Source: Gordius sp. MW1
Taxonomy: Eukaryota > Nematomorpha > Gordioida > Gordea > Gordiidae
DNA length: 64,000 nt
Reading direction: 5' to 3'
Assembly (NCBI GenBank): GCA_964036665.1
Contig: OZ038531.1
Span: forward strand, 17,174,168-17,238,167
The notes beneath the pieces are model-generated. The model had not been told where the DNA came from. It did not search any database and saw nothing but the letters and a program-made list of their open reading frames with translations. Positions 1 through 64,000 of the stretch are shown here, piece by piece (within the stretch, counting starts at the first letter, position 1; the number at the start of each line of letters is the position of its first letter). The translations under genes and the position numbers were made by a program.

Positions 1-742
1 ATTTATATCTTGACCGTGTCCTAGCTACTGACCAATGAAAAAAATGACCATTGGCCAACGTGTAACAAATTTATTTTTATATATTTTAAATATAGGCTAT
101 TTGGCCGTTTGCTGGCTACTGACCAATAAAAAAAATGACCACTGGCCAAAGTGAGATAAAATCAATTTTTTTTTTCTAGATTTTAATTATAGGCTAATTA
201 TTTGGCTGTCTGCTGACCATTAGAAAAAATGACCACTGGCCAAAGTGATGGAAAAAATGACTAATGGCCAAGGTCTGAGTGGAAAATTATTTCGTTTTTT
301 TAATATCTTGTTTATAAAATGCATATGCGCATAATTTAAATAGAGTCTAAAGTCATAAATCAAATTATGGGTCGCCTACACCAAATTGTTTAAATTTATA
401 TACAGTATTAAAAAAACTCTAAATTGAAAGTTTTGGAAGGATGACTATTGGTTTTCCAAGGTCATACCCTCTATTTGCGTTCCTTTCGTAATTTTGATTA
501 ATTTAGAAGTTAATAAATAAGAATGATTGAAAACCTATTCCTCAATAAATAAAGTATTAATAAATGTTTTATAGTAGGTTTCACAAAAATTTAACTTTTT
601 AAATATTTGTATAAATAACTAATCATTTTGCATTTTCGCCCCTTCCCACCTTTCTTGTCCATAAATTGCATAGCAAATAGCTACGTTCATACGGGGTATA
701 GATGAGTTTCGTTCCCCGTTCCCACCAGGGCCTAAGGCCCTT
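1..742 (-). mobile_element. Helentron/HINE-like repeat, partial, minus orientation
   Basis: The stretch is a reverse-orientation copy of the repeat seen at 4107, 38693 and 63723. Its outer end is a hairpin (GGGCC-TAA-GGCCC, 728-740), followed inward by the conserved subterminal block with a TTGCATAGCAAAT motif, and then by reversed tandem units (1-270) with alternating 'TGACCAAT' and 'GACCACTGGCC' motifs. The window begins inside the element. A terminal hairpin plus an internal tandem array is the layout of non-autonomous Helentrons (HINEs). That class is inferred from architecture, since no Rep or helicase sequence is present. Confidence 0.5.
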
Positions 743-1190
743 AATATTAACATATTAATTTTAGATGGCTAAAAACGTTTTTTTTGTTTATTTCAAAGAT
801 CATAATGGAAATCGTTAAATCCAACACGATTTCCATACACGGATCAATGCCATCCGTTGTAGCGCGTTTTTATATTTTTAGTCGTGTATGTAATTTTTTG
901 TATACCATTTAATAAAGATTTTATACTCTTGAGATTAAATCAAAACTTTGCTAATAAGTAAAAAAATAAAACATACAACATTTAAGCTTAGGAATAATTT
1001 GCATCTAACAAAATCGCTGTTATGTTATGCGTGTGAAATATAAATCTGCTGTGAATTCGAAGCTGACACGGCGATGTTATAACCCGTAAGATGATTTTTG
1101 CTGCACAGCAAAATCCTATATTAAGACAAGCCCTATAAGTGCAAACCTATATACCATTTAAATAATAATTTATAATATAACTAGCTGACC
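743..1190. other. AT-rich interspersed DNA, no gene
   Basis: No open frame of note. The segment at 815-860 (CCAACACGATTTCCATACAC) is echoed by a diverged copy near 15560-15600, so part of this stretch is dispersed repeat. Confidence 0.5.
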
Positions 1191-1240
1191 CGGCAACCGT
1201 TGTTTTGCTATATACATTATTTCTTAAAAATACAAGTGAT
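1191..1240 (+). repeat. Interspersed repeat 5' end, CTAGCTGACCCGGCAA type
   Basis: The block begins CTAGCTGACCCGGCAACC and continues TTGTTTTGC. Related starts occur at 31363, 61456 and 61857. The same motif is known to me as a dispersed repeat of many arthropod genomes, but I do not assign a transposon class. Confidence 0.5.
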
Positions 1241-2004
1241 GTGCGTGCTCATCGTTATGCCTCGATCATATAATGAGCGATTAAAATATAATTGTCCTTG
1301 GGAAATAATTAACGAACTTAATGTAGGAAGAATTAACACGCTAAATACAAAATATAAACACATAAAGCAAAGTACTTAACGTCAACTTTTTTATTGCTTT
1401 GCTTTACACTCTTTTTGCCTATATAAATATATTGTCAAATAAATTAATACATGCCTAAAGAAGTATTTAATTTGTAAATTGCCACAGGTTTGTTTTTTTA
1501 TTAAAGGTGGTAAAAACTTTTTTGGTTGTACCGCAAAATCATGATTCTGGCAAATGGCCGTTTTCGAGCATCAATCAAAACCCCAACCCGCCCTGAAAAT
1601 CTATTTTATTTTTGCGCCTGAACATATTTTAGAGCGTCCAGCTTTTCATTTATTTGGGCAAACTACAATTCTGCTTACGTCAGCTTAGAAATTTAGGTAT
1701 ATCATTGGTCGCCAACCGAGCTTTATTGCATTAGGGTCTCATTGTTATCAAGTTTTGCTGATATATTGTGTAGTTTAAACCAACAGGTACCATTATAGAC
1801 ATAACTAGACCGTCCACCCTCAATTTGCCCTCCGTTAATTTTTACTATTGCTTAATTTGCATAGCAAATGAATGCCCCCATACGAATTTAGAAGAGCCTA
1901 ATAAGGCCAAACAGCAAGTAGACAGGGGTTTAAGGGGCGGAGCCCCTTGAGTAAGGTTTAGAGGGGCAGCCCCAGCCGGGGTACAGGGGTGAATCCCTTT
2001 ATTT
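1241..2004. other. Repeat-rich noncoding DNA
   Basis: No gene is recognised. Around 1925-2000 there is a GC-rich hairpin (AAGGGGCGGAGCCCCTT near 1931) inside otherwise AT-rich sequence. Confidence 0.45.
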
Positions 2005-2345
2005 GAATCTTCTTCTTCTTTATCATTATTTAGTCCCACGGTCGTGGGGTTGTTTTGATAAGTTGACCGGGTGAGTGCCATGTCTTAACTACTCTTTAGT
2101 TTTCATAACTTTATTGCCTTGCCCGTTCCATATGACACGGGTTCGTCCTCTTCCTTTCTTCTCCTGCACCTCCTTGTCCGGTACTTTTCGATTTAGGTCA
2201 TTCGTGTCCCCCTTATTATATCTTCATACCACCTTAACCGATTTTCGTTAATCATGTCCGCCATAGGTTGAATATTCATTTTTGTCATTAGAAAGTCATT
2301 CGTCATATGGTCGAGCTTAATTTACCCCAAGCTCCGCCGTAGAAC
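2005..2345 (-). pseudogene. LINE retrotransposon 3' end, decayed
   Basis: On the minus strand the fragment encodes the tail of a non-LTR reverse-transcriptase polyprotein, related to 18227-18845 (plus strand), where the best preserved text reads RWYGHILRRD, then RGRGRPRVTW, then DMALTRSRWN. Here it ends in a short coding tail (MALTRSTYQNNPTTVGLNN) near 2081-2025. Several frameshifts and stops are visible. Other copies lie at 21440, 33460, 53590, 54290 and 59338. The layout (arginine-rich linker after 'WYGH.LRRD') fits RTE-like or similar LINEs; the exact clade is not assigned. Confidence 0.6.
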
Positions 2346-2612
2346 TCTCATCTCTGTGGCTTTTATAAGCTTTCCTTCCCTGGTGTTTAATGCCGATGCT
2401 TGTTAATCAATTTTTAATTCCTTAATTAATTTATTATCATAATGTCAAGTTCGACAGTAAATCGTGCAATGGTTCAGGTGGTGTTTCAATCTCCGTGAGT
2501 CGAACTTTTCCTGATGCGCAACTCATCCCGGCTGACTCATTTTTATATTTAAGTGCAAGACAATGCGAACATACCTTGTTCATAGTACCAATCACCACTT
2601 AAGGGGGCCTAA

Positions 2613-2816
2613 TATTCAACGGGCTCATACTGGAATGCTAGTCGAAGGAATGAAGCCGATTTAAATGCTCGATGTACTTGTTGGCGTTGTTGGTCATTTG
2701 CTCTACGTGTGTTGATTACAAAGCGGCGTAGTCCATTTGAGAGAAGGATCCTTAGAATTGTAAGGGATTTTATGTGCGATTGGTCTAAGGGGAGGAAGGA
2801 GTTAGATTATGTATAA
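2613..2816 (+). other. Unrecognised open frame, Arg/Cys/Trp-rich
   Basis: A 67-codon stop-to-stop frame without an obvious start. It reads RRNEADLNARCTCWRCWSF, then ITKRRSPFERRILRIVRDFM and CDWSKGRKELDYV before TAA. The composition (many Arg, clustered Cys and Trp) is more protein-like than the surrounding DNA. I do not recognise the family. It may be a remnant of a transposon-encoded DNA-binding region or an orphan exon. Confidence 0.3.
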
Positions 2817-3394
2817 AAATAGTTGCGGCAATATAAACAAAATACATAAAATGTAAAAAACGAAATGAACCAAATAAGAAAAATGAGCTATTTTAATATA
2901 AAATCGAGAGGATCTTCCAAAAGTTGCAGAAAATCCGCCAACGATGTAAATATTTTTGGCATAATCATACATAATAAAAAGGGTGTGGATGTTCAGAGAG
3001 GTGGAGAACGTCTTTCTAACTACTAAAAATAGGTTAAAACCTGTTTACCAAAGGTGCCAAAACACGAAGCGACCAAAGGGATAAAAAATTTTAGAGTTAA
3101 AAAGGCTTTGTATTGTTGATTTTCAGAACCTCAGCAACAAAATTGCATTTTTTGGATGATATTCAGTCTTTTTGTCTTAGATTATTATTAGGCAAAAGGC
3201 ATATCTTTCTTTTAAGACTTAAGAAATTTTCTCTTTAAATATATATTATTTACTGGGTATATATAAATTATTTTAATTTCACGATTATTCATGTGCTAAT
3301 ATATATATTTGTGGTAATTTTTTTAATTATATTAATAATGATCCAACATTTGATTGTTTGCATGATTTAAAAGAGAATTTTTTTAAGAGGCATT
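2817..3394. other. AT-rich DNA, no gene seen
   Basis: No sustained open frame and no recognisable repeat boundary. Sequence is mainly poly-A and poly-T tracts. Confidence 0.4.
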
Positions 3395-3785
3395 GGCGTA
3401 CGCACGTTTTGAATAAGGGAGGGGGTGGATTAAAACTTTCCTGAGAGCAAAAAAAAAAAGGATCTCGACATCCAAAAATTTTCCTCGGAGCAAAAAAAAG
3501 AGCAACTGCCCTAAATTAGGCAGTGTGGGCAGCCAGACCCCCTGGCAAATTTAGGGGGGGGGGCAGGGGGTCCGGCTACCCCCCTCCGGCTAATTAGGGG
3601 AGGGGGGTCAAAACATAATTTTTTTTAAATTTGTTAGGGTTTTGTATTGAAAAACTGCCCCCCCCTCTGCGTACGCCCATGTTCAGAGGCGTAGACGCCA
3701 TTGGAATTTGAGGGGGGCAATATTGATTTAGGGGTAAAATGATATTTTTTGAACTATTCAACAATTGCATTGGCAGTGACAATTA
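3395..3785. mobile_element. G-tract MITE cluster (GGCGTACGC termini)
   Basis: The stretch contains GGCGTACGCACG (3403), long G and C runs, and CTGCGTACGCCCATG (3667) followed by AGGCGTAGACGCC (3687). The termini match other short elements of the window with G/C runs and GGCGTAGCC or GGCGTACGC ends (10614, 15727, 16880, 19527). It is probably two partly overlapping MITE copies. Open frames across it are artefacts of the G/C tracts. Confidence 0.5.
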
Positions 3786-3906
3786 ATAAGGCTTAAGGTC
3801 AATAAATTTTTTATATTTACAGATATATTACCGGTGATAAATAAAAAAATGATTTATTTAATATTGAAATAAGGATTTAAAACAATTCCGATGTGCATTT
3901 ATATTT

Positions 3907-4094
3907 CAATATTACACTAAAACAATTATTATTCATTACCCCACAATTATGTAGGTTATAGAGCTTTATTTATCCTTATCCACCATAAAAGTAAACTAAA
4001 TCAATTCAACATTACACTAAAACAATTATTAATTACCCCACAATTATGTAGGTTAGAGTTTTATCCTCATCCACCATAAAAGTAAACTAAATCA
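3907..4094. repeat. Tandem duplication, two copies of about 100 bp
   Basis: CAATATTACACTAAAAC at 3907 is repeated as CAACATTACACTAAAAC at 4007, and both copies continue through an ACCCCACAATTATGTAGG block to ACCATAAAAGTAAACTAAAT. Period 100 bp. Confidence 0.8.
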
Positions 4095-4519
4095 AAATTT
4101 AAACAACTACTCGGGCCTTCGGCCCTCGTGGAAAGGGGGAGGGGAGAAGGGAAGGGGGGAAGGGAAGGGGGGACGACTCATCTATACTTCGTATAAATGT
4201 ATCATATTTGCTATGCAATTTATGGGCGAGAAAGGTGGGAAGGGGCGAGAATGCCTATAGGGGGGGGGGGTATTAAATGCCTGATGATTAATTAATTATT
4301 TATACAAATTTTCCATTTATAGGCAAAATGTAATATAGGCAAGGGTTAGATTTAGTGTTTGCATCTAGTTGCGTATTACATTAGTTTTTATGGCCTTTAG
4401 TGATTATGGGTCTAACAAACATTATATTATAAAACATCACAATGTTAAGAATTTGCAGAATTGTTGGGAGAAATTTTTTGTTGTATTTGAACAATTTTTA
4501 ATTGAAAAAATTAAAAATT

Positions 4520-5560
4520 TGGCCAATGGTCATTTTTTCTCCATTGGTCAGTACCAACAGATACTCTATAAGTCAATGATAGCCAAAAAAGCGGAAAAAT
4601 AAATTTTGATGCTCACTTTGGCCAATGGTCATTTTTTTCCATTGGTCAGCAGCCAGCACACGGTAAAAGTGGATATAAATTCATAAGAGTAAAAAAAACG
4701 AAAAAAAAATTTTCGAATCACATTTTGGCCAATGGTCATTTTTTTCCATTGGTCAGCAGCAAGGACACGGTAAAAGTGGATATAAATTCATAATAGTCAA
4801 AAATAAAAGAAAAAAAATTTTTCGAATCACATTTTGGCCAATGGTCATTTTATTCCATTGGTCAGCAGCCAGCGGACGGCCAAAAAGTCATAATAGCAAT
4901 GGTAGGAACAAGAACAATCAAAATAGTCAAAAAAAACGAAAAAATAATTTCGTCACATTTTGGCCAATGGTCATTTTTTCCATCGCTCAGGAGCCAGCGG
5001 ACGGCCAAAAAGTCATAATAGCAATGGTAGTAACAGGAACAAACATAATAGTCAAAAAAAAGAAAAAATAAACTCGGATTCACATTTTGGCCAATGGTCA
5101 TTTTTTTTGGTCAGCAGCCAGCGGACGGCCAAATCTTATTATCAATGATAGTAACAAGAACAATCATAAGAGTCAAAAAATACTCCGGGATTCTAACCCA
5201 AAAACTAGTTAAATTGCATAGCAATTAAAAGTAAACAACTTTTATTCATGTTTATTATATAATAAAATGAAACAATAATAGAACAAGCGTCGGCCAAAAA
5301 GTCATAATAGCAATGGTAGGAACAGGAACAATCATAATAGTCAAAAAAAAAGGAAAAAAATAATTTCGATTCACATTTTGGCCAATGGTCATTATTTCCA
5401 TCGGTCAGGAACCAGCGGACGGCCAAAAAGTCATAATAGCAATGGTAGTAACAGGAACAATCATAATAGTCAAAAAAAAAACGAAAAAAAACAACTCGGA
5501 TTCACATTTTATGGTCATTTTTTTCATTGGTCAGCAGCGAACGGCCAAAAAGTCTTATTA
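4520..5560 (+). repeat. Tandem array, unit about 110-127 bp
   Basis: Each unit starts with TTTTGGCCAATGGTCATTTT, then a CCAT(T/C)GGTCAG block, then GCGGACGGCCAAAAAGTC and an A-rich linker. GGCC starts are at 4727, 4836, 4962 and 5089, giving spacings of 109, 126 and 127; another unit begins at 5380 after an interruption. The CCAATGG/CCATTGG pair makes each unit capable of a short hairpin. Open frames on both strands across the array are by-products of the period. Confidence 0.8.
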
Positions 5561-5784
5561 TCAATGATAGTAACAAGAACAATCATAAGAGTAAAAAAAA
5601 ACTCCGGGTTTCTAACCCAAAAACTAGTTAAATTGCATAGCAATTAAAAGAACAACTTTTGTTTATGTTTATTAAATAATAAAATGAAACAATAATAGAA
5701 CAAGCGGACGGCCAAAAAGTCATATTATCAATGGTAGTAACAGGAAAAATATATTAATTTAATTTAAAAAATAAAATTTTTTTT

Positions 5785-5850
5785 TGCCCTCTCCGGGAAT
5801 CGAACCAGCTATTCAGAACGTTCGCCGGGGTTCGAACCCACATTAATAGA
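5785..5850 (-). other. Two tRNA box-B-like motifs
   Basis: The minus strand has GGGTTCGAACCCCGGC followed about 20 nt later by TGGTTCGATTCCCGG. Both match the pol III B-box consensus GGTTCGANNCC. No acceptor-stem pairing or anticodon arm could be drawn, so this is not called a tRNA gene. A tRNA-derived SINE fragment inside the larger repeat is possible. Confidence 0.3.
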
Positions 5851-6206
5851 GGCATAGGCTTTTGTAGGGGCACAGGGACCCATATCAGTAGAGGCATAGG
5901 CCCTTGTAGTGGAGGGCATAGGGTAATTATAGCAATAAATATCAATGTTACCCAATTCAAAAACGAATAGATATACTTAGGCATTAATTTAACATAGCAA
6001 TTAAAACCCGACTCCGCCCAAAAGTGAGGGAGATAGAGATGAGGGGTGGGGCACCTCTTATGCATTAATCACTTAGAGCAATTCCCCTCCTTATCTATAC
6101 TGGTAAACAAAACCTAATATAACCAATGCAAATAGATAGGGAGGGTGTATGCGGACGTGGACATACAAAAGCAAAAGCGAGCCCATAAATTGCATAGCAA
6201 TTAATA

Positions 6207-6848
6207 TATTCAAATTTTCAAAGAACACGATAGATACGCATTACGTCATGAGGGTGCGTTTGAGTGACATTTTACTTGATTGTCTTAAGACTTAGAAATC
6301 TGCAATATAGTTTAAAACCTAGGCTCAGACCTACCAATCTCGCAGAAATTTTCATAAAAATTGGTCCAGTCGTTTTGGAAGAGTTGAATAACACCGTGAC
6401 ACAAGAATTTTATATATACAGATTATTTGCTAATTTTTATCATTTTTACATTCACTTTTTTGCACAAATAATGTAATTCCCACTCTCATAACAATTTTTT
6501 AAGGTTAGAGCAAAAAATGATAGTCAATCCTTATATTTGCATGCCAAACATCATGGTAAATGAATTGAAATACAAATATTTGTTATTTGATAAATTTATC
6601 CTTTACGAGATTGCAAGGTGCAAAACAGCTAATGTCAGTGAGAAAACCAAAATTATGTGAAATATTATTGTGAATAGAAATAACACCAATTTACCCACAT
6701 GCAAAACTATTTATTGAAATGATAATACAATAAGAATATAAATATGTATACTAATTTATAAAATATATTGAATGTAGTATATACAAGTTCTGAGAGCACA
6801 AAATTCTATCGTCCCTCAACTAAAAATAGAAAGATTAAATATCTAAAA
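6207..6848. other. AT-rich spacer with repeat end at 6346-6425
   Basis: The segment ATTGGTCCAGTCGTTTTGGA (6360-6379), closed by TATATACA, matches the 3' type end of the interspersed repeat seen at 37305 and 62455. The rest is AT-rich DNA downstream of UAP56. A candidate poly(A) signal is not distinct enough to call. Confidence 0.4.
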
Positions 6849-8782
<1,934 letters not shown>

Positions 8783-9364
8783 TTTTCAAAATGGCTATAG
8801 AATAAGTGAATAAAGAAATAAGGTGTAATTGTAAACTCGGCTCAAATTCTATATTCAATTTTATAAGGGATTTTTATTTCTAAATAACAGCATTTAATTA
8901 TAACTGAATTTCTCATATACTGCATAATATATTATAAAATATTATGATTTTTATAATTTTTGCTCGATAAGAAATTATTCAAAAATCACATCATGTAAAA
9001 TACAAATGCAACGTCTCATTTTCAAATAGATCAGTAATAATATTGTCATAGAACCTGTTGTTCAATGTGATTTTATGTAGTTATGTAAGTTCGACTGTAG
9101 AGTATTTTTTAACCATAGACGCTTGGGTCAAATTTAAACTTAATTTATTGGAACAGATCTGTGTTAAGCATTATTTAGGCATAAAATACATGTTATCTTT
9201 ATAATCACAAGTATAACTAACGTAGTGTTGGAATATAATAATATCTTATGATTAAAGTTTATGAATGAATTAGTTTTGTAAGAATAAATATGGGGCAAGA
9301 GATTGTATTTATATTTTGAAATTAATTTTTACAAATATCAAAAAATATTTATTAGTAATCCAAG
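8783..9364. other. Upstream region of UAP56, AT-rich
   Basis: Presumed 5' UTR and promoter side of the helicase gene. No TATA box or other core element stands out from the AT-rich background, and no other gene is seen. Confidence 0.4.
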
Positions 9365-9458
9365 TGATATAACTGGAGTTTATTAAATATTAAAACATCC
9401 GCGCGATAGAAAAAAGAACAATATGGAGATATCATGTGATTATAGAACTATATATATC

Positions 9459-10927
9459 AGGGGCGTACGCAGGATTTCATTTTTTTTTTAAAGGGGGGGG
9501 GGGTATAAAAAATTTTCTTCGAATATCAAAAAATATATAGGCAAATCTTTTTTATGCAATTTGTTTAAAGAGCTATTTACGTAATGTAGCATCCATGTGA
9601 GTTTGCCCAGCCAAATTTAAATTTTAAATTCTATTGAGGCTGGTTTAAAAAAGATGGGAACATAAAAAGCTAATTAGGTATTAATGTAACACAACACATT
9701 ATTATGTTGATGTGATCAGTTTAAAATTTTCCTTTATTTGTTCCAATGATAAAAAAAACAAATTATCTCGATAATAAATACCCACTTTTAAAACTACCAT
9801 GAAATCCTCTATAAAATTTTTTTTAAGCTGTTTCCCCTTTTGAACTTAACAGCATTTAATGCCTGTGATTGTAGATTAAAATAAAAAATTCTAAATTTGT
9901 GTCGTAAATGTGAATACGTGAAAGAAGAATAGTTTAATTTAGTATAACTTTTATTTGTTAATCATTTTCTACAGATTATATTATTGCTATAATTATATGG
10001 TTTAATCTTGTAAACCAAATACGAGTTGGTAAAAACCAGATGTTTGTGTGATTATGATTTTAATTATCGTTTGTTCATTAGTTTCCCCTACCCGGCCCTA
10101 GTTACCAATAAAATTATCTTTTTATTATATATAATAATTTGTTATCAATAACACATGCTTAGGCGAATTCAGAGTCCTGCTTATGAATTTATCTTCTTGC
10201 ATACAATAAATTTAATTGCTAATAAATGAGAAAAACCATAAAAACTTCGATAAATAATTTGTTGAAAATTATATTATTTTGCAACCATGGAATTATATTT
10301 TTCAATTCAAACATAAACTTCTGGGCTTTGCAGGTTAAAAAAGTTATTAATATTTGAGAAGCCCGATCATTTTATTAGAAACCAAGATGTTGGAACTTCT
10401 GAACCCCAATCGGGACACAAAATATATCTAAAATTGATTTTTTTTAAATTCTTAGGTGATGCAATTATTAATTTATTAATAGTAATATTTCTGACGTTCT
10501 TTCACCTTATTTAAAATCTTTTTATTAGCAACATTATTCCCAATAATATAAAAATATGAATTGATATTTCTGTTACTTGTCAAAATGATATTTTTATGAA
10601 AATTCATTTGTCTCATGGGCGTAGCCAGTATTAAAATTAGAGGGGGCGATAATGATTTAAAAGGGGATGGGCAATGATTTTGAAATTGTAGCCATGATTT
10701 AATATATTTTAACAAATTTATGGATTTGGAGGGGGGCAGCCGCCCTTCCCTGCCCCCCCCCCCCCTTCCCCATTGGCTACGCCCATGATTTATTTAGTAA
10801 AGCAAAATTGAGTATTACGCCGCTATTGTATTTATTAAATTTTGTATTGCATTACATAAGTTTTATAAATTTTTGTCCGCGGAAGGGGGGTTCAACCCCA
10901 AAACCTTCCCCTTGCGTACGCCATTGA
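9459..10927. mobile_element. 1.47-kb hAT-like non-autonomous element in the LTR
   Basis: Starts AGGGGCGTACGCAGG and ends CCTTGCGTACGCCATTGA, giving imperfect inverted termini around GGCGTACGCA. The 8-bp direct repeat TATATATC on both sides fits a hAT-type insertion. The interior is AT-rich without a readable transposase and contains a smaller MITE (10614-10787). Confidence 0.7.
10614..10787. mobile_element. G-tract MITE, 174 bp
   Basis: Inverted termini CATGGGCGTAGCCAG and GGCTACGCCCATG enclose AGGGGGCGATAATG and a long C run. Same family as 15727-15888 and 16880-17049. No clear target duplication was found. Confidence 0.65.
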
Positions 10928-11028
10928 TATATATCAATTAGAACAAAGGGTAAATCTAAAGTACGAAACGATCAATCGTCTAGTTTGGAATTAATGTTAA
11001 AATATAATATTCAAATATGTAACATATG

Positions 11029-11040
11029 TCCTCCCTTTCT
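11029..11040 (-). other. Polypurine tract of the gypsy element
   Basis: The minus strand reads AGAAAGGGAGGA a few bases before the TGTTAC start of the 3' LTR, the expected place for plus-strand priming. Confidence 0.6.
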
Positions 11041-11053
11041 TTTTGGGTTTTAA

Positions 11054-12172
11054 TTATATTTCTTCGATAAGTCTTGAAGGTGGACGAACGTCGCGTTTCG
11101 GGCGAGACGTTTGACCTAAGTTAAATTGACTCTTCTCCCCGGCTAATTCCGTCTCTTCTCCTGGCGTAAATGACAATTCAATTTCAACCTCCTCCCGAAA
11201 CGTAACTGACGCTGGTGGGGAAGAAGATTGTACAAGCTCTTGCCTATCTAAGAATCTATTCTTTGGTTGGTCGGCGTGCTTCCGCAATACCCTTCCATCC
11301 GCTTCCACTGATTAGGACAAAGGGTCCGTTCTGGTGATTACCGAACCCTCACGCCATCCGGGTCTCGTTTCATTCCCTACCCATACCGGCTGTCCTGAGA
11401 GAGATTCTCGAGTCTTTAATCCTTTGTTATGCCGTTCCTTGGTTGACCAAACCTGTTTTTCCAATTGTGACTTAACCGGAGATCGTGCCCAATCCCAGGC
11501 CGTTTTCATATGTCGTCCAAACATTAGCTTATAAGGTGATGATCCTGTTGAATTTAAGGTGGTTATTCGGTAAGTCATCAAGACCTCTGACAAACATTCA
11601 TGAGAGCTCCTTCTACATTTTGGTACCGCGTACCTTTTCTTCAAAGTTTGAATTCCTCTTTCTGCTAACCCGTTAGTCTAAGGATGATATGGAGAAGATT
11701 TTATGTGAATGATGTTATTCTCCTTGCAATAATTTTAAAACTCTAGCCCAGTGAATTGAAGTCCGTTGTCTGATACAATTTGTCGAGGGACACCATACAG
11801 GGCAAACCACTCTAAGAGTTTGAAGAGAGGCCTGAGTTGTTGTTGACTGTAAAAGTTCAACATCCATCCATTTTGAAAACAACTACTATAACCAGGAATA
11901 CCCATCGATTGGTCCCGCAAAATGGATGTGAATCTTTCCCAAGGAGCCTCGGGGACATTCCATGAAAACAATGGAACTTCATTAGCTTCCCCACGATTCT
12001 GTTGACATGCTTTACAAGCATTCACAAATTTTTCAATCTCTGAACTCAGTTGAGGCCACCAGCAATAAAACCTAGCGATATATTTTATAGCCGATGTTGC
12101 GGGGTGACCTTTATGCCGATTTATTAATACTCGCTGCCGAAGGGATTGCGGTATAACAATCCGCCCATCCAT
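11054..12172 (-). pseudogene. Integrase of the gypsy element, frameshifted
   Basis: Frame 12172-11735 holds the zinc-binding HHCC region (HKGHPATSAI, then CKACQQNRGE) and the catalytic-core segment IVSDNGLQFTGLEF. Frame 11644-11312 continues the core with HECLSEVLMTYRITTLNSTG and SPYKLMFGRHM. Frame 11308-11054 is the C-terminal tail, ending RPPSRLIEEI. The pieces are in different frames, so no active integrase is encoded. Confidence 0.85.
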
Positions 12173-12188
12173 AAATAATAAATTGTTT

Positions 12189-12713
12189 TCACAGCTTAGC
12201 TCTGCGATTATAAAAGACCCCCAATTCTTGTGGGATATTCTTTTTGCGTGAGAGCCAACCTTTGTTTATAAAGTTCTTTATTTTACGCACTTTAAAATCC
12301 TTATCTGTTTCTTCACCCAAAGTCTTTTCCGATAGTGATATATCATTAAGGATAATATTTTTGATCCTTAGCATTGATAAATCATCACTGTTGTGAATAT
12401 CTTCTGAAAGGGGTAAGGGCACCCTTGAAAGTGCGTAAGCTGCTTTATTCTGTTTGCCTTCAATGTACTCCAATGAAAAATCGTAGGCCGATAACTGATA
12501 GGCCCAGCGCATCGATCGATTATTTACTATTCTCGGAAGATCCCTATTTTTTCCAAACAATCGAACTAAAGGTTTATGATCCGTTTTTATGATAAATTGT
12601 GAAATTCTTAACAATAGTAGCATAACTGTCCTCGGCGTTGGAAAGTGTTCTCGAAGCATATGCAATAGGACGCAATAGTCCAGCATCAAATGCATGTGAC
12701 AACACTGCCCCAA
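12189..12713 (-). pseudogene. RNase H domain of the gypsy element
   Basis: Contains FIIKTDHKPLVRLFGKN and the tether motif AYDFSLEYIEGKQN preceding ALSRVPLP, typical of Ty3/gypsy RNase H. The TDH catalytic residue is kept. It is separated from the RT by frameshifts near 12720-12860. Confidence 0.85.
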
Positions 12714-12858
12714 ATCCTTTATCAGAAGCGTCGGTTTCCAGCACCAAGGGCAAAGTTGGTGAATAAGGAATTAAGGTATTACAATTTTTTAAACGATTTA
12801 GCTTTTAAAAATATTTGCTTTTCATCCTGTGACCATACCCATCTAGATTTCGCACCAG

Positions 12859-13440
12859 TTAGTCGGTGCAATGGTGACAAAATACTGTAAGGCTATAAAT
12901 AAATTTTTCTTGGTAGCAAAGCATCCCAAGAAAAGATTTTAACTCGGATCTATTAGTGGGTCTTTTCGTTTCTAAAATGGCTTGTATCTTTGATCCGGAG
13001 GGATGGATCCCTTCTTTATCAATCACATAACCTAAAAATTCAACCGATTCTTCCAAAAACCGAATTTTGTTAAACTGTGCTTTAATTCCCGAATCTTTCA
13101 ATTTGAAAACTTTATTGACGTTTGCAATGTGCTCCTCGTCATTTTCGCCGGTGATTATTATATCAAGGTAAACTTCTGTCTTAGGACAATCTTTTAGTAA
13201 GTTGTCCATAAATTTCTAAAAAATGGCTGGAGCTGAAGACAAACCAAACGGAAGCCGACAGTATTTGTAATAACCCAAACTGATTGATATAACTAGGAGG
13301 TCTTGTGATTTCTCGGAAACAGGCATTTGCAGGTATGCATCCTTTAGATTGATTTTCGTGAACTTCCTTACTCCCGAAATTGTTGCGGCAACTTGGAATG
13401 TTGGGATATGATGATAATCTATAATTAAATTTGGATTCAC
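12859..13440 (-). pseudogene. Reverse transcriptase of the gypsy element, damaged
   Basis: Frames 13440-13216 and 13209-12859 carry KINLKDAYLQMPVSEKS, RLPFGLSSAPAIF and, downstream, FLGYVIDKEGIHP. The catalytic YxDD box reads YLDI-I: one aspartate codon is missing. Together with the frame change at 13210 this makes the enzyme inactive. Confidence 0.85.
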
Positions 13441-13470
13441 AGCTTGAAATCGGCACAGATACGGATGTCA

Positions 13471-14226
13471 TTATTTGCTTTCCTTACGATCGATTGGAGT
13501 AGCCCATTGAATTGGTGTAATATTGGGATCCACTAGTTTTAGCACACCTGCGATAACCAATTTTCTAAGCTCTTTCTCTAGAGGAGCTCGCAAGGGAAAC
13601 GGAACCCTTCTAGCTTGCCAAAATCTAGGAGTTGCATTTGACTTAATATGGATAACTATTGGTTGGCAAGAATTTATTAATCCCAATTTACCGTTAAATA
13701 TTATGCTATTTCCCTTCTCAAAATTTTTAGTAAGCGAGGTTTGATTGTTTACACTACTTAAATTATGAACTTCAACCATTGGGGGAAGTGATAAATTAAA
13801 AGATAAACTCCATGGTGAACCAAAAAGTGGTATCTCCTTGCCCTGGCTAACCATTACCGTTAAAACTTTTGTTCGCTTGCCCACTTGAACCTTCACCGTT
13901 GATTCACCCAATATCTCTAGAACTGTACAACCATATACTAGAGGTGGTAAGACATTTCTAAATACCGGCCGACCGATCTTTTTCCATAACGATGCATTAA
14001 TTACAGACACTTGAGCCCCTGTGTCAATATCCATCACTGTCCAGAGATCGTTGATTTTTACACTATTCGTAGCACGACGCCCTCGACTATTAATTTGGCA
14101 TATTGAATCCATAGAAACGGCATCATTATTATCACACCCGGTTATATATAATTGCTGAACCTTTGAATCGTCTTTACAACACCGGGCGTAATGTCCCCTC
14201 TTATTACACTTTCTGCAATACGCCAT
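13471..14226 (-). pseudogene. Nucleocapsid knuckle, protease and RT N-terminus
   Basis: An intact 251-codon frame opens with a CCHC knuckle (CRKCNKRGHYARCC), continues to the aspartic protease site DIDTGAQVSVINASLW and reaches the start of the RT region (ELRKLVIAGVLKL, then PIQWATPI). It is the longest uninterrupted frame of this element. Confidence 0.85.
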
Positions 14227-14377
14227 GAAGGCAGGACACTGATTTAGGCGATGATTCCTGTCGCAACGTTGGCATTTAAAAATCTTGTCGTTTTAAATGA
14301 CCTGTCGCCTTGCGTCCTCGATTTCTTTTGAACCATAGGAATATTTTCCTGAGTCTCCTTCTCAGCTCTTTCTATCG

Positions 14378-14662
14378 TTAGTGCCATGTCAAGCACCTTT
14401 TCCAATGTGAGAGGACTTCCATCCTTTTCCTTACAATTGGGAAAATTTGTACGAATTTCGATTCTAACCGTTTAATATCAACTCCAAAAATCATCTGATT
14501 CCGAATACGCGCCTCTGTATCCACCTTAAAGTTGCAGTTTTGTACTATAGAATTGATTCTGCGATAAAAATCCAATACCGACTCGCCGGAGCCCCTTTTC
14601 GAGCGCATAAGTTCCATTCTCGCCGCAAATGCCGAGGTTGTCTTTTTAAAAACTTTACGCAA
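14378..14662 (-). pseudogene. Gag fragment of the gypsy element
   Basis: Contains MRSKRGSGESVLDFYRRINS, then RIRNQMIFGV and LESKFVQ, a pattern typical of Metaviridae Gag. Upstream Gag text (14915-14670) is in other frames and full of stops. Confidence 0.75.
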
Positions 14663-14913
14663 AGCACAGACAATTTCATCCCATATGGCATCCTTAAAAA
14701 GTTTTGGATATAAAAATTGAGACAGTTCCCTTAAATTGGCCGTGCCTAGAAATATTCTGATTTACTTTTTTCTTGCCACATCGGATGACAATCCTATAAT
14801 ATCAAGGCAAGCGTCCACGTACTTAATAATCTTCGATATTCTCGTTACTGGAATCAAATTCTTTAAGGGATATCTTTTCCCATTTAGAATAATCGGTTCT
14901 AAAGTCATATTTA

Positions 14914-14926
14914 CGTAGCAGCGCCA
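14914..14926 (-). other. Primer binding site of the gypsy element
   Basis: Two bases inside the 5' LTR edge (14929), the minus strand reads TGGCGCTGCTACG. A start of TGGCGC is usual for tRNA-primed LTR elements. The primer tRNA cannot be named from this alone. Confidence 0.55.
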
Positions 14927-14928
14927 AA

Positions 14929-15080
14929 TGATATAACTGGAGTTTATTAAGTATTACAACATGCGCGCGAGAAATAGAACTATATATATATAAATTAGAA
15001 CAAAGGGTAAATCTAAAGTACGAAATGATCATTGTCTAACTTGGAATTAATATTAAAATGCAATATTTAAATATATAACA
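14929..15080 (-). repeat. 5' LTR of the gypsy element, 152 bp
   Basis: Complete LTR; plus-strand text starts TGATATAACTGG and ends ATATATAACA, followed by the target duplication CCAAG. At 152 bp it is unusually short for a gypsy LTR. Confidence 0.85.
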
Positions 15081-15270
15081 CCAAGCATGTGTAAAAAATT
15101 CTCAATTGTGACTCTGTTGTGGGTGGATTAATTACATTGTACCACCCCTGTTACTTACTCTTTCTTCACCGAGTACAATATAAATAAAGAGAAATGTGAA
15201 CAATATGTCCCGTTAACCTAACATTACGTGCGAACCCAATTACGTGTCCGAAGCGTTCAATGATATTACT

Positions 15271-16803
15271 AGAGCTGTTATGAATTAGTTCAAGTTCACC
15301 TTTTTCTGAACTTGAACTGAACTAGTTACCTTTCCAAAAATTGAACTATTAACTTGAACTAGTTCGAGTTTTTAAAGTTGAACTTGAACTAGTTACTTTC
15401 TTAAAATTCTGAACTTGAACTTGAACTTTACATTATAAATGAACTAGTTCATTATAAAAATTAGTATTTATAAGCCGAGTTTGATTGTTTTTATTAACAA
15501 GAATTACACACGATTTTAACGAATTTTTTGCATCAAGCAGAAAATCACCATGATAATTGTAAAATCCAATACAATTTCAATCCGTAGCTCTATGCCATCT
15601 CGTTAATCTAATATATTTTGCATGTATCATACACAACATTAAGAAATAAACCTCTATTATAAAAAAAATTATTAAACACGCCGCCTTTTTAATATTATAG
15701 AAAACAACAACAATCGAGCTTGTTTTCATGGCCGTAGCCAAGAGGGGGCAGGGAGGGGCGGCTGCCCCCCTTTAAATCCAAAAATTTATTGAAATTTATA
15801 AAAATTATGACTAAAATAAAATGAGCATTTTGCCCCTCCTTAAATCATTAATGCCTCTCTCTAATTTGAATGCTGGCCACCCCCATGGCTGTATTATTGT
15901 CAGTAAGAATCATTTAATTAATTTTTGTGATTTATATGCTGAAAATTGAGAGGAAGAGTATAGAATTTTAAAGGCACTAAATTAAATATTGCCATAGATG
16001 CAGAATGTTAACCCTCATACTTATATCAGACGTGATAACTCCAATAAGAAAATCATTGAAAACTTTTTAAAACTAATGAGTACCTCATTTGATATAAATA
16101 AATTCCCCCATTTAAAACAATTTTTTTTTAAATATAACGTTTGCATAATCAATCAAGTGCTCCTGTTGAAAGACTGTTCTGTTTAGGAAAACTACTTTTT
16201 GTGGATAAACTTTCATCTTTTTTAAATGATAATTTTGAAAATAATAAATTATTGAAGTTTCCCAATTTCCCCCTGTTTTCTATTATTGATTACAATTATA
16301 TATATTATAATGTTTGAAATGAAAAGTTTTACACATATAATTCTTTGTCAGAATTATATAGCTAAATTAGTTTTGTATAAAAAGCTTGTTGGTATATGAA
16401 AAATGTTTATTAAATTAGATTTTATAATGGACTATTTACAATTTAAAATAAACAATAATTAGTTTAAATAAACTCAATCATCAATAAAAATTTGATTCAT
16501 AGAATTTTAAAATTGCGTATCGGATTCAGAACTGATTTTTAATCAGATAAAACGTTTTTCAAAACCCCTCGGATCGGATTAAAATACCATAATATTTTTT
16601 CAATGAACTAAACTATGAACTGAACTTGAACTAGTTCATTTTGTAAAATTTGAACTAATAACTGAACTAGTTTGTTTTTTCCAAGATGAACTTGAACTTG
16701 AACTAGTTACCTCTGAAAAAATCTGAACTTGAACTAATTTTATTTTTCAAAATGAACTATGAACTTGAACTAGTTTATAATTAAGATGAACTTTAACAGC
16801 TCT
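15271..16803 (+). mobile_element. hAT element remnant with GAACTTGAACTAGTTC repeats
   Basis: Inverted ends AGAGCTGTTA and TTTAACAGCTCT. Both flanks (15290-15450 and 16600-16800) are packed with variants of GAACTTGAACTAGTTC, a hAT-style subterminal repeat field. Around 16000-16190 the plus strand encodes a transposase C-terminus: FPHLKQFFFKYNV, then, after a one-base shift, SSAPVERLF, the hAT dimerisation signature. A G-tract MITE is nested at 15727-15888. No convincing 8-bp duplication remains. Confidence 0.7.
15727..15888. mobile_element. G-tract MITE nested in the hAT remnant
   Basis: CATGGCCGTAGCCAAGAGGG at the left, TGGCCACCCCCATGG at the right, with GGGGCGGCTGCCCCCC inside. Same family as 10614 and 16880. 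Confidence 0.6.
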
Positions 16804-16879
16804 ATTCATTTCCGTCGCAACACTAAGTCAAATATAAGCCTTCTTTTTATAAGAAAGGTGTTATAACTTTTAGAAGTTT

Positions 16880-17049
16880 CATGGGCGTAGCCAGTACCAG
16901 TAGGGGCAGGAAGGGGCAGCCGCCCCCCTCTAAATCCAGAAATTTATTAAAATATAATATAATTATGGCTAGAGATTTAAAAATATCATTTTGCTCCTCC
17001 CTAAAACAGTATTGCCCCCCTCTAGTTCCAATCCTGGCTATGACCATGG
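16880..17049. mobile_element. G-tract MITE, 170 bp
   Basis: CATGGGCGTAGCCAGTACC at the left and CTGGCTATGACCATGG at the right enclose AGGGGCAGCCGCCCCCC. The open frames on both strands here are caused by this repeat. Confidence 0.65.
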
Positions 17050-17717
17050 TAAGTTTAAATGTTTTAAATATCAACCCTTAATAAGAATTTAATAGTAGAT
17101 AGTCGCACTTAAATATATGTAAGGGTAATAGTTTGTGGGGCATAAAAACAAAAATGGGAACTGGGTTCGGGCGAGGTCGAAAAATTTAAGTCAACCAGCG
17201 GTCATTAGCTAGTCTATATGTGAAAGCGAAGTTAAAGTCTTTTAGAGATGCATAAGTCCACAGCAGTTAAAATTCCGCATAAGTTTCCACATCAATCTTA
17301 AAAAATTAGAAGTTGGATAGAAAGGAGGGACAACCAAAAAGAGCCCATAATTGCATAGCAATTAAAAAATAAATTGGGGAGCATATCTGGCCAAAAAACG
17401 CATGTTATCGAGTATTTAAATTGATTTATTGATTTTGCATCATAAATTAGCTCAAATGGGTATAAATTAAAAACCGGATGAAAATGCTTGGTTTGTATTT
17501 ATTGTCGAAGTGCCTTAACTTCTGATAATACCCAAATTTTGAGAATACACTTTGGCCTTCATACTGCACCACTTAGTGGAAGTTTGTCCCTATCAGCCCC
17601 GAAAAAATCTAATTTTTCTTTGGCAGAGCCTTCAAAGAGCCAGAAATTTTTAATAACGCCTCAATTATTAGTTTAATTAATATATCCAATTATTCCCGTT
17701 AGCGATCGTAATATAGC
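17050..17717. other. Noncoding DNA with a Helentron-like right end
   Basis: At 17341-17372 GAGCCCATAATTGCATAGCAA matches the right end of the Helentron-like repeats. The remainder shows no gene. Confidence 0.45.
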
Positions 17718-17892
17718 TAGTACTGTAAAAACGGCTAGGTTTTTTTAGTGGACCTTTGTTTTAATTGACGAAACATAAACAGACCAATGGTTTTTTGGTC
17801 TGTTTATCCTAGTAGACCTCTAGGCTTGGTTCGACCAGTATTGGTTAAACCAAAGGTCGACGAAACAAAACCCAGCCGTATTTACAACACTA
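17718..17892. mobile_element. hAT-type MITE, 175 bp, with intact target duplication
   Basis: Inverted termini TAGTACTGTAAAAACGGCTA and CAGCCGTATTTACAACACTA. The 8-bp sequence AATATAGC is present on both sides (17710-17717 and 17893-17900). Internal text repeats TGGTCTGTTTATCC-like motifs. Confidence 0.8.
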
Positions 17893-18226
17893 AATATAGC
17901 CAAGAACTCTAATTTTGTGCCTCTAGCCCTAAGCACATGTTCATGATACAGTTTGTTTTGTCATATGTTTAGAAAAAAATTCCGTGATTACTCGATACAA
18001 AGTTTTAATACACTTAACAATAGTCAAAAATAAACGAATTAAAAACTAGCCCTTTGCCAACATTAGTTCCAGTTCCTTGTCAAAAAACTTTTTGAGCTAC
18101 CTGCATTTATTTAGTTGCAGAAGATTGTAAAAATTTGTAGCACCATTTAACATAACAAGTGCTATCATATTCTCACTTTTTATAACAAAGTAATTATTTA
18201 TCATAGAAATGAACGGTACAGGATGC
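17893..18226. other. Noncoding spacer
   Basis: Nothing recognised apart from the target duplication at its left edge. Confidence 0.4.
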
Positions 18227-18845
18227 CTATCACTGGATGACCATCTAAAGTACCCAAAAGTAGACAGGTTTACATACCTCGGTTCGATGCTACATCAAGA
18301 GGGAGGTTGAAGTCAATGCCCGGATCCAAAAAGGATGGCTTAAATGGCGAAGTATATCCGGTGTAATGTGCGACAAGAAAGTGCCAATATGGTTAAAAAG
18401 CAAAGCTTACAAATCGATCGTAAGACCGATGTTACTCTATGGAAGTGAAACAAGGGCATTAAACACCACTGAAGGAAAGCTATTACAAGCCACAGAGATG
18501 AGAATGTACGGTGGAGCTTGGGGTATACTAAGCTCGACCATATGACGAATGACTTTCTCATGACAAAAATGGGTATATAACCTATGGCGGACATGATTAA
18601 CGAAAATCGGCCTAGGTGGTATGGGCATATACTAAGAAGGGACACCAATGACGTAAATCGAAAGATACAGGACAGGGAGGTACCAGAGAAGAGAGGAAGA
18701 GGACGACCCCGTGTCACGTGGAAAGGGTAAGTTGATAAAGTAATGAAAACAAAAGAGATTAGTCAAGATATGGCACTCACCCGGTCAAGATGGAATAAAC
18801 TGATGAAAACAAACCCCACCACTGTGGGATCAAATAACTGATAAA
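18227..18845 (+). pseudogene. LINE reverse-transcriptase C-terminal region
   Basis: Plus-strand text across frames: FTYLGSMLHQEGG, then IRCNVRQESANMV (shifted), RPMLLYGSET, MRMYGGAWG, MINENRPRWYGHILRRD, RGRGRPRVTW and DMALTRSRWN, ending near a GAAGAAGAAGAAG tail. This is the order of the thumb and C-terminal region of an endonuclease-type LINE. Several stops and frameshifts are present. The minus-strand frames overlapping it are shadows. Confidence 0.75.
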
Positions 18846-19526
18846 GAAGAAGAAGAAGTGGAGATTATAATAAATATAATTTACGATAAATTAGAGATTT
18901 GATCAAGAAAAATTTAGATAAAAAGTAATAGCGAATAGTTAAATAAGAAAACGAAAAATATTTAGAATGAATGTGTATTTAATACAAGTTCAACAAGCTT
19001 ACGTATCCCCAAATGTTGCGCTTTATGCTCCTTAAATATACATTAAAGCGCTTGACACTTAACAGCTACCCTATCTCAGGCAATAATTTATAAAATTACA
19101 TTAAATAAAAGTGCTATGAAAGCATCCACTTATAACTGTATTAAGGTTGATATTCCAATCAATAAGTATCAAATAGATTTAGCTCATATTGAGGCATAAG
19201 CAAACAACTTAGGTTAGTGAAGAGGGCCTTTTTTAATCATCCTATTTTATAGATGTTCAGTTTATTTTCCAAAATTATTTAAACATCTATGCAAAAGACT
19301 TCTACTGGGATACAATTGTAAAAAATTCTAATGGAAAAATAGACAAACAAATATATATATTTAGGCATATTACACATACAAAAGTACGTATTTAATTTAA
19401 AGCGCTTTTAAAAATAGCGGGTTTATTTGTTAAATTATTATTAAATAGATTCATTGTAATTTTATTATTTAAGAAAATTAAGTTATAGGTGAATCTTATC
19501 TTTAAGTATATTATAAATCCATCCAA
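18846..19526. other. AT-rich DNA, no gene seen
   Basis: Short AT-rich stretches only; no repeat boundary identified. Confidence 0.4.
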
Positions 19527-19707
19527 AATGGGCGTTCCACCATTGGAATTACAGGGGGGGGGGGCAATAATAAGTTAGGGAAAGTCAAAATGACCATTTT
19601 TTTTATAATTTTTAGCCAAGATTTTAATAAACTCAAGCAAATTTTTAGATTTAGGAAGGAGCAGCCGCCCCTTCCTTCCCCCCCCCCCCCCCCTGAGTAC
19701 GCCCATG
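19527..19707. mobile_element. G-tract MITE, about 181 bp
   Basis: AATGGGCGTTCCACCATTGG at the left, TGAGTACGCCCATGCC at the right, with a 12-G run and a 16-C run inside. Fits the same family, more diverged. Confidence 0.55.
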
Positions 19708-20156
19708 CCGTCCAAACCTATGATGTTTTTCTAAATTGCACGTGGCTATCGACTTAGAGCCCGCCTTTGATTTGTGAAGCGAGCTAAGTGAAAACGACAG
19801 TTAGTTTTAGGTTTCCTATTGTATGAGAAGTAGTGTTGTAAAATTCTGAGCTTTTTTTAAGGGGCAATTAAAAAATAAACTGAAATTAACATTTTTATGT
19901 TGCAAAAGAGTTTCGTCAATGACAAAAAATTGGGGGGTCAAAAATGTTTATTATTATGGGATTCGTTCTTCTTCATCATTTTAAACCATATTTATTGTGT
20001 GCCTGATGTTTTTTTCATAATTTGAAGGCCTGAATAATACTTTAGGGGGTGCGAAAGCGTCCAACAATTAACACTACAGTTCTGGTCACATTTTGCAAAT
20101 TTAAAGATAAGCCTTGTTATTGTTAATTTTCTTATTTGCAATCGATCTTTTTTTAG
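19708..20156. other. Intron or upstream region of the Pescadillo-like exons
   Basis: No further exon of the protein could be recognised here. A polypyrimidine stretch (TCTTTTTTTAG, 20146-20156) leads into the first recognised exon. Confidence 0.4.
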
Positions 20157-21132
20157 CAGTCAAAAGCAAAAAGATTAAAGAACCAGTCAAGAAAAAGGCT
20201 AAAACTATTTACGAAGATTCTGCAATAGAATCTGACGGTGACAAAGGTACTTGTTTTTATGTAGATGATAAAATTTGTCCATCCATAATTTGACTTTTAG
20301 TTTTAGCCTATATTCGATTTTGCAGCAAAGAATTGCTCCACTTGAGTCTTTTAATTAGATGTGATTTGGAAATTATGGTTTCTGTAGGTTAATTAAGACT
20401 ATATAAAAAAAAAAAACTTTTTTGGTTGCTTTTTTGAAGATATTTATTAATTTTTGGTCTCCCTCATAAAGGTGCCTTTTAAATGTGGTCCAGGAAAAAT
20501 TAAAATTGATACTTTATTAGCATATTCCTTTACTTGTATGAGATAGGCTCCCACTAGTTTATACTAAATCCGACTTACAGCGAAAATGTTTAAGCTAAAA
20601 ATTCTCTTATACTTTGCTAGATGGTTTGGAAAACGAGCCTGAAGACAAGCCCAAAGACAAGGTTCATTTGTCTCCACGAATAAATTTGCCATATAAATTG
20701 CTTTGACTATCATTACTAATTAATTATATGCTATAAAAATTTATGTTATTTTGCGTTTAGAAAAAGAAAAACGTTTGGTTGAAAAGGGAGTTATGAGAGC
20801 GGAAAACGCTTTACTCAAACCGAAATCGGCTATGCAAAGTCAAACGCCAATGGATGAGGGGAAAAAGGAGAAAAAGCTGAGGGAAATGATGATCACGAAA
20901 AAATATAAGAGACTATACGGCAAAATTCGTCGGTCCGAACAACTCAAGAAAAAAAAGGTATTTTCAATTTCATTGGTATTTTGTTATTTGTCTTATGAAT
21001 TTTTACACGTATTTTTTATTAATTTTCAATGGTTATAACCGTTTGTAATATTTTTACGTGTTCCTTTTTAAGGTATCGACGTTCAAGGCTAAACGTGCCA
21101 GGTACGAAGCACAAAAGGGAGAATCGAAATAA
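20157..21132 (+). CDS. PES1: Pescadillo-like protein, C-terminal exons only
   Basis: Exons 20157-20246, 20761-20957 and 21073-21132 (stop TAA) join in one frame (phases 1 and 0). The product starts with a Lys-rich stretch, has the acidic YEDSAIESDGDK, then KEKRLVEKGVMRAE, KKLREMMITKKYKRLYGKI and KAKRARYEAQKGESK. The LYxKI block followed by a basic coiled tail is how the C-terminus of Pescadillo (PeBoW complex, 60S ribosome biogenesis, nucleolus) looks, but I could not see the BRCT domain or N-terminal exons, which would lie further 5'. A possible 41-nt exon at 20621-20661 reads DGLENEPEDKPKDK but would break the frame. Family assignment is by eye; the exon structure is firmer than the name. 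Confidence 0.6.
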
Positions 21133-21439
21133 TGTGGAGAATATACGTTGAAATTATGAAATTATTAATATCACTGCGATTTACAATGCTCTCAATAAAA
21201 AGAAGATTTTCCCTGTGTTTGCTACTTTTGAAAATGCTGGGGGGGGGGGGGTGGCTAATTTTACAATTTTTTACATTTCGGCTTTTAAGCACATATATTA
21301 ATCATTGTTATCGGAAAGGGAGGGGCTTAAACCCTCTCGGATATGCACACGATAACGAGAGGCAAAAGCACCTCTTTATATATACTATGCAATGGAGACA
21401 TAAGAAGGAGTAATTGGAGAAACTGATAGGAAAACGGTA

Positions 21440-21905
21440 TAGTTAGAGGGTATTGTCAGACAATTTGGGTACCAAAAAGGGTAGACGGTTTTGCAACCTC
21501 GGCTCGATGCGGCATAAAGAGGGAGGTTGCGCAAAAAATATGCAGGACTTCAAATTTAGTATAATGTGCGACAAGAAGATGCCAATTTAACTGAAGATCT
21601 AAGCTTGCACGTGTATTGCATGTATTTCTCTACGGAAGTGAATAGTAGTTATTAAGTGGTAAGGAGTAGAAGATAAAATGTTGGGCTTCGCGGCAAAAGT
21701 GGATTTATAAGTGAAGGCCGATATGATAAATTAAATCAGCTAGAACACACCAAGAAGGAGTGCGGGTTATATAAAATAAAAAGTATTAGATATCAAGTTG
21801 CATAGAAGAGAGGAAGAGGACGACCTTGTATTACGCGGGAAGGGCAAGTTGACATAGGAAGTAAGATGAACCAGACATTAGCGTTACTCGAACAAGAATA
21901 AAAAA
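21440..21905 (+). pseudogene. LINE C-terminal region, heavily decayed
   Basis: Parallel to 18227-18845 (TCGGCTCGATGC near 21498, the ATAATGTGCGACAAGAAG block, the AGAGAGGAAGAGGACGACC block near 21806), but with many indels. No readable frame longer than a few tens of codons. Confidence 0.6.
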
Positions 21906-23033
21906 GTGATCAAGTAAGACCAAATACATGGTAAAAATGTGCAAATGCTCCAATCTATAGAGCAAAATGTTTATAAAACTACTCTGAATCAACCATAATT
22001 AATAACACTTGGTCAAAATTTTTGCTAAGTCAGCTATTGCTTTTATCATACGTAAAATTTAATAAATATTTAAGCAAAGAAATATAGAAGTTTTGCGATT
22101 AGCAATCAATTTGTAAATATAATTCAATAGCAATTAGGGTATGTTTTTCAAATATTTATAATACTTAGCTTTTTTAGTTTAAATCATTCACCTTCACAAA
22201 GAATGTATTTTTACATTAATACACAAATTAAATGATAATTTCCAACAAATATAATTTTTACTATTTAAACGATAAAAATGTAAAGGTTTGGATTTTCTTA
22301 ATAACGTTATTAGGTCAGATATGTTTAGAAAAGGTCTACAATTAGTTTAGACATTAAAGTTGGAAATATTATATACTGTGTTAATGTTATAGCCGAGAAA
22401 TTATCCTACTATTTATTATTGGCTTTAAAACTATCGTAGTATAACAAGTGAATGATTAAAATCGATTAGTAAATCTACAATGACCTATTTTTGTAGATTT
22501 TTATTCCTGAAGTAAATATACTGTAAAATATTTAACTACCATCATTTTCTTTTAAATTTCGATAACAACCCTTGTGGATAAACTAGAAACTCGTCCAAAA
22601 TTCAATCAACTTGACCTAGTGTCCACCATCAACAAATATTGTTTCGAATCGAAATCAAAAAAACTCAAGCTGCACGATCTTAGATCTTCCATGCAGGCGG
22701 CCACCATCCTTTTTTAAAATTCTTGGGAATATTTGCATATTTATAACATGCTACAAATTTGTGTCCATACATGCTTATGTCTAGGCCCATACCACTGATT
22801 TAACGTTATCCGATAATTAATGCAGAGACGCAACGTTCAATCAACTTTTTTCATTGGTACCAGGGGCGTCCTATGCTGATGTGATAAGCTTAAATTACAA
22901 GTAGTTTGTATCCTTAAAGAGGCAATCAGTTTCTTTGTGCAATTTCCAAAAAAATTAAAACTATGAAAAACCTGATTTAAGTGCTAATGGAGAATATTTA
23001 ATGGGGTTCGGACAAAACGTTATTTGGTTTAAG
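21906..23033. other. AT-rich DNA upstream of TOMM5/TAF10
   Basis: No gene or clear element. The last 8 bases (GGTTTAAG, 23026-23033) are the target duplication of the next MITE. Confidence 0.4.
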
Positions 23034-23343
23034 CATAGACTAATAAAACTATGGACTGCCGAACAGATGATTTTCACTTTTAAAATCATTCAGACACCAA
23101 AATAGCTGCCATATTGTAGGAAAAATTCAACAACAGGTATATTTATACTTCTCCACGATAAAATATTAAAGAAAACATATAAGACTAATAACTTAATTGA
23201 TATATCAAAAAAAAATAAGTAAATTAGAACATAAAATTTTTCTGAATTTTAATGTTTGGTTGCAATTTCCCACAAAATGGCGCTTGCTATATTTGCTGGG
23301 AAATTATCAGCTGTTTGGCAGTCTATGGTTTTATTAGTCTATG
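23034..23343. mobile_element. MITE, 310 bp, CATAGACTA termini, 8-bp duplication
   Basis: CATAGACTAATAAAACTATG and its inverted partner ATGGTTTTATTAGTCTATG form the ends, extending about 33 bp with a few mismatches. GGTTTAAG is duplicated exactly at 23026-23033 and 23344-23351. Relative of 57857-58245. An 8-bp duplication points to a hAT- or P-type transposase. Confidence 0.85.
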
Positions 23344-23411
23344 GGTTTAAGAGTTTACATATTAAATTTTAGGTACCTTTCTGGTTTAGTAATTTAAATC
23401 TATTATTCTCG

Positions 23412-23597
23412 ATGTTTAAATCCACCCCACCTAAAATTAAAATTACCCCTCGAGAAGAAAAATATATAGCAGATAAACAAGTTTTTGTAACCTTCGGACA
23501 ATTTATTGCCAATATAGCCTTAATACGAACCCGTAATTTTATACTTTTTATTAATATATACTTTTTAGTGCCATATTTTTGGAAGCAGTTTTCATAA
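23412..23597 (+). CDS. TOMM5: TOMM5-like mitochondrial import subunit, 49 aa, 2 exons
   Basis: Exons 23412-23532 and 23569-23597 with a 36-nt GT-AG intron. The product starts MFKSTPPKIKITPREEKYIA and ends IANIALIRTLPYFWKQFS. Animal Tom5 is about 51 residues, starts MF, has an acidic/basic cytosolic segment and then one C-terminal transmembrane helix of the pattern FxxxxALxRxxPxxxK, which this protein shows. Tom5 is a small subunit of the TOM complex in the mitochondrial outer membrane. Because the intron length is a multiple of three, retention would also leave an open 61-residue frame. The stop codon lies 8 nt before the TAF10 start codon. The match is by eye on a very short protein. Confidence 0.7.
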   Translation: MFKSTPPKIKITPREEKYIADKQVFVTFGQFIANIALIRTRNFILFINIYFLVPYFWKQFS

Positions 23598-23605
23598 TTT
23601 TAATA

Positions 23606-24051
23606 ATGAACTCATACTTAAATTTGCCTAAAAATAGGCGTTCAGATATCGTTAACTCCAATGAATTTAGAGATTATATGAATAGACTTCAGAATCATCA
23701 GCCATTATCTGATTTTATTACAAAACTTAATGACTACACTCCAACTATCCCTGATGCTGTTACTCAATATTATTTGACCAAGTTAATTAAATTTAGAGTC
23801 TTTTAATGTTATCATTTAGATCGGGCTTAGAATTAGAAGATCCCAGGCTTATTAGGTTGATATCAATATCAGCACAAAAATTTATATCAGATTTGGCCAA
23901 TGATGCTCTACAACATAATAAAATGAGAGCTGCTGCCACAACTGGGACAAAAAATACAGCTCATGGAAAATACACTCTAACAGTTGAGGATCTTGCTGCT
24001 GCAGCTTCTGAATATGGCATACACATTAAAAAACCAGCTTATTATTTTTAG
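23606..24051 (+). CDS. TAF10: Transcription initiation factor TFIID subunit 10 (TAF10), complete
   Basis: Exons 23606-23781 and 23820-24051 with a 38-nt intron; 135 residues. The histone-fold region is unmistakable: LSDFITKLNDYTPTIPDAV, then TQYYL, LEDPRLIRLISISAQKFISD, LANDALQHNKM, KYTLTVEDLAAAASEYGI and HIKKPAYYF. TAF10 is a histone-fold subunit shared by TFIID and SAGA in the nucleus. The protein is on the short side for the family because the variable N-terminus is only about 40 residues. The start chosen is the ATG 8 nt after the TOMM5 stop; an in-frame ATG lies upstream at 23579, inside the second TOMM5 exon. No damage is visible. Confidence 0.93.
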
Positions 24052-24737
24052 AGATGTTTTGGCTTTATTAGACAACAAATTGTATTAAAATTGATTACTT
24101 TTAATAAATTTGAATTAACTATATGTACTATACTACACTATATTCAGTAAATTGAAATTTATGAAATTATCATAATTATGAATGCTGTAGAATTTCCAGT
24201 ATTTAACTACAAACTAATCTAATCTTTAAGTAGACACAATAGTGTATTTATAATATGCCTTTTTTCAAATTCTTCTAAAATGATAGTCATTGCAGGAAAA
24301 ATTTACATTATAATTAATCTATTATGCTAAAAATTCATAGCCCAAAACAGATCAATTAACATTCCAAGAACCAATATGAGAACATGGTATCTTATAAACA
24401 TTGACATTAAAGGACCGAGGTTTAAACTGTTAAGCATATAAAATAATTATTATATAAAGTGAAATAGCTTTTAAAAGCCAAAGCATGTAAATATTTTAAA
24501 TCATTTTTAACTATTTTCACCAATTTAAAAGAACTACTGTTTAGCCTAATTAAATTAATTTCTTCATCTGCTGATTGTATTCCATATAAGTCATTTATCT
24601 AGTATATATTTTAATGTTTATTTATTTTACCAAGTGCTTCAAATCAGTCAGATTTGTATTTGCCCAAAAAAATTTTATTGTTTACTACCTTCCGATAATC
24701 GGTTACGGCTTAATAATTATTTACCTGAGAACTTATT
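24052..24737. other. 3' flank of TAF10
   Basis: AT-rich, presumably containing the 3' UTR. A frame beginning at 24634 runs into the palindrome and is not considered a gene. Confidence 0.4.
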
Positions 24738-25729
24738 AATGTCTTTTTTGATGATAATAGTGATTTTAGAGTCTTCTAATTTTTTCCTGTATAATCATTT
24801 TATCATGAATGCATGTTTTTTATATTATTCAAACCTTCGTTTAATAAAAAAACATTTGCTTTTTATATTTCTACTAACTGCTTGGTCTCCATTACAAAAA
24901 TAAAACATGTCATATTGATTTTTATTCATTTTCTTAGTGTTTGGTAAATTGCATATAAATTTAAAATTAGTATTTATAATTAAATTAATTTTTTTTCAAA
25001 CCATAAGAGGCTTTAATAAACTTATGTTTAAAATTTGAGACGTGCTAGCGTTACTCTATTGGTTTTAAAATTATGATCATTTTAAGAATGGGGTCCTACA
25101 AACCCCATAAGTCACTTCAGGGTTGGGATTTCTATAAGTACATTGGAGGGTTAAATTAAGGGAAAATATCCAGGTAAAATCTAAATTAGCTAATTCATCT
25201 AAATGCCATGTAAGTAATGTTTATTCACTCTTAACTACTGCATAGCTTATGCTTACATGGCATTTAGATGAATTAGCTAATTTAGATTTTACCTGGATAT
25301 TTTCCCTTAATTTAACCCTCCAATGTACTTATAGAAATCCCAACCCTGAAGTGACTTATGGGGTTTGTAGGACCCCATTCTTAAAATGATCATAATTTTA
25401 AAACCAATAGAGTAACGCTAGCACGTCTCAAATTTTAAACATAAGTTTATTAAAGCCTCTTATAGGTTTGAAAAAAAATTAGTTTAATTATAAATACTAA
25501 TTCTAAATTTATATGCAATTTACCAAACACTAAGAAAATGAATAAAAATCAATATGACATGTTTTATTTTTGTAATGGAGACCAAACAGTTAGTAGAAAT
25601 ATAAAAAGCAAATGTTTTTTTATTAAACGAAGGTTTGAATAATATAAAAAACATGCATTCATGATAAAATGATTATACAGGAAAAAATTAGAAGACTCTA
25701 AAATCACTATTATCATCAAGAAAGACATT
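24738..25729. repeat. Near-perfect palindrome, two arms of about 477 bp, 37-nt loop
   Basis: Left arm 24738-25214, right arm 25252-25729, loop 25215-25251. The arms match base for base over long runs, for example ATTAGCTAATTTAGATTTTA against its reverse complement next to the centre and GACGTGCTAGCGTTACTCTA (25040-25059) further out; only a handful of mismatches were found (e.g. 24744-24750 against 25717-25723). No open frame, TSD or transposon terminus was recognised at the outer ends. It lies about 0.7 kb 3' of TAF10. Confidence 0.92.
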
Positions 25730-25829
25730 TTTTAAATCAAAACAAATGATAATTAAGAATTTGTTTTATAAAATTGCTTAGTGACCGTCATTCAGCCAAA
25801 ATATTAGGATATAAAAACCATACCTTATG

Positions 25830-26090
25830 AATGGAAACCCCAAGGTGACCTGACCTTGGGGTTTCTCGGGGTTTTGCATTTCGTTCCGACCTAATGTTTT
25901 GGGCTAGAGTTTGAATCTTGCCCCAAAATTTTAGTTAGGGACGTTGGGGAACCCTTAGGTCGATGCAAAACCCATGCTAAGCCTAAAAGGTTTTAGGTTA
26001 GGTAGGGTTGAAACCTCGAGGTTTTAAAACAACCTAACCTAAAACCTCAGGCTTGGGGTTAGATAACCCCGGGTTTTCCCATCACTACCG
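25830..26090. mobile_element. Short element with AACCTAACCTAAAACCTC repeats
   Basis: Left text GAATGGAAACCCCAAGGTGA and right text CCGGGTTTTCCCATCACTA are roughly inverted. The interior is built from variants of the AACCTAACCT and GAGGTTTTA motifs in both orientations. Resembles the subterminal fields of hAT elements; a related piece is at 31140-31310. No target duplication was established. Confidence 0.45.
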
Positions 26091-26196
26091 CCAAAGCCCT
26101 TCCAAGAAAATTCACCTAACACTGAAAAGGTTGGGTGAAAATAAACGCCAACGCTTGCAGGCGACCAATAGAAACCCTTGGTTTTTTACAACACTA

Positions 26197-28075
26197 CTAG
26201 ATACAGTACGTTGTGTATAAAATTCAATGCGTGTTCGTGTTGATCAATGATCATATATGTGGGAAAGAAATAACAAATACGTATAAGCGCGTGGGGGGGG
26301 GGGGAAGTATCACACACGTAAGAAAATATAAATATAAAGGAAAAGACGTTATGAAAAGACGTGTATAGTCCACACCTTTCCCTTTTATTGATAAGTCGAA
26401 GACTTAATATACTTCCGATAGAGTTCTAGTGGTTCAGTGTTGTTGAGTGCAACTTTCTTTTATCTAGAGGTCGAGGCGGCGTCTATTTAATCTTTAACAA
26501 TCAAAGTCTGAACATTTTATACGTACGAATACGATTCAAATTATAATTTTCAAACATCTGGCATCTAAGACCAGTTTTGGCCTTTGCTCACATGCCTGAT
26601 ATATGTGTAAATTAGCGATAAAAGGGTACGTCATGGCTAACGGATTTTTTTCCAGCTCTGTGACTCACCAAGCAACAGCCTCAACAAAAATTATAATTAA
26701 TCTGTACTAAATTATCACGAAGTCTTTTATCTTATACCTATACTGTAAATTGCCATTTTTTAAATTAACATTTCTTGTGCCTGCACAGACCGCCAAATAA
26801 TAGTCAAAGAAAGTGCGGGGGGGGGGTTTGAATAGTGGTTAACAACATAATTTTTATATAATTTATGTATGTGTATAATTTAAATGTATTTGTTCGTTAA
26901 ATTTATAATTAATATATGTGTATAATTAAAGCATGTTTTTATAATTCTATCTTACCAAATATGACGAATTTAGGTCATGAGAATTAATAAGGGTTGGTTT
27001 TGAATAATTGATATTTCTATTTGAATCATCTGTTTTAGTTGGATTTCATATCCTTTAGTGTTTTGTCTTGTCTTTCTTTAGCTGACGAGGGATTTCTTCT
27101 CTTCGTTTTTCTTTCATTCGTTGAGTATTGCCATTTGTTATCGGATAACTCTTGTCCTACGATCCATCTTAAATTAGGAATTCTCAGCATTTTATATGCC
27201 TTTACCTCCATACATGAGGAACTAGTCTCAATATTTGAAACCTTGCCCTCATCTGAAAATTAAGGAGACACCCGCTTTCTTAACAATTATGGTCGTATAT
27301 CCACTTTTTTGAATTGCTTCAACGAATGGCTGACGCTTGAGGATGCGTTTTCCCCTAGGTTTTGAAGCAATCAGGTGATAATTAGCATGTTGTTCCTTTT
27401 CAATGATAAGAATTTTAATTTCAAGAATATAGATTCTAAAGCAATCAGGTGATAATTAATGCATTGTTCCTCTTCGATGATAAGAATTTTAATTTCCAGA
27501 ATCTGTTTCATTCTATTCAGAAGAAGGGGGGGGGGAAATCTGTTCCGAATTGTTTTTAAACAACTTTTCCGTATTATTATTTCCTTTCCTTTTCTTGAAT
27601 AATTCCTGTTTTCTTCCTTCGGGCGTGGGTAAATGTTCTGACACCAATATCGTGTTCCTAAACCGCGGGAACACGATTTAAAAAAGGTTTGAAGGAAAGG
27701 CAATCAGGAATATATATTGCAGAATTGAGGAGGGGATATAGTGGAATATATTGGGAGACGGCCGGGCAGTGGACAAAAGGTTACTATACTCTACCGCCTG
27801 CACGATAAGAAAAGAATATACCTTAATTGTTTTCTCTACATATTTTATTCAGTCAAAATCATAAGAATAAATTCATGATTGAAAAAATCAAACAACTCTA
27901 GATACAGTACGTTGTGTATAAAATTCAATGATGCGTGTTCATGTTGATCATAATCATATATGTGGGAAAGGAATAACAAATACGTATAAGCGCGTGGGGG
28001 GGGGGGGGAGTATCACACACGTAAGGAAAAATAAATATAAAGGAAAAGACGTGTATGAAAAGACGTGTATACTCC
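26197..28075 (-). mobile_element. Small LTR retroelement inserted in the RNase H of gypsy b
   Basis: Two direct copies of a block starting CTAGATACAGTACGTTGTG (26202 and 27898) and ending GAAAAGACGTGTATA mark LTR-like ends. In minus orientation a PPT-like AAAAGGGAAAGG precedes TGTGGACTATACACG at the 3' LTR start, and after the 5' LTR comes TTGGTGTCAGAACA, a plausible primer site (27635-27647). The interior (about 1.2 kb) has only short open stretches, e.g. SDEGKVSNIETSSSCMEVKA (minus, 27260 down), which I do not recognise. The left LTR is shorter than the right one, so the 3' end is truncated. Probably non-autonomous (TRIM-like). Confidence 0.5.
27365..27512. repeat. Tandem duplication, period 74 bp
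   Basis: AAGCAATCAGGTGATAATTA at 27365 recurs at 27439, and both copies continue through GATAAGAATTTTAATTTC. Confidence 0.8.
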
Positions 28076-30390
28076 AGTATACCACATATGAAATTTTTCC
28101 ATACCAAAAACCAAGGCCTTTGCTTCTCTGTCAATTGGTGCATATTGTATCTCTCCATCAATTAGCGTTCTTGACGCATATGCTTGGTTTTTTTATTATT
28201 TTTTATTAAATGAAAGAGTACAGCTCCAAACCCATTTTCTGAAGCATCTTTAAGAATTAATGGAAGCTCACTAGTAAGGTACTAAGGTGGACTGTTCTGA
28301 TAACAAAGCTTTGACCATTTGAAAAATTGACTCCTCCGTTTGAGACCAAATCCATTTGGCTTTGACGCTCGTCAATTTGTGTAATGGTGCCATTATTCCA
28401 TGTAAATGTGGAATAAATTTCTCCTGGTAGTTAATTAAGCCTAAAAAAGCTCGCAATTCTTTAACATTCTTTGGAGATGGGCTATTTTTAATAACTCGTA
28501 CTTTATCAGTACAAGGAAGAATACTATTACAATCAAAGGTATGCCCAAGAAAGGTCATAAATTCTTTTAAAAATTCGACCTTAGAAAATTGCGCCTTCAT
28601 ACCTACCGTTTGCAATTTATTTAACACCTTTCTTACATTGTACACATGATCCTGGTAGTTTTTGCCTGTAAATTATATCATCTAAATAAATTTCCGTTTG
28701 CAATCACTTAATATACTTTCCATGTATCTCTGAAAAATCAAAGGCGCACAAGATAACCCAAATGGCATCCGTTTGTACCTAAAAAAACCGATATGTGTGG
28801 AAATAGTTAGGACATTCTTCAGCTATTGGTAGCTGCAAATATGCATCTTGCATGTCGATTTTGGTATTAAACATCCATCCCAAATTTTAGGTGCGATATC
28901 GTCAAAAGTTAGAATAATATGATGATCATTATGAATGAAAGGATTCAAGGTTACCTTGAAATCCGCGCATATTCTGATTTCACCATTTTTCTTCCTTACA
29001 TTTACTATAGGAGTGCTCCATGTAATTTTGCTAACACGGATCTACCTTTTCTATAATACCTGCAAGAATTAACTTGCTAAGTTCAAGCTCGACAGGCTTG
29101 CGTAAAGGAAACCCTTCTTGCCAAAATCGCTTGATTTTGCATCATTTAGTAATATGATTTTTACGGAAAATCCTTTAACTTGAGTAGGAGTATCATAAAA
29201 CACCAATGGAAATTCCTTATCAAGGTTAATTGAGGATCCGTTTTGCGGGGTTTCTTCGCCGATTTTATGTATATGGACTTCCCTCGGTATTTGGAATCCG
29301 AATTTTATCCACGGCAACCCCAACAATGGTACATCATCGGATTTTGTAACAACAGCGGAGAGATAATGTGAGATGTTTCCCATTTCGATTACCATATATG
29401 TTTTTCTCAATATTTCTACAGGTTGATTACCATCAGCCTTTGGAATCGCACACCCGTGTAACTTCGGTTTTCCTAACAGTTGTTATACTCTAGCATTAAT
29501 TACTGAGGCTCGGGCTCCACTATCATAATTCATTGGAATTGTATGTCCGTTCAACTTAACCGTAACTGTAGCTCGCTTAGCACGTTGTCCAATGCGTTTG
29601 ATAGAATCAGACGATTCATAATCTATGACTCGATTTAGTGTGCTGCGGCAGCATACGGCAAAATGTCCCTTCTTGTTGCATTTATGGCAAATAACATTAA
29701 ATGCTGGGCAACGAAATTTTTGATGCTCTCTTTGACATCTTGAGCAAATTGATGTTTTCCCATATAATTTTTTGGTCTGATCGTGTTGTTGAGTATAGGA
29801 GGATGTTGGTTTAACCTTAAAAAGCGTTTCATCCTTTTATTCATGTGTTCCCATCTCAGCCATGGTAATTGTCATGTTGACCACTCTATCAAAAGTTAAA
29901 GGGTTATTTTCTTCGTCTAAGGTATCAGGAAACTTACATCGTAGTTCATACTCCAATTTTTTTACTTTGATTGCATATATAAAATGATCTCTACAACGTT
30001 CATCAATGTCAGATTTGTAGTTGCATTAGCTGATACAAGTTTTGATTCTTTTTACCAATTCTACAATGGTTTCCTCATTATGTCTTGTAATATACATTAG
30101 TTCAAATCTAGATGCAAAAACTGTTTGTGGGGGTTGATATTTTTGAAATAACATATTTTTAATCTCTTTCCATTTTGCATCTTTCACTGGAGTGGGATAC
30201 AATAATTGTCTAAGTTCTTTAATAATCTTAAGTCCTATAAATGCAAGCAAAACTTTTTTTTAACTAAAGCTGTAGCTTCAATTTCTTTAATTTCTAATAT
30301 GGATTCCATATTGAATATATAATCTTCTATTGAATGCAATTCTGGATTGAACTCTGTTAAATGTATTTTTGCTAATTTAACTTCATCCAT
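28076..30390 (-). mobile_element. Ty3/gypsy retrotransposon fragment (gypsy b), degenerate
   Basis: Minus orientation. Gag starts at an ATG (30390) with MDEVKLAKIHLTEFNPELHS and continues after a frameshift in 30250-30026. A CCHC knuckle (CHKCNKKGHFAVCC, near 29700-29640) and protease site NYDSGARASVIN follow. RT text is spread over 29060-28270 in several frames; YLDD is intact near 28690 but a frameshift follows immediately. The RNase H start (GEIQYAPIDREAKALVFGM) runs to about 28080, where the LTR element at 26197-28075 cuts in. No integrase piece was found beyond it. Confidence 0.8.
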
Positions 30391-31139
30391 TTTCAATTGT
30401 TTTCTAAAACCAATTTATTTATGTACTTGTTCCTTTATCTTCCTTGTCAATGAAAAGGTTTATTAATCAGGGTTTAAGTACAACGTATAAAATCGGAAAG
30501 AAACATCATATATACATATACACAAGGTATATAGAACTCAAAGATATTATAAAGAACGTGTATGAACACAGATTATAGAACAATAACAATTGTCGTCGAA
30601 ACATAAAGTATGATCGCAACAAAAACTAAAAATCTTTTATAATAATGATGTTTTTCGAGATTGGTCTAAATAAAATAAAATTCCTTAAAAATTATATCAC
30701 GATTGACTTAAATATGTAGTTTATGTTGCTTAAATGAGGAATTCTTAATTAAGATATAAAAATAGTAAATTGGTGCCGCCAGACCGTCTTACTATTTATA
30801 CAATCTAATATACATAAAATTCATACAATTATCGCTTTTTGTCCATAAAAAAACTGTTAAAAATTACAAGGTGTGTATATCACAAAATACCATAGATAGG
30901 CAGGGAAGTTGAAAAATGTGTTATAAAAATATAACACATTATAGATGGCAGCATATTTTAAAATACACACGCATTAATTCTATTAAATAAAATGATAATT
31001 TATTAGAGAGTAAAATTTTATAGATTATATAAGTAATTTGCTATTAAAATAAATTTATTTGAACTATTTTAATATATATATATATACTTAATATTTTGTT
31101 AGAGACTTTAATTTAGTCGTAAAATTAAGATATACAAAA
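30391..31139. other. Noncoding flank of gypsy b
   Basis: Contains TGGTGCCGCCAGACCG (30773-30788) and a hairpin built on GTGTTATAAAAATATAACAC (30920-30939), possibly part of a lost LTR. No gene. Confidence 0.35.
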
Positions 31140-31310
31140 GGAACCATACGAGTTGAAACCTCGAGGTGATCTAACATCGGACCTAAGGTTTTAAGGTTTT
31201 TTTATTTAAAACATTTAGGTTGTTATAAACCTCAAACCTAACCTAAACCTCACCTCAGGTTGACCTGAGGTTCACCTGACTTGAGGTCTTCCCCACCACA
31301 AAATATATGC
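31140..31310. mobile_element. Second element with AACCTAACC / GAGGTT repeats
   Basis: Repeats such as AAACCTAACCTAAACCTCAC and GTTGACCTGAGGTTCACCTG in both orientations. Same style as 25830-26090. Confidence 0.4.
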
Positions 31311-31362
31311 GATAACAATGTATATAAGCATATCATGAAAGATATTGATTTATATTATAAAC

Positions 31363-31440
31363 TAGATGAACCCGGCAAACGCTGTTTTGCCATTTACCCG
31401 GGTGTATTATCAGAATATATATCGTTTTATAGATAAATTT
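31363..31440 (+). repeat. Interspersed repeat 5' end (CTAGATGAACCCGGCAAAC)
   Basis: Matches 61456 and 61857 through TTTGCCATTTACCCGGGTG and the TATATATC block. Confidence 0.55.
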
Positions 31441-31711
31441 CAATAGATTAAGAATATATCAAATAAAATTGGTAAGTGTTTATAATCCAAGAATTTTGTC
31501 CTAGGCCCAGGCTTACCCAAGAGAGAAAACCTGGCCCCATGCCCCCCCCCGTCCAAGGAAAATCTTTAACCCCCTGGCCCTTCAAGCAATTTTTTTTAAT
31601 TTTTTGTAATTAATATTATCGTATCCGGAGATACGGAGATATCTTCCCACACACACCCCCCCCCCTCCCCCAGCTCATCTTATTCAAAAGTTAAGAGTTC
31701 AATACGCGGTT

Positions 31712-32857
31712 AGTGTTTCGATCTCGTCTCGTCTCGGTCTCGAATACAAAATCTCGTCTCGTCTCGGGAGCGATTAGGAAAATCTCGATCTCGTCTCGTC
31801 TCGGTCTAGAAAAATCTCGGTCTCGTCTCGTCTCGACGAGAATTCTCGTCTCGTCTCGACTTTTAAAAAAAAATATATACGGAATAAAAATTTCTCCTAT
31901 TTTATTAAAAATATAAATAAGTGTTCAAAAATCCAAATGGCAAATTTTATATTTTTGGAAAAACTTTAATACACAAACTTTTTAAAGATTTAGCGGGACA
32001 CGACATCTCATTGACAATATAAAGATATGAATTAACTCATAAAGATAACATTTTCTATAAAAAGTGCAGACTAAAAAAACTATAAATAAATTTGAAATAT
32101 AAAAGATTAAATTTTATTGTTCTAGCAAATTATAATATTTGCATCAAATTCACTGTGTCTGTCAACTATAAATGGACTTCGAAAATTATAAGTTCGCTTA
32201 TAGTTGATATAGTTGCATAAGTGAGCAAAATGAGACCCTTTATTAACCTTTGCTAATGATTCAAAGTAGACCTTAACATATTTAAGGCAAACGTTTAAGT
32301 CCATTAATATAACCATCATCAGTTATAGCCCATAGTGTTTATTGCATGTTTATGCGAGTGACATTTAATGATGTTATTATTATTTATAGAATTGATAACT
32401 AGTTGCAGAAATTAAAACGTTGTAAAACAACAATAAAAGCAGCATTTTTATAGAATTAAGAACATAAGGTTTTAAACTTTAAATTAAAGAGTACGTATTT
32501 AAATGTATGACAAAAATCAACCATACTTAGGTAAATGATTGCCAAATTTTATTTTTTTTGCAAAAATATATAATATTTACTACACTTGTGAATTTTTTTA
32601 ATATTAAATATATTCCATACATATTGATTTACACTTAATACCTTAAATGTAAATTAAAATACACAATAATTTACTAAAATCTAACGATCAATAAAAAGTC
32701 GAGATCTCGCCGAGAAAATCTCGTATCGTCTCGTCTCGACATCAAAATTCTCGTCTCGATCTCGACTCCATTTTTCAAATTCTCGTCTCGTCTCGTCTCG
32801 GTTTTTCGAGACGAGACGAGACGAGACCGAGATTTTTCTCGGATTTTCCGCATCACT
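31712..32857. mobile_element. hAT-type element with (TCTCG)n subterminal repeats
   Basis: Ends AGTGTTTCG and CGCATCACT, flanked by ACGCGGTT (31704-31711) and ACGCGGTA (32858-32865), an 8-bp duplication with one mismatch. About 150 bp at each end is composed of GTCTCGTCTCG-like units, direct at the left and meeting in an inverted junction near 32800-32830 at the right. The middle is AT-rich with no readable transposase. Open frames in the repeat fields (Arg/Ser-rich) are artefacts. Confidence 0.75.
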
Positions 32858-32924
32858 ACGCGGTACAACTCTTTTGATCTTACACGTTGTACACTCATAG
32901 CGTAGACCACTATTCTTTTACATT

Positions 32925-33295
32925 TGATTTCTAGTACGCGTATGTTATCCCCCCCCGACGCGCTTATACGTTTGTGTTATTTATTTCTCCCCATATATAA
33001 TTGTTTACCAACATGAATACGGATGAGTGATTTGTGATAAGGAGATTAGTATACAATATAATTTTCTACGTGATGAAATAAAGTATGTAGTAAACGGGTC
33101 GATAAAAGTAATTTGTCTGTCAGGCGGTGGTAACCGTGTTGTCCACCGCCAGGGCATCTAAATTAAATGCCTTATGATCACCCCAATAATATCCACCTAT
33201 CCTTCCTCGATAATTACTCCTGAAATCCCCCTTCCTTCAAACCTCTTTTAGTATGTAAATCGTATTCCTTTTTAGGAACGCGATAAATATCATAA
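32925..33295 (+). repeat. Diverged solo LTR related to the element at 26197-28075
   Basis: CGACGCGCTTATACGT and surrounding text correspond, in reverse complement, to the ACGTATAAGCGCGTGGGG block of the LTRs at 26282 and 27985. Later text (CTTCCTTCAAACCTCTTTTA, 33230-33249) corresponds to the AAAAGGTTTGAAGGAAAGG block near 27684. A GGCGGTGG...CCACCGCC hairpin (33124-33151) is also present. Confidence 0.45.
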
Positions 33296-33459
33296 TTATA
33301 ATTATTTGTTTCTGAATAAACTTTTAATTACTTAATAATGTCTAAAGAACTGAGATAGAAATAAACTTTGAAATTTTGAGCCAAATCGGTCTGGTAGTTT
33401 TCCAAAATTGGTGGCGGCATACACACATACATAATTTCATTTTTATATATAAGATTTGG

Positions 33460-33745
33460 TCCCATTGTCGCGGGGTTTGGATTGGTGAGTTTCTTCCATC
33501 TTGATCGCAAAAGTGCCATGTCTTGATTCATATTCTTAGTTTTTATAACTTTGTCGACTTGCCCTTTACACGGGACACGAGGTCGTCCTCTTCCTCTCAA
33601 CCCCGGTACCTCTCTGTCCAGTACTTTTCGATTTACATCATTCGTCTCCCTTTTTTGGATATTCCCAAACAAACCTAATTTTCGTCAATAATTACCGCTA
33701 TAGGTTGAATACCCATTTTTGTCATGAGAAAATCACTTGTTATAA
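33460..33745 (-). pseudogene. LINE 3' end, decayed
   Basis: Minus-strand text DVNRKVLDREVPGLRGRGRP then MNQDMALLRSRWKKLTNPNP, matching 18650-18830 and 59338-59605. This copy sits next to the microexon-gene copy at 34563, and the same arrangement recurs at 59338-60784. Confidence 0.7.
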
Positions 33746-34562
33746 ATATATTTATAAATGACTAGCTGTGCTGCTAAATAATTAGTACGTATCAAAAGGA
33801 AATATATGAAGGAATTTGGGTCATCTGTAAGAGAGTTTATGATGTGAAAAAACATATTTTTATATTAAATAAATATTATTTAAATTAATAGGAAAAGCAG
33901 TGGCGTAGCTAGCTTTTTTCCTTGGGGGGCGGCGAGCTTTGATTTCACACAAGTGAGAAGGAGTCAAGCGCATTTAAAATTTTTCCCCTCATAAACGTTG
34001 GTAAAACTTAAAATTCCGCTATTACTTTGTTTATTTATTCTTAAAACATCACCTGGTTTAAAGTTTTATCTAATTAAGTCCATGTCTCAGATCCCTCATG
34101 TTTATAGGGCATAAAATAAATAAAATTTATTCAAAAATAAAACAAAGTAATGTATTCGAAACGATTATATAAAGACAATATAAAAATTTTCACATATTAT
34201 AGTAAGTTTGTGTATAAATGAATTGTAAGAGCACAAAATAGAACCATGTTTGATTAAATATAAGCAATCTCACAAAAATTAATAACACTGGGGAGTTATT
34301 TTTAAACTAAACATATTCTGTAATTATGTTCACTTGCGAATCGGTCTGGTTGTTTTCCAAAATTGGTGGCGGCATACACACACACATATATATACATAGT
34401 TTCAATTTTATCCATAAGATGTGTGTGTATGAAAATAAAATTGCAAAATTAATGGATTTAGCTACGAAATGACAGTTTATATAATGTACAAGAGTCAACA
34501 ATATTAAAACTCGAGGAAAATGGTAATTTTAATATTATGAAAACTTCGTCTCAAATGTGGTT
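33746..34562. other. Repeat segment shared with 59605-60430
   Basis: Includes a GTGGCGTAGCTAGC block (33901) and GGTGGCGGCATACACACAC (34365), present in the same order near 59773 and 60231. Part of a larger duplicated unit. No gene. Confidence 0.6.
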
Positions 34563-34913
34563 TCAGAATGTCACATATGTGGTTTCACCATTCTTAACTA
34601 TCATTGCCTGCTACTAACCTCGATACCAAAGATTTGGTTCATTTCCAAGTGCTATAACGAAATTTATTTTTTTGGATTATGATTTTCTAATGGTAGTTAA
34701 ATAAAGTGACTTACCTTCTAAAGTGTTTGGAACAGGTGCTAAAATAAATTGTAAAAATAGACATAGTAAACTATTTGTTCTGAGGAATTTGTTAAAATAT
34801 AATATAGAAATTAATAGTTGAAGTTAAATTTAATATTTTAATTAAATTCAATAATCTTTGCAATACCATACTTGAAGGATGAGTTTCCTTGGCTGGTTCA
34901 CCGTGTTGCACTT
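34563..34913 (-). pseudogene. Copy A of the microexon gene, 3' exons
   Basis: Four exon-like segments with GT-AG borders, all phase 1: 34913-34872 (42 nt, VQHGEPAKETHPS), 34738-34715 (24 nt, PVPNTLE), 34651-34619 (33 nt, LGNEPNLWYR) and a terminal exon 34597-34563 (KNGETTYVTF, stop TGA). The frame stays open across all four. No signal-peptide exon was found upstream; the LTR-like block at 34974 interrupts the presumed intron. It could be a 5'-truncated copy or exons of a longer gene. Compare 57294-58748. Confidence 0.5.
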
Positions 34914-34973
34914 CTACCAAATGTTCAAAAATTCAAATTCAATGTTTTTATTATTATTTAAAAACACTATCTC

Positions 34974-35435
34974 TAGCATATTTATTATATGCTGAATAAG
35001 AGATTAATTGATTTTCTTATTTTATCTTTATCTTTGTCAAATCATCCTCCTCCTCCTTCTAGTTAATGTTAAATTATATTTTTATGTTAATCTTCCTTCT
35101 TCTCCTACTTCTGTCGATAACACGCACGTAACATCAATCACGATCCTACTTATGTCGATAACACGCACGTACCATCAATCACGATTTAAAAAAGATATGT
35201 TATTTATATATGTATCTTATAATTGTCATGATGACTATTAATTTGTTAAAAAAGAATCGTTATTATAAGGATCAACAAGAATTTTTTTGGAATATATATC
35301 TATATCATCATGATTATCGGATTTGTGAAATACATATTATCGTATTCGAAATTATAAGGATCATTATAATGTTTGGAAAAGTTGATCGAACATTTGTCAT
35401 TATATAGATATCTAATAAAATTTGGGATTGAAAAA
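34974..35435 (+). repeat. LTR of gypsy c type, upstream copy
   Basis: Starts TAGCATATTTATTATATGCT and is nearly identical to 50156-50610. The flanking text on both sides is continuous in the locus at 57640-57690, which lacks the block, so it is an insertion. Confidence 0.65.
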
Positions 35436-36325
35436 TAGATGCGTTTAATAAAGTCAAAAATATCATATATTTCGATTGAAAGTTGAGAAAAATATTAATA
35501 AAATTAAATTTACTATGCAGCTGTGGTATAATAGGCTGACTATACACTATTCACCCCAGTCAAGATGAATGTTTTTTTCTTATCATGCTTTTAATTAACG
35601 TCCGCCGTCCAACGTCAGCAGGTGGTCAACGCGTTGCACATTCCACTTTCCACAATGCATGCCAAGCTAGGTATTTGAGCATGATAATTATTGGGATGAA
35701 TGCATTAGTCACGCATGTCATACTCCACATCCAAACAAATTCGTGCATTGTTTGCAATTTTATTCTCCTGCTCTCCGTCATGTCCTACCCATTTATGGAA
35801 TAAATATAAAGCATACATGCAGAAGATATCATTCATCGGAATAGTCATGCACATCCTAATATTAACACCTCAAATGCTACAACACTAAAACCAAACTTTA
35901 ATTATTATTGAAGATTTATGCTTACAAATTGGAAACAATGTTTTGACTCAATTGGGTATGCCTGCTAAATCAAGCAAAGCAAGTCTCTAGAGGTATGAAT
36001 GCCGCTTAATTTTAAGTGGGTAGAACAGCTAATATTATGACAAACCTTGTAACAATAATTATTGGTAACTTCGACATCTATTACGGAAAGAATTCTGGAT
36101 GATATATTCAAAAAAATTTTAATGTTCATGTAACATATAAGAAGTTGTAATAAAATATTATTTAAATTTCTAATTAACTATTGGACCCAGTTGATCCTAG
36201 CAGGTAATGACTGTGCCTTAAAGGGACTCAGGAGCAAAGGTCAGATGTGTTTAAAATTTTTTGTCCGAACCCGGCCCGGTTCAATTTTTTAACTTTATTG
36301 CCCGCCCCACCGCCCGAAACCTTCA
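35436..36325. repeat. Dispersed segment shared with 50611-51515
   Basis: Contains CAACGTCAGCAGG, GCATGCCAAGCTAGGTATTT and GTAATGACTGTGCCTTAAAG, in the same order as the other copy. Similarity stops at CGCCCGAAACCTT, inside a GCCCG-rich hAT-like field. Open frames here are conserved between copies only because the DNA is duplicated. Confidence 0.65.
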
Positions 36326-36390
36326 GCTGATTCGGTGGCTTGTAAAGTTGTGGCTCGTGAGCGTTTAGTGGCTAGTCTTTTGAAATCGGG
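36326..36390. repeat. Short dispersed repeat, TTCAGCTGATTCGGTGGC
   Basis: Text through GTTGTGGCTCGTGAGCGTTT is repeated at 61634-61700 and, partly, after the MITE at 36785-36840. Confidence 0.5.
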
Positions 36391-36777
36391 GTCAAACGTT
36401 ATAAAGACACTAATTATCAAACACCTAAAAACGAATCCGCAACTGACAAACATAAACCTCACAAATTAAGAATTAACGATGGATAGATGTCGTATTTGTT
36501 ATAAATTAAATCTCAAATGGGGAGGAAATTTGTGCATCTAACCCTAACCCTAACTTAAAACGCTGACCTAAAACACTACCCCGCTGACCTAAAACACTAC
36601 CCCGAAAGTTGAATTGAAAGGACTAAAAACACCCACCCCAACCCTAACCCTATTATAGAGTCTAATTATGGATTGATACCTAAGATCTACCTAAATTAAA
36701 AGCTTATATCATTATTTTTATAGAAATTTTTTGGTATTTTTAGGTGTTTTATTATTAGTGTCTTTATAACGTTTGAC
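36391..36777. mobile_element. MITE, 387 bp, GTCAAACGTTATAAAGACAC termini
   Basis: About 38 bp of inverted termini: GTCAAACGTTATAAAGACAC continuing to AAACACCTAAAAA, and the reverse at 36735-36777. The centre holds telomere-like CTAACCCTAACCCTAAC text. Related, shorter element at 52932-53112. Confidence 0.75.
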
Positions 36778-37528
36778 TTGGTACGAGTCTTTCGATTCGC
36801 TTGATTCGGTGGCGTGTGAAGTTGTGGATCGTGAGAGTAATTTTCTAGTCAGTCGCTTCGTCTTCCGATGTCTCAGCTGCTATGTAGTTAGTTTCTCTTG
36901 CGATTGTCGCGCAATCGTACTTCACGATGTTGAGGAGTTTCAGCTGCTCTTCAAGTTTTATCTCTTTTTGATTTAGGTACTATTCTGCAGAATAATTTTT
37001 TTCGCATTGGCATTTGTATAACTTTTCAACTGGTAAAAATATATATTGACTATGATCTATATAAAGTACTGCAATATAAATATTCTTTTGGTAAAGCATA
37101 CATGCAATAAATTGCTGATTTATGGTAAATTTTATAATTAATGCAAAATAGTTGATTATTTTACCTGAATTATGTTGGAATTTTAGGGCATATATGATGA
37201 TAAAGCGGTTATAAGTAAAATAAAGGTGACGTCTATATGTTCTACTTATATTGTTCTATTTCCGTATACAGTGCAACGCGTACGAATACAACATAACGCG
37301 TCTCAAAAACTACTGGACCGATTTGGCTCAAACAAATCTTAAAACATGCTCCGGAATGTGAGAAATAAACTGTGAAATTTTGAGCCAAATCGGTCTAGTA
37401 GTTTTCCAAAATTGGTGGCGGCATATATACACACACATACATAGTTTCATTTTTATATATAAGATTATTATTGTTTATTAACTGAGCGTTTATTAATTAT
37501 CGCGTTAATTCTTGTAATTATCTTACTG
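36778..37528. other. Repeat-rich DNA before gypsy c coding region
   Basis: 37305-37470 is a 3'-type repeat end (ACTGGACCGATTTGGCTCAA through TATATATAAGAT), also present at 62455-62615. No gene is seen. Confidence 0.45.
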
Positions 37529-37792
37529 TTGGTATTAATAAAAGCTTTGTGTTTTAAAATTAAAGATAAACGACCTTGTTTTATATATAATAAGCCAGGT
37601 CATGTTAGAGAAAATTGTTTTTTGAGACGGAAAAATTTTGATCAACGAGTAAAATTTGATGATCCATACTTTGATAGAGTACATCGAGTAGGACCGATGC
37701 TTAACGATTGTTGTAAATATAATTGCAGATGTAATCAGGAGGGTCAGCGTTCTGTCCAGGAAAGGACATGGTCATCTAATAATTATAATTGA
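37529..37792 (+). pseudogene. Gag zinc-knuckle fragment of gypsy c
   Basis: The 87-codon frame carries CFIYNKPGHVRENC, a CCHC knuckle in which the second cysteine is replaced by tyrosine. Followed by a basic tail and a stop. Confidence 0.65.
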
Positions 37793-37978
37793 CAACTACC
37801 TCCGTCTAACACAGTTAATACGTCTTGATTAATATTTTTTTTTAATTATTTTTAATATTCTGTGTAGCACTAAACTCGTAGCAGAAATAATGGTAAAAAT
37901 GAAATTATATATAATAAAGGATAAATTTGATAATATAATGAAATGCTGGGGTATATGTAAACAAAATAAAGTTGATAA

Positions 37979-38450
37979 TTGTATAATGGATCATATTATT
38001 ATTTTGAGGGTACTATTAGGGTTTGCGCCACAATTAATAAATGGGTCATTGATGTTAAATATCCTTTGCCTATATTAGAAATGGTTTTAGCTAACCTGAA
38101 AGGTAGTAAATACTTTTCAAAGTTAGATTTAGCAAATGCTTATCTTCAACTTAGCGTAGATGAAAAATCGGCTAGGTTGTTATGAATTTAAGAGGTTACC
38201 TTTTGAGCGTGTCCGCACCTATTTTTCAAAGGGCGATGGCATCTATATTATTGGCATCTATATTTAATAATATAAATGGTGTATTTTTTTATTTGAACGA
38301 TATATTAGTTACGGGTTCCCTCAGGACGAACATGATTTACGTCTAGAGAAGGTGTTACATTTGATTTTTTACGAGTTTCTGCTAAGAAATGTAATTTTGG
38401 TAGTGACCAGATTTATTTAGGTCATGTAATAGCAGATGGTTTTGTTAAAC
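37979..38450 (+). pseudogene. RT 5' half of gypsy c
   Basis: Shows YPLPILEMVLANLKGSKYFS, KLDLANAYLQLSVDEKSA, then after frameshifts SAPIFQRAMASILL and GVFFYLNDILVTG. The catalytic YLDD is YLND. Breaks off at GHVIADGFVKL, where the nested element begins. Confidence 0.8.
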
Positions 38451-38692
38451 TGTAAGGATTTGTAACCTTTCCATGCGTGGATTATGATTATAATTACCAT
38501 TTTTTATTATATAAAAGGTTGAATAGGCCTTAACTCAGGAATCTTGGGAGAATATTTCTTTATAACAGTAAAAACTTTATTTTTCGACTATATCAACAAG
38601 AAAAAAAGTAATAACGTAGCGATTATTCCAAACAAAATCATCATCCACGCCGATGACTATTCAAATTCATATCACGTTTTCGATCAGATGAT

Positions 38693-40489
38693 AATAAAAC
38701 TCGGGCCTTCGGCCCTCGTGGGAAGGGGAAGGGGAGGAGGGGAAGGGGAGGAGGGGAAGGGGAGGAGGGGAAGGGAAGGGAAGGGGGAACGACTCATCTA
38801 TACTCCGTATAAATGTATCATATTTGCTATGCAATTTATGGGCGAGAAAGGTAGGAAGGGGCGAGAATGCCTATAGGGGGGTATTAAATGCCTAATGATT
38901 AATTAATTATTTATACAAATTTTCCATTTATAGGCAAAATTTAATATAGGCAAAATGTAATATAGGCAAGGGTTAGGGTTAGATTTAGTGTTTGCATCTA
39001 GTTGCGTATTACCTTAGTTTTTATGGCCTTTAGTGATTGTGGATCTAACAAACATTATATTATAAAACATCACAATGTTAAAAATTTGCAGAATTGTTGG
39101 GAGAAATGTTTTGTTGAATTTGAACAATTTTTAATTAAAAAAATCAAAAATTTGGCCAATGGTCATTTTTTCTCCATTGGTCAGTACCAACAGATACTCT
39201 ATAAGTCAATGATAGCCAAAAAAAACGGAAAAAAAATTTTGATGCTGACTTTGGTCAATGGTCATTTTTTTTCATTGGTCAGCAGCCAGCACACGGTAAA
39301 AGTGGATATAAATTCATAAGAGTAAAAAAAACGAAAAAAAAATTTTCGAAACACATTTTGGCCAATGGTCATTTTTTTCCATTGGTCAGCAGCCAGGACA
39401 CGGTAAAAGTGGATATAAATTCATAATAGTCAAAAAAAAAACGAAAAAAAATTTTTCGAATCACATTTTGGCCAATGGTCATTTTATTCCATTAGCAGCC
39501 AGGACACGGTAAAAGTGGATATAAATTCATAATAGTAAAAAATAAACGAAAAAAAAATTTTCGAATCACATTTTGGCCAATGGTCATTTTATTCCATTGG
39601 TCAGCAGCCAGCGGACGGCCAAAAAGTCATAATAGCAATGGTAGGAACAGGAACAATCATAATAGTCAAAAAAAACGAAACAAAAATTTTCGAATCACAT
39701 TTTGGCCAACGGTCATTTTTTCCATCGGTCAGGAGCCAGCGGACGGCAAAAAATTCTTATTATCAATGATAGTAACAAGAACAATCATAAGAGTCAAAAA
39801 AATCTCCGGGATTCTAACCCAAAAACTAGTTAAATTGCATAGCAATTAAAAGTAAACAACTTTTACTTATGTTTATTATATAACATTGGTCAGCAGCCAG
39901 CGGACGGCCAAAAAGTCATAATAGCAATGGTAGGAACAGGAACAATCATAATAGTCAAAAAAAACGAAAAAAATAATTTCGATTCACATTTTGGCCAATG
40001 GTCATTTTTTCCATCGGTCTGGAGCCAGCGGACGGCCAAAAATTCTTATTATCAATGATATTAACAAGAACAATCATAAGAGTCAAAAAAAACTCCGGGA
40101 TTCTAACTAAAAAACTAGTTAAATTGCATAGCAATTAAAAGTAAACAGCTTTTTTATTAATGTTTATTATATAACTAGTTAAATTGCATAGCAATTAAAA
40201 GTAAACAACTTTTATTTATGTTTATTATATAATTGATAATTTAACAAATCTTATATATAACAAACCGAGGGAGAAAGAGATGAGGGGTGGGGCACCTCTT
40301 ATGCATTAATTTAAAAAATAACAGCGAGGGAGATAGAGATGAGGGGTGGGGCACCTCTTTCTTATGCATAGCAATTAAAAATCGATAACCTAATATACCC
40401 AATGCAAATAGATAGGAGGGTAACGGACGGACGGACAACGGACGGACGGACACCAAAAAACGAGCCCATAAATTGCATAGCAATTAATA
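38693..40489 (+). mobile_element. Helentron/HINE-like repeat inserted in the reversed LTR of d
   Basis: Left end AACTCGGGCCTTCGGCCC (hairpin), conserved TTGCTATGCAATTTATGGGC block, tandem array (39150-40030, GGCCAATGGTCATTTT units) and right end GCCCATAAATTGCATAGCAA (40465-40484). The LTR text continues on each side (CGTTTTCGATCAGATGATAA to the left, AATAATAAGATGTTAACAGG to the right). Confidence 0.65.
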
Positions 40490-40628
40490 ATAATAAGATG
40501 TTAACAGGTGATTATATCACAGTAATCCTTCGTCTAATCGTTACAAAATCGATATTCAAATTTTTATATAATATAAATAGTAATTATAATCATAATCCAC
40601 GCATGAAAAGGTTACAAATCCGTACACC

Positions 40629-41522
40629 TCATTCTTTCGAATTGAGGGACCACCAGGTCCGTGGTGTTATGCCCTGGAGTATTCCCTAATAACGTCATTT
40701 CTTCCTCAGGGCTGACCACAACCTGACTGGTGTCCATTGTAACCTCTTACACACGTACCGGCCCCGCCGTCGTCAACGTTTCTCCAGCGCTATCAACATC
40801 ACCGACGCTACCGATTCTACCAGCGCTACCATCCTTTCCTGCCTTGCTGGCCTGAACGGGATTCTTCGCCCACACATCGGCTTGCGGTGCCAGCTTCTGC
40901 ATCCCCTGCAGAAGTCTCTGGTTGGCCGTATTGCTGCCGGCTGTTCTGCTTGCGGACCTCGTGCCGGTCTTCCTCTTTCTCCCGTCCTCACCTCGGGACG
41001 TATCGGGCGATTTTGGGGGTTTTGCGTCGTATTCGATGGGGCTGAGCGCGGGGCCACATTTAACGCTGCATCCGGTCAACTCGTCCAGCTAAACTCCGGG
41101 ATTGGCCACGGTCTCTAGGCACCGCGTTGCTCTGCCTGCCCGAATTGGGTCTAGCTTACTCCTGACGTGTTGTCCGTCTATGCCTTCCCGCCGCCAATTC
41201 TTCCGTGCGGGTGTTTTCCTGACGCACGCTAACGTAGGGTTCCATATGCCGTCGCTCTCGGACCTCAACAACAATCGGTCTCGGCCGCACCATTCGTCCG
41301 TGGGTTATCGCTCTCAAGCGTACCTCTACGATCACCCATTCGGTTCGGTATTCCATCTAGATAAAATATAAAAAGATTATATATCAATCTAGAGCGTAAC
41401 TGCTCCACGTGTCGCACGTGTCTACCCGGAGAAGCTAGCACTTCTATCTCGTACATTTTAGTACCTTTCTGAGATAGGATCTAAGCCTCTAACCATTTTT
41501 CTTTTCCAATATCATACATACA
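40629..41522 (-). repeat. Left arm of element d: pol tail copy
   Basis: Minus-strand text reads the C-terminal tail of a gypsy polyprotein, with CRGCRSWHRKPMC (40872-40920), and then runs into the LTR. Inverted copy of 46418-47284. GC-rich compared with its surroundings. Overlapping plus-strand frames are shadows. Confidence 0.75.
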
Positions 41523-41541
41523 TACATACACATCACCCATT

Positions 41542-42800
41542 TTAAATGAGCACATGAGGTCGCAACGCAGACGGAATTACTATATTTTTGTTGCGTAGTA
41601 ACATGTTGCTGTTGACCTCCAGTTCATTTATCAAGCTTCGATAAGTAGAGGGTACCGTTTCTAGCGTACTTTTTCCCGTCATGTAATTTAACACCAAAAT
41701 TAAGTTTGGATCCTCTTGGGTTAATTTTGCAAGATCGCCATCGCTGCAATTTTGTGTTTTTACGTTTACCTCTGCGAAGTTTTCGCCTTCTAACTCTTCG
41801 TATGTTAGGCCATCATTATCGTTTCCCAATCTTGATAATGTGTCTGGCAAGTGATTTGACTTACCTTTGCGGTATCTAATGTTGCATTGAAATTTCCCAG
41901 CGCTAATAACCATTTTTGCAGCCTCGGATTTAACAATAGATCCCTATTCCTTTGCAAAAAGTGATACCAGCGGTTTATGGTGGGTAAAAATATCGAAACT
42001 TCGATCAATTAAGTATTCACGGCAACGGGTCAAACTCACTCCTACCGCCAAACTTTCCTTTTCAATCACCGAATAATTAAGTTCTGCCTTGGAAAATTTT
42101 CGTGAAAAGTATAGGATTGATTAGGTGTTCTTCCTAACCGATTACATGCAATAGCACACCGCCTACACCTAGCTGAGACGCATCCATCACTACGGCTAAT
42201 GGTAGATCGGGAACAAACATGTTAGAACAGGACCTTTTGTTAAAATCTTTTAACGCATCGAACGCTTCCTGCTCCTTGGTCCGCCATACAAATTTTAACT
42301 TGTCCGTCGTTAACAAGTATAAAGGTGCTGCTATCTCCGCGATGTGAGGCATAAACTTGTTGTAGTAATTCACCGACCCAAGAAAGGATAGTGCCTCTTT
42401 CTTATTTTGAGGTGGTCGCATTTTAAGGATCGCATCCACTTTGCTTTGTAAGGGACGAACGACTCCATCACCCAATTGATGTCCCAAATATTTTAGTTCT
42501 GTCACTCCTATGGCGCATTTGCTACGCTGTACCCGTAAGCCTCGTCCCTGTATTCGTTCCAACACTGCCAACAAGTTATTATGGTGCTCATTCATTGTAG
42601 CTCCCACTACAAGAACGTAGTCTAAGTAGTAAAACACACCAGAAAGACCTTGATACGCCATGGTCTTCTGAAACACGGGCGCACTTAGGCTGAGACCGAT
42701 AGGCAGTCTTTTAAAAAACGCGAACAAGCCTAAGGACGTGTTTATTGTGGTCAACTTCGACGAGCGTTTATTTAACTTGATTTGGAGGTAAGCGTTAGCA
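41542..42800 (-). pseudogene. RT 3' half, RNase H and integrase start of element d
   Basis: 42823-42134: KLDFANAYLQIKLNKRSSKL, RLPIGLSLSAPVFQK, GVFYYLDYVLVVG (catalytic YLDD is YLDY), FLGSVNYYNKFMPHIAEIA, then VVMDASQLGVGGVLLH of RNase H. 42008-41542: FNATLDTAKVSQ region in one frame, then FQCNIRYRKGKSNHLPDTLS and an integrase-start-like IVIPSALRPHVLI. The integrase core is missing. Confidence 0.85.
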
Positions 42801-43852
42801 AAGTCCAACTTAGAGATCTGCACGGGCAGGCCCGGCCCGCGGATGGGGCCTAAAAGCCCGTCCCGCGGACGGGTACGGACGGGCTTTATGTCATAAAAAT
42901 TTTAACGGGCGGGGCCTGGACGGGCTTAACAATTAATGGAACGGGCTCCGGCGGGCCTGATTTTTTCTTAACGGGCTTGAACGGGCCTGACGCTTTATAA
43001 ACGGACTTGAACGGGCCATAGATTATATAAACGGTCAGGGAATTACAAAAAAGGTCCTTAAAAGTCAGACAATGATATAAATATATAATTTTTATAAAAT
43101 ATATAGATTATTAATTGTTTAATTTTTGTAAATCATGTAGCATTTATTCCTTTTTCAAGCGCTAAATTTGCTTTAAAACATTTTTATTCTATTTGCTTGA
43201 GATTTTTGTTTACATAATTTAAAATTATAGCTTCTTATATTCTTTTATAAGTAAGCTCAATTATTTAGTTACAATGCACCAAAATTTTTGTGTTTAATTT
43301 GATTACAAATTTTACTTGTATAATTAAAGGCTATATAATTTAATAAATATTTTTGTTCTAATCTAAGACTTAGGTTTTTTGTGTTTAATTTTATTACAAA
43401 TTTTACTGGTATAATTAAAGGCCATATAATTTTCTAATCTAAGACTTAGGTGCATTAACTGATATAAAATAACCAAATCAATGTAAACTGCTTATTGAAA
43501 GTTAAATATTCTCATGTAATTTTATTAGAGTATTTGAAATAATGGAATATTCTAACTTCTTAGGTGTATTAACTTAAATTAATCAAATACAAGTAAATCG
43601 TTGAAAGTGGAATATTCTTATGTAATTTTTTATAGTAATATAAAGTACTATATTTAAATTTTTAGGTGTATTCTGCGGAAATAATTGATGATTTATTTTT
43701 TTTGCATGATAATTATTATTGATGTTTTTTATGAATATGTCATAAAATAAAATTATGCGAAATTTTTGATAGATTGGGCAGGGCGCGGAGACTTTTAAAA
43801 AAAAATTGAACGGGCTTGAGCGGGCCAGACGTTTTTCTAAACGGGTACGAAC

Positions 43853-45126
43853 TAGAGATGCATGGGCCAGGCCAGCCCGCGGCCCGCAGGCCCAAGCCCC
43901 TTAAATAGAGCATTAAAAAAAGTGCGGGCCGGGCTTGGGCTTTAATAAGTGAAAAAATTTGAATTTTTTAACTTTATACTCTAATTATAATATAGAAACA
44001 AAAAAATGCACCTATTAGCTTAATGATAAAAAAATTTATTTTTCCAAACAACAATCTGGTGGAGCTCAAAAATCAGTATGTTGAAAAGTCATGAGTTGTT
44101 TGATGAATTAGTCATTTTTTATCTGGCAAAGATTTAATGGATAAACTTTAAGGCATTTCCATAAAATATATCATGCTATTAATTAATATGCTTTCACCTT
44201 ATGAAAAGGCAAGCATCGAGTTAGGAGTGGATAAGACACTAACACTCTATAAAATATTACCCTTTTATACATCATTAAAAAGCATCCCAAATTTGTTTAC
44301 GTCTCCTACGTATAATGATGATCCTGTTGACTTAAAAATCTACAAATTAAAGTCAAGAGCCCAAACTATGATAATTTTAAAATTTAATATCGATATTTAT
44401 CATTAAATATCAAATTTTCTTGTTTCGCATGGTAAAAATGCTATCCCAGTATGAAAGAAGCTTCTTAAAAACTACAGTAACAGAATTTTTAAAAAAATAT
44501 ATGCAAGAAGATCCTGACTCTTCTTTCATAGATCTTCTTGCATAGTCCAACAATGAGTAATCCAGCTCAGGTGCGCAACACTAAGCAATTATCTATTTTA
44601 TATTTGGGACGATGATGAAACGGAAAAGGTTGAAGATTTTAACGATGTTGATTCATCTTAAATTAAATCTATACCTGAAGATGCTCAGCTAAATGTAATT
44701 TTATGGTGGAAAGAACACCAACTTATGCTACCAAACTTAACAAAACTAGTCAGTTTTTGTCGATTCCAGCCAACAGTGCTACGAGTGAACGCACAGTCAG
44801 TAAGGCAAGTCGCCTTATAGAACAGAGAAGAACGAAAATATTGCCTGATAGAATAGAGTCTTTTACTTTTAAATGACAATATTAAATTGTAATTTTCAAT
44901 TAAAACCGATTATATATGCTATAGCCAAATTATTTAATGAACAATACAAAATAGTTTTCATACAAATAAATAATTTTGAAATAACGTAGACTTGTTTTTA
45001 CTCGTGCGGGCCTGATGGGGCGCAATTTTTGGGATTTTTTGCGGGCCGGGTGCGGGCCAAAAAAATAATATTTGTGCGGGTATGGGCCTGGCCTGAACCT
45101 AAAATTTCGGCCCATGCAGACCTCTA
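43853..45126 (+). mobile_element. hAT element nested in the outer hAT
   Basis: Termini TAGAGATGCATGGGCC and GGCCCATGCAGACCTCTA, exact 8-bp duplication GTACGAAC (43845-43852 and 45127-45134). Different subterminal motif (GCCCGCGGCCCGCAGGCCC) from the host element. Contains transposase remnants. Confidence 0.9.
44173..44890 (+). pseudogene. hAT transposase, middle and C-terminal remnants
   Basis: 44173-44406 reads SPYEKASIELGVDKTLTLYK and LPFYTSLKSI, as in hAT catalytic regions. 44670-44880 reads DAQLNVILWWKEHQLMLPNL, then FQPTVLR and, shifted, RRTKILPDRIES, the hAT C-terminal dimerisation pattern. Stops separate the pieces. Confidence 0.75.
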
Positions 45127-45302
45127 GTACGAACGGGTCTGGAAAATTTAAGGACGGGCTAGGACGGGCTTAAAAAATTTACGGACGGGCTCGGACGGGT
45201 CTAAAGTTTTGAAATAAAATTATGGGCGGGCTCGTACGAGCCTTGAAGTTTTGAAAACAGGTACGGGCGGGCCACCTTCTAAAAACGGCCCGTTGCAGAT
45301 CT

Positions 45303-46215
45303 CTAGTCCAACTTACTAAAATATTTTGCCCCTGTGAGATTTGCGAAAATTTCTTCGATTATGGATAAGGGAAACTTTATTTCTACCCACGGGTTAAGCG
45401 AAACTCTGTAGTCCGCGCAAAGGCGCAAGCTGCCATCGGGCTTTTTGACGGGTAACAGTGGCGTAGCCCATTTGCTATATTTTACCGGCTCGATCATTCC
45501 TTGCTCTATCCACTGTAACAAGATGGCTTCTACTTTCTCCCACCAAACAAATGATAATCTTCCTGGCCAAAACCTTGTTACAGCGTCTGGCTTCAGTAGG
45601 ATATCGTACTCGTATGCCCTTAGGCATCCAAGCTCGTCTACAAAGATAGACTTGAACCTTTCCGTCATCCGCTGTAGACTTCCTGACCAACTATTCAGGG
45701 ACCGGACTGCATCGCCACTCATAAGATTAAGAGTGTCGGTAGAAGATGTCGGTTGATCCCCCAACTCCGTCTTTACCGATAGTCCGTTTATTTCAGCTCC
45801 GAGAGAGGTAGACTTTAGAGCCCAAGCCATACATGGCATCCTTAAGAGGTTCCTACTTGCTCCGCCGAAATCCTTTTCACCCATTTCCTGTGGTCCATTA
45901 CATTGGATCTTCTCACACAAGCCAAACCAATTGTTTAACGGCCCTATTACTTTAAGCCATTCCCACCCTAAATTGGTTTAATCTCAACGGACGTAATATA
46001 CAAGGGTAATACTAGCCTTTTAATCCCTACCTCTACCTCAGCCATAACCTTTCACACTATTTTTTTTCTCCCCCGTCTACCTGCCTAGCCCTAATATTCG
46101 TTTTCTCCCATTTCTTATCCGGCCAGTAGACTTAAATTTTGTTTCGCTTATTAGCGATATGGTTGCTCCACTGTCTCCTAACCTTTCAAATACCTTATTG
46201 TCTATTTTTAATTTA
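45303..46215 (-). pseudogene. Protease and RT 5' half of element d
   Basis: 46215-46140 encodes ERLGDSGATISLISETKF, an aspartic protease site. 45920-45303 (205 codons) carries YDILLKPDAVTRFW, then EQGMIEPVKYSKWATPLLPV and KKPDGSLRLCADYR and stops at KYFSKLD, where the hAT element interrupts. Confidence 0.85.
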
Positions 46216-46417
46216 GTTAAGGGACGGCTACTTTGTATCAACCCCTTAAAAACATTTTAATTTCATTTACGTAAATATCCTCCTTATTACTGTTTATATC
46301 CCTTTCCGTTTTATCCTCCTTAATATTCCCACAATCTCTTTTATCGTACTTTCAACCACATCACAGGGCGATTCTAAATTTAAGATCGGTAATGCTGCGT
46401 GGGCACGAAATTATATT

Positions 46418-47284
46418 GGAAAGTAAAAATGGTTAGAGGCTAAGATCCTATTTCAGAAAGGTACTAAAATGTAAGAGATAGAAGTGCTAGCTTCTCCGGG
46501 TAGACGCGTGCGACACGTGGAGCAGTTACGCTCTAAATTGATATAATAATCTTTTTATATTTTATCTAGATGGAATACCGAACCGAATGGGTAATCGTAG
46601 AGATACGCTTGAGAGCGATAAGACAAAGGGTGTGGCCGAGGCCGATCGTTTTCGAGGTCCGAGAGCGACGGCATATGGAACTTTATGTTAGCGTGCGTCA
46701 GAAAAACACCCGCACGGAAGAAAGGGCGGCGGGAAGGCATAGACGGACAACACGTCAGGAGTCAGCTAGACCCAATTCGGGCAGGCAGAGCAACGCGGTG
46801 CCTAGAGACCGTGGCCAACCCCGGAGTTTAGCTGGACGAGATGACCGGATGCAGCGTCAGATGTGGCCCCGCGCTCATTCCCACCGAATACGACGCAAAA
46901 CCCCCAAAATCGCCCGATGCGTCCCTAGGTGACGGGAGAAAGAGGAAAACCGGCACGTGGTCCGGCAGAACAGCCGGCAGCAATACGGCCAACCAGATCT
47001 GCAGGGGATGCAGAAGCTGGCACCGCATGCCGATGTGTGGGCGAAGAATCCCGTTCAGGCCAGCAAGGCAGGAAAGGACGGTAGCGCTGGTAGAATCGAT
47101 AGCGTCGGTGGTGTCGATAGCGCCGGTAGAAACGTTGACGACGCCGGAGATAGTACGTGTGGAAGAGGTTACAATGGACACCAGTCAGGCCGTGGTCAGC
47201 CCTGAGGAAGAAATGACGTTATTAGGGAATACTCCAGGGCGGGACAGCACGGACTTGGTGGTCCCTCAATTTGAAAGAATGAGG
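46418..47284 (+). repeat. Right arm of element d: pol tail copy
   Basis: Inverted partner of 40629-41522. Two overlapping plus frames (46570-46932 and 46841-47299); the second has CRGCRSWHRMPMCGRRI (47000-47050) and ends VPQFERMRCKDL in the LTR. Confidence 0.75.
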
Positions 47285-47639
47285 TGTAAGGATTTGTAAC
47301 CTTTCCACGCATGGATTATGATTATAATTACCATTTTTTATTATATAAAAGGTTGAATATCGATTTTAACGAATAGACGAAGGATTACTGTGATATAATC
47401 ACCTGTTTCAACATCTTATTGTTATATTATCACTTGATCGAAAACGCGATATGAATTTGAATAATCATCGGCGCAGATGATTATTTTGTTTGGAATCGCT
47501 ACGTTTTACTTGTTGATATAGTCGAAAAATAAAGCTTTTACTGTTGTAAAGAAATATTCTTCCAAGATTCCTGAGTTAAGGCCCTCAACTAACATAAGCC
47601 TAATTTGAAAAAGATACAAGATATAAATAATATAAATAG

Positions 47640-48290
47640 GCCAGTAGATAGCATCGTTTTTAGGTTTAATGAATTATTACAGTAAATTTATTCATTATTA
47701 TACATATTATTCTGGTCCTCTTTATGAGTTAACTAAAAATGATGTATTATTTAAATGGGGTGATAATTTAGAGAAATCTTTTAGATTCTTAAAAACAATT
47801 TTATTAACGGTTCCGATTCTTAAATGCTTCTATCCTAATAAAGAACATATTTTAAAAGTTGATGCATCCACACGGGTTTTGGTGGTGCTTTATGTCAGAT
47901 AGAAGATGAAATAGAGCATCCTGTTATTTATTTTTCTCGCAAGCTTACTAAGGCTGAACTTAATTATTCGGTCATAGAGAAAAAAGCTTTTGCGATGGTT
48001 TATGGTTTAAAACGATGTCGAGAATATTTAATTGGTAAATCGTTTACATTGTATACCGATCATAAGCCAATGGTGCTTTATTTGATAAAATTAATACGGA
48101 ATTTTTGATGTCGCCTCGACTTCAGAGATGGTTATTAACTCTTGGTAATTTTTCATTAACTTTGAAATATCGAGAGGTAAAAGTAATCATTTGGCTGATG
48201 TTTTATCACGAATGAGTGCGAATAATATGAATAAGGAAATATCTTTACAAATAACAATTTTGTTAATGTAATAAGTCATTGACCTTGACG
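47640..48290 (+). pseudogene. RT thumb and RNase H of gypsy c
   Basis: GLMNYYSKFIHYYTYYSGPL, LKCFYPNKEHILKVDAS, then, after shifts, YFSRKLTKAELNYSVIEKKA and a FTLYTDHKPM motif. Continues the RT interrupted at 38450. Confidence 0.85.
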
Positions 48291-49820
48291 ATATTGTCAA
48301 AAGTACAGAGAATAATGTTGAATTAGCATTTATTAAACAAATTATTACAGGTGTTACAGATATTCAAAATGTTCCTGTAGATTTTAAACAGGTAATTAAG
48401 GAACTATATATTGAAGATAATTCAGTTAAACGCAATGAGAAGTTGGTATTTCCTGTTGAGCTGGGTAGTAACGTTTTAAGTATTTTGCATGAAGAGCATG
48501 CAGGTAAAGTAAATGAAGGAGCTCGCTATACTATATGTCTGGTGTCCCAAGATTACAAGGGATGTTAAAATCTATGTTCGGCAATGTGCTATTTGTTAAG
48601 TAAAGGCAGCCATGCCACGTACGGATAAGAAAGCTCGATGGCCTCGTGCAAATGGTCCCTGGATAAGAATTCATGTTGATTTTTTGACTTGAATAAAAAG
48701 AGGTATATATTAGTGGTAGATGCATATTCAGGTGACTGAATTTAAACTAATACACAATATATATACAAAGGTTACTGTTTAATGTAAGTATGTAATACCA
48801 ATCCATTATAATTTATAAAATTTGTTTCCAATAATGGTAATTTAGGATTGATAAAATGCGAGGGTGGAAATGGGTTTAGATATTTCAGTTGACCGGCAAC
48901 CATTATCAATAATAAAATAAAAATAACTTACGAGTTATGTGAATTACCAATCAGAAGGTAAATGAACATGACGAGGTTAAATTAAATAGAGAAGGGAAAT
49001 TACAAATGAAGGTGTATATAAGGTGTCGACAAGATTTAATTTATAAACAAAAGTAATAAAAACCAGTTGAAACAGGATGCGAATACTGGTTGGAACAATA
49101 GAGTTAACACATATTGAAATAGTAGGATAAACAAATTTAAGATAAAGAATATAGTGGGGTAAACGTTAAGTTCTGATTGGTAATTCACATCACTCGTAAG
49201 TTACCTTTTTTTATTATTGATAATGGTGGCCGGTCAACCGAAATATCTAAACCCATTTCCACCCTCGCATTTTATCAACTAAATTACCATTATTGGAAAC
49301 AAATTTTATAAAAGGTTACTGTAATGTTTTTAAAAGAATTAATTGGCTCATACGGTTTTCCGAATTTATAGTAACCTATAACGGAAAAAAGTGTCGATTT
49401 TAAATATTTTTGTAATAGTTGGAAAATAACTCACTTTTTAACGCCGCCGTATCATCCTAGTTCTCATGGACAGGTTGAGAGGTATGTAGCAATTGTTAAA
49501 AAATGGTTGGAACTGGCACAGACAAATAAAGGGGGTACATATGACGCCTAGATTTAGACGTTTGCCAGTTGGTGTTGAATTTTTCGGTCATAATTTACGT
49601 TTTTCGCCGGATTTTTTGCTGGATAGCAACTTTAAACATCATTTAACAGGCAAGACCAGATAAATGTTAATGCTCTTGTTTGGTCGAAAAAATATTTAGG
49701 TCAGCCTAGGTGGGACTTATCTAGGGTTGTTGACAACGCAGGTAGTAAGATTTACAAAGTTAAGTCATTAGAGATTAACAAGATAGAAACTAGGCATGTT
49801 GAACAAATTAAGTTATTCTG
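48291..49820 (+). pseudogene. Integrase of gypsy c, fragmentary
   Basis: Short stretches in changing frames: HEEHAGKVNEGARYT (zinc-binding region), KRYILVVDAYSG (core) and, after the MITE at 48779-49310, FLKELIGSYGFP and TPPYHPSSHGQVERYV. The last matches the conserved core end of Ty3/gypsy integrases. Confidence 0.75.
48779..49310. mobile_element. MITE with inverted repeats of about 160-180 bp
   Basis: TATAAAATTTGTTTCCAATA (48814) and its inverted partner TATTGGAAACAAATTTTATA (49291-49310) open arms that pair through AAATGGGTTTAGATATTTC and TACGAGTTATGTGAATTACC. A 12-bp direct repeat AAAGGTTACTGT flanks it (48767-48778 and 49311-49322), and the integrase text continues across. Confidence 0.75.
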
Positions 49821-50155
49821 CCTAATGTTTATTTTTTTTGGGGGGGAGGGATTCACGAGGAATGATCGTGGATACCGACAGGCACCGACGCATATTAACA
49901 GAGGTGGTAGTTGACGGCGCCCGAAAGGTGCCAATCGAAGACTTTGTGAGGGATGCCAGCGATGGCATTGCTTACCAATGTGTCCACCTTCAGTAGGGCA
50001 GGTGGTCACGGCTGTCGGAAGGGAAGTGGTTTCACCCCAAGTGCAGACCAGCGGGTCAGTAACGACTGTCGTTGGTAGTGCTCTGGTTACCCAGTTAGGC
50101 TATGACCGTGCCAGGTGATCTGCAAGGGTAGTGATCAGCTAGTAAAAAGGGGAGG
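49821..50155 (+). pseudogene. Pol C-terminal tail of gypsy c with a Cys/Trp-His motif
   Basis: Frame 49840-49990 contains TRNDRGYRQAPTHINRGG and then CEGCQRWHCLPMC (49945-49983). The C-x2-C-x2-WH-x3-MC pattern is shared with both arms of element d, so it is a conserved tail module of this gypsy group. Confidence 0.6.
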
Positions 50156-50610
50156 TGTAGCATATTTATTATATGCTGAAAAGAAATTAAATTGATTTTT
50201 TTATTTTATCTTTCTTTGTCAAATCATCCTCCTCTTCCTTCTAGTTAATTATTTTTGTGTTAATCTTCCTTCTTCTCCTACTTATGTCGATAACACGCAC
50301 GTACCATCAATCACGTTCCTACTTATGTCGATAACACGCACGTACCATTAATCACGATTCAAAAAAGATATGTTATTTATATATATATATAATTGTCATG
50401 ATGACTATTAATTTGTTAAATAAGAATCGTTATTATAAGGATCAACAAGAAAATTTATTGGAATATATATCTATATCATCATGATTATCGGTTTTGTGAA
50501 CGTATTCGAAATTAATGATCATTATAATGTTCGGAAAAGCTGATCGAACATTTGTCAATATATAGAAATCTAATAAAATTGGGATTGAAAAATTAAGCAG
50601 TAGTTTTGAA
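50156..50610 (+). repeat. 3' LTR of gypsy c
   Basis: Starts TGTAGCATATTTATTATATG directly after the polypurine tract. Near-identical to 34974-35435; a truncated relative is at 60845-61262. Confidence 0.7.
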
Positions 50611-51515
50611 AATCTTTAGGTGCAACCGTTTAATAAAGTCAGAAATATCATATATTTTAATTGAAAGTTGAGAAAAATATTAATAAAATTAAATTTACTA
50701 TGCAGCTGTGGTATAATAGGCCAACTATACACTATTCACAGTCAAGATGAATGTTTTTTTCTTATCATGCTTTTAATTAACGTCCGCCGTCCAACGTCAG
50801 CAATTATAAGTGGTCAACGCGTTGCACATTCCACTTTCCACAATGCATGCCAAGCTAGGTATTTGAGCATGATAATCATTGGGATGAATGTATCAGTCAC
50901 GCATGTCATACTCCAAATCCAAACAAATTCGTGCATTGTTTGCAATTTTATTCTCCTGCTCTCCGTCATGTCCTACCCATTTATGGAATAAATATAAAGC
51001 ATACATGCAGAAGATATCATTCATCGGAATAGTCATGCACATCCTAATATTAACACCTCAAATGCTACAACACTAAAACCAAACTTTAATTATTATTGAA
51101 GATTTATGCTTACAAATTGGAAACAATGTTTTGACTCAATTGGGTATGCCTGCTAAATCAAGCAAAGCAAGTCTCTAGAGGTATGAATGCCGCTTAATTT
51201 TAAGTGGGTAGAACAGCTAATATTATGACAAACCTTGTAACAATATATAATTATTTGCAACTTCGACATCTATTACAGAAAGAATTTTGGATGATATTCC
51301 AAATATAATATTTAATGTTCATGCAACATGTAAGAAGTTGTAATATAATATTATTTAAATTTCTAATTAACTATTGGACCCAGTTGATCTTCTAGCAGGT
51401 AATGACTGTGCCTTAAAGGGACTCAGGAGCAAAGGTCAGATGTGTTTAAAATTTTTTGTCCGAACCCGGCCCGGTTCAATTTTTTAACTTTATTGCCCGC
51501 TCCACCGCCCGAAAC
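50611..51515. repeat. Dispersed segment shared with 35436-36325
   Basis: Starts ATCTTTAGGTGCAACC, the same text as the microexon-gene intron at 57661 (ATCTTTAGATGC), then follows the other copy to CGCCCGAAACCTT. Confidence 0.6.
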
Positions 51516-52460
51516 CTTCTAAGTGTCCGCCTGCGCCCGCCCGATTATTAGAGCTGCCCGGCACGAAATATTAAATTTACTTGTTATGCCCGAATTTATG
51601 CGAGCCCAAATTCTTTCGACCACTATTAAAACATAAGCCTTAAATTAATAACATAAATAAAACAAATATAGCAATATTTTATTATCACAAACAAAATCAA
51701 AATTCCTATATTATTTTAAAAAATGAGATACGATTTTTTCAAATGAAACTTTTAATCTTTAATTTTAATCCTAATAGTTCAACAAAAAATATGCCAAGCG
51801 TTTCTATCACTGGCAAATCGCTCATGGGTCACAAAATTTTTATAGATTAATTGCTAATGCATTTTAGTACAACACGTTAGAACGTTTGCAAATCATTTAA
51901 CAGCAAAATATTAATTGGATGCAGCCTGTTCATGAAAATATTTATGTAGCTTTTAATTAAAATTAAAGTATACATATTTTAGAAATTTATTACAATAAAC
52001 AAAATTAGACACCCCTTTTGGGTAATGCCGTTTATCAAATAGATTTTTTAATGAATAAAATTAATTCAATTAGTCAAATTCTGTGCTCTGTTAATACTTA
52101 CTTTTTAGATAAAAAACAATAATTTATCAATAGAATTTAAATGTAATATATGGAGAAATTTTTTTATTTAAAGTAAAAAATATAGGTATGGAAATTAATT
52201 ACACGGTTAAACAAGAAAAATCAACCGGCAAACTGTTTGCAGATTCTGATAGAGTTTTTTTACGGGACTACAAATTATATTTTTTAACTTCATTGCCCGC
52301 CCGGGCCCGCCTGAACCCTTCTTAGTGTCCTTCAGGGCTCGCTCGAATCGTTAAAGCTGCCCGAATAGCCCGGCCGGAAATATAAAATTTGCCCGTTAGG
52401 CCCGAATATATGGCAATCCCAAATTCTTTCAACCACTATTAAAACATAAGCATTAAATTA
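51460..52460. mobile_element. hAT-like GCCCG-rich terminal fields, two diverged copies
   Basis: 51470-51660 and 52270-52460 share TTTAACTT(T/C)ATTGCCCGC, AGAGCTGCCCG/AAAGCTGCCCG and CCCAAATTCTTTC-ACCACTATT. Dense GCCCG motifs in AT-rich DNA are typical of hAT ends; transposase text was not found between them. Confidence 0.45.
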
Positions 52461-52744
52461 ATGGCATTATGAATCAAAACTAAGATGAAAATATTTTATT
52501 ATTTATAATTATTATGTAAAAATAACAAATCTTCCACAATTTCCGGGGATAATCTTGTGCGTCATTCCTCTATCAATCTTCCTGCGATAGAAAAACTTCA
52601 AAAATGTTAGTATTTGTCTTTTCGACAAAATTTTGCAAGTTTTAAATAATATATCATTGCTGGCAAAACCACTCATGGGTTACAAAATAGGTTAATAAAA
52701 AATTATTTGATTAGTTATGCTTACTTTTTTTGATAAAAATCTGT

Positions 52745-53330
52745 CCATTCAATCTCGAATATTAAACGTTCAGCTTTGCTGAAGGCGATTGCAAGGCCAG
52801 TCTAAATGATGATTCCGTTTTTAATACATATCCGTTGTGAGGACAATTTCTTTTTTGAAAGGTTTGAAAGGAACTATTTTGATTCGGTATTACAATGTTT
52901 GGGAAGGGAACACTTAATATTTTGGCACACGGTCAAAGTAGCAGAAAAATAGCAGCCAAATTGGTCACGTCAGAATTCATAAGATTGTTAGGGTTATAGT
53001 TAGGGTTAGGAATACATCAGAAATTCCCTCCCCATTTGAGATTTAATTCTAATATCTTGATTTTCTAAAAAAATATTTTTTTGTTACTTTTTTATCATTC
53101 TGCTACTTTGACGGGTATTCAATATTTTACGTTTGTACAAATACAGATACTATATGGTTTATAAAAACACTTAAGCACCTAACTTAAAAATCTGTCCATT
53201 CAATCTCAAATATTTAACGTTCAGCTTTGCTGAAGGCGATTGCAAGGCCAGTCTAAATGAGGATTCCATTTTTAATATAACATATCCGTTGAAATGCGAG
53301 GAATGAGGACAGTTTCCTTTGAAAGGTCGT
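52745..53330. repeat. Local direct duplication of about 115 bp
   Basis: CTGTCCATTCAATCTC followed by GCTTTGCTGAAGGCGATTGC occurs at 52740-52855 and 53191-53310. The first copy lies 5' of the MITE at 52932. Confidence 0.75.
52932..53112. mobile_element. MITE, 181 bp, GTCAAAGTAGCAGAA termini
   Basis: Inverted ends GTCAAAGTAGCAGAA and TTCTGCTACTTTGAC; centre GTTAGGGTTATAGTTAGGGT then CCCTCCCCATTTGAGATTTA, which matches the reversed centre of the MITE at 36391-36777. Confidence 0.65.
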
Positions 53331-53589
53331 GTCAAAATTGTCATTTCCAAGACGTTGCTCATACTTTGAAAATTTATTACAAAGCTATGATTGGTTGATA
53401 TAGAGCACCATGGTAGGCCCAATTTTAATAGCAAGATTGCAGTGTCATTCCTGGATTTAGGGAAATCGTAATTCTGTGGTACATATTGTGTCATGTGTAT
53501 AAATCACATTTAAATGCATTTGTATTCGAATTTTGTCAAAAATGATATAAGAACCGGTGATCTTTGATGGAATTGGTAATTATTCTCTT

Positions 53590-53900
53590 CTTCTTCTTTA
53601 TCGTAAAATAAATTCAACAGTCGGGGGGTTTTTTTTATAACTTTTTTCTATCTTGAATAAGTACCATGTTTTGATTTATCTTCTTAGTTTCCATAATTTA
53701 GTCCTTGCCCTCTTCACTTGACATGAGGTCGTCCTCTTCCTCCATTTCCCGGCTCCCTATTTTTCGATTTACATCATTCGTCTCACTTCTTGGTATATGA
53801 CCACACCACCTTAGCCGATATACATTAGTCAAGTCCGCCATTTGAATACCCCGTTTGCCCTGAGACATTTGTCATATGGTCGAGCTTAACATAAGTTTTG
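53590..53900 (-). pseudogene. LINE C-terminal fragment
   Basis: Text corresponding to 33470-33740 (AGGTCGTCCTCTTCCTCC, TTTTCGATTTACATCATTCG, CATATGGTCGAGCTTAA), more diverged. Confidence 0.6.
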
Positions 53901-54289
53901 TTAAATAGCACGTCATTCAAAACCTGCGCTGTTAAGAGGAGTAAAATGAATGCCACAACTATTAAAAGAGTCTAGCGTGAGATGCGCTTGCCTAGTGTGG
54001 CTTCCAGATAAAATATAGCACCGCCACATGTTCTTTATTTTCTATTTACATTGTAAAGCTTAGATTTATACATGACTGCAGAGCACAGCACACATTGTGT
54101 TACAATAACAACTAGTTAACATCCCAAAGCATATTTCTAATGGCACATCCGAGTCTCTATGACAAAATAATATACTATTGGTCGGTTTGCACCACATCAT
54201 TGTAAGACTTTAAAAGAAAAGGTGGTCAATGTGGGTGTGGCTATAATACCACTTTAGCAAATCCCTCGGCGCGCCCATTACTTAATTAC
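53901..54289. other. Spacer between LINE fragments
   Basis: No gene and no clear repeat boundary recognised. Confidence 0.4.
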
Positions 54290-54960
54290 TTAGTATACCC
54301 TAAGCTTCACCGTATCATTCTTATGTCCGTGGTTTTTAATGAATTTTAATCCGAGGTTTTGGCACCCAGATTTCATTTCCATAGAGCAAAACCGGTCTTC
54401 CGATGGATTTGTAAGCTTTGCACTTCAACCATATTAGCATCTTTTTGTTACATATTACACCGTATATACTTCGCCATTTAAGACATCTTTTTCAGATCCC
54501 TGCATTAATATCTTTGGCGCAACCTCTCTCTTGATGTAGCGTCGCGCCGAGGTATTTAAACATCATCTGGGTGCCTGTAGCGTTCATCTCCTTGTATACC
54601 GCTTTTTGATTGACCTTAGCCATATAAGCGCTTTGACCACTTTTCAACTTCTTCGAAAGCTTTCCCTTGTCTTTTCGCAATACTATATCACCGGCATATA
54701 GCCTACATCAAGGAGATGTCTTTTGATGTTACTCGCTATGGTGTCCCTAATTATGTTGAATAAAAAGAGACTTAGAGCAGATCCTGGATGTAATCCAATT
54801 CAACACCAAAAGGCTTAGAGTCCCCAACTGTCCTTTTAACGCACGATTTTGAGGCTTTGTAAATATTTTATTAGCCTTACATATGTGTGTGGGATATTAT
54901 ATTTACTCAGGCACTAACATATTTAATTTTGAGGGTGTCATAGGCTTTTTCGGAGTCTAT
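54290..54960 (-). pseudogene. LINE reverse-transcriptase fragment
   Basis: Minus strand, several frames: a VFIDSEKAYD motif near 54950, then LHPGSALSLFLFNIIRDTIA (54800-54720), YMPVI, the 62-codon frame 54680-54492 with MMFKYLGATLHQERGCAKDI, and KSIGRPVLLYGNEIWV-like text near 54400. Order and motifs fit the palm and thumb of an endonuclease-type LINE; it is the most upstream part of this LINE preserved in the window. Confidence 0.7.
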
Positions 54961-57293
54961 AAAGACCATATGTAGGTATCTTCATTTCCCCATATTTACC
55001 ATCATTTTTCTTAGTGCGAAAATCAATGTGGATTTGCCCCAATAAATTACCTTTTTGCTATAAAATATAATGGGAAAAATTTTTATTTGAAGCAAAAAAT
55101 GGTATGGGAATTAATTATGTACTATAAAAATAAGTAATAACGTAAATAGGAGAATAAAAAGGGCGAATTGCGAAATGGGGCAAAAAATTGATATAGAAAT
55201 TAATTATTATAGAAATTAGGAATAAGTAATAGCGTAGATTAGAGAATAAAAAAGCCAATTGCAAAATGGAGAAGCTTTGTTAAACCAAAAATTAAATGAC
55301 TTAGAATTTAACACTTACTTATATGTGCATGTGAAAATGGCATGACGTCTTTGTTTTAAGTTTAGACGACACACATGTGTATTGCGAACAATGAAAGGGC
55401 TATATAAATAAAAATTAGCTAAGGATCTGAAAGAAATGGAGTCGGGCAAAGATTATAAAAATAACTTGGGAAAGGGTGGCAAAATTATGGTATTTTAACA
55501 TTTTAAACATTCTCGATATACAATCTAATAAAAAAGTGACAAAATAATATACTATGTTTTTACTTAAATTATGACCGAATCGCCCGATTCTTATCAGCGT
55601 GCACGCCCGGGCCCGCCGGAAAATTAAAATTTAAGACAGTTGCACGGCCCGGCCAGTGGGCCGGGAACGGGATGGGCCGGGCTTTTCTGGTCTGTGCACA
55701 AATTGTTTTTCAAATTTATATTTAGTCTTAGGCTTATGATTTAATATGTTTACCCCTAATTAAAAATATTAAAATAATCAAATATGCATAATTGAAGATA
55801 GGGATAAGGGGTGAATAAGATTGTACTTGACTAGCTCACAACCGTTGCCAGCACTGGCAGTAGTTTGGTGCTAGAATACAGTAGAAAAACAACAACACAC
55901 ACTTAATTTCTAGTGTTAAAGGGAAAAGAGGGAGGCCTCAAGTCTGGGGTAAAAAGATGAGGCATAATTTAAAAATTAGTGCTAGGATAAATTAAATTTT
56001 TTAATTGATTACTCTCCCCTTTATCTACGTCAAATCTATTCAACCAATTTTTTATCGATAAATTTACTAGTTATTGATGTTTGAAAAACCCTGAAATCGC
56101 TGTTTTGGCAACTTTGACAGCGGATATTCGAAAAACTTGCCGTATAGGGGAAAAACAGAAATATATTTGTGTTCGCCGTGAAAAACTCCACCAGAATCTG
56201 TAAATAAAGTTCAATATTTGTTGACGAGTGTTATTATAAAATTAAGTAATAGCTTAGCGATAGCCACGAGTTATAAGGGATTGCGAATTGGGGAAGCTTT
56301 GTTAAACCAAATTTGTTTGTAAGAAATTAAATGTAATTAGAACGAAATTTAACACTTGCATGCATTGTGTGAATTTGGACCTAGGCGGCACATGAGAATT
56401 ACGAACAATAATAGGGCTACATAAATTTAAATATTTCAATCCTTTCCATGAATGTACCTAGGGACTTGATGGAAATAGGAGGGTTTATAAAAATAACTTA
56501 GGGACGGGTGGCAAAATCAAGACCTATCTTTTTCAGCATTTTCCATATACAATCAAATAAAAAAAGTAACAAAATAGTACACTATCTAAAAAATCTCTAA
56601 GCCCGAATTGCCCCAATCTTATCATCGTTCCCGCCCGGGCCCGCCCGAAAAATAATTTGCGACAGCCGGGCATTGTCTCTGCTCAAGAGGGCCTATGAGT
56701 TTTGATGCCAGTAGTATATAAAAAATAAGAAGGGACTCGGGCTGGCATTGAAATTTAAAAATGGGTACGGAAACGGACTGTTGCATTATTTAGTGACTAT
56801 CATATATGTTATATTTATAAAATTAATGTATTAAAAAGTAAAAGTACATAAATTTAAATTTCACATAAGTTGATTCAATCACATCTGATTAACTTTATGC
56901 TTTTAATCCTAGTTTTTACCTAGCTTTTTGTTGATTTGAAAAATAATAATTATTATTATATATGTGCCTAGGCCTACACATATTATGTCATCAGATAATT
57001 CCTATATTTTACTTGGATACGATAGGAAACAATAAAACAGAAAACGTTTTGAATTGATTTATTGATCAAATATATGCGATAACAATGTATATAAGCATAT
57101 TATGAAAGATATTAATTTGTATAATAAATGTGTGTGTATGAAAATAGAATGCAAAATTAATGGATTTAGCTACAAAATGCTGAGTTTATATAATGTAAAA
57201 GAGGCAACAATATTAAAAGTTAAGGAAAATGGTATTTTTAATATTATTAGAACCTCGTCTCAGATGTGGTTTCAGACTACATATCTGGTTCAA
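54961..57293. other. Repeat debris: hAT-like GCCCG fields and diverged duplications
   Basis: GCCCGGGCCCGCC fields at 55598-55690 and 56630-56670. Related text around 55080-55290 and 56230-56330 (AAGTAATAGC, GAAGCTTTGTTAAACCAAA) indicates old local duplication. 57060-57180 repeats 31310-31345 and 34400-34500 (GCGATAACAATGTATATAAG; AAAATTAATGGATTTAGCTAC-like text). No gene. Confidence 0.45.
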
Positions 57294-58748
57294 TTAATAT
57301 CGAGTAGGCGGGTGACGCCAACTTGCATAATAATATTGTTCAGTTTCTAGTTCTATGACAAAATTTATTTTTTTGGATTATGATTTTCTAATGGTAGTTA
57401 AATAAGGTGACTTACCTACTAAAGTGTTTGGAACAGGTGCTGAAATAAATTAGAAAAATAGACATAGACTATTTTCTGAGGAATTTGTTAAAATATAATA
57501 CAGAAATTAATTTTAGTTGAGTGACTATAAATTTAATATTTAGATTAAATTCAATAATCTTTGCAATACCATACTTGAAGTTTCCATGGCTGGTTCATCG
57601 TGTTGTACTTCTACCAGATGTTCAAAAATTGAAATTCAATGTTTTTATTATTATCTAAAAATATCTTTAGATGCAAAAAGTCAAAAATATCTTATATTTA
57701 AATTGAAAGTTGAAATATTAATAAAATTAAATTTCTTAAAATATGTCTTTCACAACTATGTAATAAATATTTCGTCAATTAATAAAAGCTAATATCCAGA
57801 ATTTGGTTATTTTATTAACACCTCAAATAAATGATCAAATATTTGAGTTTTATAATCATAGACTACATAGACTGCTCATGTCATATGTTTCATATGGTAA
57901 ATGTGTACCATTAAATCCACCATTTTTGAATTTAAGAATTTACCTTTCTCATTAATTAATAAATAAAAAGAATGTTAATAAATGATTATTTAATAAATTC
58001 AGATGGCACTAAATTGCTTTAACATCACATCATCAGAGTATTTTTATTTTTTATTTTTATAAATTTTGTAAATGATAAATATTTTAAAATGCTCTTTAAA
58101 ATATTTAACTAGTTCACTATTTTTATATTTTTTATTACGTTTCAAAAACCCTTTATTTAACCAAAATTACCATTTTGCGCAAATTTCAAAATAACGGAAA
58201 AAGGTACACTTGTTTATAGTTGATGAGCAGTCTATCTAGTCTATGTTTATAATAAAGATAAATAAGAATTATGTATGGTGACAGCTTTAATGGACATTTC
58301 AAAATTTTAAACGTTGTATAAAATTGTAAAAAATATGAGCTATGATTTAGCCAAAAATTAATTCAGAATCATTTACCATCTATGGCAGATTTGGGGGCTA
58401 AATAATAAAAGATAAAGTATATACGCATATTTTAGTATTATTAAATTTTATTAATTAATTTTTACTTGTCACAACAGTCGATGCATTTTCTAAGCCGCAA
58501 AGTTTAATTATAAATTGTCTAGAAAATAAGCTTACCAGCTTGGGTAACTGCTGCAGCTATACGATCTATAAAAATTCAAAATTAAAATACATTTACAGAC
58601 GTTATGTCGTATGTTTTTTAAAATTTTACCAGTTGCGGGAGCTAAACGGTTTTTAAATTTATATAAGTACATTCATTATAAACTTAAATATACCTGATAA
58701 AACAGTTGAGAGGAACAAGGTGCTTAAGATGATGCTGAAACGGTTCAT
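57294..58748 (-). CDS. Predicted secreted microexon protein, 78 aa, 7 exons
   Basis: Exons (minus): 58748-58694 (55 nt), 58641-58630 (12), 58565-58536 (30), 58397-58377 (21), 57610-57575 (36), 57439-57416 (24), 57352-57294 (59, stop TAA). Every intron is GT-AG and phase 1, so each internal exon is a multiple of three. Exon 1 encodes MNRFSIILSTLFLSTVLS, a typical signal peptide with cleavage expected about there. Later exons give PAT, RIAAAVTQA, PKSAID, VQHDEPAMETS, PVPNTLV and LETEQYYYASWRHPPTRY. No domain is recognised; the mature part is about 60 residues and acidic in the middle. The layout resembles the microexon genes of schistosomes and the effector genes of some sap-feeding insects, but homology to either is not shown. 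The joining of exons 4 and 5 across a 766-nt intron is the weakest step. Confidence 0.6.
57857..58245. mobile_element. MITE, 389 bp, in the microexon-gene intron
   Basis: Termini CATAGACTACATAGACTGCT and AGCAGTCTATCTAGTCTATG, with exact 8-bp duplication TTTATAAT (57849-57856 and 58246-58253). Same terminal family as 23034-23343. Without it and its duplication the intron between exons 4 and 5 would be about 370 nt. Confidence 0.8.
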
Positions 58749-59337
58749 TGTTAATAAAAGAGTCTTAGTATTTAAGTAATATGCGATAACGGTAAATGAA
58801 TTAAATGTTAGAATGGAATGGATTACTTAGGAAAGCTTTTTATAGTGTGATCAGATCATGAATAATATGTTTACAAGATTAATATATGAAAGTTCATCGC
58901 CTTTCTCCTTGAAGTACATTCCCTTAAATTTTGGCTAACATAAGCTGTTTTATTTGCCAAAAATTAATCGAAATAAATAAAATAGCTATAGGGGATCAAA
59001 AATATTTTAAAAATTTTGTTAGGTTCAACGGTAAAATAACACTTTGTTTTTGCCAAATTAGGTGTGCAAGATTGAAAAATATTATTTTGAACTTCAAAAT
59101 ATTCTTGGCAACAATAGTAAGAGAAACATGTTTTGAATATTTTAATTAACTTTCCTTAATTATTACCGATAAAAATATTTAATTTTTATTTCTTGCACGA
59201 TTTAGATCAAACCCGATCAAAACGACACGTAAAATTCAAATTAATAGATTGTACGTTATGCATCATTACTTATTATTGAATGCGAATTTCATTTAAGCAT
59301 GAGTTTGATATAAACCTATAACTTTTCTTTATCAAGT
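58749..59337. other. Upstream region of the microexon gene
   Basis: Likely 5' UTR and promoter side. AT-rich; a 72-codon frame at 58931-59149 shows no recognisable feature and is treated as chance. Confidence 0.35.
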
Positions 59338-59605
59338 ATTTGGTCCCATTGTCGCGGGGTTTGTATTGGTGAGTTTCTTCCATCTTGATCGGGTAAGTGC
59401 CATGTCTTGATTTATATTCTTAGTTTTTATAGCTTTGTCGACTTGCCCTTTCCACGGGACACGAGGTCGTCCTCTTCCTCTCATCCCCGGTACCCCCCTG
59501 TCCAGTACTTTTCGATTTACATCATTCGTATCCCTTTTAACTTAGCCAATATTCGTCAATAATGACCGCTATAGGTTGAATACCCGATTTGTCATGAGAA
59601 AATCA
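59338..59605 (-). pseudogene. LINE 3' end, copy of 33460-33745
   Basis: Text matches the other copy (GGTCCCATTGTCGCGGGGTT, CATCATTCGTATCCC), with a few deletions. It continues into the shared repeat segment. Confidence 0.65.
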
Positions 59606-60430
59606 CTTGTTATAAATATATTTATAAATGTACTAGCTGTGCTGCTAAATAATTAGTACGTATCAATAGGAAATATATGAAAGAATATGGGACATCTGTA
59701 AGGTTTATGATGTGAAAAAACATATTTTTATATTATGCAAATAAATATTATTTAAACTAATAGGAAAAGCAGTGGCGTAGCTAGCCTTTTTCCTTGAGGG
59801 GCGGCGAGCTTTGATTTCACACAAGTGAGAAGGAGTCAAGCGCAATTTAAAATTTTTCCTCTCATAAACGTTGGTAAAACTTAAAATTCCGCTATTACTT
59901 TGTGTATTTTTTCTTATAACATCGCACTGGTTTAAAGTTTTATCTAATTAAGTTCATGTCTCAAATCCCTCATGTTAATAGGACATAAAATAAATAAAAT
60001 TTATTCGTAAATAAAACAAAGTAATGTATTTGAAACGATTATATAAAGACAATATAAAAATTTCACATATTTTTAGTAAGTTTGTGTATAAATGAATTGA
60101 AAGCACAAAATGGAATCGTTTGATTAAATATTAGCAATCTCACAAAATAACACTGGGGAGTGATCTTTAAACTAAACATATTCTGTAAATATGTTCACTT
60201 GCGAATCGATGTGTTAGTTTTCCAAAAGTGGTGGCGGCATACACACACACACACGCATATATACATAGTTTCATTTTTATACATGAGATGTGTGTGTATG
60301 AAAATAAAATTGCAAAATTAATGGATTTAGCTACGAAATGACTGAGTTGTAAATATAAAAGAGTCAACAATATTAAAACTCTAGGAAAATGGTATTTTAA
60401 TATTATGAGGACTTCGTCTCAAATGTGGTT
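59606..60430. repeat. Repeat segment shared with 33746-34562
   Basis: Same order of blocks (CTAGCTGTGCTGCTAAATAA, GTGGCGTAGCTAGC, GTGGCGGCATACACAC) with small indels. No gene. Confidence 0.6.
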
Positions 60431-60784
60431 TCAGAATGTCACATAAGTGGTTTCACCATTCTTAACTATCATTGCCTGCTACTAACCTCGATACCAAAGA
60501 TTTGGTTCATTTCCAAGTGCTATACCAAAATTTATTTTTTTTGGATTATGATTTTCTAAAGTTAAATAAGGTGACTTACCTTCTAAAGTGTTTGGAACAG
60601 ATGCTGAAATAAATTGTAAAAATAGACATAATAGACTATTTGTTTGGAGGAATTTGTTAAAATAGAGAATAGAAATTAATTTTAGTTGAAGTGACTATAA
60701 ATTTAATATTTTAATTAAATTTAATAATCTTTGCAATACCATACTTGAAGGATGAGTTTCTTGGCTGGTTCATCGTGTTCACTT
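60431..60784 (-). pseudogene. Copy B of the microexon gene, 3' exons, frameshifted
   Basis: Exon-like segments 60784-60745 (40 nt), 60603-60580 (24), 60519-60487 (33) and 60465-60431 (terminal, KNGETTYVTF) match copy A with splice sites kept. The first segment has lost two single bases relative to copy A (42 nt), which breaks the phase-1 frame, so this copy is taken as dead. Confidence 0.5.
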
Positions 60785-60844
60785 CTACCAAATGTTCAAA
60801 ATTTCAAATTCTATGTTTTTATTATTATTTAAAAACACTATCTC

Positions 60845-61262
60845 TAGCATATTTATTATGTGCTGAATAAGAGATTAATTGATTTTCTTATTTTATCTTT
60901 GTCAATTCATCCTCCTCCTCCTTCTAGTTAATGTTAAATTCTATTTTCATGTTAATCTTCCTTCTTCTCCTACTTATGTCGATAACACGCACGTACCATC
61001 AATCACGATTCCAAAAAGATATGTTATCTATATCGTATAATTGTCATGATGACTATTAATTTGTTAAAAAAGAATCGTTATTATAAGGATCAACAAGAAA
61101 AATTATTGGAAAGTATATCTATATCATCATGATTATCGGATTTGTGAAATATATATGATCGTATTCGAAATTATAATCATTATAATATTTGGAAAAGTTG
61201 ATCGAACATTTGTCAATTATAAATATCTAATAAAATTTGGGATTGAAGAATTAAGCAGAAGT
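60845..61262 (+). repeat. LTR of gypsy c type, truncated
   Basis: TAGCATATTTATTATGTGCT to GAAGAATTAAGCAGAAGTTT, parallel to 34974-35435 and 50156-50610, at the same place relative to the microexon exons as in copy A. Confidence 0.6.
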
Positions 61263-62454
61263 TTTGAAACTGGTGATAGCTAATACAAGATAATTTATTT
61301 GAAACAAAACAAGGTAAAATTATTTGATTAAAATGATTTTTTGTTATTTCATGGATAAAAGTTTTCTTGTTTTATTAAATTTACTCTTATTATTAACAAT
61401 ATTATTATACAATAAAAGTTTCCGTGTGTTGTTATTTAAGACTTTTTATTAACAACTAGATGAACCCGGCAAACGTTGTTTTGCCATTTACCCGGGTCTA
61501 TTAGCAGAGGATAATATCATATTAGCCTTATGCTGTAATCAAACGCTACATCATAATGGAACGCTGCTAATTTCAAACTGGCTCGAACTATATGTTGAGC
61601 GTTGTATCGTGAGCGCATATTGTCTAGTCTTTCAATTCGCTCTTCAGCTGATTCGGTAGCTCGTGAAGTTGTGGCTCGTGAGCGTTTAGTGGCTAGTCTT
61701 TCGATTCGCCATATTATCAATGGTATTAACAAGAACAAAATATTAGTTTAATTAAATATAAACACAAAGCTGGCGCCAATAACTTGGTGGACGGACATCA
61801 ACGGACAACGGACAACCAAAAACGAGCCCATAAATTGCATAGCAATTATTAAGAATACTAGATGAACCCGGCAAGCGTTGTTTTGCCATTTACCCGGGTG
61901 TATTAGCAGAATATATATCATCTTATAGATAAATTTCACTAGATTAAGAATATATCAAATATAATTGGTAGTGTTTATTATGCAAAATTTTTTAAACAAA
62001 TAGTTCAAGAGGGTCCAAGGCGCAGGCCCACCCATAAGAGAAAACCTGGCAATAGTTCCCCTCCCCATGGAAAAATCTTTGGCCCCGGCTCTTCAAGCAA
62101 AATTCTGAACTTAATAATGTCCGTAGAACTGAGATATATCAACATTTATTGGCACTTTGTTAAAAGTATTTTCATTTTTCTCTTTATTTAACGCGCAAAA
62201 AATGACAAAATTAGATTTTTTTAACTTATTTAGCCACGCAGGAAGGGACACGACCGTCCTATAATATAAATAATAATTGACATGAAAAATAAGCAAAAAA
62301 ATGACTTTGCTTTAATGTTAATCGTAAAAAGTTCATTTTCCGCAGCACATGCCTACATTTATCACACTACACTACCTACACGCATGACGGTCTAGACATA
62401 GCAGTAAGTCATGAGGTTGCGTTTGATTGAATTTTTATTAAACGCCAAAACGTA
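61263..62454. other. Interspersed repeat ends and a Helentron-like right end
   Basis: 61456 and 61857 start CTAGATGAACCCGGCAA (copies of 31363). 61634-61700 repeats the TTCAGCTGATTCGGT block of 36326. 61790-61850 ends with GCCCATAAATTGCATAGCAA, a Helentron-like right end. No gene. Confidence 0.5.
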
Positions 62455-62615
62455 TAAAACTAACTCGATCGAAAACTACTGGACCGATTTGGCTTGAACA
62501 AATCTTAAAACATGCTCCGGAGTGTCAGGAATAAACTGTGAAATTTTGAGTCAAATCGGTCTGGTAGTTTTTTAAACAAACACACACACATAGTTTCATT
62601 TTTATATATAAGATT
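62455..62615 (+). repeat. Interspersed repeat 3' end
   Basis: ACTACTGGACCGATTTGGCT, ACATGCTCCGGAGTGT and a TATATATAAGAT finish, parallel to 37305-37470. Confidence 0.55.
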
Positions 62616-62684
62616 ATGGATGGTACCTATCTACACAATAAATGCTGTAAGTTTTTTAAAAAGATCTATTAATATTCCATTTAA

Positions 62685-63722
<1,038 letters not shown>

Positions 63723-64000
63723 AACTCGGGCCTTCGGCCCTTGTGGGAAAGGGAGGAGGGGAAGGAAAGGGGGGACGACTCATCTATACTTAGTATAAAT
63801 GTATCATATTTGCTATGCAATTTATGGGCGAGAAAGGTGGGAAGGGGCGAGAATGCCTATAGGGGGGTATTAAATGCCTAATGATTAATTAATTATTTAT
63901 ACAAATTTTCCATTTATAGGCAAAATTTAATATAGGCAAGGGTTAGGGTTATATTTAGTGTTTGCATCTAGTTGCGTATTACATTAGTTTTTATGGCCTT
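63723..64000 (+). mobile_element. Helentron/HINE-like repeat, left part, runs off the window
   Basis: Starts AACTCGGGCCTTCGGCCC (hairpin) and follows the copy at 38693 through TTGCTATGCAATTTATGGGC to TTAGTTTTTATGGCCTT at the window edge. The tandem array would begin about 150 bp further on. Confidence 0.65.

Follow-up and report, generated by a model that had tools for sequence, protein, structure and literature searches.

The minus-strand gene at positions 57294-58748 of the window, by which we mean the whole 64,000-nucleotide stretch analyzed here, is probably an intact member of an orphan family of horsehair-worm microexon genes, whose variable secreted product most likely acts where worm and host meet. 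The predicted structure of this gene, hereafter q, is strongly supported by its relatives in the same genome. For the family, the best reading is one of independently evolved genes, similar to the microexon genes (MEGs) of Schistosoma, that encode secreted and probably disordered peptides at the host interface. Compact, leader-bearing, and fast-changing, the family provides a concrete list of candidates for the study of how horsehair worms live inside arthropods and steer them.

Structure of the gene

The model of q comprises seven exons of 55, 12, 30, 21, 36, 24, and 59 nt, which splice to a frame of 78 codons and a stop. Each of the five internal exons is preceded by AG and followed by GT, lies in phase 1, and has a length that is a multiple of three. 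Exon 1 (58694..58748) encodes a hydrophobic leader, MNRFSIILSTLFLSTVLS, plus the first base of a split codon; the leader occupies the first 18 codons, ends with the exon, and has a mean hydropathy of about 2. It is followed by exon 2 (58630..58641; CTCCCGCAACTG, residues A-P-A-T), exon 3 (58536..58565; DRIAAAVTQA), exon 4 (58377..58397; APKSAID), exon 5 (57575..57610; EVQHDEPAMETS), a cassette exon of the "QND" type, and exon 6 (57416..57439; TPVPNTLV). The coding part of exon 7 (57294..57352) specifies a hypervariable tail, ELETEQYYYASWRHPPTRY, and ends in TAA; this last exon has a second in-frame acceptor 6 nt downstream of the first. On the same strand, a TATA-type promoter element, ACTATAAAAAGC, lies at 58835..58846, its last base 87 bases upstream of the A of the ATG, and the conserved 3' end of the gene contains a polyadenylation-signal-like sequence with AATAAA, CAATAAATCAATT, at 57052..57064.

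Five of the six exons of q that precede a junction end in G, as do 16 of 19 in the long relative C7g described below (both by reading). Because nearly all exons end in G, split codons nearly always start with the same base, so that an exchange of modules barely affects the residue at the junction. Exons could therefore be skipped, lost, or duplicated with that residue mostly unchanged and, because every internal exon is symmetric, with the frame intact. By analogy, exon skipping possibly occurs in transcripts.

Intron 4 holds a MITE-like transposon copy (57857..58245, minus strand), whose inverted ends, CATAGACTA and TAGTCTATG, were recognized by reading the termini. The element has many copies genome-wide. 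By eye, it alone takes at least 50 of the at least 61 matches of the whole gene in the genome, a lower bound on its copy number given that 40 of 2212 candidates were scored.

Relatives in the genome

Searching the genome with the two ends of q, 5' and 3', returned nine leader-bearing copies, two copies of the 3' half, and smaller fragments; the family is therefore small. The leader-bearing copies are q itself, on contig C5; C1, on the contig of the same name; and seven copies on contig C7, namely, C7a and C7b at 18.2 Mb, C7c and C7d at 1.71 Mb, and C7e, C7f, and C7g at 18.23, 18.29, and 18.36 Mb. The two 3' halves, C5a (34385..34976) and C5b (60255..60847), lie on the minus strand of the window; no leader was detected in either, and both are probable relics. 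The earlier note on this DNA had proposed a genome-wide search for phase-1 exons of less than 45 nt beside a similar leader. A leader pattern derived from the copies, with up to three mismatches, gave nine matches in 212 Mb, and its reversed control gave none; a pattern for the cassette exon, with one mismatch, gave 12 matches genome-wide, all inside family copies, and again none in the control. That note had also raised the possibility that the exons at 58.4-58.75 kb and those at 57.3-57.6 kb belong to different transcripts. The paralogs argue against such a split, since the 5' and 3' halves of the gene stay together and in the same order in C1 and in C7a-C7d, on two other contigs.

By reading, CACTATAAAA is found in seven of the nine leader-bearing copies (q, C1, C7b, C7c, C7d, C7e, and C7g), altered in C7a, and absent from C7f. 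The letters of CAATAAATCAATT are identical in six of eight aligned rows (q, C1, and C7a-C7d); the rows of C5a and C5b stop short of it. Five leader-bearing short genes are open through to differing tails. Exon loss or decay is under way in some members: a 1-base change in exon 1 breaks the frame of C7a, two single-base deletions reduce exon 5 of C5b to 40 nt, C5a is leaderless, C7f is TATA-less, and C7e and C7f have lost exon borders.

Conservation of splice sites and exon lengths

We aligned nine copies over the 5' part of the gene and eight over the 3' part, q included. Of the 85 paralog cells aligned with the 12 splice dinucleotides of q (eight paralogs in the 5' half and seven in the 3' half, with gaps set aside), 83 retain the dinucleotide, versus 135 of 239 cells for the other AG and GT dinucleotides that q has in aligned non-coding sequence and that are covered by at least five letters in the other rows (Fisher p = 7.5e-15, with related copies treated as independent). 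The two departures are the exon-4 acceptor, lost in C7g, and the exon-5 acceptor, altered in C7a.

Lengths are conserved as well. Exon 2 keeps its AG, its GT, and its 12 nt in all eight paralogs, with A, P, S, or T as the third residue; exon 3 keeps both splice sites in all eight and measures 27 nt in C1 and 30 elsewhere. Among the five paralogs that have exon 4, which is 15 nt long in C1, the AG is kept in four and the GT in five; this exon was not found in C7b, C7c, or C7d, where the best match reaches 11-12 of 21 letters and shuffles reach 13. Exon 5 is 42 nt long in six of seven paralogs, an in-frame difference from the 36 nt of q. Exon 6 measures 24 nt in all eight aligned copies, and its two splice sites, like the acceptor of exon 7, are kept in all seven paralogs. 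Overall, 39 of 40 aligned copies of exons 2-6 are divisible by three, in a count that leaves out the three genes without exon 4; the sole exception is exon 5 of C5b, and all other length differences between copies are of 3 or 6 nt and preserve the frame. From the letters alone, the earlier note had read seven minus-strand segments with AG/GT borders in phase 1, a hydrophobic leader, a 78-codon frame, and symmetric internal exons of 12, 30, 21, 36, and 24 nt. Its lengths and borders match our model, the leader fills exon 1 with 18 residues, and the family counts given here bear the reading out.

Tests against chance

In AT-rich DNA, sites that resemble splice sites might line up by chance into a series of exons this tiny, or such exons might belong to a spliced non-coding transcript. 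We searched by dynamic programming for chains of symmetric exons and compared the scores with those of 60 dinucleotide shuffles. In phase 1, the chains scored 98.1 in C7g, 88.9 in C7f, 69.1 in C7e, and 66.8 in q, versus best shuffle scores of 21.0, 18.7, 21.3, and 17.0, respectively. All four genes beat all shuffles, and phase 1 scored highest in all four. The splice model is not wholly independent, since its training set left out C7e-C7g, or q, yet included the corresponding sites of their relatives. Much of the score comes from the splice sites as such, which is why phases 0 and 2 likewise exceeded the shuffles.

When exon length was left free, 12 of 13 exons in C7g, 11 of 12 in C7f, and 9 of 12 in C7e were multiples of three; in q alone the count was 4 of 7 (p = 0.17, not significant). 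Exon symmetry is shown by the family, not by q alone. This last count would suit a chance or non-coding origin, yet the conservation among paralogs and the shuffle tests make such an origin hardly credible.

Long relatives and the QND cassette

C7g, in a model assembled by eye, has 20 exons and 205 codons. Its 18 internal exons measure 12-63 nt, some exceeding the 36 bp described for MEGs, and all are divisible by three and in phase 1. Compared with this model, the chain search recovered 10 of the 18 internal exons exactly and 2 with one border different, missed 6, and added 1. In the predicted product, short linkers alternate with exons that carry the motif Q-N/H/T-D-x-P/A. This "QND" motif occurs seven times in C7g, four times in C7f, three times in C7e, and once in q. 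In 300 shuffles the motif turned up 0.007 times on average and at most once, against seven occurrences in 2.8 kb of C7g and none on the opposite strand, for a pattern that was defined after the motifs had been noticed.

Of the 18 internal exons of C7g, C7f retains both borders for 15 and C7e for 11. Exon 5 of q and its flank match the exon 11-12 region of C7g at the DNA level, and exons 6 and 7 of q resemble exons 13 and 14 of C7g in order and residues (xPxPxT, EL..). We infer that the final exon of the short genes corresponds to one that, in the long genes, lies internally and is spliced onward, so that the tail would read into a former intron. A leader followed, in C7g, by a short repeated motif also recalls neuropeptide-like precursors, with the repeated QND exon as the active peptide. 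This is very improbable: by reading, no paired basic cleavage sites flank the repeats, and q has the motif only once.

Rates of change in exons and introns

Introns and UTRs are better conserved between copies than particular exons. In the tail region, q and C5a differ at 32 of 82 sites versus 34 of 370 in non-coding sequence (p = 5e-10). For the last exon, the corresponding figures are 26 of 98 versus 75 of 826 between C7b and C7c (p = 3e-6) and 15 of 104 versus 36 of 873 between C7c and C7d (p = 1e-4). In these three close pairs, the terminal exon changes about 3-4 times as fast as the neighboring non-coding DNA. The reverse holds for the tail of C5a/C5b (1 of 90 versus 27 of 372 in non-coding sequence). 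Eight of the ten pairs compared have the last exon, which is faster than non-coding DNA in seven and reversed in C5a/C5b; for the distant pairs among these, values of 0.5-0.6 come close to saturation and draw partly on sequence that cannot be aligned, and some 3' UTR is counted in the "last" region. Exons 1-6 together are slower than non-coding DNA in eight of the ten pairs, the exceptions being C7b/C7c and C7f/C7g.

The long genes have a fast exon of their own. Between C7f and C7g, 156 of 2136 intron sites differ (7%), as do 23 of 513 sites in the other exons, counted without exon 12. Exon 10 differs at 20 of 60 sites and by 3 nt in length, with its borders intact; exon 12 differs at 25 of 42 sites, with its borders lost in C7f. 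In exon 10, about 21 changes fall on 47 replacement sites and 1 on 13 silent sites (p = 0.021, uncorrected). In exons 1-3, 5, and 6 of the short genes, replacement change exceeds silent change in six of nine pairs and does not in three; the strongest case is C7b/C7c, with 19 replacement changes in 122 sites and 1 silent change in 40 (p = 0.028, uncorrected). For the last exon of C7c/C7d, the figures are 12 in 49 and 1 in 11 (p = 0.43, not significant). Overall, most modules change about as fast as introns or more slowly; much higher rates are seen in the terminal exon of the short genes and in exon 10 of the long ones.

These rates bear on an alternative in which the loci are decaying segmental duplicates, with introns conserved through young duplication and tails divergent through lost constraint. 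Decay would fit the frame change and altered TATA element of C7a, the single-base deletions of C5b, the failure to detect a leader in C5a and C5b, the borders lost in C7e and C7f relative to C7g, and the several 3' relics inside the window. However, decay predicts exons that change as fast as introns, not some 3-4 times faster as in q/C5a, C7b/C7c, and C7c/C7d; the five short genes and C7g are open; and splice sites are retained. As an account of the whole family we consider it improbable.

Predicted peptides and homology searches

We examined six conceptual peptides (q, C1, C7b, C7c, C7d, and C7g). In each, the leader fills exon 1 with 18 residues (19 in C1) and has a mean hydropathy of 1.95-2.31; on the basis of this hydropathy, the mature peptides are presumably secreted. 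The mature parts are 54-187 residues long, consist of 22-28% S/T/P, and are net acidic by 1 to 25 charges. Cysteine is absent from five of the six; C1 has two, without CYC by reading. N-x-S/T sites number four in C7g, two in C7d, one each in C1 and C7c, and zero in q and C7b. The peptides are probably disordered and may be glycosylated.

A secreted product of this kind could instead be structural, forming a glycosylated, disordered coat in mucus, egg string, cuticle surface, or adhesive, with a length that varies as exons are gained and lost and no role toward the host. Its S/T/P content in all six peptides, the N-x-S/T sites in four of them, the lack of cysteine in five, and cassette repeats resembling those of mucin-like proteins all fit such a coat. 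Yet fast replacement change concentrated in single exons would be unexpected for a plain coat protein, and q and C7b have no N-x-S/T site at all. We regard a structural role as unlikely, though it deserves to be kept in mind, and prefer a product that acts at the host interface.

Neither q nor C7g matched a Pfam family at E values of up to 1. Among 5.8 billion proteins, no homolog was found at E <= 1 for C7g (679 candidates) or for an alignment of five short peptides (3063 candidates), in a search that needs shared 5-residue words, which very remote kinship could escape, and in collections from which the spliced products of tiny exons may be absent. The earlier note had likewise seen no recognizable similarity and had suggested an independent family of variable secreted peptides. 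Its suggestion gains support from the variable C termini and the lack of a homolog in these searches, with secretion predicted from hydropathy.

The assembly and its source

The assembly comprises 211.8 Mb in 12 contigs, with the window on contig C5. In the terminal 2 kb of eight large-contig ends, TTAGGG arrays exceed 300 units at six and number 54 and 2 units at the other two; three smaller contig starts have 0, 0, and 2 units. The mitochondrial contig is C12 (14.8 kb). It encodes a COX1 that matches Gordius sp. VVA-2019 with 95% identity over 97%, and the best four matches are all hairworms (95, 87, 81, and 80%); the remaining 116 of the best 120 matches, among at least 7999 scored, have at most 67% identity. 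The source is accordingly a horsehair worm (Nematomorpha), neither insect nor fluke. An insect origin (aphid or gall midge) was set aside because of the COX1 match, the long TTAGGG arrays, and, weakly, a search for RR-type cuticle domains that gave no match here or in any control genome. Flatworm, tunicate, and bryozoan, which had been weighed on telomere repeats and (by reading) mitochondrial code, were discarded after the COX1 result. C12 also carries perfect inverted repeats of 108 and 95 nt, at 3264-3499 and 6700-6889. Long perfect inverted repeats are an oddity described for hairworm mitochondrial DNA (PMC6649704). By reading, the repeats of C12 fall in ND1-like and ATP6-like frames. We assume that the nuclear contigs come from the same animal as the mitochondrial contig.

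Comparison with known gene families

Schistosoma MEGs have two long flanking exons around central microexons of less than 36 bp, 26 of 33 of which are symmetric in one set, with a leader in the first exon and many products that are S/T/P-rich and disordered (PMC4671649). Their exons measure 6-81 bp and are mostly multiples of three (PMC10526429), and their dN/dS is elevated (PMC4350168). The hairworm family shares the leader in exon 1 and the symmetric microexon core (PMC4671649, PMC10526429), as well as small S/T/P-rich peptides. The coding parts of q (12-36 nt) and C7g consist mainly of microexons divisible by three, and the leader, judged on hydropathy, lies mostly or wholly in the first exon. 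In contrast to the MEGs, the family belongs to a different phylum, with no detected sequence relationship, and all internal exons of q and C7g are in phase 1. The hydrophobic motif that follows the MEG leader (PMC10526429) was not seen in the hairworm peptides by reading. Homology to flatworm MEG proteins was not found at E <= 1 for C7g or the five-sequence alignment with the 5-residue-word method.

Aphid bicycle genes are under strong positive selection and contain many very small internal exons whose first base is codon position 2; many members carry two CYC motifs, their proteins change rapidly and are unlike any known proteins, and Hormaphis cornu has 476 such genes (PMC9168663). Codon position 2 is likewise where every internal exon of q and C7g begins, and the hairworm proteins also change rapidly, with no similarity to known ones found in the searches above. 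Unlike the bicycle genes so described, the family lacks the paired CYC motif in the six peptides examined, has nine leader-bearing copies rather than 476, and resides in the genome of a hairworm, not an aphid. A third point of comparison is the SSSGP genes of the Hessian fly, which have a conserved promoter, UTRs, leader, and intron, a diversified mature part, and clustered copies (PMC2955719). The hairworm genes resemble them in part. Their copies are clustered, and the last exon is less conserved than non-coding DNA in seven of the eight pairs that have it (reversed in C5a/C5b), but exons 1-6 together are more conserved than non-coding DNA in eight of ten pairs. They differ from the SSSGP genes of that account in that most SSSGP groups have one intron, versus 6 in q and 19 in C7g, and in that diversification is limited to some exons.

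As read from their sequences, the hairworm genes have the design of MEGs and bicycle genes and, for the fast exons, the pattern of SSSGP, with no detected shared sequence. The schistosome microexon genes and the effector families of gall or sap-feeding insects that the earlier note had named are fair as analogs. Among the open-access papers listed by our literature searches, we found no account of hairworm microexon genes. As a practical caution, standard gene predictors and homology searches run exon by exon easily overlook exons of 12-48 nt.

Possible role at the host interface

Hairworms are parasites of arthropods and lead their hosts to water (PMC10380579). The leader of q would direct a short, acidic, S/T/P-rich, and probably unfolded peptide to the secretory pathway. 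From one set of symmetric modules, many peptides could be made by evolution and perhaps also by alternative splicing. By analogy with known systems, the variable product most likely acts at the worm-host interface, where it would serve as a decoy for, or a modulator of, arthropod host tissue or immunity.

A more far-reaching proposal is that horsehair worms have independently evolved a modular, phase-locked microexon effector system that acts on the arthropod host, which would be a third origin, in a third phylum, of this kind of gene design for host-interface proteins. Many peptides could arise through exon skipping, exon loss, and fast single exons, perhaps for use in immune evasion or behavioral manipulation. 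We advance this proposal only tentatively and consider it somewhat doubtful at present. Provided that the family has no kinship with MEGs or bicycle genes, it would add a third case in which phase-1 symmetric microexons go with host-interface proteins. Such a case would make it testable whether this architecture is favored for letting modules be exchanged with the frame intact.

Other features of the window

Three related copies of 1-1.4 kb, at 34300-36400, 50158-51519, and 60166-61251, carry 3' relics or flanks of the microexon gene; 41-bp tandem repeats lie at 35103 and 50276, inside the first two. Two large tandem arrays with a similar unit of 107-128 bp occupy 4585-5750 and 39218-40175, about 35 kb apart. 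Pieces of Ty3-type retroelement frames were recognized by reading on the minus strand at 11735-14292, 42134-42901, and 45303-45977. A helicase-like stretch at 8080-8380 (minus strand), which we take to resemble the DDX39/UAP56 type, includes a further match to the cassette motif at 8240 (minus strand); this match was set aside.
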